Shown here piece after piece: positions 1 to 64,000 of a DNA stretch of 64,000 nucleotides. Numbering within the stretch: position 1 is the stretch's first letter; every line of letters starts with the position of its first letter. The notes under the pieces are model-generated. The model saw only the letters and a program-made list of their open reading frames with translations, had not been told where the DNA came from and ran no database searches. Origin of the DNA: Lentinula raphanica (lineage: Eukaryota > Basidiomycota > Agaricomycetes > Agaricales > Omphalotaceae); assembly GCA_027919835.1 (NCBI GenBank), contig JANVFP010000058.1, positions 1-64,000 of the forward strand, given 5' to 3'. The position numbers and the translations under genes are program-made.

Positions 1-296
1 GCTAGATCATCATGTTTCCGACGGTTTCCGCTACTTTGCGTAGGGTTTCCGTGTGGTAACTCGTCCGGATAGGTTCTCATCGTGTCTGATCTGCTAGATC
101 AAGTGAAATTTCCGTCATCACAGCCAAGTACCTAACTCAGTTGTGCCAATCTGGCAGATCTTGATACTAAGTCGATATTCCCTTGGTGTGCTCGTACCAG
201 TAGTCAGCATTCTTGAAGGATCCCCGACCAAGGGTGCGAGCAATAGCTCTAAGTGGATATTCATGGCTGATCCTGCCAACGGATCTGTATCCTAGC

Positions 297-1597
297 TTAT
301 ACTGATACAAGTTTGACTGCTAGTTCGGGCTCACTACAGTCCTTATTGATACTAGGCAACGGTCTAAGTTGATCTTTTTGATCATTGCACGCCTGCGCGG
401 AAAAACCGCGCAACATCGGGGTCCACCCTCTACCACCACGAATAAACCTATCAATTTCGCCTTCAATATCAAGCCCCAATCGTCGAAGGACTTTGGAGAC
501 CATGGAGAGTCTCATGTACTGACCACTTGCCAATGGCAACTGGACGGCTTGATGCTTGAAATTCTCCTACACCGTCTATTAGTATTAGAGTAGTTAGTAA
601 TGAGCAAATAACGAACCGCAGCCCATACGATGATGTGAACTGTGATAGACAAGAGCACAATGGAAGGCGTTGGGTTCACCAATGTGCTGCCGGCGGTGGC
701 GTTGGATTTACCGCTGCTACTGCTGTGCTTGACTTGGCGAACAGGACGGTCCGGAAGGATTGCACCGTTGGGATGAACAAATCCGACAAATTCTACTTCG
801 TCGTCATCATCATTGACCTGACGTGCAGAATCTGTAGGCGCAAGACGGCGTGCGGCCACGTTGGGGAAGCAGTAACCGGGTCGATGGAACCAGAACCCTC
901 GACAGATCCGGGGTGACCGGGAAGGGCGATACAGAGGGTGTAGCAGGGGCAGACGTACGATGACCAGGAGTGGATGGAATAGAAGCCTTTGTACGACGTA
1001 CTGGAGTGGACGAAACAGACGCGGTCCTACGACGGGTTGGAGATGAAGGAAGCGAGGAGCTGGGAGTGACACTCCCACGAGAACCTCTACTGAGAGTTCT
1101 CACTGAGCCGCGAAGTTCGAGATATCGCATCAAGGCACGGTCAGCAAGAAGTACCTCAATTGGAATTGAAGCAGTGTCGTAGACGATGGATTTCTGTGTT
1201 GGAGGGCCTTTAGCCTGGACGTCCTGCTCTGTTGGAAGGCCATCCTCCTCAGCGTCGTTTACTGCTGGAGCAATGTTCTTCTCGACCTAAATCATTTTAT
1301 CAGCGTTTTTTACACAGGAAGGAAATAGCGCCTCACAACCCAAAATATCGTCCCGAGCTTCCTGAAATCGGGGTGTAGAGGGCTATTGACTTCACGAGTA
1401 GAGCCGTTGAAGATACTCTTCCCAACGATTGATTCGTTGGCGGGATTGATCATCGGTTCAGGAGGGTTCATGGTCATGGACCGAGATGTCCGAATAGCGA
1501 TGAGACGCGCTACAATTTTCTTGGTGTGCTGTTGCTTGAGCGCACTCGCACTCGTGCTCGGGGAGGCAGATTTCGATGTAGAGGTGACCTTGGGCAT
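297..1597 (-). CDS. Hypothetical protein, tandem paralog 1
   Basis: The function is not recognised. The start is the ATG at 1597 (MPKVTSTSKSASPST). Exon 1 runs to about 1334, and an intron ends at TTTAG before GTCGAGAAG near 1288. A Ser/Thr/Pro/Arg-rich exon follows to about 912. Exon 3 (about 835-620) begins with an acidic VNDDDDEVEF stretch and ends in a hydrophobic segment of about 18 residues (PSIVLLSITVHIIVWAA). A last intron of about 52 bp leads to the C-terminal exon, which ends in KLVSV. The exon-1 core (RL.A.RTS, then PP, then EV, then F..LG.IF) and the C-terminal core (MRLSMVSKV, RFIRGGRGWTPML) both recur in the next gene, so the two are diverged tandem copies. The single hydrophobic stretch may be a membrane segment. 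This is a gene by paralogy and coherent splicing; its job is unknown. Confidence 0.55.
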
Positions 1598-1983
1598 AGT
1601 GAGGTTGGGGAGGAAACAAAAGTCGAATTCTAGTCCTTTGTATCTAGTTTATAAGGTAGTATTTGTGAGTGTTATGATAAAAATAAAAAATAAAACATAG
1701 AAAATTACCGGCACGATTTTTCTCTTTCGATCGCATCTTCAGATCCATGCAAGTAGGGTCGGTATTCCGATTTGCGAGCTCTAGTAAAGCCTGCCTCAAC
1801 TTTCACGCCACAAGACAGTATATCCAGGGAGACAAATAAACGGTGAATGTTGGGAGAAATAGTAGCCGATTTTTGATGCCGGTTGAGCGACGTAGAGACA
1901 TTGATCATAGTTAGGTGGTTGAGCAACTACTTGGTAAAGGGGAAGAGAAATACGTATCCGAAGAACTTGTAGCAAAGAAATTT

Positions 1984-2992
1984 CTAATATAAGTGAGGTA
2001 CATGGATATGCCAATCATTGACCTGGGTAGCGGTATGTTTAAGGGAGATGATATCGCCTTCGTTAACTACAAAAGGGGTGTTCAAAAGAATCGGGAACCA
2101 TCCCTTGTGCGGTACAAACCGCTCCAGGTTGGAGCTATCGGCGTCGCCTTCGAACAAATCGGCAAAGGTACTAGTGACCATGGAAAGGGTCATACAGTGA
2201 CCATTTCCTATGTTTAAGTTGGTGGTTATTTGACGATATGACTCCTGGAGAACGGAGAACGTTTGGCATGATTGGAGACCTAGGAAATGGAGCACAGACC
2301 TTTGTCCAAGCCAAAATGGTAACAGTGATCCCTTTCGGCATTTGGCAGGCATCATGACTCGGTGGCAAGCGGTCGATTCGACGTGGGATATAATAAGGAG
2401 CGTGTTTGCGTTCAGCTCGGCCGTCGAGTTGAGAGTGTCGGGAGGGGGCACGAGGACCGGATACTTCACCCTCAGCGTCGGCACTGGCACCCTGAACTTG
2501 TTTATCATTCGAAGGGCTCACTGAGCGGTCGGTCTCAGTGTCGGCTACGACCGCTCGGGAACGTGAAATTGAAGTGTTGCGTAGCAGCAGAAGCTCGTTC
2601 AGCTCCGGGTCACTCTCTAGAATGCGTCGTGGAATGCGTGCGTCATCGAAGACAGCCCTCTTCCTAACTGCATTGCCATTGAGCCGTTGTTCAATCTGTG
2701 AGTGGGTTTTGAGCGCTAGGACCAACTTCAACTACAATGAGCTTACAATGAAAAAAAGGCGTCCAAGGCTGCCAAAATTGCGATCGTCCTGACGTGTAAC
2801 CTCTGTCATCGAACCAGGGTATATAGACAGACCCAAGAAGTTTTCATCTGCATCCAAGGGTGGCCGTGGTGGACAAGCCGATAATTCAAGAGACGTGCGA
2901 AGAGCCCTAAGACGAAGAATGATTCGAACCGTGTACAGGAGAGGCAAATCTTCCGAGAGGGGTGCCGGTGGAGTTGAGGAAACCCGCGACAT
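1984..2992 (-). CDS. Hypothetical protein, tandem paralog 2
   Basis: The function is not recognised. The ATG at 2992 begins MSRVSSTPPAPLSEDLP. Exon 1 carries VRIILRLRALRTS and GSMTEVTRQDDRNFGSLGRLFF, matching paralog 1. A second exon (about 2713-2400) contains RAVFDDARIPRRILESDPEL and a charged, low-complexity middle. The C-terminal part (about 2260-1984) reads NLNIGNGHCMTLSMV, then LERFVPHKGWFPILLN, and stops after HVPHLY. The LSMV and GW.P.L cores align with the end of paralog 1, but this copy has an extra tail (VNEGDIISLKHTATQ). No transmembrane stretch is evident. Splicing in the middle is unclear, and further exons down to about 1705 (ending AIEREKSCR) cannot be excluded. Two same-strand copies in a row suggest local duplication followed by strong divergence. 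Confidence 0.5.
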
Positions 2993-3558
2993 AGTGAGAG
3001 AGAGAGAGAGAGCTACAAGACGGATGTTATAAGAGGTTGGAATCTAGATATATAGGAGTCAGGCTAACCTGCTAGCCTGACGAGCCTGTAACGTAAGGTA
3101 GTTCGTTTCGCTCTGAAGTTGTGTCGGCATTCGTACACCGGAAATAGAAAAGGCGCTAGCTGGCCAAGCGCGAAGGTGAAATCGAAACGTCGTCTTCCGG
3201 GTATAACCGCCTGAAGACAAACCGATAATCAGTAACAGAGTCGGACCTGGCGAAGGATGAAAAAGTATACTCACTTTGCTTTCAGTTACCAGTAGTAAGA
3301 ACTGTATGATATCAAGATGACGATCAGTACCGCATATCAGCATGAAAACTATGTGTGAACATACTGAGGGTACTCGACATTGCATAGATAGGCAAGAAAC
3401 GACTTAATCGCAGAATCGAAACCAAAAAAAGGTGGTCGCCACCGCTGCCTGCTGCGACGACATAACCACCTAGATAGATCAAATCATTGGCCCAATTGTC
3501 TCCAAGAATGTCTTAGTGATGGAACGTACCAAAATGCGAGACCAGTCGCTGTGAGGAA
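2993..3558. other. Intergenic stretch, no gene recognised
   Basis: A short GA dinucleotide run lies at about 2996-3012. The remainder has open frames on the minus strand that show no protein-like composition or clear start context, so I see no supportable gene. Confidence 0.4.
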
Positions 3559-3774
3559 CACCTTGGCCACGCTGCCAACGGACTTGACGATGAAATCCAA
3601 GAGAAAGAGAAAATGGCGTTTCCCACGGTTCTCAGCGGGACTGTCAACCCGAGGTTCGGAAAGAAAACAACTGGAAAAGGAAATGATCTCCCTTTTAGGA
3701 TCATTTCCTTTTCCAGTTGTTTTCTTTCCGAACCTCGGGTTGACAGTCCCGCTGAGAACCGTGGGAAACGCCAT
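3484..3774 (-). other. Possible exon running out of the inverted repeat
   Basis: On the minus strand the left repeat arm continues as an open frame (DFIVKSVGSVAKVFLTATGLAFW) up to a good donor, GTACGT, at about 3533. In the right arm the same sequence is followed by GTGAGT, another donor-like site. The arms therefore probably derive from a coding exon of a membrane-like protein, but no complete gene can be assembled here and I do not recognise the family. Confidence 0.25.
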
Positions 3775-3828
3775 TTTCTCTTTCTCTTGGATTTCATCGT
3801 CAAGTCCGTTGGCAGCGTGGCCAAGGTG
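3559..3828. repeat. Perfect 130-bp inverted repeat with 10-nt spacer
   Basis: Positions 3559-3688 are the exact reverse complement of 3699-3828. Only the ten bases 3689-3698 lie between the arms. I checked both outer ends and the centre by position sums, which are constant at 7387. No mismatch was seen. Transcribed, this would fold into one long perfect hairpin. The arms read as protein-like sequence and end next to donor-like GTGAG on the right, so they look copied from an exon. It could be a recent fold-back duplication, a hairpin-RNA source or an assembly or library chimera. Confidence 0.9.
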
Positions 3829-4034
3829 AGTATCTTCGTAGAGAGTATGTTTAATCAGTACGAACGATCTGTAATATGTAACTACGCTATCGAAGATGGT
3901 TCATCTTCATCGAAATACATAGATTACTGAGGTTGGAAGACGATTCAGCTTGACTTTGGGCACAAAGCAGGACTCGACACAAAACTAACCAATTGTTGTT
4001 CTTGGTAGGTACATACATAGATCGCATATTGTTC

Positions 4035-7000
4035 ATGGAAGCTCAAGGAGTCCTAGACCTCGAAAATTCTTCTCCAAATCACTCGACAGAACATCGCTCA
4101 CAGGCAGAGAAAAGCCGAAACTTAGAGCAGTTTTTCGATCTTGAAGCACAAGTGGACAGCGATGAGGAAGATTTCGAAAGTGAGGACGACGAAGAAGGTG
4201 TGTAGTACCCTCACTGTATAGATCTACTAACCAACGAACATCGATCACAGATGGTTTTATCGATGACCAGGAAATCAGTCCCGGGCGCTCAATGACATCG
4301 CCTATCAACACAGATCCCCCGGTGTCCGCCTCAGCCTTTCTTGAATTTCTAGAGCAAAAGTATTCACATCGAGACGATCCGAACAGCTCTTCAATACGAG
4401 ATACCTCAGCCCACTTGTGTTCGCGCGGAACGCCGCCTATACCACTTCTTTCAAGAATCGACAAGATTCATTTGAACAATGCCGAGGACTGGGCAGGGGA
4501 AAGAGCGCGTCGCTCAATCTATCCCAGCGATTGGCAACTTTATCGACTTAAATGCACGGTACGAGATCTACCACTGATGCATCTCACGTTCAGAACTCTT
4601 ATTTCTCTTTAGCCCGACAAAGAAGTGGACATAGTCTATCGTCTTCAAACTCAGCACGACTTTCGAACGGAACTTCGTTCTGTGTACCATAATCGTGATT
4701 TCGTCGGAGTGATCTTTCTCGAAGCTCGTTTCTCCCGAGAACGCATTCGCAACACCCCTTCCCTCCTTGAAGCACTCGCTGTATACTCAGATGTCCGAAT
4801 CTCAACGTTACGTGTAGTCCCCCAGGACGAATATCATGCAAGTCTGAGTGGCTACCCATCTCCTACTGCCTTCTATGCCACTGGCGATTGGGTCTCGATC
4901 GAACACGGTCTCTACAAAGGCGATACTGGACTAGTCTTAGGTTATACAGAGGCGTCAGGTGGACGCTTGAGTGTCCTGCTAGCACCACGCCTCGCTCTGC
5001 GAGCCTACTCCGACGAGCATGAGTTCGAACAAAGGAGGGTCGCACTCAAACGGAAACGTGGACAAATTCGACCGTGTCCTGTTTTGTTCACCTTCAATCG
5101 ATGTGGATCGCGCGCTCAGGACTTAGTGACGCGCGTGCATGCAGACGATGCTGTTACTGAGCAGGATTACAAGCACAAAACCTTAGGCTCATTCTCTCAC
5201 GGACTCGTCATCAAGCATTTTGTCCCAAAGTCTGTAACCCCTGCTACATCAATAACTTCTGAAGTTCTCTCAGTATTCCAAGAAAGCCATCATCCGCTCT
5301 TCATGTCCGCCCCGGCACTTCGTCCTGACCTCTGGGTATTCCTTCCCGGAGAGAAAGTCACTGCAACGAGGATTTCAGATAGTATGACTTCGAGGGCAGC
5401 CGTAACGAACCACTCTAATGACATGATTTCCGGGACAGTCGAAGTTGTTACCGAAACTGGTTGTGAGGTGGACACTGAAGAAGGACTTGTTCACATCGCA
5501 TTCCATTCACTCAGAAAAGTTATAGTACCCGGTGAATATGTCAAGGTCTTGACTGGATCCGATAAAGACACCACTGGTCTTGTTGCGGCTGTAACGCCCC
5601 GCTTTGTTGGTGTTATCCCAGACTACAGCCAAATCACTGTAAGGATTTCTTCAAACCTCTCTTTCAATTGCGCTAACTCAATGTCGCAATTGCGCAGACT
5701 TCGTGGTACGATTGCAACACCGTAGGCCTCACAGACTCATCTTGTCTCGTTCAAACAAATTTTCCGTGGAAGAACGTGCAAGTATGAATCATGGGCGGGC
5801 TGTTCAGTAATCATACGGCCATCATCAAAAATGTCTTCCCCGATGGACATGGATCACTTCGACTGTTACTTTTCGTTCCTTCGATACACCACTCACTACA
5901 ATTGGATTACACTCTCGTCGTTGAAAATAGGTATGTCCATTCACACTTGCTGTAGTTCAACTCTCATTCATCATAGTTCCGGATTGCTCCTTACAAGATA
6001 TCAGCCAATACCGCAGTCTCTTCAAAATTTCGTGCCCAATCATGACTTGGAAGCAATGAAAACCGGCCCAACGCCATGGATCAGGGCTAGAGTCATTGTC
6101 GTGAAAGGGCCTTGGAAGGGATATTCGGGTGTGGTATATGATGTCAACGTATACAAGCTGTCTTCTGAACAGCTAGCTCGTGGTGCTAGCGGCATAACGC
6201 TTATTGTCGAGCTCAGCGTTGTTACTCCCACGGAAACTCACCCTCGCCGTTCTATCGACTACGACTACGTCCGTGAATCTTTGTAAGCTCAATAAGTTTG
6301 CGAATCGATTACACTAGCTCACGAACTTGTAGCTCCAAGAAACCTCTGGCGGACGCTATCAAGCCCACGGAACGGCAATCTTTCTTCATGCCTATGTCAA
6401 ACTACAACCCTTCCAGACACAATTCTACTCAGAAAGTTCCTGCGACACAAACTGGTACGCGGTGTGGCACTCCCGAACCGACCGACTTTGCGCGCTCTCT
6501 CATTTTCACTGGTGTCTGGCATCCTCAATCCGACGCCGGAAATACCGATAATTGGGTCTCTGCAGGTGAAACGGTCTTTCGGCCGCCACCAGATTACTTC
6601 AATACAGACGACCCACCCCAGTCATCTCACCACCCTGAAATGGCCTCACTTGAAACTCGCCAAGAGCTGTGGATTTACCATCGAAATCTAGTGGGTATTC
6701 CAATAGGCGTGAGCTTGAAGGGGCGAAAGGGAATTCAGTTTGTTAAGGTTTTACCCCAGGGCAGTGGTTTCAAGATAATCCAAGACCGGTCGACCGGTGG
6801 AGAACCCTTGCTGGTCTGGACGCCCGATGTATCGAGATTCAATGACCGACCAAAGCCGAAAACAGAAAAGTCGCTCATGGTACTCGTACAAGGGCCTGAA
6901 GAACAGATTGGGAGATTGGTTCGGCGCATTCATCATTTCTACAAGGGAAGAAATCTTTGGTTCATTCTAGGCGTGGTAGAGTTTCTATCTGAGACAGAGG

Positions 7001-7146
7001 AGATCTTGACATCGGAAAGAATAGATGCACACCCTGACCAGTTGGAAAGGGTACAGGAAACTCAGGCTGTTCGCAGAGCAAGCAATCTAGTTATGTCTGC
7101 AGCTCGGGATGAATATTGTTTTCAATCTCCGGAAGTTCGTCCGTAG
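4035..7146 (+). CDS. Spt5-like KOW-domain protein
   Basis: This is related to Spt5, the transcription elongation factor that binds RNA polymerase II through an NGN domain and several KOW domains. Exon 1 (ATG at 4035, MEAQGVLDLEN) and exon 2 (about 4251-4557) are acidic, as in Spt5 N-termini (VDSDEEDFESEDDEEG). Exon 3 (about 4614 on) has an NGN-like part (DFVGVIFLEARFSRERIRN) and KOW-like motifs: WVSIEHGLYKGDTGLVLGY and GEYVKVLTGSDKDTTGLVAAV. A later exon has RARVIVVKGPWKGYSGVVYDV. The last exon (about 6333-7146) is not recognised as a known domain. The join near 5700-5810 is unclear: the downstream frame (KNVFPDGHGSLRLLLF) needs a phase that no good donor supplies. This is probably a diverged extra copy, not the essential Spt5, and possibly decaying. 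Confidence 0.65.
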
Positions 7147-7473
7147 TATTTGTAGTTCGTCCAGTTCGCTCTATGTATCAATATGTATCAAATTTGTATT
7201 GTTCTAACACATTATCCAAGCTCATTATGAGATCTCTCACTGGTGTGGTCAGCGTTTAGGAGCTTGGGCATTCGCGTCCGCAATGACGTTAAACTACGAA
7301 CCGACGGATTGCAGAAATGTAAGAAAAAAAAACGAAAAAATGCGACATTTTCGGAGGGTAAGCATTAGTGTGTTATGTGAGCTCATCTCGTTAACAGTAC
7401 GGCAGCCTCTGCTTCCCCAGCCAGACGATCCTCCGTCTTTCTTTCAACTCCTCTTACTCTCTTCACCACCTCA

Positions 7474-10378
7474 ATGTCCGCTCTGACTCCTCAAGGAACC
7501 TCCCAGACAGCTGCTCCTCCTGAGCCTCCCAAGCCAGCCGCACCCGCGGAGCTCCCCAAGACAGCTGCTCCTGCTGAGCCTCCCAAGACAGCCACACCCG
7601 CGGAGCTTCCCCAGGTGGCTGCTACCACCGAGACTCCTTTGTCCGCTCATACTGCTCGTTGTGATAGCGAGATGTCTAGTCCCGACGAGGACGCAATGAA
7701 GGAGAAAAAGGCTGGTCGGAAATCCCCTCTCACTCAACAACAGCAAGACTTTGTGCGTTCAAAATTCCCAAAATGGGAAGAGATCCTTCGTGAAAACGAA
7801 TTACATCTCGGAAAGAAGGAGGCTCACACGCGCGATCCAGAAGAAGTCACTCGGTGGATTGCGACAACTATCGACGAGATTAGGACGTCCCCAGCATTTG
7901 AAACCTTCAGCGATACCTCAGCAGAACTCACCAAGGTATGCTCTCCGCTTGTTCAGTTCACTTATGGGTTATGAATGTTGGCCATAGATTCTGAAGAGAA
8001 TGTTTCGCAATTATCGTAACAATACCTTCATCAAGAAGAACAAACACTATATCCTCAAGGTATCAAAGTTCTTCATCGCAACTGCTTACTTTAGTACTAA
8101 TCTCGATGATTACAGAAAGCTATCGTCAACAAACAAGTATTGCTGGACAGTACCGACGCTGATATGCCGAAGGGTGACGACCTGAAGGCTGATGCACTGA
8201 AGGCTGCTGAGGCGTTGGCTTCTTTCAAGAACCCTGCTCCCGCAAAGGAGATATTTCGTGAAGAGAACAACGAACAGATCAAGCAGGAGGCTGAACGGTT
8301 GCGTGCAGAGGCTGCTGAGCAACGCGCTGCTGAAGGCAGAAACCCGGAAGATTTCAATAGCCGCAGGGACGACAATCGTGGAGGCTTTTATCAACGTGCC
8401 TTGACAGCGCTTTGGAAACAAGCTGATCAGGCTCTGTACGAGGAGAAGGCGAATAGTTACGACCTTTACAGGTATGCCATGACTCATGATTCATTCAGCA
8501 AAGAAACAATTTCTAACCGAAATCAGCAATCAAGAAGAATTCCCAAGAATAATGCGGACGGCGTTGGAAGCACTATGCCAACATGGAGCAATGGGCCCCA
8601 CCGAAATTTTCATGATGGCTGGTTTTCGAAACGCAAAGAACGAGCCAGTGATTTGTCGGTATGTTATTCATTTCAAGTTACGCGACGGCATTAACGATGT
8701 CCAAAGTATGACCTGTCATCACAAAGACGGGCAGAATCAGCCTGGTTTCCTTAGATCGAAAGGCGAAGAAAGAGAATCCGCGACGCTTACTAGACGCTGG
8801 TATGACTATTGTAGTGCCCATCTACCTAGTCGGTAACTTTTCCAATGATTCTCTCCATGCCTCTCTAACAGATTGCACACAGAAAATGACGTCGAGGAGA
8901 CCTCATGTGCCAACACATACATCACTACCAACGATGATGCCATCCCAGTACTCGTTGACTTCAATTTGCGAGATTTGAAGCCATCGCAGTTGTGCGAAGT
9001 GCTGAAGACGTTTCTCAGTACTCTATGGTGTATGTCTGCATCCATCTCTCTGTTTTATATGCGAAACTGACACATTATTACAGTTCATTTTTGGCCACAG
9101 GATAAAGAGCAGCCTTCGATTCCGCTGCTGAAGATCATTGAACACCCGGAAGACTTCTATGACACGGAGAAGTACAAGTTTCCTGTCGCCTTCGCCGAGA
9201 TCGAAACACTACACCCTGGAGACCTCTATAACCTCGCCGAATACCTCCTGTCCAAATCGAGGGTATCCTGTCGTGATCCCTTTGTTTTCTGGAACAAGCA
9301 GGACATCTGTGAGCGTTTGGCTTCTCGTCGTCGACTCAAAGCACTCGAGCTATCGACTGGAGAGGAGATTGTGTCATGCGACACAATTCAGCCTCAACTG
9401 ACTCCATCAGATCATTTGGTCGGTTTGCCAACATTCAAACCACTTCACCTTACTGTCGAGGAGCTACCGTCAGCCAACCGTGAATATCAAACAAACACGG
9501 TTTCTTCATCCAACCCAGAAGAGCCTGGAACACTGTTATCTGCTGCAGTATCGACACCTTCTACAGAGATGATGCCCTCTGGAGAACCGACGTCCTCCAC
9601 GGAACCGACATCCTCCACGGAACCGACGTCCTTCATGGAACCAATGTCCTCCACGGAACCGACGTCCTCTCCGACAGCTTTAGATATCATGCCGGAAACG
9701 GATTCAATGGATACTACAGTGGAAGATACCCCTTCAGCTTCTACTGATTTTGTGGCTCCGGTTTTGTCAGATGTGGCATCTGCCGGGCAACAATCTTCAC
9801 CATCTTCAGATGTCGCCCCGGCTACTCAACAGAATGCTCCACCGCCGGATCCATCCGTAGACCCACAATCCCCCAACTTGTCTAACTCTCCATCTTCGGG
9901 TGTCAGTACTTTGCCAGATGCTGCGATTCCAAACTCATCAAACCCTGTACCTTCGGTCATTCCAAACTCATCCTCGTCTCCGGTTGCTGTACCAGTCGCA
10001 GTGAACAGCTCATCGGAATCACAGCCTACACGTCAAAGTCGCAGGGGTGGTCGAAAGAAGACTGCGGCTTCAGGAGGAGCCAATGCAGGATCGTCGAATC
10101 CTGTAACTGTCACTGCGGTAGCAACAGACTTACGCAGAAGCTCTCGTGCGAAGGTAGGGAAACACGAGAACCCCGTTCCTGACCCGTGTCAGCGCCCTGC
10201 AAAGAAAAGCAAAAGGGCGTTATGGGTGAATATTGTTCCCCAGCCCAACGGGAAACTTGCCCTTGTACACCCCGATGGGACGATCAGCGGTTATGTTATT
10301 GAGGATTCCAATGGGAAGGAAATTGTGGTTGATGAGAATGGTCAGTTTGTTGAAATGCTCCATCAACATGCGAAGTAA
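7474..10378 (+). CDS. Large hypothetical protein with repeat-rich ends
   Basis: The function is not recognised. The ATG at 7474 begins MSALTPQGTSQTAAPP. The N-terminus holds imperfect repeats of about ten residues (PPKPAAPAELPKTAAPAEPP), then a basic segment, QQQDFVRSKFPKWEEIL. Spliced exons follow at about 7990-8060, 8118-8470, 8527-8670, 8875-9030 and 9085 onward. A central helical segment reads RALTALWKQADQALYEEKAN. The last long exon has a Ser/Thr/Pro-rich linker with five copies of a short PTSSTE-type repeat (9590-9670) and many Ser/Pro residues. Its basic patches (RQSRRGGRKK, RRSSRAKVGKHE, RPAKKSKRALW) resemble nuclear-localisation signals. The C-terminus (LALVHPDGTISGYVIEDSNGKEIVV) is compact and well formed. 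The layout suggests a nuclear protein of a mushroom-specific family; no enzyme motif is seen. Confidence 0.6.
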
Positions 10379-10454
10379 ATTTATCTATTCTCCTTGCTTT
10401 CTTGAATATGTGCTGCTCATCCACCCATGCTCTTTTTTCTATTCCATTAGTTGC

Positions 10455-10980
10455 CGTTGTTTAAACACCTTTCTGGTTTAAACACATACCCATACCATCT
10501 CTTCTCCATTGGACATTGCCATTGCTCATTTAAACACATTGCTTGTTTAAACACATACCCTTACATCACTTTCCTTTCGTCTTTCTTCGTTGGACATTGC
10601 TATCACCCATTTAAACACATCGCTCATTTAAACACCTCGCTCGTTTAAACACCTCGCTCGTTTAAACACCTCGCTCGTTTAAACACCTCGCTTGTTTAAA
10701 CACATCGCTTGTTTAAACACATACCCTTACATCTTCTTCATTGGACATTGCTATCACTCGTTTAAACACATCATTTAAATACATCACTCGTTTAAACACA
10801 TTTTAATCACATCGAATGTTTAATCTTGAATACTTTGTGTTTAAACATTGCGCTCGAAAGTCATGTTTAAGTGGTGATTAATCACCACTCTCAGTCTGGA
10901 TGTTTAAACACCAATATATGAAGTCTTCCTATAGAGCATCCAATATTTAATCATTCGCTTGTTTAAACATGTTTAAATAC
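10455..10980. repeat. GTTTAAAC-rich tandem/interspersed repeat field
   Basis: About sixteen copies of TTTAAAC, most of them the 8-bp palindrome GTTTAAAC, occur in about 520 bp. The core (about 10620-10720) is a 17-bp tandem unit, CTCGCTCGTTTAAACAC, with small variants. A longer unit containing TGGACATTGCTATCAC also recurs (about 10505, 10590, 10740). The field sits just past the stop of the upstream gene, with no coding potential. Confidence 0.85.
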
Positions 10981-11136
10981 ATGGGGGACCAGTCATCAGA
11001 TGTTTAAAGGTAATAGGCTCGATTTCTTTTTATCGAATTGTTATTTATTACTTTACATCTACGGAGATGCGTGAATCACTTCTTGTCTGTGCCACATTCT
11101 GCAATCATATGCATTTGGTTGAAACTTGAGAATGCC

Positions 11137-11457
11137 ATGGACTCCGCGCAGGATGCACTTAGGAATGGTCGAAATCAAGTCTTGAGACGCTACCGGGTTC
11201 CCTCCCCCAGCTCACATCGCCCGACACTTTTACCAACAATAGAACACGAACTCTTCGGAGTTGGACAGAGCAGGACAAGGACTAGCTCCCTTTCCTCAAG
11301 ACACTATCTCAGATCTCAATCGGCCTCGAAGACGAATAGTAGAAATAACTTGAAAGTGTTCATCTCCCTCATAGAAACAAATCCCTCGTGTCAATCATAT
11401 ACGCCACCCATCTTCAATGTTGTTCATATCGGCGGACTTGCACCCACAGATGGATGA
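11137..11457 (+). CDS. Small hypothetical protein (weak)
   Basis: An open frame begins at ATG 11137 (MDSAQDALRNGRNQVLRRY) and ends at 11457, giving about 106 residues rich in Ser, Arg and Thr. No domain, signal or paralog is visible. It lies between the GTTTAAAC repeats and the convergent amidohydrolase gene, and it could be chance. Confidence 0.22.
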   Translation: MDSAQDALRNGRNQVLRRYRVPSPSSHRPTLLPTIEHELFGVGQSRTRTSSLSSRHYLRSQSASKTNSRNNLKVFISLIETNPSCQSYTPPIFNVVHIGGLAPTDG

Positions 11458-11499
11458 AGACCGTATACTTTAGCTCGTAAGCATGGGTATTAGGCAATA

Positions 11500-14083
11500 T
11501 CAATCCCAGACTGGCGGTAGGGCGCCATAAGCAACTTCGCCATCTACCACAGTTGCTAGCACCTTCGTTCCCAAGATACTCTCAACAGGCATTTGCATGA
11601 TATCCACATCGAACACCACAAAATCAGCTTTCTTCCCTAGGGTCAAAGACCCAGTTTCATTTTCTGAAAACGAGGCATATGCCGCATCGAGAGTCATTCC
11701 TTTCAATGCCTGGGCACGGGTAAGTGCCTCAGAGGGATACCTGGTGGATTGTTACACAGTCAGAAGGGTAAACGGTACTGCCAGTAGGTTGCTTACCATC
11801 CACCCCTACCATGTGGGGATGTACCGTCAATTGAGAGTCGGGAGATGGCTGCATAGAAACCCAGTAGCGGGTTAACACCTTCTACGGGAAAATCAGACCC
11901 TAGAGGAAGAATGTGCTTCTGGGACCCACTAAAAGACCACAGAGCGAGGCTAAGAATCTATTTTTCATAGGTGCCGGATTCCTTCACTCACTTCAACAGA
12001 GTCCGATAGGCGTAAGCGCCTTTGATACGTTTTGGTCCCTATACAGCACATAAAGCTTTAAGCAAACGATTGACTTCGCAAATGGAGAGATAGAAACTCA
12101 CCAGTCTTGACTCAGCATACCACATGTCGCTGGTCCTGTGTGGGGTTGAAGATTGACACAAAAAGTCAATCAGCATACAAACACGACTCACGCATGTGTT
12201 GGCTGAACGCTGGCGATAACTACGGAGTTAATCAATGATCGGACCGTCAGGGCTTTGATGTGAAGAAAAAGAAGTAGGAGTCACTGACCTCCGAGTCTTG
12301 AAGTTCGCTCGAGGTCTTCCAATGTCATTATTTGAGCATGCTCAATTCGTGGTCGCCATTCTGAGACGCTGGCATTGCTAACCCCAATGAGGTCCTCGAA
12401 GATGTCCAGTATGACGTGGTTTGCACGATCCCCGATGCAATGAACATTCTACGGTAATGTTCAAAATGAATATCTTTTATGCAATGAGGAGAACGGAACA
12501 CACCACTTGCCAACCATCCTTCCAGAATTGGGTTACCAGATCAGACATGACTCTTGGTGTGCTTCGCATAATCCCGGAGCTGTCTGGTTTGTCGGTGTAC
12601 GGCTCGAGAAGGGCAGCACCCCAGGATCCCAGTGCACCTACGATATGCAACGGTTGGTTAAACGCATCATTCACAGACTGATTTTAGACGCTCTACCATC
12701 GGAGACGAGCTTTATGCTTCGGACTGTGAGACGGCCGTGTTTTCCATAGTTGACAAGTCTGGGTATTTTGGAGCCCCAATACGTATCGGAAGGTACGTGT
12801 CCCATCACATACAAGCGCATCTACACTCAAGTGTTGAATGATCTCTCGATCTTTGGGTAAGAATATTGATCATTACAGGTATTTTACCTGCTTCAGCAAG
12901 GCTGGGAGAAAATGATGAGCATGATCATCTAGGACACCTCAAAGGGTTGGAATCAGTCTACCTTTTCATGAATTTGATTATCTCTGGAGATGAGCCCGCG
13001 TCATGAATGCTCGTGAGACCATGAGACAAGGCGACTTTCATAGTGGTTTCGAAGAAAGTAGCCATTTGCTCGTCTGTCCATTGCGGTGTAGGTACCAACG
13101 ACATTGCATTATCGAGAAAGACGCCTATTCCATGATGAGCTATGCTAAATCAAACGAAACGCGACATTTGTTGAAATCACACCTGTAGGTACCCCGCTTG
13201 AATCCCGTATGATTGACCCTCCTTCAACGTCCGTTGGTAGATCACCCATGATTTCGAGAACACGGCTGGAAACCCATGTTGCATGTTCATCCACTCTTTG
13301 AAGTGCTATCGGTCTTCCTTTGAGTAGAGGATCTTTGTCGAAATCTGCCTGTTGAAGGCGGCATGTAGAATCACCAAGAGCAAAGTGAAGCCAAAACTTA
13401 CCGCCTTTGGAAATCGTTTCTCCGGCCACTTTGTTTGGTCCCACCCTCCTCCTTGGATCCAGCGCGACGAGTTGTGATGGATGTCAGGGTGAGAGCGAAT
13501 GTACGTTTTGATAGTGTCAATGACCTCTTTAAGTTGTGAACAAAGATGAATTGAGCATCAAGTGTCTCAAAACAGCTGTACCTGCGATGGATGTGCAGGC
13601 GTCCAACTCCAACTGCATCTTGAAACCGTTGATCATGATATGTGCGTGCGCATCTATACTCTAGTTCAGTTCTGCCACCTCAGAAGTCACGGAGTACGTA
13701 CCAGCTAGACCGGGCACAACGATTGCACCTGAAGGTATATATGAAATGCGAGGAAAACCGTAGAATAGACGCGACATTGGCCAACTGGATAGCCAGAAAT
13801 TGTTATATCTCCACTGAAGTCGTTCTCGCAGTCCTTGTAAGCTTCCTGTGTAGGAGATATGTGAGTCCTGGACGGAGATACATTCGACTTGAGGTCTCGC
13901 TTCATCCACAGTGTAGATATTGCCTGATTTTGAACATATTGAGTATTCTTTTGACGGAAAAGGGATACGACCAGAGATCCAGAGGCCCACAAGAGCAAGA
14001 AGGGGTAAAAGGACGCTGGTAGAGATTATTTTCCAGGAGAATGGGGAAGGTCCAGGTGAAGGACGTGTTTTCTCCTTCGACAT
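11500..14083 (-). CDS. Amidohydrolase family 3 protein, membrane-anchored
   Basis: This is a metal-dependent hydrolase of the amidohydrolase-3 (YtcJ/NfdA-like) type, which acts on exocyclic amide bonds; the substrate cannot be told from sequence. The ATG at 14083 begins MSKEKTRPSPGPSPFSW. It is followed by a hydrophobic anchor (IISTSVLLPLLALVGLWI), so the enzyme probably sits in an endomembrane or is secreted. Spliced landmarks in order are VPGLA joined to DAHAHIMINGF, where HAH is the metal-binding HxH. Then come RWIQGGGWDQ, FDKDPLLKGRPIALQRVDEHATWVSS, FLDNAMSLVPTPQWTDEQM, SHGLTSIHDAG, VHCIGDRAN, RPRIEHAQIM, LPLGSDFPVEGVNPLLGFYAA and GSLTLGKKADFVVFDVD. All are typical of the family and in the usual order. 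About a dozen introns interrupt it. It looks complete and functional. Confidence 0.88.
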
Positions 14084-14209
14084 CAGTAACTGTCAGATTC
14101 ACTTCGAGAGAGTAGATGTGGCTGTGCTGGAAGTCTTCATTTTTGACCTCCCTCTGTCTCCACTACCTCGAGACTCGGACTTCAACGTTCAACTGCCATC
14201 AATAATCCA

Positions 14210-14851
14210 ATGGATTCACCTTGGGATGAGGAAGCAGGGCCACATGCCATTAGAGATTCAGAGTGGTCGAGGATATCCAATGAATTCACAACGGTATATT
14301 TCAGCCACTTCGAATCTAGTCATACATCCTTCATTTCGTTTCATCAGGCTGGCTACCGTGAAGGCATCACTGCTGGGAAAGAAGCTGCTCTTCAAGAAGG
14401 ATTTGATGCTGGATTTGCAACTGTCGGCGTCCCTATAGGACGTGAAATAGGTATACTACGCGGCGTGATCTCAGCGCTTTTATCCTATGTCTCTCTACAT
14501 GGCGAAAATCTACCTGGTGGCGAATCGACGCTCATCGAAGTCAGATCTATCGCATCTCAACTATCTAACATTCGTTTTGCGGACATTGCCCCTCGAGATC
14601 TAGAAGCAGAGGAACATGCTCGGGAACATCTAGAAATGGTCGATGAGGACGCAGAGATGCAAGAGAATGAAGAATTGGCTCAGAAACGCGCCATGGAAGG
14701 TCTCGAGGATATGTTAGCTAGCCTTGGCTCGGGACCTGATCCTCATTCCCCCGCACAGCAGCGTAAGCCTACAATGGAGGATGTCGGCACGTTGAAAGAA
14801 CGGACTTTGTCGTTGTGTGCGTTGATGAAGTTTGATGTTCATTGGAGCTGA
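14210..14851 (+). CDS. YAE1: YAE1-like protein (Fe-S cluster delivery adaptor)
   Basis: The Yae1 domain is visible as the repeated G-x3-G pattern AGYREGITAGKEAALQEGFDAGF, continuing to VGVPIGREIGILRG. In yeast, Yae1 with Lto1 links the cytosolic Fe-S assembly machinery to ABCE1/Rli1, which acts in ribosome recycling. Exon 1 (MDSPWDEEAGPH) starts at 14210. One intron (about 14294-14347, GTATAT..CATCAG) joins in phase 0 just before the domain. An acidic C-terminal half (EAEEHAREHLEMVDEDAEMQ) and a conserved ending around LKERTLSLCALM complete about 195 residues, close to the usual length. The start is about 125 bp from that of the divergent amidohydrolase gene, so the two may share a promoter region. 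Confidence 0.85.
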   Translation: MDSPWDEEAGPHAIRDSEWSRISNEFTTVYFSHFESSHTSFISFHQAGYREGITAGKEAALQEGFDAGFATVGVPIGREIGILRGVISALLSYVSLHGENLPGGESTLIEVRSIASQLSNIRFADIAPRDLEAEEHAREHLEMVDEDAEMQENEELAQKRAMEGLEDMLASLGSGPDPHSPAQQRKPTMEDVGTLKERTLSLCALMKFDVHWS

Positions 14852-15619
14852 AGCGGTCATGGTGCGTATGGACAATGTCATCAAGCAGATCCATATCCAG
14901 AAAGTCCACCGCTCTTACAGACGTATTCTATCAATACCGATGCGGGACCGCTAGAGCCTAGGGGTTGGTGTGACCCGGACGGAAATAGGACGGAAATAGG
15001 AATTGGTCAGTTATTTTCGTTTTCTGTTTGTGTAGAACGACCGACACCGCTAATTGTTCTCAACTTCTCGTATAGCGCATACATCAGGTGCTACTTAATC
15101 GGACTCGTGAAATATCATCCATCTGTCGCTTGTGAACGTCTTCTCCCTCAAACAATTGGATGATTTCACCCTGGTTTTGGAACGACTATTTCCGTTCTTT
15201 CGTATAGTCCATCGTGATTTCGTTCATGCCCATTATTCTTTCGGGCAAATACCATTCGTTCGAGACCCCAGAACCCGGTATACTCTTCGCACGTTTCTCA
15301 TCTCATCAGCTGAGGCATTTCGACGGCAAACCAAAAAAGTAAGTAGCGCAAGGCTTCATAAATCGGAACACTTCAAAAATGTTTCCCGGTCAACTTACAG
15401 ATCCCTGTGTTCGATGAGTCGGTTTTTAACCTCTGTTGTGGGACATAGAATTAGACGTAGTCTTGTGAAGTTTGAAGTGTACCGAACGTCGAAAATAAGT
15501 GGCCAGGGAACTGTTTTGTATTTTGAACTGCGGCCCGTTTTCAGAAGAGCCTTTGGTCATTCACCATCAACGCCCATCTTACCATCGCAAGTCCAGCTGG
15601 CCGGATTTCTCTAGTCTAG
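14852..15619. other. Intergenic, upstream of the nucleotidyltransferase gene
   Basis: The open frames here (for example from 15132) lack protein-like features. The stretch probably holds the 3' flank of YAE1 and the promoter and 5' leader of the next gene. No repeat or RNA gene is recognised. Confidence 0.4.
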
Positions 15620-18600
15620 ATGGCCTATCCTCAGACAATGAGTCCTCAAGCTGCTCACCAGCACTATCGCGACGTGAACGCCGCTGCTTCATCACCACCA
15701 ACCCAACGACTCAGACAAATCACCAAACAACATTTCGTGGCTGAACTTTCTCAATGTCTTTTCGATTTTGTCATCCAGTTGTTGCCAACACAAGAAGAGC
15801 TCTCTGTCAAGGAGGATGTTAGAAAGCTGCTCGAGAGGCTCATTAGAACGATTGAACCGGACAGTCGATTGTTATCCTTTGGGAGTACTGCGAATGGGTT
15901 CAGTCTACGAAACTCCGGTGCGTGTGGCACTTGTTTCTATACATTTCTCAGACTGAAACTCATCTGGAAAGACATGGACTTGTGCTGCCTCATTGACTCT
16001 CCGGAGCGGTTAGCTGCATCGGACCTTGTTACGATGTTAGGAGACTTACTTGAACGGGGTATGTTTCCGCAAGTTCTTCCTCGACTTTATTCTCATTTCT
16101 CTCTGTATGCAGAAACAAAATTCCACGTCAAGCCACTTCCTCATGCGCGGATACCTATTGTTAAATTATCCTTGGACCCTTCGCCAGGACTTCCAACCGG
16201 AATAGCTTGCGATATCGGATTCGAGAACCGACTTGCTTTGGAGAATACTCGTCTTCTCATGTGCTATGCCATGATTGATCCTACGAGAGTAAGGACCATG
16301 GTGCTATTCTGTGAGTGCGTTTGGGTGACAGTTCAAACCGCGCTTCTTATCGCGATTTATAGTGAAAGTGTGGAGTAAACGGAGGTGATACATGGCTCCG
16401 TCAACGCCTTCCTCCGTTTTTTGATTGTCTACTAACTCATGACTCGTAGAAAAATCAACTCCCCTTACAAAGGCACTTTATCCTCATACGGATATGTGTT
16501 GCTAGTCATCTACTTCTTAGTCCATGTCAAAAATCCCCCGGTCCTGCCCAACTTACAACAAATGCCACCTTTACGACCTATACCCAAAGAAGAGACGCTC
16601 CTAGGAGGCTATAATACGTGGTTCTTCGATGACATTGATCTCCTTCGCCAACGGTGGCATTCAGAAAACACGGAGAGTGTTGCTGAATTGTATGTGGTCA
16701 TTCGTTGCTTTGTTTCTCTTGTTGCATGTGCTGATGCAAAGAATGTGGCTAGATTGATTGATTTCTTTCGTTACTTCTCGCGCGATTTTGCATATAACGG
16801 CGGTGTCGCCTCGATACGTGCAGGATTGTTGAAGAAAGAGAGCAAGGGCTGGCAAAGCTCCGAAGTGAGTTTGGTGATTCTCACCTTGACCAGTCCTAAT
16901 ATTGCTTACATAGACGTCTACTTCCCGATACAACGATGCTCGGGAAAGAAATCGATTGTGTATCGAGGTTAGTAGCAATAACATCTGTTTCTTTCAATGT
17001 TGACGGGCTGCACTGAAAGGACCCTTTCGAAACCGATTACAACGTCGCTAGATGTGTGACGAAGGACGGCCTGTACACTGTTAGTGATATATTTAAGTCT
17101 TGCCGACCTCTCCCAGAGCTTACCTGGTGTCAATCTTCCTTTCCTTTAGATCCGTGGTGAATTCATGCGTGCGTCGCGGGTACTGGCTACTCGTCCAGAA
17201 CGAGCTATCCTCGCTTTAGCCGATCTATGTGAGGAACGGAAAGACGAAGATTTGATCATCGCGCCACCATATTTTGCCCCCTCTCGACAAGTTCCGCCCC
17301 AAACTCCTTATTCGGTAGGTAGTCGGTCGATGCAGTCAAAGACTACCCCGATCATACCGTCTCCCACTATCAAACTCCACGAACCCGGCCCATCACTACC
17401 TAGTCGACAAGTACCCATTCGTCCTCCACCGGAGCACATGGCACCCAAACGAAGTCAATGGACTAGTCCGCCACCTCCAGAGGCACCGCCGTCCGATCAT
17501 ACCCTATTTGAGAGTCAACTAGGTGCCGGCTTAGAGTTGGCTACAGCTGCTACTGAAGCTCGAGAGAAAGAAGAGACTTCATCAAGTAGTAGTGAGATTA
17601 TCGATGACGAGGATCGACGATCAGAGGCAGCGGAATCTGACGATGTCACATCAATACGGTCATTCACTGAGGGTACCACATCGGCAACGGCTGGCCCTTC
17701 TTTTCGACGACCATCCTCAGGGTGGCTTACCCAACCAAATCCTGACATGCGATTAGCTCAAGCACAGATTGACCTCACGAATGAACCGCCTTCCCGGTTT
17801 TCTCCTGCTCCGCGAAATAGACCTAATCGATCTGAAAAAGGCTTGGACAATTCTTCCGCGAGTCCAATCGGGTTTCCGCCTTCGAAGAAACTTCCAACAG
17901 GTCACCAACGACCACTGTTGAAGAACCATTCTCCTCTGGCTTTATCTATACCTCTTCCTCCTTCTCCTGATGTTGCAGGATCTCAGGAAGAACCTGCGAC
18001 TGTGTATTATCAAACGAGGTCGCCTCACTCGACATATTCATATAGCCCCGTTGGGACTCAGTCACCGATGTTCTCGTATCCATATATGAACCCACAACGT
18101 TATCATGCGCCTGTTCCACACGATATTTTCCCTGCCAACCTTCCTACGTTATCTCTTCCGCACAAGGACGCCGTCGGTGTAGTAGACATCGCAAGTCCCT
18201 ACCCGGGGCTGTCTTCGGCGCAGACAACGCCTACGCCAACAGCGGTCCCAGTCGCGGCACATAATCATTCCCATTCAGCTTCCACTATCACTGCGTCTAC
18301 GCCTCCTCCCACTGCCACTGTGTACAAAAAACCTTCAAATTTACCAAGTGTACTTCCTAGCTCATATGTATCATCAACACCACCATTTCGAGTGTCTCCT
18401 TCGCGCTCACATTACCATCCACCCTCCGGTTCCACACCTCCGAGTCCAGCAAACTCATCGATGCCAGGCAAATCTCCGATAACTGGATCATCATCTCCCA
18501 AATCCGTATCCTCACCTCGAATACCCACCTCAGCAAGGTCTACCCAGCGCGAAACTACATCTGGCTCAGAGAAAAGGCTTACAGAGTCTACCCCGTCCCA

Positions 18601-18679
18601 CGATCCGCCCAACGGTTCCGATGTCATAATCGAATCTACCATCGACACCGACAATCACTTGGCAATTCGAACCGGATAG
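15620..18679 (+). CDS. Cid1/TUTase-type terminal nucleotidyltransferase
   Basis: This is a non-canonical poly(A)/poly(U) polymerase of the DNA polymerase beta superfamily, adding nucleotides to RNA 3' ends. The ATG at 15620 begins MAYPQTMSPQAAHQHY. Splicing at about 15917 joins LLSFGSTANGFSLRNS to DMDLCC, giving the catalytic GS..DxD motif. The third catalytic Asp is in IACDIGFENRLAL. Next come the typical VWSKRRKINSPYKGTLSSYGYVLL and the PAP-associated ending RNRLCIEDPFETDYNVARC, then YTIRGEFMRASRVL. A very long Ser/Pro-rich tail of roughly 480 residues follows in one exon (about 17148-18679). It is probably disordered and may be a regulatory or protein-binding region. All three catalytic aspartates are present, so it is likely active. 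Whether it adds U or A cannot be decided here. Confidence 0.9.
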
Positions 18680-19279
18680 CATTGTTTGCTCTCAATCTTA
18701 TGGTGTCCGTGCCTTGTGCAAGGCATTGAGAGAGCACATCGTAACCGTCAACTGTGTGGGGTCAATCTAATGAACAACACCAACTCTGAGTGAACATGTA
18801 TCGTCATAGGAGCATGCTCGTATGTACACCATTCAATCCTCTTTGCGTGTCATCTCGTCGTTTCGAGTCTTTCGACCGCCCAGTTGTGTCGTATTTATCT
18901 CACCCTCATTTACTTTATCGTATCACAAGCCACTCCGTGCAATTATACTACACTGCTACTTAGAATTTATCTTTCTTCCTCCCTACAAGTTTGCTAACTC
19001 CGTCAGCGTCTCTTGCTTTCAGTTTTTTCAAGTTTCAAGGATATCACTCGCACAATGTAATTGTAGTTCGTAGTTCGTAATCTGCTGTTGAATTGCGACA
19101 AGTGAACCTTAGACTCGATGAACAGAGGTGCCCTCTGCGCAGATGAAGATCATCCTGAAGACCTTTCGAATCCATGTAAAAGTACACTATGAACATACAT
19201 GTCCATTTTTCTGAGTCATGTTCAACTGCAAAGTGGAAATCAAAGCAATGTTCTCAATCTCAACTCGCCTAGGCCCTGA
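18680..19279. other. Convergent 3' flanks, no gene seen
   Basis: This gap of about 600 bp lies between the convergent ends of the nucleotidyltransferase gene and LSM7. The pyrimidine-rich, T-rich stretch 18820-19070 gives chance frames only. Confidence 0.5.
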
Positions 19280-19822
19280 TCACTCCTGATTCAAGAAAGG
19301 GTTTGCAATTTCCTCCGAGCCATCCACAGGACTGAGAAGGATTATTGTGGGTCCACGTAGTACGGCAAGTCCCAGTGAGCGCTTCCGGGGTTGTGGTACT
19401 GGCAGAAATCAGTGCAAAGATCGATAGGACCTATAGGGAACAACTCCTCACGCTCTACATCTTCTTCAACGTCATCTAGCACAAGATTCAGTAGCTGGTC
19501 GTAACCTTTGAGCATGCCGGTCACTGTTTATTGCATGGATGTGTCAGAATAAGGGTAAGGCTTGGGCTTGATACTTGATAAGGGCTTCACCTTCCCTTCC
19601 GCCTGTAAATTTTACTCTTATACGTTCATTGACGTATTTTGAGAGATCGAGGATGGCTTCACGCCTCGGCTTTTCTCCCGATGGCTGAGATGATGAAGGG
19701 CCATGGCCACGGCCTCTTGTGGGCCCACCACGGCTTCCACGAGCTGCACCACGTCCCTAGAGATTGAGTCAATGAGCTAGTCAAAACAGAAACTGAGCTG
19801 AAATACAGACCCGGTCTGCCAT
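19280..19822 (-). CDS. LSM7: U6 snRNA-associated Sm-like protein LSm7
   Basis: LSm7 belongs to both the Lsm1-7 ring (cytoplasmic mRNA decapping and decay) and the Lsm2-8 ring (U6 snRNA binding in the nucleus). Four exons can be joined. MADR (ATG at 19822) joins GRGAARGSRGGPTRGRGHG, then EAILDLSKYVNERIRVKFTGGRE. The next exon gives VTGMLKGYDQLLNLVLDDVEE. The last begins PQPRKRSLGLAVLRGP and ends VDGSEEIANPFLNQE. The Sm1 motif, with GRE.TG.LKGYD, and the Sm2 motif, with LGLAVLRGP, are both clear. The Gly/Arg-rich N-terminal extension is common in fungal LSm proteins. The third donor is best placed as a GTGAGG giving phase 1. Length, about 120 residues, is normal for the family. Confidence 0.93.
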
Positions 19823-20103
19823 TCTACGCGTAGATGTTAAAAGACGAGATGATCAAAAGGAGAAGCCTTAGTTTTGTTATGGCAGTGAGCAAGAAAGAAA
19901 AATTGACAATGGGAAAAGGTCAAGGGTTGCCAAAGCGCCTGTTTTTACCGACTTTGCTTTTGTCCATCTTCGACTCATTCCCTTCTCTTTTAATTTTCCC
20001 CAACGTCTGTTCAGCCTTTGCTATATCATCTCACCTAGACTTCTGCTTATTTCATCGCCCTCACGCTCGTCGACAGAACATTTTGCCCGATTGTTAGCCC
20101 ACG

Positions 20104-23100
20104 ATGAATGCGACTGAACTCCTTGCCAATACGTTGTCTCCTGGTACGCCACTCTCGCCTTCTATCGCGCTCTGGGTCCTGAAATCTCATCAAACATCTT
20201 GTTTTGTGCTCTCACAGATGCTACTACGCGTCAAACAGCCACAGAAAAACTCGAGAATGCCTCAAGGGAGAATTACGTGCGCTATCTTCCCTTCAACTTG
20301 GAACCCGCTCTCATGGTCATATTCTATCTTTGCAGCCCGAGTACATGCTCACACTATCGTCCGTCCTAGCAGACGAAGGCTCTCAAATACACGTGCGAAA
20401 CGCTGCAGGTCTTGCGCTGAAGAACGCTTTGAGTGCCAGGGTGCGTCGATATTGTTGTTTCTCTCTGATGTGCATCTACTGACTATTCACAAATATTTAG
20501 GAAAGCGCACGTCAAACAGAATACTCTAATAGATGGCTGAACCTCAACCTCGATGTGAAGACGAAGATCAAGCAACACTCTTTGATGACGCTTGGATCTA
20601 CTAGTGCAAAGGCCGGAACGTTTGCTGCTCAAGTTGTTGCAGCCATCGCTGCTGTAGAATTGCCTCAGGGCCAATGGAACGACTTGATCGAAGTTCTTCT
20701 AGGGTTTATCAATAATCAGCCCACTGTGAACCTCAAGATCGCTACCCTCCAAGCGATTGGTTTCATTTGCGAATCAATAGTTGGTGTTTTTGGTCACTAT
20801 GTGAAAACTTCTGGCTGATGAGCTTTCAGAAACCTGACATCCTCGCCCTCCGCTCGAACGAGATTCTAACAGCCGTTATACAAGGCGCTCGCAAAGAAGA
20901 AACATCACCTGAAGTGCAATTGGCCGCAATTCACGCTCTTTTCAACTCGCTCGAATTCATTCGCGATAACTTCGATCGAGAGGTATGTCTCCAGGATCAG
21001 CCCTTCAGTGTATACCTCATGATAATGTCTCTAGGGCGAAAGGAATTACATCATGCAAGTCGTGTGTGAAGCCACCCAAAATCAGTCTGTGTCCGTTCAG
21101 ATTGGCGCTTTTGAATGTCTGGTGCGAATTATGGACTTGTATTATGATAAGATGGCACTGTACATGGAACAAGCACTGTTTGGTGTGAGTTTGTCTTCCT
21201 GATACGGGTTTTGCTATTCGCTCTCATGCTTTTTGCCTTTTTTGATAGTTGACTGTCGTTGGAATGAAACATCCTGATGAGCGTGTTGCGCTACAAGCTG
21301 TTGAGTTTTGGTCGACAGTCTGCGAGGAAGAAGTCGAACTGGCCCTCGAACTTCAAGAAGTAGGTGTTCTCCTTTATCAAGCAAGCCCTTATTTCACAGC
21401 TTTTGTCAGGCCTTAGAGTACGGTGAAGTACCCGAACGTGAATCCAGAACCTTCGCCAAGACCGCTCTGCAGGAAATCGCACCTGTGCTTCTTTTGTTGC
21501 TCACGAAGCAAGAAGAAGACGCCGATGATGACGAATGGAACGTCTCTATGGCTGCGGGAACCTGCCTTACTCTATTAGCAGGCGCTGTTGCAGATGCGAT
21601 TGTGCCAGTCGTGATTCCGTTCATTGAAGCTCACATCAAATCTGAGGACTGGCACCATCGAGAAGCAGCGGTCATGACCTTCGGGTCAATCCTCGAGGGT
21701 CCTGATCCTGTGGTCCTCACCCCACTTGCTGAGCAAGCGCTTCCGCTTCTAATCAATATGATGGCAGACACCAACATCCACGTCAAGGACACCACAGCTT
21801 GGACCTTGGGAAGGATATGCGATGTTCTGATCAGCGTCATAAAACCGGACGTACACTTACATCCGTTAATTTCTGCTTTGGTGAATGGGCTTCAGGACAA
21901 CCCTCGAATCGTTGTAAACTGCTGCTGGGCTTTGATGAATCTATCCGATCAGCTTAGCATTTACCTTGAAGGTGAGGAAGAAGCGGAAGGTCAGATACCA
22001 AGTACAGGACCGCTTTCGCCTTACTACGAAGGAGTGGTTCAGGCCCTTCTTCATGTTACTGAAAGGTATACTCTTGTCGTTACGTTCATCGTGCTATTTG
22101 CTGAGGATTCGCATGCAGCTCCAGCAATGAGTCCAATTACAGGACAGCAGCATATGAAGCCATTACTTCATTCCTTACACATGCTCCAAAAGACGTTCTT
22201 GGCGTGGTCGAAACGACAACTGTGACCATACTTCAAAGAATGGAGCATTTACTTAGCGTACAGGTGAGACTGGCTTATTCCCAGGTGTTAAATCTCGCTG
22301 ACGTCGCGCGTAGAACCAGATAGTTGGTGTGGATGATCGTAACAACTGGAACGAGCTGCAGAGTAACTTCTGCTCTGTCATCATCGTGAGTGCTCCTTTC
22401 GAATGAGTGACTGATGGGATGACGAGCTTTCTCGATTGGTCCAAAGTGTGTGGTCCGCAAACTTGGAAATGGCATTCAACCACTGGCAGATCGCATCATG
22501 ACTGCCGTTTTGCAATTGATACAATCCTCCGGGAAAACATCAACTGTGCTCGAAGACGCATTCCTGGTTGTGGGTTCATTGGCGTCAGGTATGAATCACT
22601 CCTAATCAAGCATATCTCGTATATTCACTAGCCTATTTTACAGCTCTAGAAACCCAATTCTCTCCATATATCTCTGCGTTCTTGCCCTTCCTGTATCCAG
22701 CATTAAAAGCACATGAAGACACACAGTTGTGCACAGTCGCTGTTGGAATCATAGGAGACATCTCTCGCGCTTTGGGCGATCAAAGCGCTCAATATGCCGG
22801 GCCCTTCATGACTGTGCTCCTGGAAAATCTCCAGAGTGATGTCCTAAACCGGAACGTCAAGATCGTGATATTATCGTGCTTTGGAGACATTGCACTCGCT
22901 ATCGGGCCCGGCTTTGAGCCTTACCTCCAGACAACAATGAACGTCCTACAGCAAGCTGGCGCAGTCCAGCCAGATCCGGTATGAATCATTTTGATGTCTG
23001 CGAGATTGTTGCTAATCTGCATGACTTCACAGCTCGACTACGACCTTATGGATTATGTTTCTCAACTGCGCGAGGGTATCATTGAGGCATATACTGGCGT

Positions 23101-23499
23101 TGTGACTGGGTTCAAGAACACTCCTAAGGGTACTTCATATTTTCCATCACACCGAACGATGACATTGACGAATCGATAGCGCAATTACTCTTGCCCTATG
23201 CATCCAGCATCTTGGACTTGACCCAACGCTGTCTTGCGGATGACGAGAAGACGGAGTCTCTCGCAAAATTATGCTATGGACTAATCGGTGACCTTGCCGA
23301 CGCATTCCCTAATGGTGAAATAAAGCAGCTGTTGTTACAGTCTTGGATTGCGTCCGAACTCAAGGCCAAGCACCGCATGTCCGCGGATGCGAAGAAGACC
23401 ATGCGTTGGGCTCGAGATGTAAGTTGATGTCGTACTTTGCATGTAGTATGCCCACTGAAACTGTTTGTTTTCCCGCAGATGGTCAAGCGAGCGACGTAA
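20104..23499 (+). CDS. KAP95: Importin subunit beta-1 (karyopherin beta)
   Basis: This nuclear import receptor binds importin alpha or cargo, nucleoporins and Ran-GTP through stacked HEAT repeats. The ATG at 20104 begins [13 protein letters not shown]. Recognisable parts in order are [66 protein letters not shown] and [12 protein letters not shown]. They continue with [21 protein letters not shown], the acidic [17 protein letters not shown] (the loop typical of importin beta), and [19 protein letters not shown]. The rest follows as [57 protein letters not shown] and [11 protein letters not shown]. It ends in [12 protein letters not shown] joined to MVKRAT. About ten introns interrupt it. The order and length (about 860 residues) fit a complete, single-copy essential gene. 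Confidence 0.93.
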
Positions 23500-24152
23500 T
23501 GAACTCTTTTCTCTTTTCTCATGTCTCTTTTACATTACTCGCTTTCCTTTCCATCACTTCTTGTGATATACTCGCATGCAACATGATATATCGCTCTAGT
23601 TTTCTCCCCTTTCTTACACCTAACGATCGCTCTCTGAAGGAGGCAACTTATAGTTATGAATTGCATGTAATAGAAAGTGACCTTGCTGGTCGCTCCGTCC
23701 AATGATGTTCTACGCATTTTTCCCGGTCTCACCTTGTTTTGGTTCTTACTCTTGTCTTACGCTCAATCAGCACATACGCTCCTCCAAAATTGTATCGTTT
23801 ATCTCTTCCAATGTTTGAAGTACATTTACTTCTCTGAATTTCCAGTGCATTTCCAGTTCCTTTTGCTCTTATCAGCTGGTGAAGTTGTGCATTTCCAGTT
23901 GAACCCTTGCTTGTCGTTGCGAACCATGGTCTTCAAACCTCCTTGTGTATTCCGCATAACTTATACCTTCCATTTCAGCCCTATACCAGAATGTTTGAGG
24001 TGGCACAATGTATTCTACACGTAGATGCTAACGTACAACCAAGCAAACAACAAAGATCAATGAGTCCCAGATAGATAGACATATGACTAGTGTAACAAAT
24101 CGCCGAAAAGATCAAGCACTACAGGGACATGTGCATCATGAGCAGAACGACA
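23500..24152. other. Convergent 3' flanks, no gene seen
   Basis: A T-rich stretch lies between importin beta and the minus-strand mucin-like gene. The frames are long only because of low complexity. No RNA or repeat is recognised. Confidence 0.45.
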
Positions 24153-26017
24153 TTACTGATCCCTTTGATCGAACGGATTGGGCAATGGAACGTTGGGACT
24201 AGGGGGCTCCTTGCCATGCGATGGGGCAGCAAGACCTCCAGTTTGAATCTGGGTAACTTGACGACCTCCAACATTTCCATTCTCGCCCTGCGAATTCCTA
24301 GGCGAACGCGAAGAACCATATCGCGCCAGAAACGCCGGTGACTCCGATCGATTACCAGCTGGGTTATACACACTCCTCGGAGGAGTGGGCACATCACCTC
24401 TGCCTCCCCGGGAGTCAAGGATAACGGCGTCCCGGGTCTAGCACCGAACCCTGCCTGGTTCTGACTCTGCCAGGATTGAGATTGAGCGGACGGGGCGGGA
24501 GAACCATGGCGGTAGGGACCGTAGGTTGTTGCAGCAAACGTGGCAGGAGCAAGGACCGGTCCTGCGTTCTGTATAGTGGAAGCGAACGCGTTCATCGGGG
24601 GTTGCTGCATCGAACCATACGACCGGTTCGAGCTACGGGAGATTGTACGGGAAAGTCCGCCGCTGCCGTCGTGGAAGTTGGAATACGGCGACTGATCTTG
24701 AGGGGGACTTCGCCTAGGTGCACCACTCGGAGCGTTAGGTGAGTAGTACGCTTGTTGAGTAGCCTGAGGCGGTATAGGTCCACCGTATGTAGGATATGCG
24801 GTAGTGTTGGGATATCCACAACCAGACCGAGCGACGGCTGCTTTCTCCGGATCGATGAATCCATCTACTCTTCCTCCCATGATACTCAACCCATCGTCGT
24901 CTTTGCCGACGCCGAACATCGGCGTTCCGGATCTGACCTCCTGCTCGACCTGCTCGTCGAGATCCTTCTCGAATTGGCGCCGGGAACGGTATCGAACGAT
25001 TTTCAGTACGATGGCGAGGAGAAGGATGAGGAAGACAAGTCCTGCAGCGCCAAAGACTCCGCCTACAGCTGCCTTGTTCTTGAAAAATCTATGAGCAAAC
25101 GGGAGTCAGTTTTGTATACGAGCATGATGGATATCAACGTTGAGGGATTTGAAATGGATAAATGGGTATTGACAGAGGAAACACTATCGTAGGCAGTGTA
25201 TGGTGAGCTGATATCACTGCCATCGACTGGTCTATCTCGTTTCATCGAGATGAAAGAAGAGGAAATTTGCAAATTGATCGTAATGCTAAGAAGTAATCTG
25301 ACAGAGGGCGAGGAAAAGGATGAGAATTCAAGACTAAGAAACTCACGTCTCGGTTGTGCTCAAGGCAGATTGTGCTGGTGGAGGACTTGAAGTAGACGTA
25401 GCTGCGAAGACTTGGGTAGTCAGAGTGGTGAGATGCCCATCCGTGCTAAAGACTTGAACAGTAGTCGGCCCAGCAGAGGTCGTTGCTGCCGATATCGCTA
25501 CTGGGGTAGCAACAGATGATGTTGTGGAAGATGAGGATGATAATGGTGTGGAGTCGGTCACAGAAGCTGTTGAGCTAATTTTGCTTCGCGATGACGAAGC
25601 GGAAGTCGAGCTCGAGCTTGAGGTTTCTGTCTGTGATGTACTTGTCGGCGCAGAAGTGGTCTTTGCTGATGCAGACGTAGATGAGCTCGAGCTTGATGTC
25701 GCTGCTGTTGATGTCGTCGCAGATTCGGTACTAGTGACCTTCGCAGAGGGTGCACTGGTAGTTGTTCCAGATAGAGTACTAGAGCTGGAAGCGCTCGTCG
25801 AGGACACAGTTTTGGTATCGGAATCAGTGGCGTCTACCGTTATTGCCTGAGTGATAGCCGCTTGTACGATCTCAGTTTGCGGTGTCCCCGTCGATGTGTC
25901 TGTGGAAGTGGAAGTGACGATCGCAAGATCGTTAGAATTAATAGTCAAACCTGGTTGAACGATTCCATGTCTTTCGTCAGTTTCTTTGAAGGCAGAATTG
26001 ATAGCATACGCACTCAT
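24153..26017 (-). CDS. Ser/Thr-rich single-pass membrane protein (mucin-like)
   Basis: From the ATG at 26017, a domain of about 200 residues is almost wholly Ser, Thr and Ala (SSSTTSSVATPVAISAATTS) and likely heavily O-glycosylated. An intron (about 25350-25090) leads to a single transmembrane helix (VGGVFGAAGLVFLILLLAIV). A basic stop-transfer and coiled segment follows (RYRSRRQFEKDLDEQVEQEV), then a cytoplasmic tail rich in Pro, Gly, Tyr and Gln, ending NPFDQRDQ. This layout resembles fungal cell-wall stress sensors of the Wsc/Mid2 type, but no WSC cysteine domain is seen. The 5' end is uncertain: no signal peptide is encoded in the first visible exon, so an upstream exon (26030-26200) is likely. 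A splice near 24440 is needed to reach the final frame. Confidence 0.6.
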
Positions 26018-26622
26018 GATAATATGGATAAAGAAAACGGTGTGTCTATCGTTCCAAATAATACCCTCTCAAGCAACCTCGAGTTGCCTGACAAGAATTG
26101 TTGTAAATTCTGAGTGTGGTACCAGACTCGACTCAGATAAGAGAATTCTTTGCTGAACCAGAACCGGAGAGGTTGTAGCAAAGAGCGTCCGCAGCGCCTG
26201 ACGTGAAATAAAAAAAGTGAAGACGAACGAAGACGAAAGATGAAGAAGGAAGAGAAGAAGAGGAAGAGAAGGGCAACGCTAATAAATGATTGAATCACAG
26301 GACAACAACTGACAGAACCGAACACTCGCACACTACATTCTGACAGTGGCACCTCTTTTAGAACAGCAACATTATCATAACAACTCAACGACTCCCGCAA
26401 TCTCTCAATACGGGAACTTAAATATAAAGACCATTGGCAGTTACGTTGAGACTTCGAGAGGCTCGTACAAGCTCGTACAGCCAAAAACACCGGGAGAAAC
26501 TGTACCGATGTCGACTTATTTTCATCCTCGCTGTCAAGAGCTCGGAACCCTCAATGATCAATATTCTCTGCGCTAACTCAGATGGTCAGTGACTTAGGGA
26601 TAGCTAGAATCTATGATTTGAT

Positions 26623-29105
26623 TTATGAAAGTAGAGGATCTGCTTGCGAAGGTGTACCCTGGGTCGTTAGAGGTATTTTCCGAAACACACATCGAGTGAC
26701 ACCATCAGCCTGCTGTACCTTTTCTCTCACCAACCGATACTCCCTCTTCCTCGGAAGCCATCTAAACCAGAACAGCCAGTATCCCATTCCCACTGCAGAG
26801 ACAGAAAACGCAACAACAACATGGGACTGTAGGAGGTCAACGTAACAGTGAGAAGTTCAACGTCAACAGTGAGAACAGCTTGAAAACAACACTAAGCATA
26901 AAAAGCTCACCCAATAGGGAAGGTGTTCATATGTCCGCGATCCAGTAGCTGGAGATATAAACGGGACAATCACCAGAAAGAGATTGGAGATGGCGAAGAG
27001 AGCAATGATGACAGTGGAGGCATGAAAAGGGGGTCTCCAATCATACGATCGAAGGTATGGGGTGTACAACAGAAGTAGCCCGACCGACACTAGCGTGTTG
27101 ATCAAAGCATAGCAATACGAAGATACTAATAGCACAATGCCCAGCATCAGCAAGCCATGATCAACGAAGGTACAAATACCGAAGATGCGAGTAACGTTAC
27201 TCACAACTGATCATGAACAAATATGCATCTCCTGGTGGGGGTAGTACGACAAAAACTACCGAAACCAGATACTGAGTGAATAGTCCAGCTAGGGGCGCTC
27301 CGAACGGTTTGTTGGAAGAGAAGAATGTAGAGAATGGGAGGAGACCTTCTCTCCCTAGTTCTTGTACCACTGAGCGATCATCTGATTCAAAGAGTACAAC
27401 CCGGAACGAAAGATGAGCAACCTACCACGGCCTTGACTGAATTGACCAGAGAGGAGATTCCCCAATGTAGAAAGCGCAATGAAGACACTTAATGCCTGGA
27501 ACGTGCAGCTTGGGTCAGCAACAATGAATTATACTGATGATTGATTATTGCACGTACACGTTCCATCTTTTCACCAAAAAGATTTCGAAAGAACAGAGCA
27601 CTAGGAAAAAAATGCGATATGATCCATCTCATTCACGACAGATAGAGAGAGACAGGAAAAACCACTCACGCTACAATACGTTTACTACCGAGGATATCAT
27701 TCTTCGAGACGACAGCGAAATACGCAATGTTAATGGAGATGTAGACCACTGTGACTGCTGACATGGCTATGGGCGCCGCACGCTTGATGGTCCGCACAGG
27801 TTCGCGGACTTCTGATAGAGCATAGTTCGCTGTTGAATAGCCAACGAACGACCTACAATAGATGGGTGGCACATGGATGAGCACGAGCTGTAACGAGGGG
27901 CCAAAAACACATACCAGATGACATTATACAACCCCGTCACAAGAGCATTCGCATCGCCCCGACTTCCCTCCCACATATTATCCCACCGAAAATTATTCGG
28001 CCTCTCGTACTCTGATTTGACAGCGAACGCTGGTACACCCGCGAGACTGAGGAATCCACATAGGGCTATTGCAGAGAGAATGACTAGTTTGAACATGGCA
28101 AGCGAGTTTTGCAGGCGTACGCCCCATTTGGAGGCCAAACCGTGGAGTAGGAGAATGAAAGTTAGGCATAGGACGGCGATGAAGCGGACGTTGAACCGAG
28201 ATGGTTCGCCTCCTAGGGCATGGATAACATCTAGTAGGCAAAAGTTAGTCGAACATAGTTTCCATCAAAGATTGGGATTGAGATGTACATTCGCCAAATA
28301 CGACACTGTTCGCGGCCGCGGAACCCTTTAGAGTTCACGTCAGGAGGCACTCATCAGACGACAATACGAGAGAAACGCTCACAGTGATAACCGCATATAT
28401 AGAATATGTGCAGGTGGTCAAGAACTCGGGCTTTCGATAGATAAACTCCAAATAATTCTTTTCCCCGCCACTTCGAGGGAGACCCTACATGGTGTGCTAT
28501 GATAGTAAGTACGTCCTCCTGGTTTGAACTTGGCATGAACATCCTGAACACTCACTGTACCAAGCTCGATATACACCGCAGTTCCCATCGCAGCTATGAG
28601 AGCACCGACGATCCACATCAAAAGAGCCACGCCCACACTGCCGGATGTTCGAAGGATGACACTGGGCGTCGCGAATATGCTGAATGTCGCGTCATTAGTG
28701 AGTTCAAGACCACCAAGATGATATGGATGACGAAAACGACATACCCAGTCCCGATAACACGATTGAAAACCAGAAAAACCGCGCTCGATAAGCCTAAACG
28801 CCACCTCAGTGACTGGCGCTGGATCCCGAAGATTTGGCAATGAACTCGGACTGACCCAGTTGTCGCTTCGTTTGAGGAACTTTGTCGAATGACTCGCCGT
28901 CGTTCACTGTGCAAATGTTAGAGATGTATGTTGCATGCTATCTCTAGAGTGCAACATTGAGACGTTACAGACCATCTACGATGTCAGCATGCAAAGCCTT
29001 GGGTGAGGACGAATCTCCAGAACGTAAGACTTGATGCGGATCGCGGACATCGGGGAGGAGAGGAGAAGTTTCGGACTGAGAGTTACTTTCTGAAGCTCGT
29101 GGCAT
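26623..29105 (-). CDS. Methionine-type amino acid permease (APC superfamily)
   Basis: This plasma-membrane amino acid transporter is of the MUP1/LAT-like group. The ATG at 29105 begins MPRASESNSQSETSPLLPD, a hydrophilic N-tail. Spliced landmarks are LGLSSAVFLVFNRVIGTG joined to IFATPSVIL, the signature unwound first helix of APC carriers, then GVALLMWIVGALIAAMGTAVY. GEKNYLEFIYRKPEFL and AANSVVFGE are typical of the methionine permeases. Further on are FVGYSTANYALSEVREPVRTIKRAAP and NLLSGQFSQGRVVQELGREGLLPFS. The last transmembrane helices are in YALINTLVSVGLLLLYTPYL and VIIALFAISNLFLVIVPF. It ends at 26623 after ADPLLS. About twelve helices are expected and can be counted. Substrate specificity is inferred from similarity only. 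Confidence 0.85.
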
Positions 29106-29402
29106 CCCAGCGGCGCAAGTTGAAATCGCGACGAGAAGAGCTCAATGATTAGATAACGATAAGCTCGTATGTATCATCATTTGTTTGTAAGCGAGCGCTT
29201 ATTGTTCATGCTCATTGTTGAGCGCTAGCCACCGGACAACCTTTGCTTGCAAGTTGCAAGCACAAGAAAATTATCAAACGATGTTCAACTGCAAGGCGAC
29301 GGTAAGTATACTACAGTGTTTAACGGTCATCAAAGCGTCCAAAGAACATACAGCAACATATACAACTAAATGCAGATCTCACAACCAAGCAGCGAAAACA
29401 AT

Positions 29403-32400
29403 TCAATACCGACTACTGGGACTCTTCATTGGCGGGTAACTCAACCGTGCAGCCTCAAATGCAACTTGCGAGGACGACGCAGCCGTATCCACCCCTGACC
29501 CGATCTCACTCGTTGGACGTGTATGCTCAGGCCCTAACAGCGACTGCAACATCTCATCCTGTTCAGCCTTCTTCGACATCCTCTTCGGATCCAAAGAAAC
29601 ATCAGCAGTAGCCACGATCGCCCCTGTTCGTTTGTCAATGCTGAACCGGAGATCGCTCAGTTTACGTTCGAGGGCGTCTTCGTCGTCGGTCGGCATGAGG
29701 AGTTCACCAAATCCAGAATGGGCGGTCATGGCGATGGTGGATGCGATGGTTCCGGGTGCAGTGGGAAGGTAGAGTCCTCTGCGTTGACGTCGACTGATGA
29801 TGTGTATGAAGACTCCTACGAAGCCGATGAAGAAGAGGAAGAAAGCCAAGGCGTGACCAGGAAGAGGGCTGAGGGAACATAGATGAGATCTGGTTAGCCG
29901 TTGTACATAGAGAGAGAGGAGACACTACACATACTTGATGGTCAATCTCAGATTTATTGAAGACAACTGGGCGGGTAAGGTGCTGTTCTGAGGGACGAAA
30001 TATATCGATTGTGCCACCAATGCCAGGTAAAGAGTCTGGTTATGCGTTGTCAGACGACGAACGAGGAAATACAGAAGTGATCGAGACAAACGTAGACAGA
30101 GTTGGTCAAATCCAAGAACGGGTTTGCTGTTTTGAAAACAGCATCAATACCGCCAGGTAACTGATACGCAGATCGGAATATTGCCCCCGGGACTCCATTT
30201 GTAGTCGCATTGGCTCTGGCTTGAACGAAAGGGTCTGTTTGATTCTCAAAGACGACACTATCAAATCGTGTCTTCAATCAGCGAACCATTTGAAAAGAAC
30301 AGAAAGAGCACTAACCCATTGAACGGATCATTCGATAAAGGACCAGTCACATTGTTGGATGGCACATTGCTATTGAGCTCATTCACACCGGACACAGAAT
30401 TGTTGTTCAGATTCGCGGTAACCTGGACATTGAACGCCTGCAAAGTAGGTTTGCAAAAGACTGTTGCCGCCTCTGCAGTGCCATCGGCTGTGTGATGGAA
30501 GAACCTGGTTCGGTGTTGGTACGATTGAGCCCAGTAAATTTATGAATGGAAAGACGATGGGCGTACCAAAACATCACCGGACTTTGGGTAATGTTGACCG
30601 TGCTACAAGATTCAGCTATGACGCCATACTGCTGAGATGCAAGCTATTCGTACAAACTACTGTCAGACACAACGCATTGAGTAAGGATAATGATGATAAC
30701 GAACGTTGGTATTGTTCAATTCCACAGTCTGCGTGCACCCATCTACCGAAGTAGAACTTATGGTGACGCTGTTTATGCCGGTCTGGGTGACAGAAGGAGT
30801 GCCGTCTGGGCCTTGACAGTTGGTATTCGTCTGGATAGCGACAGTATCAACCGTCAGGGTACCGTTCAGATAATCCTTACTAGGGAACTACACAACCGCG
30901 TTAGTATCTTCCCGAGGGAACCAATCAACATGACATTACGTCGAACTGAGCGACAGTCCAGCTGTCTTCTATGAAAGGAGGTTCAGGGAGGTTGTTGAAC
31001 ACAGCAGCCTCCGCGAACTGTGAAAGGTTGATCGGTCAGGATCATTTGATCAGTTCTTCTGGCAATGGAAAACGACATACTCCAGCAGCAGCGACGAAAG
31101 CAGTCAGATCCGAGAAATCTGCTTGTCCAATGGCTCGAATGCTAGTGACAGTAGTGTCTATGGATATACATCAGTCAATTGTTGCTCATGACCGGACTGC
31201 ATAGGAACCCACTCGTAGGAGTTGGCATGTTCTGCAACTGGAACATTGATCCCGCTATATGATCAATATAAGTAACACGGGACAGCCTACATGGAATATA
31301 AAAGGGCATCACCAAGCGGTTGTAAGATGTACGTGGACAGAGCGGTCAGCGCCGACCATGTTATAACGCGATGCTTGAATTTTGCGGAATTGATGAGACT
31401 GCGTAGCGGGCTACGAAAGGATACCGATTAACATTCAGTTCTGCTTCGATTCCACTACGAGTCTGACCCTAGGGTTACCTGGTGATTTCCATGAATAACT
31501 TTAGGACTGAATAAGGTGAGGAAGAAACACTGCTCACATAGTTCAACAAGACTGATTCTTGAGGTTTCGCATTCCCTTGAGACATCATCACGAATGGCTA
31601 TGCAGACACAATGGACAGATTCGTTAAGAACGGATAAATTGAGGCGATGACCGATGAAACGTATAGACCTGATACCATCGAACATGCCAATCTAGCTCGC
31701 GGTAAACCCATGCTGGGGGTATCACGATCCTGGAAGAAATAGAAACGAGTCAGTGAAGGCTCTTCACAATATTTGTGGGGGAACACATGCATTGTAGGAA
31801 CGAATGACTAAAAAGGAAAGTTTACATTGTGTGGACTGCATTCAACGAGAAAAACGCACCAGTAGAAATTGGGCCGATGCAAAACTAATCACATTCTTCT
31901 CCGGTACGCTGAAACCTGCGTTGAATAGTAGCTGAGTCGTCCATAGAAACATATGGATATAAATATATATACCGTTATGCTTTTCCGAAATAACTATGCC
32001 CACTTCAAGCCCAATAGCTAGTAAAAGCAAGGAGAACGGTACGCCGAAAACGATGGGCAAGCGCAATGCTAGAGGTAGCTGAGGTTGACAAGTTGATTCA
32101 AAAGATGTAACGATGGTAACTTGAGAGAGATCCTACATATCGTTTCTCCTTCCTGTTTGTCGTTGGAAGCAGATGCGTGTTATCTTGAGCAACACCAGTA
32201 GCAAGGCTTGGGCTTGGAGGGCCTTTGCCCATGCCTGAATAGGCAGTAGTGGAGGAAGAGTCTGTGTACGTGTACGAAGGAGTGGGAGGTGCTTTTGTGG
32301 GTGTCCGGGAACCTTCGGTGCCAGTACCACTGAAGGGATCTTCGTAATCAGACCGTTGGTATGGATGTCGTGGCGCTGGCTCAGCGAGTGTTAGAGAACT

Positions 32401-32415
32401 AGAGGAAAACGCCAT
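29403..32415 (-). CDS. Large multi-exon membrane protein, possibly DUF3433-like
   Basis: The ATG at 32415 begins MAFSSSSLTLAEPAPRHPY, with a Ser/Pro/Thr-rich cytosolic N-tail. Exons then give LPIVFGVPFSLLLLAIGLEVGIVISEKHNG (first helix) and FSVPEKNVISFASAQFLL. Next are INSAKFKHRVITWSALTALSTY, TTVTSIRAIGQADFSDLTAFVAAAG and a long extracytoplasmic stretch with Cys and Asn (TVDTVAIQTNTNCQGPDG, TSVDGCTQTVEL). The protein closes with a helix (AFFLFFIGFVGVFIHII) and a cytosolic tail ending SPSSRY at 29403. The alternation resembles fungal DUF3433 membrane proteins of unknown role. That assignment is from memory of the pattern and is only moderately secure. Many small introns make the exact joins uncertain. 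Confidence 0.55.
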
Positions 32416-32837
32416 GGTTCAGGGTATCAACTTGGTCAAGTTGGAAGTTAGGGAGAAAAAGGATCGCGATGCAGTATCCCAATGGGAATCGAGACAAAAG
32501 AGGTACAATAAGTCAAATTTGGATTCAACCAGTGTTGGCATGATGGTTGATCGAAAAGAACAGTGCCCGCGGCTCAATCCGAAACGACGACGACGCGCTA
32601 ATTTCCAAAGGAGTTCTCGATTTTTATCAGTCCTTCAGACAGCAGAGAGGCTGCGGAAAGTCTGCGAGTCTAGAATTCTGAGGTGATCTCAAGACAGAGG
32701 CTCAATTATTGCATCTCGCAAATTCACGAATGAACTTTGTCCAAAGTGATGAAAGATCATGAAACTTTCGGAATCAAATCATACATACAAGACCGACGGA
32801 CAATGGGCACATGTACATGCAGAGGGCAGCTCTGAGC

Positions 32838-33811
32838 TCACCGTCTTGTGAGTCGTATGAGTGCAACCATGAAGATGAACGTGACCACCACTGCAACGAC
32901 TGCGAATATCACAAGACACGTAGTAGATCCACTCTTCCCCCTGTGATCTCGAAGTCTGACTCTCTCTTTCTGCATCATCCCGAAATTACTGTCCAGCTTC
33001 GTCTGTGTCTCCTCCACAAGGCTCTTGTCCTCCGCAAGCTTCTCGGAGAAATTCTGCGCGTTCTTCCTCAACTGCACAGCCATTTGCGCTAATTGTTCAG
33101 ACATGGCTTCGTGTCGCGCCTTGGAGTTTTCTAGGAAGACTCCGCTGGCTATGGCGGTAGATTTGGTGGCAGTTGGGAAAAGCGGTGATATAAGTGTTGG
33201 AAGAGGTGATGTGAGGCTTGCAGATGTCAAGTCGGCAGGAGATGTGAGAAGATCATCAGTGGGTGGCATTGCTACATTTTGAGAAGGCTCTTCCGGCTTT
33301 TCCAAGGAAAGATCAGCTTCCGGTTCATCAAATACAGGTATTGGGATAGTCGATAGTACAGGCTTGGGCTTGACTCTTTGGGATTTGGAACGCTGTATGA
33401 CAGTAAGGGACTCTGATCTATTTGATGGTTAGACATTAATACCTGTTCCACAGAATTGAGGAACGTCTCGAATTGTTCAAGGTTTTCTTTAATCTTCTTG
33501 TAACGTTCTGAATCTTCACTGGTAACAGCTTAGACATTTTGACTGGTCAAGAACGGAGACTACTCACCTAGAAATTCCAGATAGCTCGACGTTCTTCAAC
33601 AATCTCTTAGCAAACTTTACATTCTACGAACACACTGTTACACTTTGAAGGTGGAGGGCCATTCCATAACACACACTTGCAGAGTTTCTAGAGATTTCAG
33701 CCACAGGTCGTTCGTTGAAGGTTTATCCCAGTCCTGCTCATTGACGGCTTTGTCTAGTCTTCGTATCAGTCGCGTCAAATTGATTTCGTCTCGACGAGCT
33801 GTTGAGTCCAT
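32838..33811 (-). CDS. USE1: SNARE protein Use1 (ER, Golgi-to-ER fusion)
   Basis: Use1 is the ER Q-SNARE for retrograde vesicles. The ATG at 33811 begins MDSTARRDEINLTRLIRRLD, and the exon continues to DLWLKSLETLQ. Middle exons give VKFAKRLLKNVELSGISR and SERYKKIKENLEQFETFLNSVEQ. The final exon holds the SNARE helix (HEAMSEQLAQMAVQLRKNAQ, KLAEDKSLVEETQTKLDSNF) and a C-terminal membrane anchor (CLVIFAVVAVVVTFIFMVAL) with only RLTRR beyond it. A basic stretch before the anchor (KERVRLRDHRGKSG) is typical of tail-anchored Use1. Length and order are normal. It is divergent from the downstream Zn2Cys6 regulator, about 170 bp apart. Confidence 0.88.
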
Positions 33812-33982
33812 GAATGGTGGTGGTGATGAGCTGGAGTGGCTGCTGACATAATCCAGAAACTACGGTGCCGGGAATTACGCCATCAAACTTCGACTAAGAT
33901 CGGCAATTTGAATAGTTTCTAAGTCTTTGACTCAAACTTCAACCTTGCTTTCTTTCCTTCTCTCGTCTGAACGCTCTACAAC

Positions 33983-36900
33983 ATGCCTGAACCTCGTGAT
34001 GCCTCTTCTCGCTCTCAGATCGCCTGTGACGGTTGTCGACGCAGAAAGTAAGCTCTAACTTTCAACCTTTGTCGTAGATTGCTAATCTGGACCCTTCACC
34101 CTTTTCTCTAGAGTCAAATGTACGATCTATTATCTTCAGCAGAGGTAACATGCTGAGTATATTTCTCAGGCGACAGTGCTGAACGAGGAGCAGGAAAGCC
34201 TTGCTCCAAATGCGAAGCCTCAGAAATAGAATGCAAGTTCACTTATACGCGCAAGGTATATATCAAGTCAACAAGCATCCTCCTGGGTTCTAACCGACGT
34301 ATATCAGAAACGAAGGCCGAATCTTGCCCCAAAGTCGCGAAAATATGGCGTGGACACAGTTCAGATTCTTGTTGAAAACATCGTAACCGCCTTGGACGAA
34401 TACTCCATTCCTCAAGATCCTGAAAGTGTTCGTGAGATGCTTATCTCTCTGGCGAAATACGCTCGTTCCCTCGAATTACGAATGAACCACTCTGCCCAAT
34501 CAGGATCGTCTACGACAACAGACTCATCCCTAACACTCAGCGGCGACTCGGTTTCTCCTGAGAGTAGCAACAAAACTCCCCAGTCCGGAGTCTCCGACAC
34601 TTCAGACAAAGAAGATAGCGACGACGAGCAGCTCTTGGAGGAATTCAAGACACTTACTATCGGGCCTCAGCAACGCCATTTTGGAAGGTCAAGCAATTAC
34701 TTGTTTCTACACGCTGCAATGAAAATTGGCAATGGTGAAATCAAAACACGTAATCCACTTCAATATCAAGAAAAACCGGAGATGTGGTCCACTGATATCG
34801 TGAGTACAACCCACTCATGTGTCTGTCGTGGACTGTGAACTTACCCTCAGCCGATCTGATAGTGGAAGTGGGTGCCAGAGCCTGAAACACCTCATTACAC
34901 TTTTCCAGAAGATGATCTCCTTTGGGATCTCATCAAAGTCTACTTTGAAGAAGTTTCTCCGTTCTCCTTCCCCGTTCTACACGAACCAACTTTCAAAGGA
35001 GCGGTGTCATCGGGTCTTCATCTCGTTGACCACAACTTCGGAGCTACGGTGCTCGCGGTGTGTGCACTAGCTTCAAGACATTCAGATGACCCTCGAAATT
35101 ATATCAACCCTACCGACTATGAACAACTCATTGGCTGGAAATGGTTCCGCCAGATACAACTACTTAGGCCGAGTTTTGTCGATACAGTCACCCTTTACGA
35201 GCTTCAGCTCTATTGTGTATGACCCTTATCTCCATCTAGTTATATCACACATCCACTAATATCCTGCTGTAGCTAAGTTACTCTTACTTGGGCTCTACCA
35301 CTATCGCCGACACATTATGGCCTCTTATCGGCTTGGGCATACGCTTCTCTCAAGAACGAGGCATTCACCGTGCTAAACCAGGGCCTCGAACTGTAGAGAA
35401 CGAATTGTGGGTTCGAGCATTCTGGTGCTTGGTTGGTCTTGATATTATACAAGGTATCACTGTGGGTCGGCCGCCTGCTACGACACCCAACGAGTACGTT
35501 GATGATCAATGGTTGTATTCAGGGAGTGCAATAGCTGACGCTGTCTCGTTCGGCCGACTAGCTTCGATATAGATCAAATAGCAGAGTGTGATGACGAATA
35601 TTGGGAGAGCTCGAATGGGTTGGAACCATTCGTTCAACCTCAAGGAAAACCCTCCGTCTCGTCTTTTGGTGTGCACTACAACAAGCTCCTCCAGATTGCT
35701 GGATCTATCCAGAGAAGTATTGTTAGTCAAGTGTTGCTTTCTTCTGTCCTATGTGTTCGATGCTGAACTGACTATTCGTTGTATAGTATGCTGTCAAGCG
35801 TCCCGACTTGGATCAGTTTGGCGATAAAAGCTCGCATGGAGGGAGCATCGAATGGAACCAACGACAGGTAATCAAACACGACTCTGCTTTGAATGAATGG
35901 CTGGACTCGTTGCCGGAGCATCGTATGTTCTATTCGTTTTCTCAATTCATTGATACATTCTCTTACATGGTTTGGTGCAGTCCGCTGGGATCCCCACCGT
36001 GCAAACCCAATCTTCTTTCAACAAACCGTTGTACTCCACCACACATTCTATTTCGTCCAAATGACACTTCACAAGAAGTTCGTCATGCGGATTGCCAAAC
36101 CCTTGAATGTCTCATCAGATCCCGATTCCAGTCCCGAGATGAGTACGGCGTCGTCGACCGCCTGCTCGACCAACAAATATCTGGCAAACTTGGAAATGAG
36201 AATGAGCTTCCCGTCTTTAGCTGTGTGCGCCAACGCCGCACGGTGCACTGTCAACATTTCGCAAGCTCACCATCAGAGGAAGTTGCATCCTCTGCCGTGG
36301 ACGTTGATGACGTTGTCGAACGCTGCCTCGGTTCTCCTCGTCGCACTCTGGAGAAGTAAACACTCCACTGGGTCTGGCTCGGCGACCTCTAGGAAGGAGT
36401 GGGCTGATCTACAGAAATCTTTTGCCTTGCTGTCGAGTTATGAGAATAGACATCAAGCTGCTGGAAGGATAGTGTGAGTACAGATGTCTCAAAAGATAAA
36501 TGGCTTGGCGTTCATACAAACCCACGCTTTCTTCAGGGACAAGTTCTACGCACTGGTCAAAGCAGAGGATCTTGACTCCATTCCTGATCCTCCTCAGACA
36601 TCCGGGAAAAAGCGCTCCAGGCCGGACGAGCCAGACTCGTTGGATTTGGATTGGCCTGCTGCTGCTCAATCTTACGATTTCGTACACCAGCAGGGATACG
36701 GATACATTGGAAGTATCGGTTCGGATATGATACAGATACAAAACAAGGCTCAAAACTTTTCGAGATCGAGCAATGGTGTCAGTGGAGTGCCTGATACACC
36801 TAGGAACGGTTCTTTCGCCACGAACCACGATTCCGCACGACCATCATGGTCCAACCCAGCCACGGTCGGAGCACCAGACGGTCTGAATACCGTGAACTCC

Positions 36901-37270
36901 ACCTCGTTCGGAATCGGAGTCGATCCACCTGCATCAGTATTTGGCAATGGGCTCAGTACCGTTGGCCAAAATCAAACACGGCCTCTGGACGTCAGCGAAG
37001 TGAAGAATGGCGTATACGATGGTGGGTATTCTTTCAATCTGCCGCCAAACCGCAGTCGATGCAAACTGATGATTCCCGCCTACAGAACTCTATCATTATG
37101 TAGGAAACGGCAATATGCCGACCATGTTCAATGGTACCGCGAATCCCTCTAATGGTGGTGATTCGGATGCGATACAACAGCTGCTGAGCACCGGTCCTGA
37201 TTTGGATGACTGGAATACGTTCATGAAGAATGTGGATGATGCCTTGTTTGAAGTCGGGATAGGTCGTTGA
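33983..37270 (+). CDS. Zn2Cys6 transcription factor with fungal_trans domain
   Basis: The ATG at 33983 begins MPEPRDASSRSQIACDGCRRRK. Splicing joins VKC, then a DSAERGAGKPCSKCEASEIEC exon, giving the six cysteines of the Zn2Cys6 binuclear cluster. A basic linker (KKRRPNLAPKSRKYGV), a helical coil and an acidic/Ser stretch follow. The fungal_trans regulatory domain includes LLWDLIKVYFEEVSPFSFPV, GATVLAVCALASRHSDDPRN, LGSTTIADTLWPLIGLGIRF and ELWVRAFWCLVGLDIIQG, with GRPPATTPNEF at the end of that exon. Later exons (35588-37270) are poorer in motif and end in FMKNVDDALFEVGIGR. The target genes are unknown. The gene borders the transposon-rich region, which starts about 1.1 kb downstream. Confidence 0.87.
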
Positions 37271-37559
37271 TGACTCTGGTCAGCGTTATGCTGTACTTAC
37301 TACATGTCGGGCTATATTCTAATATTTACTTTACACATGTGTTCGTGTATCATAGTATTATGTGTAAGTCGATAATCGAAATCTGGGGTAGGATGCGAAG
37401 AAGTAAACCGGTTGTACATGTACATGTACCATTACTCAGTCTCTCTTGTTAGTAGCGGATGCTGATCCTATGATGCTTGCTCCTCTCCAGCGTTCAACAA
37501 TCATGGTGTTGAAGATCGCTCTCCTGCTACAGAAATATTTTCGCTAGAGTGGAACAGGC

Positions 37560-38273
37560 AAATGATATGATATCGAGTAACACCAAAGACATTAATAGAA
37601 AATGAGGATAAACATGTCCAGAAGGTAGAAGGGCGAAGGGGAACAGATGAATGACAAAAGAAAATAAGCCGAGTACAAGAAGGGTGGCCAACGGTCTATC
37701 ATGTTGGAAGGCTGAAGTGACGGGTGGAAGGCTAGTAGAAATACCTGTGGAGGTGGTGGAAAGTGCTTGTTGTCAGGCTTGTGGGAAGGAAGACCTCCCT
37801 TGAGGTCGTCGTGTCCAAGTACACCACATCTAAATGCATTGGGGTAGGTGTCATACAAGATCTGTGACCATTGATAAGCACGTATAGTTATTGGAAGAAT
37901 GAATACGATGACGATGACGATGCGAAAATAAATAGTAATGGTGATTCATGTCCAGTTGGTTAAAGAGGAAAATGAACAAGCAAACGATATGATATCTGAA
38001 GCAAGACCGTGGAGGGCATGCGCATAAATAGAAGATGGTGATACACTGATGAATATTTATATCATGATGTACAGCAGAAGGTCGAGGAGGAACAGTTCCA
38101 CGATAAAAGGGGGCTGGGTATAGGAAGGAGAGCGATTTGATGTATGTGGTCGGAAGGGCGAGATTGGCAAGTCGTACGGAGAAGGGGTCATGTCAGAAGC
38201 AATAGAACACAGCGATGGGCAGTGGAGAGGCCATGAGATGGACATTTCGGCAAGAAAAGGCTGTGGCTACGTT
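37560..38273 (-). other. Stranded 3' flank of the P-gene array with a gene-X fragment
   Basis: This holds no intact gene, but it matches sequences found after the stop codons of P2-P4. Shared elements include GCAAACGATATGATATC, AAGAAGGGTGGCCA, TCTATCATGTTGGAAGG-type and CAATGGGCAGTGGAGAG-type stretches. They occur twice here (about 37560-37760 and 37930-38260). At 37770-37870 a minus-strand piece (YDTYPNAF, then LGHDDLKGGLPSH) matches the second array gene X near 57.5 kb. The block is the continuation of the tandem array, cut off from it by the 15-kb insertion. Confidence 0.75.
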
Positions 38274-38400
38274 TCACGAATCCGTCATATATTTCTGCCT
38301 TTTCGACGAAGGTAGATGGATCTGTGGACGTCTGTTGATCGCAAAGGAACCCGCCGGGCTTCCTTTATTTCGAGCTGCGCGTTCCCTGCTTCGGTTTTTG
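38274..38400 (-). pseudogene. Detached C-terminus of array gene P1
   Basis: Read on the minus strand from the 9-bp target copy (CGGTTTTTG at 38392-38400), an open frame of 38 codons continues in the exact phase in which P1 is broken at 53679. It begins SRERAARNKGSP and ends with TGA at 38274-38276 (KYMTDS). It is basic and polar, like the C-terminal tails of P2-P4, which P1 lacks. It therefore is the lost end of P1, separated by the outer element. It is not expressed in frame with P1 in the present arrangement. Confidence 0.85.
38392..38400. repeat. Left 9-bp target-site duplication of the outer element
   Basis: CGGTTTTTG at 38392-38400 is repeated exactly at 53679-53687, directly outside the two inverted ends. 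Nine-base duplications are characteristic of Mutator-like elements. Confidence 0.9.
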
Positions 38401-38519
38401 GAGGGTTTATTCGATTCGTAGTACTCCGTTTGATCGGACTTACGTAATTTTTCTAAAGCCGCTTCGCGGCTGACAGCCGGTGATGGCCTACGGCGTTACC
38501 TCAGCAACTCGGCTTATCT

Positions 38520-39027
38520 AGGACCCCCGATATTGCCCCAAGGAGCTCCGATCCAGAAAAAGCAAAATTCGGCGCGTTTTTGGGCTCCAAATTCGGCGAA
38601 TTTCGTCGGACCTATACCAACATGGCTCAAATTCGGCGGAAAATAGCATGAGACCTAAAATTAGCGCCGAGCGCGCTTAAATTCGTACTGCTCAGTGGAC
38701 CGTCGAAATTTGGTCGAAATGAACTTGAACGCGAAGCGTAAGGAGCCCTCTGTGTCACAAGCAGAGAAAAATTGCATAACTCTACATATCTTGTGATTTC
38801 CTTCATACCTGAAGTTGCTGACTGGAGCTCCACCATCTTGGAGTAAAAAATTCGGCGGAAAGCGCATCAGACTTCGGCTACCCACTGCAAAATTCGGCGG
38901 TTTTGGCATCGGTCAAATAGTCCAAAATGGGTCAAAATTCGGCGAAATTGCACCATACATTGGCCCAGAAATTCTCAAAATTCGGCGGTTCTGGATCGGA
39001 GCGCCTAGTGGTAATATCGGGGGTCCT
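38520..39027. mobile_element. hAT-like MITE (508 bp) inside the outer element
   Basis: The ends AGGACCCCCGATATT and AATATCGGGGGTCCT are perfect inverted repeats, extended with a few mismatches to about 38 bp (CTCCGATCCAGAA). They are flanked by the 8-bp duplication GCTTATCT (38512-38519 and 39028-39035). The related A-type end of the inner element, near 52937-52966, reads through this spot without the insertion (CGGCTTCTTACTCCGGCTG reversed) and serves as an empty site. Eight-base duplications and short inverted ends fit hAT elements. Inside, AATTCGGCG occurs seven times. No coding capacity is present. Confidence 0.88.
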
Positions 39028-39035
39028 GCTTATCT

Positions 39036-40325
39036 ACTCCGGCTGTGACTGGTAATGCTTTCTTACCTTCGACAGCCTTCGACTTTCTCATTTCATTCCG
39101 TTTGTGCCCATTCTATTCCTAATAACTCAATAACGAAATCTCTTTGCCTTTCTAGCCCTCCACTTCTACTGCTGCCCCAATTGCTCACTCTCACTGCCTC
39201 CCATTGATGTCTCAACATGACAAGCAAGCAAAAATGAGGAACACAAGGAACTTCCGGACAATAAGGAGACGATGAGCACGAAGACCGCAAGAAGATGAGC
39301 ATTAGAAGATGGGGATCACAAGGAGCACGAAGACCACAATAAGACGAGGACGAAACAGGGATCACAAGACCAGAAAAAGATGAGGACGGCAGCCATGAAA
39401 GCAACAGAGGAAGAGACGAGGACAAGGAACAGACCATGCCCACAAGAATGATGAGAGGGTGAGGATAAGGCAACGACCAGACGAGGATCAGCCAACGAGG
39501 ACCAAATTGGACAAGGACCGTTTCTCTTTTCTTCTCCACAACCATCCCCACTCGTACATCCGATACTACGAACACAATCAAGGTATTCCAGGATGTCAAA
39601 TACGCGAAGAGGAAGAGGTCTGGAGGTTGAGGAGGTTGAATATGCAAAGATGACGATGTTGAGATAGATGAATACGCGAGTCAACGACGATGAAGATGGG
39701 TAATTGGCTCCTCAGGTAAGGACCCTTGAACTTTTCTCAACTTATACTAAAGTTATCTTGGATCACTGATAAATATGCTCGCCTTCATCTTCTCCATCTT
39801 TGTTTTGGTCGCCCCGACTTTGGCGTCGCCTCGCCAGCCGCAACCTCTTCATTTCTCCTTTTCACTGCACATTTGGACGCTTCTCAAGACGAGGAAGATG
39901 AGGAAGTCCAAATCAAGGTCACGAAGAGAAAGACCAACGAGGCAACAAAGATGGAAATGACGGGGCGACAGTGAGGCGCCGGGCACAACGAGCGGTATGC
40001 ATCCACCTTTGTTCTTCAGCTGTACATCCGAAAAATTATCTCTTCCGCAGGTTTCTCTTGGTGAACGTGGCCTCCGATGCAATCATGCACCGCAACTCCT
40101 TTTGGAAACCAGCAGACGCCCAGCCCCTCAGCTAGGCAAGGCTCTGCTGGTTCCCATGGCTCCCTCATGCCCTTTACCTGGCTCACACCCGCCTTCAACC
40201 CAAGTATGAATTACTCGTCACCCGCTGTTGTTAGACACCTGTACATGCAGTTTGACCGCTTAGGTTCTCTGACTAAAACACCGTCGTTGGCGCTGACAGT
40301 TGGCCTTTGTTGGGCCTTTCTCATG
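39036..40325. other. Body of the outer element, no gene
   Basis: Purine-rich GAGGA/AAGA low-complexity sequence dominates 39220-39640. A short frame at 39775 (MLAFIFSIFVLVAPTLASP) looks like a signal peptide but has no continuation that supports a gene. This is the interior of a non-autonomous transposon. Confidence 0.5.
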
Positions 40326-40334
40326 TACTTATTT
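40326..40334. repeat. Left 9-bp target-site duplication of the inner element
   Basis: TACTTATTT at 40326-40334 recurs exactly at 53060-53068, immediately outside the inner element's ends. Confidence 0.9.
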
Positions 40335-40376
40335 AAGAGGGGGTTCGATTCGTAGCACTCCGATTGATCGGACTTA

Positions 40377-40961
40377 AGCCGGAACATGATCCGATGCCAT
40401 AAGCATGGACCGCGCGGCCGGGCTACGCTACTTTTACGAGTAAGGACTCGGCGTGACTCTACATAAATACAAAGAAAATCAACAGTGTGACTATTCTATA
40501 TCCTTCGTCCTGTTGAGCCGCCAGCGAAACACCATGTACCAACTTCAGTCTCCAAGGACATACCAAATTACACAAACCAGATGCAAGATCAATGGTCAAC
40601 AATGAATCGTGTATGTTGTAGGGCTGATATAGCAATGTGCAGGAGGAATAAGAAGAGGATTGGAAGGAATGGAAGGAAAATGGTCTGGTACCACGGTGAG
40701 CTGCTCAAGTTTTTATAAACCTTGTGGCGTTAGTCAAGGCATCCAATTACATACATCAGCGGGCAAATACTCATTCGAACGGCGGGTGTTTCGAGGGTGT
40801 TCTATCGTTCTACGAAGCTAGAAATTCGATAACGGCTTTAGAGGTGTCAGTTTACATTTCTAGACTTCAGTCAGTGTTCTGAACGCCTCCGTAGTTGACA
40901 GTCGTTATAGCCTCAGCTATGAAGCCCATGACAGTGCGTCCATTTCCCCTCTTTTTCTCCA
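40377..40961. other. Subterminal region, upstream of the transposase
   Basis: The first about 75 bp match the B-type end at 53.6 kb (CCATAAGCATGGACCGC). The rest shows no coding potential and probably contains the transposase promoter. Confidence 0.5.
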
Positions 40962-43900
40962 ATGTCTTGGGACACACTTCTGAATCCGCTTCCCAGCACA
41001 GTTTCCGGTGCAGACGATCCTTTGCTCGCGCCATTGGCAATCTCAGTGATACGCAATGTACGCATTAATCGGCAAACTGATGTCGAAGAGCTTTACCATT
41101 ACACGAAGAATACAAAAGTCGAATATCCAAAGACGGCACCACATGGTAAAGCTATTGGGCATTTGTTTGACATGGATGGTTCTGCTCCATGGATATCACC
41201 CGCGCGTTCATTTGCATACTCACAGGGTAGTCCAGATGGAAGCAGAAACCCTGTCTATACTGATCTCTTGGTTGACTCCAATGGTATAATGATACCATGT
41301 AGTATACGCTACAGTACCTGTGAGATATTTTCACTAAGCAGACTTATTCCCTTTGTATCGTTCATACAAGAATTCAATATTTACAGGTCAGGGTGTCAAG
41401 ATTTGTCCAAACGTTTCCGAGGAAATACGTTCCCAAACCCATACTTCAGGATCTCGTTTTGCTCGTGCTTTAGATCTTGAACGCGAACGTCAGGAAGCAA
41501 ATACTTCACTTGATCGTGACTTGTTTGAGAAGACGCTCAATTATTGGGCATGTCTTCGGGACTACGGATGTAGTCGAGCACTCCAGCAAGACACAAAATA
41601 CGAGGGTTACGAACTTGAACAGTACAACACGATTCATCGAAGTCCAACCAAAAAAAACGCGGTCACGAAGCCAAACCTACTTGTCAAGGACGTATTGTTC
41701 TCAAGTATACCTCAACAGGTCGAGCATATCTCAGGTAATAGTTCTCTCAATATATCCAGACTGATCTGAACACGGTACATAGCTGTGAACATTTTGATCT
41801 CAATCGATCTCGAAAACACTTCTGCGATTTTGCAATTGGGAATGACATATATCATACCGATTACCTTCTAGCACTATGCAGTGGCGACTCGAACGAAATA
41901 TACCGATGGGAAAAGCATGCCCTTGACCAGGGATACGGACCATTGGCAGCTTGTAAAACCGTACGGAACTACAACACAATGCGAATTGATTGTCGTGAGT
42001 GAACTGGTTTGTCAGAATACAGCTTCACCTGAATCTGTGAATGCAGCAAATCAACACCGCTTGTCGAATGGTTCAATGCTTATGACTGAAATGTGCACGT
42101 TACCATGCAAAAGTACCTTTCATGTCTATGAGCCACTTCCGGAATATCGTACGAGGTGCCTCAAAGTCTTAGTTCTTTGTTCTGGCCAGCATAGCCACCC
42201 TATACCAGCTTCAACTAAAACACCTCCTGACGTACGATCGGATATTTTACATATGCTCTGTACATCAATGCTCAGCGAGCTACCTGACATGACACCACGA
42301 AGGTTCCTGCGACACCCTGTTGCCCGAGCATTCATCCGCCAAAAGGTTCCATTTTTAGATCAACCTCTGCTCTCTGATGTCCACCCATCTCTTAACAACG
42401 GTGATCATTTACGTTCCTATATTACACAAGCTCAACAGTCCATGTTTCCTGCTGGTACTGGATGGGAAGGTAGATTCAATCTGTGATAGTGCTAGCGGAG
42501 TAGAATTCACTTACCGATTCAATTATCATCTAGGTTTATTGCGGTTGAAGGAAATTCAAGATATTGGACGCTCTATAGAGGACCAGTATATCCGCGTAAT
42601 GGAGGAACACTCACTTCCAGACTTATCTTCTCATTCAATGGAGGAGGATATAGTGGACGATAACAATCAAAGGTTTCGCATAATTATCTGCATGTTCCGT
42701 CAACGAAGTCGAGACCTTCTCAATGCCCGCTTTGTACAAACTGACATTTCCTACAAACGTGTGGTGGGCTTCAAAGAGTTAGAGTTTGTAGGATGGGATG
42801 ATCACAGTCATACCAGTACGTTTTCCTCATTCTGAAGACAAGTGTTGTTTGAGAACAGTTTCATCCTAGCAATCGTATATTGTCGTGCTTATATGACACA
42901 CGAGTCAGCAGCTGCCCACCTAGTATTCTTTCGATTGCTAGATCAGTTAGTACAGAAGGATACTGGTGAAAGCTTGCGATTCCGTCACCTGCACTCTCAA
43001 AGTCTGGAGATCAAAGATCGAGTAGGGATTTTACATTGGGCTATGGATCAAGGTCGAGGTCCTGCAAAAGGTAGCTTAGTCTTCGATCTTCTGAAAGAAC
43101 TTGTCGTGATTAGTGCTTACTATAATGTTTAGGATTAGCATTATATCTACACGAACTTGCGGCCAAACTCTCAGGGTATGATCTACATGAGAAGCATAGA
43201 TACCTTCGCGACTTGCAGCCATACGAACACCTTCACCGTATTGCACGGCTTTGTACAGCTCATGTTCACCGCAATATCAGCAACTCTAAATCGATTTCAG
43301 AAGACATCAAACATAAGATGCGAAGTCTTATGTGCACTGCACATCCAAATTGGGATGAGACAATATCACAGATACAGGATAGTGGAAAAGGAGGCAGAGG
43401 TATGTGCTTTGAATATGGTGGCGAGGTCATAGCACTCAGTTCATCGCCTAGATTGGGTCGCTGACAAGATATCAAGCAAGTTCGCATTCGAAGCAATGTG
43501 TCAAGCAAAAAGTTTCATACCACTCGACGTGTGGAAGGCTGGACCTGCGACAACTGATCTTGTTGAGAGCGCTCATTGGAGTGTGTACCTGGAGGGGATA
43601 GGATGTTCGCTGACCAGTGCTGTAGAGAAAGGCGAACATGTTGATCGGTTGAGGCTGCAATCATCGCAGGTAGTAATGTGAATTTGAATGGTTTCACAAG
43701 AGCTAATGGATATTCAGGTGCACGCACGAACAGGAATCTACACAAGTAATACTCCAAATGACCGCCTTCGGAGCACTTTGATAAGTCATCGTCGCAAAGG
43801 TTTGTATACTGTGTTGCTTGCCTAGGTCAATTGTTGATTGTATCCACAGCTGATGCCGAATCAAAGCGATTAGACCGCGAAGATAAGCAGATTACTTCAC

Positions 43901-44112
43901 ACAATGCCAAGATCGACCAGGCAAAGATCAAGGTGGCAAAGGCTCATGAGAAGTTAAACTCCCTGCAGAGTGCATCATCAGCTCCAGCAGCAATCGAGCG
44001 GGCCAAGCGGTCTTTGGAGAATGCTCAGAGATTGCTTACAAAGGCAACTGAGAAGGGAAACAACTTGACGCAAACTGTACAGGGTTCTGGTTCTGTAAAC
44101 ATACATTTGTGA
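40962..44112 (+). CDS. MULE-type DDE transposase
   Basis: This cut-and-paste transposase mobilises the inner element and possibly the outer one. The proposed start is MSWDTLLNPLPSTVSG at 40962. Exons join cleanly at about 41320/41389, 41733/41782, 41995/42048, 42471/42533, 42818/42874, 43073/43133, 43401/43453 and two later sites. The N-terminal half has a Cys/His segment (MCTLPCKSTF, then CLKVLVLCSGQHSHPI) like the WRKY/FLYWCH-type fingers of MULE transposases. The catalytic core has D in FVQTDISYKRVVGFKEL, then VYCRAYMTHESAAAHLVFF, D in WAMDQGRGPAKGLALYLHEL, and E in the TTDLVESAHWSV motif. A C-terminal coiled-coil (DREDKQITSHNAKIDQAKIK, RAKRSLENAQRLLTKATEKG) ends at 44112. No stop or frameshift is found, so it looks functional. 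Confidence 0.82.
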
Positions 44113-44870
44113 TTGATTAGAATGAACTTCAGTTCTGTTTTTGTTGGCTATACAAGTTTCCACATAAATATTCCTTTGCTTTCCTCAACGTACGCGATTA
44201 CGCCCTTCAGGCATTCCCAAAGATCACGATTCGTCGGCGGTGAAATGGAAAGGATATGAAGGCGGTCGACATATTGTGGATAAAGTCGGATTGGATGACG
44301 CGTTTCTGCAGTGGAGTCACGGGCGATCTGGTAGAATGCAGTTAGCAAAGGGATTTGAAGAAGAGAGGATGCAGATAGACATACTGCAAGTCGGAGTCGA
44401 AGGCAAACTTCGAGTTGTTGCGGGCCACACAGACATCATTGCTGCAGAAGAATCTGTCCCTGATGGGGCAGCGGTTGTCGTAGGTGTTGCTAATTCAGTG
44501 GCCGTCTCAGTGCCAGTCTCAATACTGACACTAACGGGGCCATTCTTTTGTGGTATGTCTGTAGGTTGAGAGACGCAAAAACGGTGATGATGCGAATGGG
44601 GGAAATGCGGCGTCCGAGCGGTTGTAGATTCTATAGCAGGAACCTCTAGCCAGTGGGTAACTCGAGAGGAAATTCGAAGGAGCAGGACGGTGGCGACGCG
44701 AACGAGGTTGAGGTCAATGAATTGACGTCATAAATCAGCCTTGGTCAAATCCGTCATCGACTCAAACTCGAAGATCGTCGACGACCGTAGTCAAATACGA
44801 ATTTCTCGTCTTGCATGTATTCATAGTGAAAACCAGGTGAAAACGGTCCAGAAGAGTGACAGAAGCATGC
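44113..44870. other. Unassigned cargo DNA in the inner element
   Basis: A minus-strand Thr/Ser/Pro-like stretch (VSVSIETGTETATELATPTT, about 44570-44400) and a frame at 44348 (TAFYQIARDSTAETRHPIRL) look like remains of another captured gene. No family is recognised and no full gene can be built. Confidence 0.35.
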
Positions 44871-45772
44871 TCAACACCTCTTGGCCAAGTTCGTGTGTGT
44901 CGCGGTTGAATGACGGCAGTGGTCCACGAGTCCAGTTTCGTCGCGACAAACATGCACACCATCGAAGATTTTTTGGGATAGCCGTGTACTAGGTACAGAG
45001 CCGGATGGGTTATGAGGTTTGGCAGAGCACGAATGTACGCAAGCTCGTATCACGGCTAGATGAATGCGGAGGAGGAGGAGGAGCGCTGCCATAGTCGGGG
45101 TAGAGTTCCGCTGTAGGACATTAGTGTCTGCAAGATTGAAAAACGCGAGGACACGCGAGATGAAGAAACGCTCGTTGTCGTTAATGCGGTTGTTCCAGTC
45201 GTGAAGGTCTTTGGAGAGATCCATCTCTTCGGCGGTCCAGAAGGAAGCTTCAACTTTTTTGTACATTTGCCAGATCTGAGAAACGCGTAAGACCAGGGAA
45301 AGCGGAGTGAGCGTGTTAATAGCGTACTTCATGATATTGGATAGGGAATAATACGAAGCGACGTCTTGACTCCAGAAGGAGAGGTTCCTCGCCTGAAACA
45401 CGACCTTGAGAACAAATAACGCGTTGAAGGAGGAAAGACGCGTACTTTCGGGTAGCTCAACCTCTCCTACAAAACGTTCATGCAGAGCCGCCAGTTCTTC
45501 GGCGGACTTGGATGACGCCGACTTTGGGGCATCATCTTCATGGAGTTTGTCCTCGGCGTCTTCAAGGGATGCAGGCGAAGCAGAACGGCGTTTGTCGTCA
45601 ATAAGAGCTGCCTTCGAAGATTTCTTGGTAGGCGAATCGAAGGACATCCTTGCCAAGGCAGTAGCAGCCTGAAGACTTGATTAACGCGACGCGAAGCACG
45701 TAGCAGAGGAGAGTTCACCTTTTTACTAGGGGTAGGTCCAGGAGAAGGGAAGCGAGTAGGAGTGGTAGCCAT
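44871..45772 (-). pseudogene. RNR2: 5' fragment of ribonucleotide reductase small subunit
   Basis: The ATG at 45772 begins MATTPTRFPSPGPTPSKK. After introns the frame gives [22 protein letters not shown] joined to [19 protein letters not shown], then [19 protein letters not shown] and ISRVLAFF. This is a clear match to the N-terminal half of the class I RNR small subunit, which provides the diiron-tyrosyl radical for dNTP synthesis. Similarity stops near 45141. The helices with the later iron ligands (the second E..H set) and the C-terminal tail that docks the large subunit are missing, and the frame continues in unrelated sequence to 44871. It cannot work as RNR2; it is most likely a gene piece captured by the transposon. 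The window holds no intact copy. Confidence 0.85.
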
Positions 45773-45966
45773 TGGGGAAGATAGTAAGAGTTTATGAGTC
45801 TGGCAGTAAGTAGTGGTGGTGGCACACGAGCGGGTGAGAACCTGGCAAGGTACCCGGGCTCTTTTTAAACTCGAAATTTTCTCGCGGTGTGGTCTTCAAC
45901 GACGCGCTACACTGCGTGATCTTAAACAAGGACTCATTCGCTCGAAATGGACGACGAGCTCCATCG

Positions 45967-46646
45967 TTATCTCGTCTCTCCATTGAGAAGGCAGAAGGGA
46001 CGCAGAAGGGAAGAGGTGTTTTGGGTGTGGAGAAGACGGCGAAGTGGAAGATTGAGGAAATGGTGTTTGAGATGAAAGATGTGCTTGAGGCGACGAAGAA
46101 TCTCTTGCATCAGTCTGAGAAGTTGTTGTCGGTATTGATTGCGGTGTGGAAGGACGAGGAGGAGCCGGGATGTTCTCGGCGCAACCGAGCTGCGATGAAC
46201 ATGAGCCCTGGGTGTACTAGCAGGCGCAACCGAGCTGCGACGAGAGAGGCGAGGGAGAGGCGGAGTAACTTCGTGGGCCGTGACATCGACAACATGGATA
46301 TCTGGCTTTTCAAACGTCTTTTCCTCAACAAGAGATGCTGTAGAGGAAGCGTCAATATCCTTCGCCCTTCCTTTCCCTTTGTCGACACGAGGAGGCATCA
46401 CCGTAGAGACGTGGCTGTCGCTATCGCTGATGGACGTTGTCTCGTCATGTATCCTAAAGTTCTTCCTGAGTACTGAGCGTGACTTCATCATCCTCAGAAT
46501 GGATATAAGGGCACAGCAATTGGATCGGCAGGGATATCGAACAGGCCAGCAATCCCCTCAGCAAGAAGAGACGAGGTTGGTTCATCAGTGAAGGACAGAC
46601 GACGAGTAGGGCCGCCAGTGAGTTTGAGCGTGAATTGGGTAGGCAT
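45967..46646 (-). pseudogene. Broken PB1-domain gene fragment (NBR1/p62-like)
   Basis: The ATG at 46646 begins MPTQFTLKLTGGPTRRLSFT, then FDIPADPIAV, the start of a PB1 domain. The reading frame then jumps: SEDDEVTLSTQEEL lies in the second frame, and FRIHDETTSISDSDSHVS in the third, with stops between. GDEVTLSTQEEL..FYRIH is the expected PB1 OPCA-type acidic motif, so two small indels have broken it. A linker (PPRVDKGKGRAKDIDAS) follows, as in basidiomycete PB1/ZZ-finger proteins related to the autophagy receptor NBR1. No ZZ finger or later domain follows. It is a decayed 5' fragment in the same orientation as the RNR2 fragment, likely captured with it. Confidence 0.7.
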
Positions 46647-46841
46647 GGTTGTTGTGATAAAGAAAGCAACGTCGATCAGTATAGATATCGCCCATGAAGC
46701 GAACAATGACAAAAAATTTGATATTCTGGTTGAATGAAAGACCCAATCCAAAGGCAAGGAAGGAGCTCTAAGTACAGACCAGTCAGGACAGAAAAGAGAT
46801 GAGTCAAAATACGCACTTTTACTCAACCTCCTCACTGCCTC

Positions 46842-47339
46842 TTACTGCGTTGTTGCCGCGCAAGCACGATTCTGTACTGAAGACGTCCTTCCAAAATCTT
46901 CGACAAATATTTCCGAGTTTCGCCGTATCAAAGACGCGTCTAGATTCTGGAGCCTTTCATCAACATCTGATACAATCTTGAAGCAATTCTGAGAGAAACT
47001 CCATCCATCTGAAGAGGCCCTAGAGTCTGTACACTGTACAGCAGAGAGTCTTCTGAGTGCGTTGGGCTTTGTATCGTCGAAGAGACGGTCTGACATTCGG
47101 ATGACGACGACGACGATTGAGAAATGCAGCGTCGGCGAGTCACCGAGCAAGCGCTCAAGCGCAGGGTCAATTCGGTGTGAACCGTTTGGAAATTGGTAGG
47201 AATCTGGGATGCATTGATCCGAGCCTGCGGCAGAAATTGACATATAAGCCCTAAGAAAATTCCAACATTCCACCCCTTTTCCACCCAACCACCACGTCAA
47301 TACACGGCTGGGACTCATGCTCGTGCTCCTGTGGTTCAT
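46842..47339 (-). other. Possible third captured fragment
   Basis: An open frame (NALRRLSAVQCTDSRAS, VDERLQNLDASLIRRNSEIF) has ordinary protein-like composition and lies directly upstream of the PB1 fragment. I do not recognise it, and the competing frames look equally open. Confidence 0.25.
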
Positions 47340-47482
47340 TATACTGGGCCTTTCACCCCTTGGTAAGTCCTACATTATTTCTTTTCTAATTCCCCATCTA
47401 TATATGTGTGCCATTTTGGTTATTGAGCGCCCAGGCAGCCATATGTGTGCCGGTCGGGTTTCCCGCTGTTCAACAACATTGA

Positions 47483-47718
47483 CTACCCAGCTGCAGTAAT
47501 CTGCGTTCGCTCATGCATGGGCGTAGGCTGTGGTGGCTCAAATGCTGTTGTTCTAAGTCGGTCTGCCATCCGGTCGCTCGTGGGCGGCGGTTCACTCGCG
47601 CATGGGCCTTGGCCATGACACGGACGTGGCTGTTCAACGTGGGCTACCCAGCTGCAGTAATCTGCGTTCGCTCATGCATGGGCGTAGGCTGTGGTGGCTC
47701 AAATGTTGTTGTTCTGGC
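47483..47718. repeat. Direct repeat of about 72 bp
   Basis: The segments beginning near 47484 and 47643 (CTACCCAGCTGCAGTAATCT, CATGCATGGGCGTAGGC, GGTGGCTCAAATG) are nearly identical over about 72 bp. They are spaced about 159 bp apart, and related GGCCATGACA pieces lie between and after them. The repeat lies just 5' of the dioxygenase gene. Confidence 0.75.
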
Positions 47719-47898
47719 CTTGTTCCGGGTCGGGCAGCCATTCCCTCGTGCGAGGGCGCCTGTTCACCCACGCAACGGCGTAGGCCATGACATGGACCTG
47801 AATCCATTCATCACACAAAATTAGTTCGATCCTGGGGTGATAGGCTGGTCGAGTTCATCAGAATTGAACACTAAAATTCAACCTCATATGGCTTTTAG

Positions 47899-49711
47899 GT
47901 GTGGTGGAAGATACATCCGTAGTTATCAGTGGCCGCACGGTATGTTGGTTTTTGATTCTTTTTGCCGGTGCTTACCGATGTCCAGACGCGCTCGGGATAC
48001 ACATTTGGATATTTTGTCATTCCCACATCCTCCGTGCAGGAGCTGATTGAACAGGTCGAGGACGACTTCCTGGATTTTGTTGACGATCCTGCCGTTGATC
48101 CATCAGAGGAAGACACCGATGAGGAGGACACAGAAGAGGATGAAGCATACCAGGACATATTCCCGTCCCATGCATCACCGGATCCGCCACCGTTGACTCA
48201 CAAGTTTACGTTCACGGCCTCTACCCCCCCCGTTACACCAACACCCATTCTCCACCAACCAGTACAGGCATCCACCGCATCTACATCCTGCTCATCACCT
48301 ACCGCTGCATCCCACCAACCGCCCAAGCGTAAGCATAGCGATGTGGACCATAACCCACCCACCCAGCAGAACCCATCGCAGAAGCGGACTTGTATTGATG
48401 GGGGCTCCAAGCAACAACGCTGGGTACGCCCAGAGAACCCCCAGTTAGTGCAGAAACGATCCAAGCAAAGGGTTAGTAATAACCACGCGCGGCGTCGGAG
48501 GAATAGAGAGGCTCAACGAAAAGATGCCTTCCATGCAACAGTGTCGCCCACTCATCGAGCCCATTTGGCACGCAATGCGCAGATAGTCCGCACGGACTTC
48601 GACACAGGTATGATACTTGGGTATACCTCAGGCTACCTAGGCCGTGAGAGGGTCGACAAGAAAACTAAACGCCTGCGACGAGTCTACGCTCTGGATGATT
48701 TGGTGGGGGAACATTCGAAGTGGAAGTTCAAGGTACTCAAGGCTGACCTCCAAAGCATGTATGTTTATGATCCATGGCACTTAACTGAGGCTTACCGCCG
48801 TTGTCAGAGGACCCACTCTCATTACAGACATCAACAGCCGTGTCTTCATTACACGTATCCCACCCCCAGTTGGTGATCCGACGTTCCCTCAGGATGCAGC
48901 ACAAGCGGCTGCTGTTTTAGAGGAGTATAGGCCATATCTGTTCAATGCTAACAAGCCTGGAAAAAAGCATAGACGAGGTGACTTTCCGGTGGCCCCAATT
49001 GGAATATCCTTCGGTGGAGGGCAAAATGTACGTGATTTTGTTGGAATAAAAGTCAAAGATCATAAGGTTTAAGAATATACATTGCAGCGTCCCAAGAGGA
49101 TATATCACCCATCACTCGAGCTGAACGCCCTTGAAAAGATTCGTGGCCTACCATGCTTCAGTCGTTTGGCTGGCCATGCTACCAAGGCATTTGCAGCCTG
49201 GTCACCAAATCTTTACTCCTTTTATGTTGGTTACATGCAACGGCTTTCCACCATGGTTCCTGACATCTTGTTCAACTGGAAATCCAGCATTTTTGCATGC
49301 TGCACCTTGAACTTTGGTCCGCAAACAACTACGATCAAGCACCTCGATCATATGAATTATATATATGGTTGGTGTTGTATCACTGCCCTTGGAGATTTTG
49401 ACTTTCGACGTGGTGGCCACCTGGTCCTATGGGACCTAGGCTTGGTTGTTGAGTTTCCCCCAGGTTGGACGATCCTAATACCTTCAGCGTTCCTGCTTCA
49501 TTCGAACACCCACATAGCACCCGGTGAAACTCGATACTCGATGACCCAGTATACCGCAGCTGGGTTATTCAGGATTATAGATGACGACGGAGTGCCACGA
49601 AAGAAAATGACTCCAGAGGAGCTTCATTTCTCAGAAGAACGCCAACGTGCGCGTATTACGGAGGCACTCGATCGTTACACAACGATTGAGGAGCTACTAG
49701 ATATGGATTGA
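47899..49711 (+). CDS. TET/JBP-type Fe(II)/2-oxoglutarate dioxygenase
   Basis: This gene resembles the fungal TET/JBP family, whose members oxidise 5-methylcytosine (or thymine in kinetoplastid JBP) in DNA. The N-terminal part is acidic (ELIEQVEDDFLDFVDDPAVD) and then Pro/Ser-rich and basic. Exons join at about 48769/48818 and 49027/49088. The C-terminal catalytic region reads SIFACCTLNFGPQTTTIKHL, with HLDHMNYIYGWC giving the HxD iron ligands. It continues ALGDFDFRRGGHLVLWDLGL, then FPPGWTILIPSAFLLHSNTH with the distal His, and ETRYSMTQYTAAGLFR with the Arg that would bind 2-oxoglutarate. All expected residues are present. The stop is at 49711. The 5' end is unresolved: an exon from about 47899 fits the phase, and further upstream exons are possible. 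Catalytic activity is inferred from the motifs only. Confidence 0.8.
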
Positions 49712-50070
49712 TTTGTTCAATATACTGTAAAGCTTCACTTTGGGTGCTCAGAATCGTATATAGTTCGACAATATTTGATTGTTGCCTTAAAGCAATCCCA
49801 CAAATACAACAAAAAAATTTACATTGAATTTTTTAAAGTATATGTGCAAAAAATGATTAATAAATGTACATAGATAAAAAATTGTTCAAGAAAAGTATGT
49901 GTCGATATACTGTTGACCAAGAGATAGCATGAGTATTGAGTATCAACTAACGGACAAAATATAAACTAAGAAAAGATGCGACCAAGAAAAATAACTGCAA
50001 CAGGAGTTATGACCAAAAAAGACTAACATGAATTATATATCGTTCCAAGAAACTATAGCAGTGAGATAAC
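49712..50070. other. AT-rich convergent intergenic region
   Basis: About 360 bp of AT-rich DNA separate the convergent ends of the dioxygenase and the Cys/His-rich gene. No structure beyond A-runs is seen. Confidence 0.5.
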
Positions 50071-52609
50071 CTACTCAGAGTCAGAAATTATCAAAACCTG
50101 CGGGGGTTCGCAATGAAGATCATGAGAATCTGTGTAGTCATAATGAACATATTTTGTACAAGCAGAGCAACGACGGAAAAGAATTTTGAGTTGGTCCGAA
50201 TCCAAACCACGAGTTCGTAAGCAAATCCACAACGCGTTGAAGGAATGGTCAACGATCGAAATGAAGTCGTTCGGGGGACAGTCCTCTTGATTGTGAATGT
50301 GTATCTGGTCCGAGCGAAGGAATAATTTGCATGAACGGCACTGACGAATCAATTGGCGAACCGTGGTTTCGTTGAGTCCTAGACTTTGTAAACAAGTTAC
50401 CCATTCTTTGTTGTATGGTAAAGGGTGCTTTAACGACGTCGTTATAACCTTGCAGATATCTAACAAAATATATATCAATATATTCAAGAAAAATCGTACA
50501 AGTTACTCACCGATTGGTGTGAATACAAGATTGCTTGAATCCGTTGTTGTTGCTACGGTGGTGCTGCTCGTTGCATTCAATGCAGATAGCGATCGATCGC
50601 GAACGGCTTTTTGATATGGAAAGCGTTTTATGCGCTTGGTAGACACTGAGATTTGTTAGACAGGTCTATTCGTATATTATCAGAATCAACATACCAAGTG
50701 GTTCAGGAGCTTGAGCGCGTTTTTTCCCTTTGTAATTATCATCCAGAAATCGTGAGGAAGATCCAGGCTGGGAAGGTGGAGGTGGAGGCGGGGGCGGGGT
50801 GACTGGCAAATGACGCAACGATGGTGAGATAGGTGATGACTGGGTAGATACGGCTGAGTCCGGAGACTGTGAAGATCGGAGCGTATGCGCCAAAAGAAAA
50901 GAATGCAGACGCTGTAAAGACGTGGAAGGTCCAGCAGAAGAGTGTTCCATATTGTGCAATAAAGAGTAGAGCTGTACCCGCGGTGGTGAGGCAGAGGCTT
51001 CGACCCGCGTCGAGTATGCAGATGCTTCGATCTGCTGCGAGGCTGTCGACGATTCAACCTGCTCCGAGGCTGTCGACGATTCGACCTGCTCCGAGGCTGT
51101 CGACGATTCGACCTGCTCCGAGGCTGTCGACGATTCGACCTGCTCCAAGGCTGTCGACGATTCGACCTGCTCCAAGGCTGTCGACGATTCGACCTGCTCC
51201 GAGGCAGTCGACGATTCGACCTGCTCCAAGGCTGTCGACGATTCAATCTGTTGCGAAGAAAATGATGGCTCCACATGTTGTGAAGAAAACGACATCTCGG
51301 ATGAAGGCTGTGACAGCAGTACAGATCGAGCAGATGGCGCAAGCTCAGGGAGTTGTAATAGAGGCGGAAGGTGTTCAAGTGGCGAAAGTAACTGAGGAGG
51401 CGACTGCATGGATACCGATATTGACTGAGTACTTGACTGTGGTGCGTCCAGTGGGGCAGATGGCGGTGATGATAGAGCTGACATAGTAGATATTGATCCA
51501 AGATAAGTTTTGACTATGGACGTTATTGAGAAAACTATATTTGATGACAAGAAGGAACTTACCGTCGTATTCTTCAAATTCGACTTGGGATTCAGCTCCC
51601 AATAGCGTGGCAATGGGAACTATCACAGATTAGTTAACTCTATGATTATAAGATGAAGCTGAGATATGCATACCATAGTAGGCACAAAATTTGCCTTTGA
51701 CGTTACAAGCAAAAGCTAGGACCCCACGTCGAGAGCGGATGACGGTCTCGCTATACATACCTGTGTTACTAGCGTGTAAACAGGACGGAAACCGGAACTC
51801 GTGTGTTCTTCGATAGTTCTCCAGCGCCTTTTGTTCGATTGGGACCATGGTCCCGTCGTTTTTGAGTGGTCTGTGTGAGATTTAGAAAATGTGAAGACCG
51901 AAGATCCTAAATGATGAACATCAAAAACGTACAAGGCAAAATCAACCAGGCCATATCCTGGAAGGAAATGGACAAGCCGTTTTGTTTTGATGGCCTCCTT
52001 AAGCTGGCGGCGATAATCTTCCATCACTGTAGCAGTGAAGACAGGTGTCGGAGGTACGTGCTGACGTTCGACTGAAAAACTATCAACTTTACGGCTATCA
52101 GAGCGTAAAGTCCGTTTCATATGAGAGCAGAGGGTGTGGGTGATATGAGAGGTGTGGCTCTCTCGCCTTGTTGCAATTGAGGTTTTATAGCGAAATTTGG
52201 CCAAGTCGGAAGCCCATGCCTGGCAATGAATCTTGAAATTTTTTCGTAAAGAAAATGAACGCCGTCCTGCAACAACCTGTGGATGATAAATAGATGTTAG
52301 TGGTTGTTATATAAAAAATAATCAAGAACGCACTCTGAAACATAAGAGTAGCATGATAGACAACCAGAAGCTGCACTCATTCCATTTGTGCTCGTGAAAA
52401 TCGGCTTCAGCGAACTGAAAATTGTATGAGTCGTCCATTCTTGACACATCCGAAGTCTTGGAATTATGAGGTTCAGGTTTTGGGGTGGAGATAGTACAGT
52501 AAGCCGTTGCAAACGGCCTCAATGGATATAGCGCATTCCAATCGCCAGTTGCCAGAGTCAACCTCCGCCCTTCTTGAACGTCGGAAGTTGGATGATAGAA
52601 GCTCAACAT
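50071..52609 (-). CDS. Cys/His-rich companion protein of the TET/JBP gene, unknown function
   Basis: The family is not named, but the gene is intact. The proposed start is ATG 52609 (MLSFYHPTSDVQEGRRLTL). Exons join through VVAGRRSFSLRKNFKIHCQA and YKTSIATRRESHTSHITHTL. They continue with LVHFLPGYGLVDFAL, then PLKNDGTMVPIEQKALENYR, FCAYYVPIATLLGAESQVEF and a long Ser/Pro/Gln-rich region holding eight copies of a nine-residue repeat. The C-terminal exon has two similar C-x2-C..H..C units, QCRSCKLFLRSDQIHIHNQ with EDC and RCSACTKYVHYDYTDSHDLH with C. These look like paired zinc-binding modules. It ends at 50071. It is convergent with the dioxygenase gene inside the same transposon, so it may act with it, for example in DNA or chromatin binding (inference). 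Confidence 0.65.
51040..51255. repeat. 27-bp coding minisatellite
   Basis: Eight tandem 27-bp units (GAGGCTGTCGACGATTCGAC plus CTGCTCC) encode the nine-residue repeat VESSTASEQ or VESSTALEQ on the minus strand. Units differ by one to three bases, indicating recent expansion and probable length polymorphism. Confidence 0.9.
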
Positions 52610-53017
52610 GATTCGCAGTTCTAGATGAAATGATGTAGCTCCCATATATTGGTTTTTCAAGTCGTTTGGAGAACTGCGAAGTTCTATATTGATGAAGAGT
52701 TCTAACAATCAGCAATAGCTTGAGTTATGGACCAGTTTTGCACTTACTGGGTACACAGATGTAATGACGACAGTTAGATGGACTACAGCATCAAGAGCCA
52801 AGCATGGAGGTGGCAGAAATACTGAGCCCAAGGTTGCCAGGATGTAGAGCAGTACATAAGTAGCCAAGGCAGCGGAGGTTGACGTTGAACACGATCAACA
52901 GAATATTAAGTGAAATTGTGACAAAGTGCTACGAAGTCACAGCCGGAGTAAGAAGCCGAAGCTATCACGTGATGCCGGACGGCCATCAGCCGCGGAGCGG
53001 CTTTAGAGAAAATTACG
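52610..53017. other. Subterminal region of the inner element's A end
   Basis: This contains the promoter side of the Cys/His-rich gene and, from about 52930, sequence shared with the outer element's left end (GCCGCGGAGCGGC palindrome-like segment). No further gene is supported. Confidence 0.5.
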
Positions 53018-53059
53018 TTAACCCGATCAATCGGAGTGCTACTAATCGAACAAACCCTC

Positions 53060-53068
53060 TACTTATTT
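53060..53068. repeat. Right 9-bp target-site duplication of the inner element
   Basis: TACTTATTT is the exact copy of 40326-40334. Confidence 0.9.
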
Positions 53069-53636
53069 GCCACAATCAAGAACTTGTTGTACGTACTATG
53101 AGAATCATGATAATTTGACAGCTAGTAAGCTGTTATTGAAGCTTTTTGCACGTAACAGTAAGAAACTCCCGCTGTTTGGAACGGGCGGGTGACAGGTTTT
53201 GCCTGGGTTTTGCGGCTTGCTTGGTGATGTTGTACATAAATGGATGGTGGCGGGTTTACTAAAGGGATGCACAAGGTATAAAAGGACTGCTTGCCATGCT
53301 ACAGCCTACAGTACCAACCTTGCCTTTCCTCTCTTCCACCTATCTGGGTTTCCTCTGAGTCTTACCAGTGCAGGAAACAGTCGCCCTCCGGATTTTTGGC
53401 ACGACAATGAGTTTCAGCTCTATACAATCCTGTGAGTTCTCTACCATGACCATTGGCAGGCCGCCTTGGGACTGTTCGTAGAATATTTTCGCTCTATATT
53501 TTATAATATTGTCACTGTCACTCTCCTTTGTATTTTTTCCATAGTACGGCGTAAAGTACTTGTAAAGTATATGGTAGTCCCGGCTACTAGTCCGGCCGCG
53601 GCGGTCCATGCTTATGGCATCGGATCTGATCCGGCC
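53069..53636. other. Right part of the outer element, no gene
   Basis: The frame starting at 53199 lacks protein-like character. Near the end the sequence matches the inner B end (CATGCTTATGGCATCGGATC). Confidence 0.5.
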
Positions 53637-53674
53637 TAAGTCCGATCAATCGGAGTGCTACGAATCGAACCCCT

Positions 53675-54792
53675 TCACCGGTTTTTGCTCCCTTCGACGT
53701 AATTGAGATAGACGTTGATGCAGTCTGTACGTGTCTTTTGCCACGTTGTCAATGTTGATTGCCCGATGGAGTGTTCTGCACTGAGGGCATTCATGATGCC
53801 TTCCGCAAACCTCCACTTTGTGAGATCTTGTGTAGACGGTTTGTGAGAGATGTCGGCATCCTTCCGCCATTCTGCTTCTACCACCTGCCACGTTTTAAGA
53901 AGGTCTGTATTTTCATCTTGAAACTGAGTATGCGTTGCAGCGTAATGATACAGCTTCTCAAGGTCCACAGGTTTGGCATCTTCCTGGATCTTACCAATGG
54001 TGTGTTGTCGTGAGAATCGGGTTTCGGGGTCGATAGGTTTTGTGAGGAAGATGGTGGTGCCACCTATGGACAGAGCTAATTCTCCACTTGGATGCCTCTG
54101 TTGCAATGTAACATACTCAATGAGGATGATTTCTAGATCCCGTGAAATGAGTAAGTGTATTTTGAATAGAAAAAATATCCTATGTAGCATGCACATACCC
54201 TGGCCGGCCACTATTGACAGTGCCTTATTCATCTCTGTGGTGAAGGTTTCCAATGTTTGGTCTATGAATAGGCTGTGCGAACAGAGCAATCCCAAAGCGT
54301 TGTGGAGATATCTCCAATAGTTGATGGAACCCAACTCCAGTGGATATGCGAATTCGAGTGCGCGTGTGCGTGCTTGTGTAAAAACCGCGTCTCCTTTCCC
54401 TTTCACATATGAAACATGGCCAATGATCTTTCTGGACACAAAGGACTGTGCAGTAAGAGCAGTGGGACCCATGATGTGAAAATGTTCGGGACCGATATTG
54501 AGAAAGACTGCTCCTGTGCCGACTGCGTCTATGTGCTTGTCATTGGAGAAGGTGACAACCTCTGATAGAACAATAACTGCAGCTCAATTGATCAGTGTAT
54601 GCTCAACAGTCAAGTGTTGGTCTTTCTGGGCTGCTCACCATGACCTTCGATTTCACTCCCAGCCTGAGGTTCCTCTGGGTGGTTCAACGGACGAGCGATT
54701 GCGACAGTGCTGAGGCTGAGCAAGCACACAGCCAGAGAGACGATGACGAATGGGCGCAAAGAGGATCGTTGAGACGATATGTGAAGTCCCAT
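53675..54792 (-). CDS. Array gene P1, truncated at its C-terminus by the outer MULE
   Basis: This is a member of a four-gene tandem family with no recognised function. The start at 54792 gives MGLHISSQRSSLRPFVIVSL, with a hydrophobic run (FVIVSLAVCLLSLSTVAIA), a signal peptide or anchor. Exon 2 begins near 54573 (VIVLSEVVTF) and includes VGTGAVFLNIGPEHF and SINYWRYLHNALGLLCSHSL. Exon 3 begins at about 54142 (IILIEYVTLQQRHPSGELAL) and carries TRFSRQHTIGKI, then LTKWRFAEGIMNAL. P2-P4 continue for another 35-45 basic residues. P1 stops at EGSKNR, where the last Arg codon and TGA are completed by the transposon end (53675-53678). The missing 38 codons lie at 38274-38391. Exons are open up to that point, so a shortened product may still be made. 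Confidence 0.75.
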
Positions 54793-55486
54793 AATTTGAA
54801 GAAATGCGTAAGGACGATTAGATACAATATAGAATGATAAATATGTCCAGCCTATGTCAAGTGCGACAACCGTCAGTGAGAAATTAGTATCAACAGTCGA
54901 GATATGTTACCAGTGGACTTGATTCTTTCCGGAAGAAATGTGAGCTGATGTGAAGACTCGGGAGTAGTACTACTAGTACATAGTCAAGATGGGAATTTCG
55001 AAACGTGTTTATATTTATTTGGTCCGTCTGGACATTGCCGGCGGAGGTGCTCCTCTCTATCGAACAGCTAGTGCGCTACTACGATAGATAGATTCAAACT
55101 CGAGTACGCCAATGATGGCATGTCTTGCGCATCTTGAAATAGGTATGCGGCCATGAAGATAGCTAACGTTGTAATCATATTTGCAGTCGGTCAGAGAGGA
55201 ACAGGCAAACGATATGAGATCGGGAGCAAGACCAATGCGAACATAAATAGAACATGGTGTTGGATATATACAGTGACAGGTCAAAGAGGGAGAGAAGAAT
55301 GTTAAAAGAAACTGAGTGAGTACAAGAAGGGTGGCCAATCTATGTTGGAAGGTTGAAGTGACGAGTTGTCCTCAGAAAGGGTAATAGAGTCAGACACGGC
55401 AATGGGCAGCTGAACGGAGGGACATGAATTACCTGAAAAAAGGCTATGGCTATGCTCCTCCACTCGACTCTGGCTGATCACTGCGA
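54793..55486. other. P1-P2 intergenic region with conserved P-type 3' flank
   Basis: The 55190-55440 part matches the 3' flanks of P3 and P4 (GGAACAGGCAAACGATATGA, then GTACAAGAAGGGTGGCCA). No separate gene is seen. Confidence 0.6.
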
Positions 55487-56741
55487 TCAAGTCGAAGCTC
55501 TCGGCGGCTTAAAGATCAACAATTTCAACGGTGGACGTTCATAAGGTTTCCTTCCTCTGAAGCGCCGGGCCTTCTTCTCCCAGTTCGTTTTTGCTATGAC
55601 CCTGATGGTCTGTTTTCGAGTTTCGACCTGCGAGATATATGCTGATAAACGTTTGCAACGTATCTCTCGGTACGCTCCTTGTGTTGTTGCTGAGATAGAT
55701 TTTTTGGCAAAAAGGCCATTCAGGATGGCATCCGCAGACTTCCACTGATCCAATGTTTTTTTGCCAGAGGAACGGGCCCTCGGTTGGGCAGAGTCACGCC
55801 TCCAAGTCTCTTCTACCTTCATCAGATCCTCAACTTCTGCAGCGCTACCTTTGAATTTGGGATGTGTCTTCGCGTAATCATATAGATCCTTCAGGGAGGT
55901 AGGTTTTACGGTTCTACCGATGTAGTGCTTTCGTGCAACTCGAATGCGTGGGTCGACAGGACTTGAATGAATGATGTTGGTTGCACCGATGAGCACAGAT
56001 ACCTCCCCACTGGTTGGAACCGCGTATTTCAAATGGGTTCTAGTGAGATATTCAATCAAGTATATTTCTAGATGAGATGAGTAAATCGATATCGATTCTG
56101 GGAATAAAACTATATCATACATACCTTCATTGGCCTTTATGGACATGACTTTGTCCATTTCCGTTTTCAGCTTCTCATTCAATCTTTGATTTACCAAGGG
56201 TGAACAGAGTTCTGCGACAAGGGTGGTGAGGTACTTCCAATCATTGATGGTAATACCATCCGACTCTGGATACTCGAAATCTTTGGCGTGATCGCGTGCG
56301 TGTCGAATGTACTCCTCTTCTCTTCCTTTCGGGTATGAGATCTCGCCAAGGTTTGTTTCAAGCACGGACACAGTGCCCTCGTCCGACGCAGTCACTGGGG
56401 GTTGGTCATCCTTATAGAATCTTTCCACTCCAAGAAGTGTGCCATCCTTATCGATTTGATCTGCCCTGAGGAAAACAGCTCCTGTGGGCACAGATCCTTC
56501 AGCTGTACCATATTCTCGTATGAGAACCTGCGATAGAGTGATATCTGCAATCCAAATACATCAGTATGTCACATGTGTTGACGTGTTAGAGTTCCTCACT
56601 GTAAACTACTTTTTCAACTTTCTGCAAGCGGTCTGTGGGACGAGCGAGTACAGCGAAGGCGCTGAGCAAGCCTGCGACGAGGAAGAGAATGCAGAATGGG
56701 CGCAAAGAGAACAAAGACAAGAGGTGTGCTCGATATCGCAT
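55487..56741 (-). CDS. Array gene P2, signal-bearing protein of unknown family
   Basis: The ATG at 56741 begins MRYRAHLLSLFSLRPFCILF, then a hydrophobic core (FLVAGLLSAFAVLARP) suited to a signal peptide or N-terminal anchor. An intron (about 56600-56545) leads to ITLSQVLIREYG, PTGAVFLRADQIDKDG, EISYPKGREEEYIRHARDHA, FEYPESDGITINDWKYLTTL and VAELCSPLVNQRL. A short intron near 56100 precedes IYLIEYLTRTHLKYAVPTSG. Then come EVSVLIGATNIIHSSPVDPR, YIGRTVKPTSLKDLYDYAKT, LDQWKSADAILNGLFAKKSI and a basic tail ending FKPPRAST. The array-wide core motifs are GAVF, FEYP.-.DG, a Y/W pair, LIEY, GEVSVLIG, HS.PVD and W.FAEGILNGL. About 370 residues are predicted. No enzyme motif is seen; secretion or endomembrane location is inferred from the N-terminus. 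Confidence 0.75.
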
Positions 56742-57052
56742 GATTGGAAGAAATCCGAACTGGATCGTCGGCGAAGTTCAGTCTATAAAACATGTACCGC
56801 AACTGTTAGCAAAGAGAACATCATCAGCAGAAGAAGAGATAGAATACCAGTGGTTTTGTCGTTTGGAAGAGTCGTGAACTGGATGTAGTCAGTAGTCAAG
56901 ATGGGAGGGAAAAAAAGTAAACAGCGCATAATATGTGTCTGAGGCTTTTAACAGATCAAAAGAACCGTGACTCTGGGACGCTACCATTGCCATCAGGCAA
57001 CAGGGCCATGTACAGCCTGGAAATGAGAACCAGCAGACTTCGAAGTTCAAAA

Positions 57053-57874
57053 TCAAGGAAGACACTTGTTTTGATGAACGATCTTTCTGTGCTTCAATGC
57101 GTTTTCAATAGCCAGATCAATCTGAGGTGGTGTTAATTGGTGAACGTACAGATAGCATTGATTAAAATTTGAACAAGCTAAGATGACCATCCATGTGTGG
57201 ACAAGGCTTATACGATAACGCTGTCTTGAAATTTCTGGAGAAGCTTCGCGCCTCGATCCGGCTCCTGAGCCAGAAACGACACCAGCACAGATTCTGCACC
57301 ACCAGCGCCACTTGTGTAGCCCTGCAATCCAACTAATTGGACCTTGACCTGATTGGGGTAATGCTTGAGCGGAGGAAACAGAGGTAGCAGAGATTGCCAA
57401 GATTGCGGAACAGAAAACGTGACAATGCGAAAGGTGAAAGGCTAGTAGAAGCACCCATAGAGGTGATGGAAGATCCTTGTTGAGCATGTTGGGAAAAAAG
57501 ACCTCCCGTAAGGCTGTCGTGTCCAAATACTGTCTACGTCTCCAAAGGCATTGGGGTAGGTGTCATAGAAGTTGTGTGACCAGCGATCAATACTGGAACA
57601 GTTCGGCGAGAATTGTCTGTGCGCCGCTCTCGTAGCCATAATTATTGAACACATTCAAAAGACATTGTTGATGACCCAATCCCTGGCCACCGAGTCCGCT
57701 CATACTATCAAGACCGGCCGCACTACAACCAAGCGCACCCTGTCCTAAGCCACTTAAGGCTTGGCCGGTCACTCCCAATCCTTGACCGCCTGGGCTTTGA
57801 GAGCTCGAGACACTTGCCAAATGCTCCATACCCATTGTTATCCAAGGAGAACTCAGCCAGGATATAAACGGCAT
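57053..57874 (-). CDS. Array gene X, hypothetical, possibly decayed
   Basis: This is not recognised. Frames on the minus strand give a Gly/Ser/Gln-rich beginning (MEHLASVSSSQSPGGQGLGV, QQCLLNVFNNYGYESGAQTI), then YDTYPNAFGD and GHDSLTGGLFS. Next are VGLQGYTSGAGGAESVLVSF with LAQEPDRGAKLLQKFQD, and at the end LYVHQLTPPQIDLAIENAL. The pieces lie in different frames; introns or frameshifts may explain this. A fragment matching YDTYPNAF..LGHDDL occurs at 37.8 kb. The ending LYLYV..TPPQI.LAIENA recurs at the window's right edge. That protein-level conservation between copies argues for a real gene, but intactness is doubtful. Confidence 0.35.
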
Positions 57875-58682
57875 CTCAGTGAGCGAAGGTATCCCGGCGT
57901 AAGCATATGACAGAGAGCGTTTTCAATGCAGGACACGAGGCACATCCTAGAAACCGATAGACCCTGATTGCATCGTTTTGGGGAACCTGGAATTGAACGT
58001 GCGAGTTCGCGAGAAAGAGAAGAACAACGGAGGATGTACGTCCGGCGCATTTCAAACGTAATGAACGCGTCAACCGATTTCTGTTGTGGATTATGCAAAA
58101 GGATGGAGAAGGCGTTGGCTGGTCCAGAGGTGAAGCACGAATACTCAGTGGGAGGAGTATAAGGCATGACGTGAAAGCCTATGAGGTCGTTGAGACCTTC
58201 AGTTGAAGCTGGCGTATCTTTGGAACACGATTCCTAGATGTGGCTTCGATTCAAAGTTGATGATGTTTCAATTGCCGGTCGAGGAGCAGGAAGAGTCGAC
58301 GAGTGATTGAAGCCACTAGTGACACTAGCTGAGAGACAGCACTACCATGTGGCGGTTAGTCATTTTGCCTGAGATAGTTCGTGCATGCTGGACGTGTCAA
58401 GGGGGCCTCCGTGTTCGCGTTTAACCAGGGAAGCCTGGTCCATATGCGTGATTAGACCAAGTCGAGGGTGATGATGGGACAGAAGAGTTTCAAATTGAGT
58501 TGTTGTTGAAACTATCTGCCACCGATAGGAGAAGGAGCAGAGAGTGTATGATCTGGTATGACCCTTCAATCTTGCCCTTCTTGCGCGAAACAGAGGCACA
58601 TCGTTTGGCTTTGCTTATGAGAGAATCAAATGAGCGAATAAGAGAACATTGGAAAGTTGATTAAACTCGTACCATCGCTAAC
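57875..58682. other. No gene recognised
   Basis: Several short frames on both strands (for example 57968 and 58360) lack convincing composition, paralogs or start context. Further exons of gene X on the minus strand are possible. Confidence 0.35.
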
Positions 58683-58952
58683 TCATGCAACAGCCAGCTC
58701 TACATCTCCGTTCACTTCAGAAAGCAGGGTTTGCAAGTCTAGAAATTCTTGAATTGAGTCTTGAAACGCGCTGGTTGAAGAAAGCCACGAAACATACCAT
58801 CGTATATTATAGAACCATGAAGGGATAAATTCTCGAAGCTGCTGAGCCTTGTGGCTCGCTATCCATGTTGGTGGTACATAGAAGGTGGTAGATAGTGAGC
58901 TCAAATTAGCAATAGCGCTTGTGTTAGGTAATATTTTCACACGCGCTCCCAT
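58683..58952 (-). CDS. Small hypothetical protein (weak)
   Basis: The ATG at 58952 begins MGARVKILPNTSAIANLSSL, and the frame runs to VNGDVELAVA at 58683 (89 residues). The middle (REFIPSWFYNIRWYVSWLSS) is aromatic-rich. There is no domain or second copy in the window. It could be an exon of a longer gene. Confidence 0.3.
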   Translation of the reverse strand: MGARVKILPNTSAIANLSSLSTTFYVPPTWIASHKAQQLREFIPSWFYNIRWYVSWLSSTSAFQDSIQEFLDLQTLLSEVNGDVELAVA

Positions 58953-59485
58953 TTATGTAATTTTTGGACCTCATTCAACTTTGCACTCCCAGCCTCTCCC
59001 AGGACTCCTTCAGCCCTGCTTCAGCCTCAGTTCAACCTCTTTCGTCTAGATATTCAGTCTACCTTGATCGCTCCAATTGATCGCGTTTTACGTCGTCAAT
59101 GTTCTTCTCTCAAGCTACTTGAAGGTCTCTAGTTAGCCAACAGTCGAGGTTGTGATCAATGTGCAGTCAGTCAACGGTATGGGGCAAACGATATGATATC
59201 AGAAGCAAGACTGAAAACGGACATGAATAGAGGATGGTGATAAATATCTGCACTAAAAATACGAAGAGAGACAGATGAAAGACAAAAGAAACTGATCATG
59301 AGTAAGTACTTACTACTGGGAAGTCTATGTTAGAAGTTGAAGACGAGTTGTATTAAGAAAGGGATCATGGAAGCAATAGAGTTAGACATGGCAATGGGCA
59401 GTGGAGAGACATTCATCACCTGAAAAAAAATATGGCATTGGCTAGGTTCCTCAGTCACTCGACTTTGCGGCGCTGATCTCCTCCT

Positions 59486-60728
59486 TTAAGCCGGCTCAAC
59501 GCTCGGCCACTCCAACTTTTCACGCTGGAAAGGTTGAGGTCCTCTCTTGTGCGGCTCCTTCCTGACCCACTTCCTTAATGCTTTGTCCCTCTGATCCTTC
59601 CTTCGATTTTCGATCCGCGAGATATATACCGATATACGTTCTGAGCGTGTCTCCCTGTACTTTTCTAGTGTCGTTTCCGTGATATACCCATTTGCCGCAA
59701 GACCTTTCAGGATGTCTTCTGCAAACTTCCACTGTGCGAGGTCCAGTAGTTCCACTTTCGCATTTCTCTGGGGCCGCGGTCGCTCATAGTCATACCGCCA
59801 AACCTCTTCTACCCTCTTCATTTCCTGAACTACTGCGTCTCCACCTACGGTATGTTCTGCAGCGAAAGCATACAACACTCGGAGCGAGAGTTCGCGTAAA
59901 CCACTCTTGATTTGACCAATCGTGTGTAGTCGTGCGAATCTGGTGCGATGGTCGACAGGACGTGAATGGAGAATGTTGGTGTCACCGACAACCACAGATA
60001 CTTCCCCAGTTGGAACCTTATTACTACTGCCTTTCTGGATAACATACTCAATCAGGTAGATGTCTAGACTCGAGATGTGTAAGTGGAACCTCAATTGAAA
60101 ACTTCATCTCCTACGTACTGTGATTGGGCTGTAAAAACATTCCCTCGCGTAGATTCATCTCCCAGTTGCCCTTCAATTGTGTGTCTTGGAATAAGCTCTG
60201 TTCACATAGCTTCCCGATACCATGGTTGAGATATTCCCAGTGATTCCTGGTACCGTCCTTGTCTGGATACTCGAACCCTTGGGCATATTGGCGTGCTTGT
60301 TGAACATATTCCTTTGCTTTCCCTTCTGGGAAGACAACATTGCCAAGGAACGTGTAATACTGATCAAAGATTGATCCAGTCAGTACACGTTCGCCATCCT
60401 TATATAGATGCTCGGGCCCAGGATACACAGTGAGATGAACAGCTCCTGTGCTCACGAGTCCGAACGCATTGCCGTTAGGCTGGAACGCTTGGACCCGGAC
60501 TTGTGATAGAGTAACCGCTGTATGTACATAGCCCGTCTCATCAATGTGTCATCAAGTGTTGAACTGATATCAGAGCTACTCACCGAAAATTTCGGTTCCA
60601 CTCGGAGGGCGGTTCGTGGGACTAGCGATGACAGCAATGGCGCTGATCCAGACCACGACGAGGAAGAGGACGAAGAATGGGCGTAAAAACGACAAAGACA
60701 ATTGCAAGAGGCGTGCTCGAAATCGCAT
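59486..60728 (-). CDS. Array gene P3, signal-bearing protein of unknown family
   Basis: The ATG at 60728 begins MRFRARLLQLSLSFLRPFFV, with a hydrophobic core (FVLFLVVVWISAIAVIASP). Exon 2 has AVTLSQVRVQAFQ, STGAVHLTVYPGPEHLYKDG, NVVFPEGKAKEYVQQARQYA, FEYPDKDG and NHWEYLNHGIGKLCEQSL. Exon 3 has LDIYLIEYVIQKGSSN and PTGEVSVVVGDTNILHSRPV, then RFARLHTIGQI, LAQWKFAEDILKGLAANGYI and TTLEKYRETRSERISVYISR. It ends in a basic, Arg/Lys-rich tail (WPSVEPA). All three exons are open, giving about 360 residues. It is closest in layout to P2 and P4, and its 5' leader and 3' flank are shared with them. Confidence 0.75.
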
Positions 60729-61755
60729 ATTTTGGGGATGGGAGTAGGATCGTCAGAGAAGGTCAACCTAATATTGAACATGCACCGCAATCGTTAGTAA
60801 AGAAGACATCGTCGGCAGAAGAGATATAGTACCAATGGATTCGAACGTATTCTGGAAGAGTCCCTAAGAGTCCCGAGATGGATGTAGTCAGTTATCAAGA
60901 TGCCAGGGAGAAAAAAGCGCATTATACGTGTTCTGAGGTTTTTTGAGAGATCAGAAAAATTGTGCGACGCTTGTGAACCATATGCGTTTCAAGGGTTTCG
61001 AGTTGAAGAAACCGCAATGCTTACCATTGCCTAGAATCCAGCCCATACATTCGAAGTTCGAGTACGAGCATAGCAGTCTGATAGTAGAGTCTTGAATGAG
61101 CGCTCACTAAGCGCCCACTGCCTACTCAACTAGTACTTCAAGGCTGGACAGCGTTCTGAAGTGCTTTGAAGTTCTTCCTCCTCCTCCTCCTCCTCCTCCT
61201 CCTCCTCCTCCTCCTCTTCCCCCTCCTTCTCTTGAGTCTTGCCTAAATCTGTATTGAGAGTCCTTGGATCTACACTGTGCGAGCTCTCTCATGAGTCATG
61301 CATGAGGGCCGAGGCATGCAGGATGACGATATTGTCTGGTCATGATCATCTGCTGGCGATAAGGAAACAATGAACATAAAGTTGATTCTGAATAAGGATT
61401 GCACCCAATGAACGCGATATGTAGTATGTACAGTCGGTCAAAGAGGAACAGGCTGGAACAGGCAAAATTGAATATGATATCGGATGTGGCAAGACCGAAG
61501 CGAACATGAATAGAGGATGGAGATAAATATGTACAGGAGGAGGGCGAGGGGGGCGGATAAATGTCAAAAGAAACTGGAAAATCCAATTGCAAGAAGGATG
61601 GCAAATGGTCTATGTTGGAAGGTTGAAGTGACGAGTCATACGGATAAAGCGATCATGGAAGCGATAGAGTCAGAGACTGCAATGGGCAGCGGAGACATGA
61701 ATACCTGGAATATGTTCCCCAGAATCCTCCAGTCGACTGTGACTGGTCCCTTCCA
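60729..61755. other. P4-P3 intergenic region
   Basis: This holds the P3 promoter side, a CTC microsatellite (about 61177-61220) and the P4-type 3' flank (61440-61720). The frames over 61296-61604 are within the conserved flank and are not genes. Confidence 0.55.
61177..61220. repeat. (CCT)n microsatellite
   Basis: An uninterrupted run of about thirteen CCT/CTC units lies in the P3 upstream region. Confidence 0.9.
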
Positions 61756-63058
61756 TCAACCCTGAGTATTCTCGAAGCTCAACAAGGTCAACCTGTCACG
61801 CGTATGAGGTTCCGGTCCAATATAACCTCTCTTCTCCCATTCCGCTACCAGTTTTTTCCTCCTCTGCGCTTTGAGAGATTCGATATGCAAGATATATGCT
61901 GACATGCGTTGTGAGCGTATCTTTTGGTACTGTTCCAGCGTCGTTTTCGAGATATAGTTTTTTGCCACAAGGCCATTCAGGATGCCTTCGACAAATCTCC
62001 ATTGCGCAAGATTCCACAACGTTCGCTGGGGCTGACGGTGCCCTGGTCGCTCAACATCAGACTTCCAAACATTTTCTACCTCCTGCAGTTCTTGAATTTG
62101 TGCGACGCTGGCTTTGAATTCGGAATGGTCCTCAGCGTAATCGTACAGATGCTGAATCAGCAAGGGCGGTACTCCATCCACGATTTTTCCGATGTAGCGT
62201 GTGCGTGCGATTCGACTTCGATGGTCGGCAGGACTTGAATGGAAGATGACGGTATTGCCGATGAGTACAGACACTTCCCCCCTTGGATCCTTATGACTGG
62301 CAGTCACATACTCGATTAGGTTGATATCTAGACTCGAGATGAGTATGTAAGTATTTGACTCAGATATCTCCTACATACCTTCCTCGGGCTTTATATGCAG
62401 CACACCATGCGTCCCCAATTGCCACTTCTCCTTTAACTGCTCATTCTGGGGCGAGCTCTGCGAATAGAGCCCTACAACAACGTAGGTAAGATACCTCCAA
62501 TAATTGATTGAACCGTCCGTCTCTTTATACTCGAAACCTTGGGCATATTTGCGTACACGTTGAATACGATCCTTTTCTTCTCCTCGCGGGAATGAGATCT
62601 CGTCAACAAACGTGTTAGACACGGCCACAGTCTTCGACGCAGTCACTTCAAGTTTGCCATCCTTATAGAATTGTTCAACTTCGAGACGTTTGCCATCCCT
62701 ATCGAATTGTTCAGGTCCAGGATCCACACTGACGAAAACAGCTCCGGTGCCCACGAAATCTTTGGACTCAGATTGGATGCCAACTTGTGATAGAGTGATT
62801 TCTGCAGCCCAATTCATCAGTATATCATATGTATTGGCCTAGCTATCAGAGCTACTTACTGTAGACTACGGTCTCACTCTGAGCCACCTGTGAGTTCGAG
62901 TGGTCTAACTGGGAAACTTCGGTTCCAATCTGAGCCACCTGCGGGCGGTACATCGGACGAGCGATGACAGCAATGGTGCTGAGCCAGGCCACGACAAGGA
63001 AGAGGATAAAAAATGGGCGCAAAGAGCGTAAAGACAAGGGGCGAGCTCGGAACCGCAT
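61756..63058 (-). CDS. Array gene P4, signal-bearing protein of unknown family
   Basis: The ATG at 63058 begins MRFRARPLSLRSLRPFFILF, followed by a hydrophobic core (FFILFLVVAWLSTIAVIARP). Exon 1 also carries a duplicated VAQ(I/S) segment (VAQIGTEVSQ, VAQSETVVYS), not seen in P1-P3. Exon 2 has EITLSQVGIQ, GTGAVFVSVDPGPEQFDRDG, DEISFPRGEEKDRIQRVRKY, AQGFEYKETDGSINYWRYLT and VVVGLYSQSSP. Exon 3 has NLIEYVTASHKDPRGEVSVL, IGNTVIFHSSPADHRSRIAR, LAQWRFVEGILNGLVAKNYI and TTLEQYQKIRSQRMSAYILH. It ends LLSFENTQG at 61756. The frame is intact throughout. Function is unknown. Confidence 0.75.
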
Positions 63059-63919
63059 ATTTTGGGATTGAAAAAGTTCAACAGACTATAAAACATGTAC
63101 CACAATCATCGTCAGCAAACAGAACATCATCAGTAATGGAGATACAATACCAAAGGACTTGATTTTCTTTTCGAGCTGGATGTAGGCAGTAGTCAAGAAT
63201 CAAGATGAAAAAAAAACTGATACGCGTTTCGATTCTTCTTACTGAAAAAAAATCATGAAACGCCTACCATTGCCGAGCGCAGTGCGATCGTAGTTTCCCG
63301 TAGGCAGACTCATGCAAGACAAGGTTGCTAATTTAGTGCGATCGGGCTCCGACTTTTCCTCCTCCTCCTGACTCCTGAGTCTTGCTTGACTCTCTATCGA
63401 TAGGGCTTGTATTTGCATGTAATCCATCTCCCTCGCGCGCGCAGGGTGACAATATATTGTATTTGCGAAAGCTTGATCATGAATGTCAACGAGTTCTTAC
63501 CTAGCCTGGCTAGCTGCGTCTTTAGTTCTCGAAGAGAAAACGTGCTCTAGTTCTCACCTTTAACTTGCCGGATGAGTATCTATGGAATCTGTAGACTGGG
63601 TCTCGAAAAGCTTCACCTTCGAAGGCAGGACGAAAAACAAGAAGATGTGTGGACTCTTCTTTCCCAAATGAGGTTCGCTCGAAGAACTGAGGGTCAGCTA
63701 TCCACCATGGTTCCAGCGTTCAAGTCCGATTCGTAAACATTTTAAAGCATAAATGTTTAAGCTTTGAGCCCAATGTGCCCAAGCCAAGAGCTTACCCGAA
63801 TCGAAGCACGTTGATCTTGATTCTTTACTCGACCTACTTAGTCAAAGGGAATAATGTGCGCCATCTAGAGACTGAGAAACTTCCTTGAGATGCAAAATAT
63901 TCAACTCACTGTCTTGTAG
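63059..63919. other. Upstream region of P4, no gene seen
   Basis: The P4 leader continues to about 63200, with sequence shared with P2 and P3 leaders (GTACCACAATCATCGTCAGC). Beyond it I see no gene. The frame at 63239-63427 is not convincing. Confidence 0.45.
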
Positions 63920-64000
63920 TCATGGTTTTTGCCAAAATGCATTTTCAATAGCCAAACTGATCTGAGGTGGTGTTATGTAGTAAACGTACAGATAGAGTTG
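63920..64000 (-). CDS. Partial second copy of gene X (C-terminus), runs off the window
   Basis: On the minus strand the last bases read LYLYVYYITPPQISLAIENA and stop at 63920. This matches the gene X ending near 57.1 kb (LYVHQLTPPQIDLAIENAL) at protein and DNA level. The array therefore continues to the right of the window. Confidence 0.45.
   Translation of the reverse strand, partial: QLYLYVYYITPPQISLAIENAFWQKP

What the first reader, a model, noticed from the sequence alone, without database searches (positions are those of the whole stretch)
47899..49711. TET/JBP-type DNA dioxygenase carried as cargo by a Mutator-like element
The gene keeps HxD, distal His and the 2-oxoglutarate Arg of the TET/JBP fold, so a mobile element appears to carry its own possible 5-methylcytosine oxidase. 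Published work on mushroom TET/JBP genes ties their expansions to KDZ (Kyakuja-Dileera-Zisupton) transposons. Here no KDZ transposase is seen, and the borders and transposase are MULE-like. An element that could remove or alter methylation marks might escape host silencing or change neighbouring expression.
Basis: partly seen in the sequence, partly recalled or inferred. Interest (0 to 1): 0.95.

Follow-up and report, generated by a model that had tools for sequence, protein, structure and literature searches.

The report
Mutator-like transposon carrying TET-type DNA dioxygenase
In a shiitake-like mushroom genome, a complete jumping-gene element carries its own enzyme of the TET type, which in animals removes DNA methylation marks; related elements carry a very different TET enzyme in the same position, which suggests that such elements have more than once armed themselves against the host's gene silencing.

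Summary
The window is Lentinula raphanica. A 567-aa gene (47317-49711) lies inside a complete 12,725-bp element (40335-53059) with inverted ends and a perfect 9-bp target-site duplication, nested in a 2.5-kb relative (38401-53678) with its own. The protein matches no TET profile itself, but its predicted fold ranks CcTET, NgTET1, TET2 and CMD1 above other 2-oxoglutarate oxygenases, and HxD, distal His and Arg are kept. The transposase misses KDZ and MULE profiles; its predicted structure is closest to an IS256-family (Mutator-type) transposase. No listed KDZ match lies on this contig. Two further complete elements (C2:109421-122600, C18:941996-955768), also with perfect 9-bp duplications, carry related transposase and zinc-finger genes, but a CcTET-like TET in the same slot. 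Four PF10551-type MULE genes in this genome lie about 1.7 kb from a third TET lineage. Kojima (2025) lists eleven TET-carrying transposon lineages; Mutator is not among them. So this adds a Mutator-like carrier whose TET slot holds two deeply different enzymes. Escape from methylation silencing is the likely role but untested. Mutator assignment rests on structure and duplication length, not on a sequence profile.

The parts
38392..38400 (.). left target-site duplication of outer element, CGGTTTTTG (right copy 53679-53687)
38401..53678 (.). outer Mutator-like element; 2,544 bp once the inner element and one duplication are taken out; no transposase found in it; relatives at C57, C2, C19, C29
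40326..40334 (.). left target-site duplication of inner element, TACTTATTT (right copy 53060-53068)
40335..53059 (.). inner element, 12,725 bp, reversed relative to the outer one; carries transposase, captured host fragments, TET and zinc-finger gene
40335..40420 (+). B-type end of inner element; about 29 bp form the inverted repeat with the A-type end (I6, 97%)
40962..44109 (+). transposase gene, about 9 exons (model), DDE with CxxH and W; 99% identical over the searched part to L. raphanica P0083
44858..47098 (.). mosaic of fragments similar to other loci of the genome: C3 (78%), C1 (97% over about 811 bp), C3 (94-97%), C9 (91%), C12 (88-93%, three pieces in order); includes a ribonucleotide reductase small-chain fragment
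47317..47362 (+). probable first coding exon of TET-type gene (hydrophobic; less certain)
47899..49711 (+). TET/JBP-type dioxygenase, exons 47899-47939, 47986-48758, 48808-49027, 49088-49711
50074..52681 (-). third gene (multi-exon, ends uncertain); two CCHC-type finger motifs near the C terminus; relatives lie beside TET at C2, C18 and C1
52980..53059 (-). A-type end of inner element

Best explanation
A complete, probably autonomous Mutator-like DNA transposon of Lentinula raphanica encodes three proteins of its own: a DDE transposase of IS256/Mutator type, a TET/JBP-type dioxygenase and a zinc-finger protein. Shown: the gene's place inside a bounded element, the conserved gene order in three complete elements, and intact catalytic residues. 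Inferred: the dioxygenase oxidises methylated bases (5mC most likely) on the element's DNA so that it is not silenced, and the zinc-finger protein helps it or the transposase find the element. The dioxygenase was acquired separately from the CcTET-like enzyme that fills the same slot in related elements.
Against: No activity was or could be tested. Window protein and transposase match no relevant Pfam profile. Profile comparison found no link between this transposase and the PF10551 MULEs of the same genome (shallow alignments). The transposase model is of middling quality (pLDDT 78, pTM 0.57) and Foldseek alone gave no match at E<=0.001. The nearest database relative, P0001, differs from the window over its 330 residues only at D447, where it has Asn; that should cripple iron binding. 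CpG is not depleted in the inner element (0.95, host 0.94), which gives no sign that methylation acted on it. Nine of the eleven closest TET paralogues in this genome lie near none of the transposases that I searched for (the other two, C6 and C26, lie 2.5 and 8.0 kb from KDZ), so the usual carrier of this TET clade is unknown.
Confidence: 0.68

Rival explanations
1. TET is a captured passenger, like the ribonucleotide reductase fragment beside it, with no role for the element.
For: The element captures other DNA freely: 44858-47098 is a mosaic of pieces found elsewhere in the genome at 78-97% identity. An HxN form exists in 4 of 59 relatives, among them the nearest one.
Against: TET has no near-identical source in the genome (best DNA matches elsewhere 69-71%), is intact over five exons and under purifying selection between paralogues, while the captured fragments are scraps. 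A TET of another lineage holds the same slot and orientation in two complete elements.
Confidence: 0.15
2. TET belongs to a different transposon (KDZ or other) that inserted into the Mutator-like element.
For: 21 of 99 TET places in this genome lie within 8 kb of a KDZ match, 3.7 expected. Two relatives of this TET (C6, 49%; C26, 58%) lie 2.5 and 8.0 kb from KDZ.
Against: No KDZ match listed on C58. The 20 inverted pairs listed show no other long, well-matched pair around the gene. Gene order transposase, TET, zinc-finger gene recurs in complete elements at C2 and C18.
Confidence: 0.06
3. The carrier is not Mutator-type but a hAT-like or still unnamed DDE superfamily.
For: No sequence-profile link to MULE. 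CxxH and W are shared with hAT (PMC5225508, passages). Terminal repeats are short (about 29 bp).
Confidence: 0.2
4. The dioxygenase acts on RNA or another base, or regulates transposition, and not on 5mC.
Confidence: 0.25

Closest known systems
TET+ DNA transposons of fungi (Kojima 2025, PMC12730594: Dileera, hAT7, IS3EU, PHISTA/Harbinger, EnSpm, ESTA, Helitron1/2, Kyakuja, Zisupton, Plavaka)
   Same: DNA transposon that encodes a TET/JBP dioxygenase with its transposase, presumed to counter methylation
   Different: Mutator/MuDR is not among the eleven lineages; MuDR is named only in the introduction, for plant Vandal and Phytophthora SET genes (parts 1-4 of 7 read, plus a word search). Here 9-bp duplications, a different transposase, a conserved zinc-finger gene, and two TET lineages in one slot.
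CcTET of Coprinopsis cinerea (7vpn, 7w5p, 8jkk)
   Same: Best structural match of the window enzyme; direct sequence match (E 8e-13) of the C18 TET, which keeps Gly and Asp at +5 and +11
   Different: Window enzyme family has no sequence match to it at E<=10 and has Asn and Cys at those positions
Plant Vandal elements and Pack-MULEs
   Same: Mutator-type elements with an anti-silencing protein (Vandal; as told in PMC12730594) and with captured gene fragments (Pack-MULE; PMC3903597, PMC5225508, passages)
   Different: The anti-silencing candidate here is an enzyme of TET fold; no Vandal protein was searched for
IS256 family (ISCth4)
   Different: Eukaryotic, multi-exon, with N-terminal zinc-binding region; most ISCth4 copies have 8-bp duplications (PMC7780238, passage)

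Membership tests
TET/JBP dioxygenases | HxD, distal His, 2OG-binding Arg | tested here: met
   Window H445, D447, H498, R509; in 59 relatives H 59/59, D 55/59, H 59/59, R 58/59
TET/JBP dioxygenases | fold nearer to TET/JBP enzymes than to other 2OG oxygenases | tested here: met
TET/JBP dioxygenases | match to Pfam Tet_JBP (PF12851) | tested here: inconclusive
   Window protein: none at E<=1. 16 of 59 relatives match at E<=0.1, best 1.2e-6
TET/JBP dioxygenases | oxidation of 5mC or T in DNA | not testable with these tools
   needs enzyme assay
Kojima's PE type of TET | HxE instead of HxD | tested here: not met
   HLD in the window; D or N in 59 relatives; definition read
Kojima's AG type of TET | Asp equivalent to CcTET Asp337, Gly/Ser at Gly331 | tested here: inconclusive
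   By sequence position Cys (58/58 with a letter) and Asn (59/59); not checked on superposed structures
Mutator superfamily (MULE) | 8-11 bp target-site duplication | tested here: met
   9 bp, perfect in 7 of 8 elements: C58 inner and outer, C2 and C18 large, C19, C29 and C57 (ACCGGCATG, by eye from the flanks, which the script's filter missed); C2 small has one mismatch
Mutator superfamily (MULE) | DDE with CxxH and W between second D and E | tested here: met
   D518 40/40, D601 39/40, C649 and H652 37/38, W703 37/38 of rows with a letter; E740 E in 38, S and G in one each; hAT shares CH and W
Mutator superfamily (MULE) | transposase related to IS256 | tested here: met
Mutator superfamily (MULE) | sequence-profile match to MULE (PF10551) | tested here: inconclusive
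   Not among the 14 families matched by 20 relatives nor the 25 of 28 shown for 42; the PF10551 search of the genome lists no place on C58; hhalign against six local PF10551 proteins at chance level, alignments shallow
Mutator superfamily (MULE) | long TIRs over 100 bp (typical; non-TIR MULEs also counted, PMC3903597) | tested here: not met
   about 29 bp between the two inner ends (I6)
KDZ (Kyakuja-Dileera-Zisupton) | KDZ transposase domain (PF18758) | tested here: not met
   No listed match on C58; no KDZ among families matched by 20 transposase relatives
KDZ (Kyakuja-Dileera-Zisupton) | 7-bp (Kyakuja) or 8-bp (Dileera, Zisupton) duplications | tested here: not met
   9 bp; definitions
Pack-MULE | captured gene fragments inside the element | tested here: met
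   ribonucleotide reductase fragment PF00268 E 8.4e-19

The most novel reading that the evidence does not exclude
This group of Mutator-like elements keeps a fixed slot for a base-modifying TET enzyme and has refilled it with a deeply different TET lineage; together with the conserved zinc-finger protein next to it, TET forms an element-directed demethylation module, an enzymatic counterpart of the self-protection reported for plant Vandal elements.
Probability: 0.3. Interest if true: 0.85.

Novelty: new variant of a known kind. Interest (0 to 1): 0.66.

Why it matters
TET enzymes on transposons are strong candidates for mobile DNA that erases the host's methylation marks, but Kojima states that their function there is not experimentally validated. 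A Mutator-like carrier adds a transposon lineage to the published eleven. Complete elements with clean borders, two different TET enzymes in one slot, and short relatives without TET in the same genome make the anti-silencing idea directly testable: methylation and activity of TET-bearing and TET-less elements can be compared in one mycelium.

Tried and rejected
KDZ carrier: rejected (ends and duplications). Separate Plavaka carrier: the only Plavaka matches listed on C58 are at 83-84 kb. Recent capture of TET from elsewhere in this genome: rejected, matches 67-71% and within the gene. Sequence link to PF10551 MULE by profile comparison: not found; a reversed control scored as well. PDB sequence searches: the profile of the window TET family found nine matches, best E 0.0029, all in its first 147 of 452 profile positions (variable N-terminal part), none a TET enzyme; the transposase profile found nothing. 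CpG depletion as a sign of methylation: no clear signal (inner element 0.95, C2 0.72, C18 part 0.78, host 0.94). Borders of the PF10551+TET units: C17 and C12 align over 5.3 kb at 84% with unrelated flanks, but I found no duplication, and the self-comparison showed no inverted ends. End sequence in the plasmid collection: no match, as expected for a fungus. Paper searches for a TET-bearing Mutator element; no such report in the listings; the library is open-access only, and Iyer et al. 2014 was not read. Papers: PMC12730594 parts 1-4 of 7; PMC7780238, PMC3903597 and PMC5225508 passages only.

What I could not settle: start of the TET gene; ends of the third gene; what carries nine of the eleven closest TET paralogues.

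Full report
What is there. The window is contig C58 of a 49.06-Mb genome in 75 contigs. Its proteins match Lentinula raphanica at 99-100% (P0001, P0083), and contig C18 has the same length (1,121,444) as the contig of L. raphanica protein P0085. The TET-type gene has five exons with GT-AG introns and encodes 567 aa. The first exon (47317-47362) is inferred from a similar exon upstream of the paralogues on C11 and C45 and from phase; the other four are firm.

Borders. Two inverted-end elements are nested. The outer runs 38401-53678 with CGGTTTTTG on both sides. The inner runs 40335-53059 with TACTTATTT on both sides. Each 9-mer occurs only there in 64 kb, and two random junctions share a 9-mer in 0.00075 of trials. 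The two ends of the family differ (A and B type), and the inner element lies reversed in the outer. Whole-genome searches with the two ends gave 10 and 6 places. These make up four short relatives of 2.5-3 kb (C2, C19, C57, C29), the window's two elements, a B-end and a distant A-end on C11, and a lone B-end on C9. C19 and C29 have perfect 9-bp duplications, C2 has one mismatch, and C57 has ACCGGCATG on both sides (read by eye; the script's filter missed it). The C57 copy aligns to the outer element on both sides of the inner insertion without the 12.7 kb.

Related elements elsewhere. A search with the transposase gave seven places and one with the downstream minus-strand gene gave matches on six contigs including this one. 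At C2 and C18 the order is transposase, TET, minus-strand gene, as in the window. The transposase pieces there are 52-71% identical to P0083 and the third-gene pieces 34-42%, so these are relatives, not copies. Fetching the ends showed complete elements: C2:109421-122600 with CGCTATCGC on both sides and C18:941996-955768 with ACTTTCTTC on both sides. Their ends (GAGTCGGGGTTCGATTGTTATAAC and GAGGTACTGTTCGATTGTTATAAC) resemble those of the window family. C2 and C18 are near-copies of each other (95.7% over 5.3 kb), so they count as one family. At C1 a TET and the minus-strand gene lie together, with a transposase relative 66 kb upstream. At C11 a B-end and transposase (1327170-1333075) and a piece of the minus-strand gene with an A-end (1400012-1401124) lie 67 kb apart, with a Plavaka match between them; no TET was listed between them.

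Two TETs in one slot. The TET at C18 matches CcTET of Coprinopsis by sequence (E 8e-13) and keeps the Gly and Asp that Kojima names for 5mC/6mA recognition; C2 and C1 are 98-99% identical to it over the main piece. Against the window it gives only a non-significant match in the right place (E 1.7, 20%). The genome holds this lineage at four places with strong matches, three of them beside the minus-strand gene. So two related families of elements hold deeply different TETs in the same place and orientation. This is either replacement or parallel gain.

Canonical MULEs also. Fourteen PF10551 places were listed in this genome; four lie 1.66-1.77 kb from a TET, each facing it. C17 and C12 share a 5.3-kb unit at 84% with unrelated flanks. 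The four TETs form one clade, apart from the window TET and from the KDZ-linked ones, in a 45-row tree with several long branches. In one search I merged 78 of 89 rows (the 11 dropped are further exons of places kept) and the 28 rows into 99 TET places, and used 128 of 158 KDZ matches (weak and overlapping rows dropped): 21 of 99 lie within 8 kb of KDZ (3.7 expected by even placement), 4 near PF10551 (0.48), 3 near the window-type transposase (0.28).

How it most likely works. Shown: a bounded element, with relatives at other sites, with open transposase, TET and zinc-finger genes, TET under purifying selection. Inferred: TET oxidises methylated bases on element DNA and so counters silencing; the zinc-finger protein (two CCHC motifs kept between window and C2/C18) may supply DNA binding. 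Kojima argues the same for other lineages and notes it is not validated.

Novelty. TET-carrying transposons are known; a Mutator-type carrier is not among Kojima's eleven lineages, and searches listed no such report in the open-access library. I rate it a new variant of a known kind.

Noticed in passing
window 44858-47098: Mosaic of pieces found on C1, C3, C9 and C12 (36-814 bp each, 78-97%), the three C12 pieces in order with two gaps: Pack-MULE-style capture in a mushroom.
   Followed up: partly
C17:873000-878500, C12:684800-690300, C9:1465200-1470800, C18:115500-121800 (L077-L080): PF10551 MULE transposase and a TET gene facing each other about 1.7 kb apart at four loci, TETs of one clade; borders not found.
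   Followed up: partly
window 38520-39027: 508-bp insert with 39-bp inverted ends (90%) and an 8-bp duplication GCTTATCT (38512-38519, 39028-39035) inside the outer element; absent from the C57 relative.
   Followed up: partly
P0001, P0004, P0021, P0029: Four of 59 TET relatives read HxN at the iron-binding HxD, including the one that differs from the window gene at that residue alone.
   Followed up: partly
C14:568660, C45:132729, C1:1673891, C40:378615, C11:985056 and others: Several weak PF12851 matches lie about 5-9 kb from Plavaka matches, in line with Kojima's TET-bearing Plavaka elements; not counted.
   Followed up: no
window 53675-60103 and 38023-38229: Tandem array of diverged similar stretches, the three longest frames of it without a Pfam family above cut-off; the outer element appears to have inserted within it.
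   Followed up: no
window 50940-51310: About ten 27-bp tandem repeats coding a Ser/Glu-rich 9-aa repeat in the third gene.
   Followed up: no
window 47474-47800: Imperfect tandem repeats of 81 bp spaced 161-172 bp in the long first intron of the TET gene.
   Followed up: no
C11:1327170-1401124: B-end with transposase and A-end with third-gene piece lie 67 kb apart, with a Plavaka match between: one element apparently split by nested insertions.
   Followed up: no
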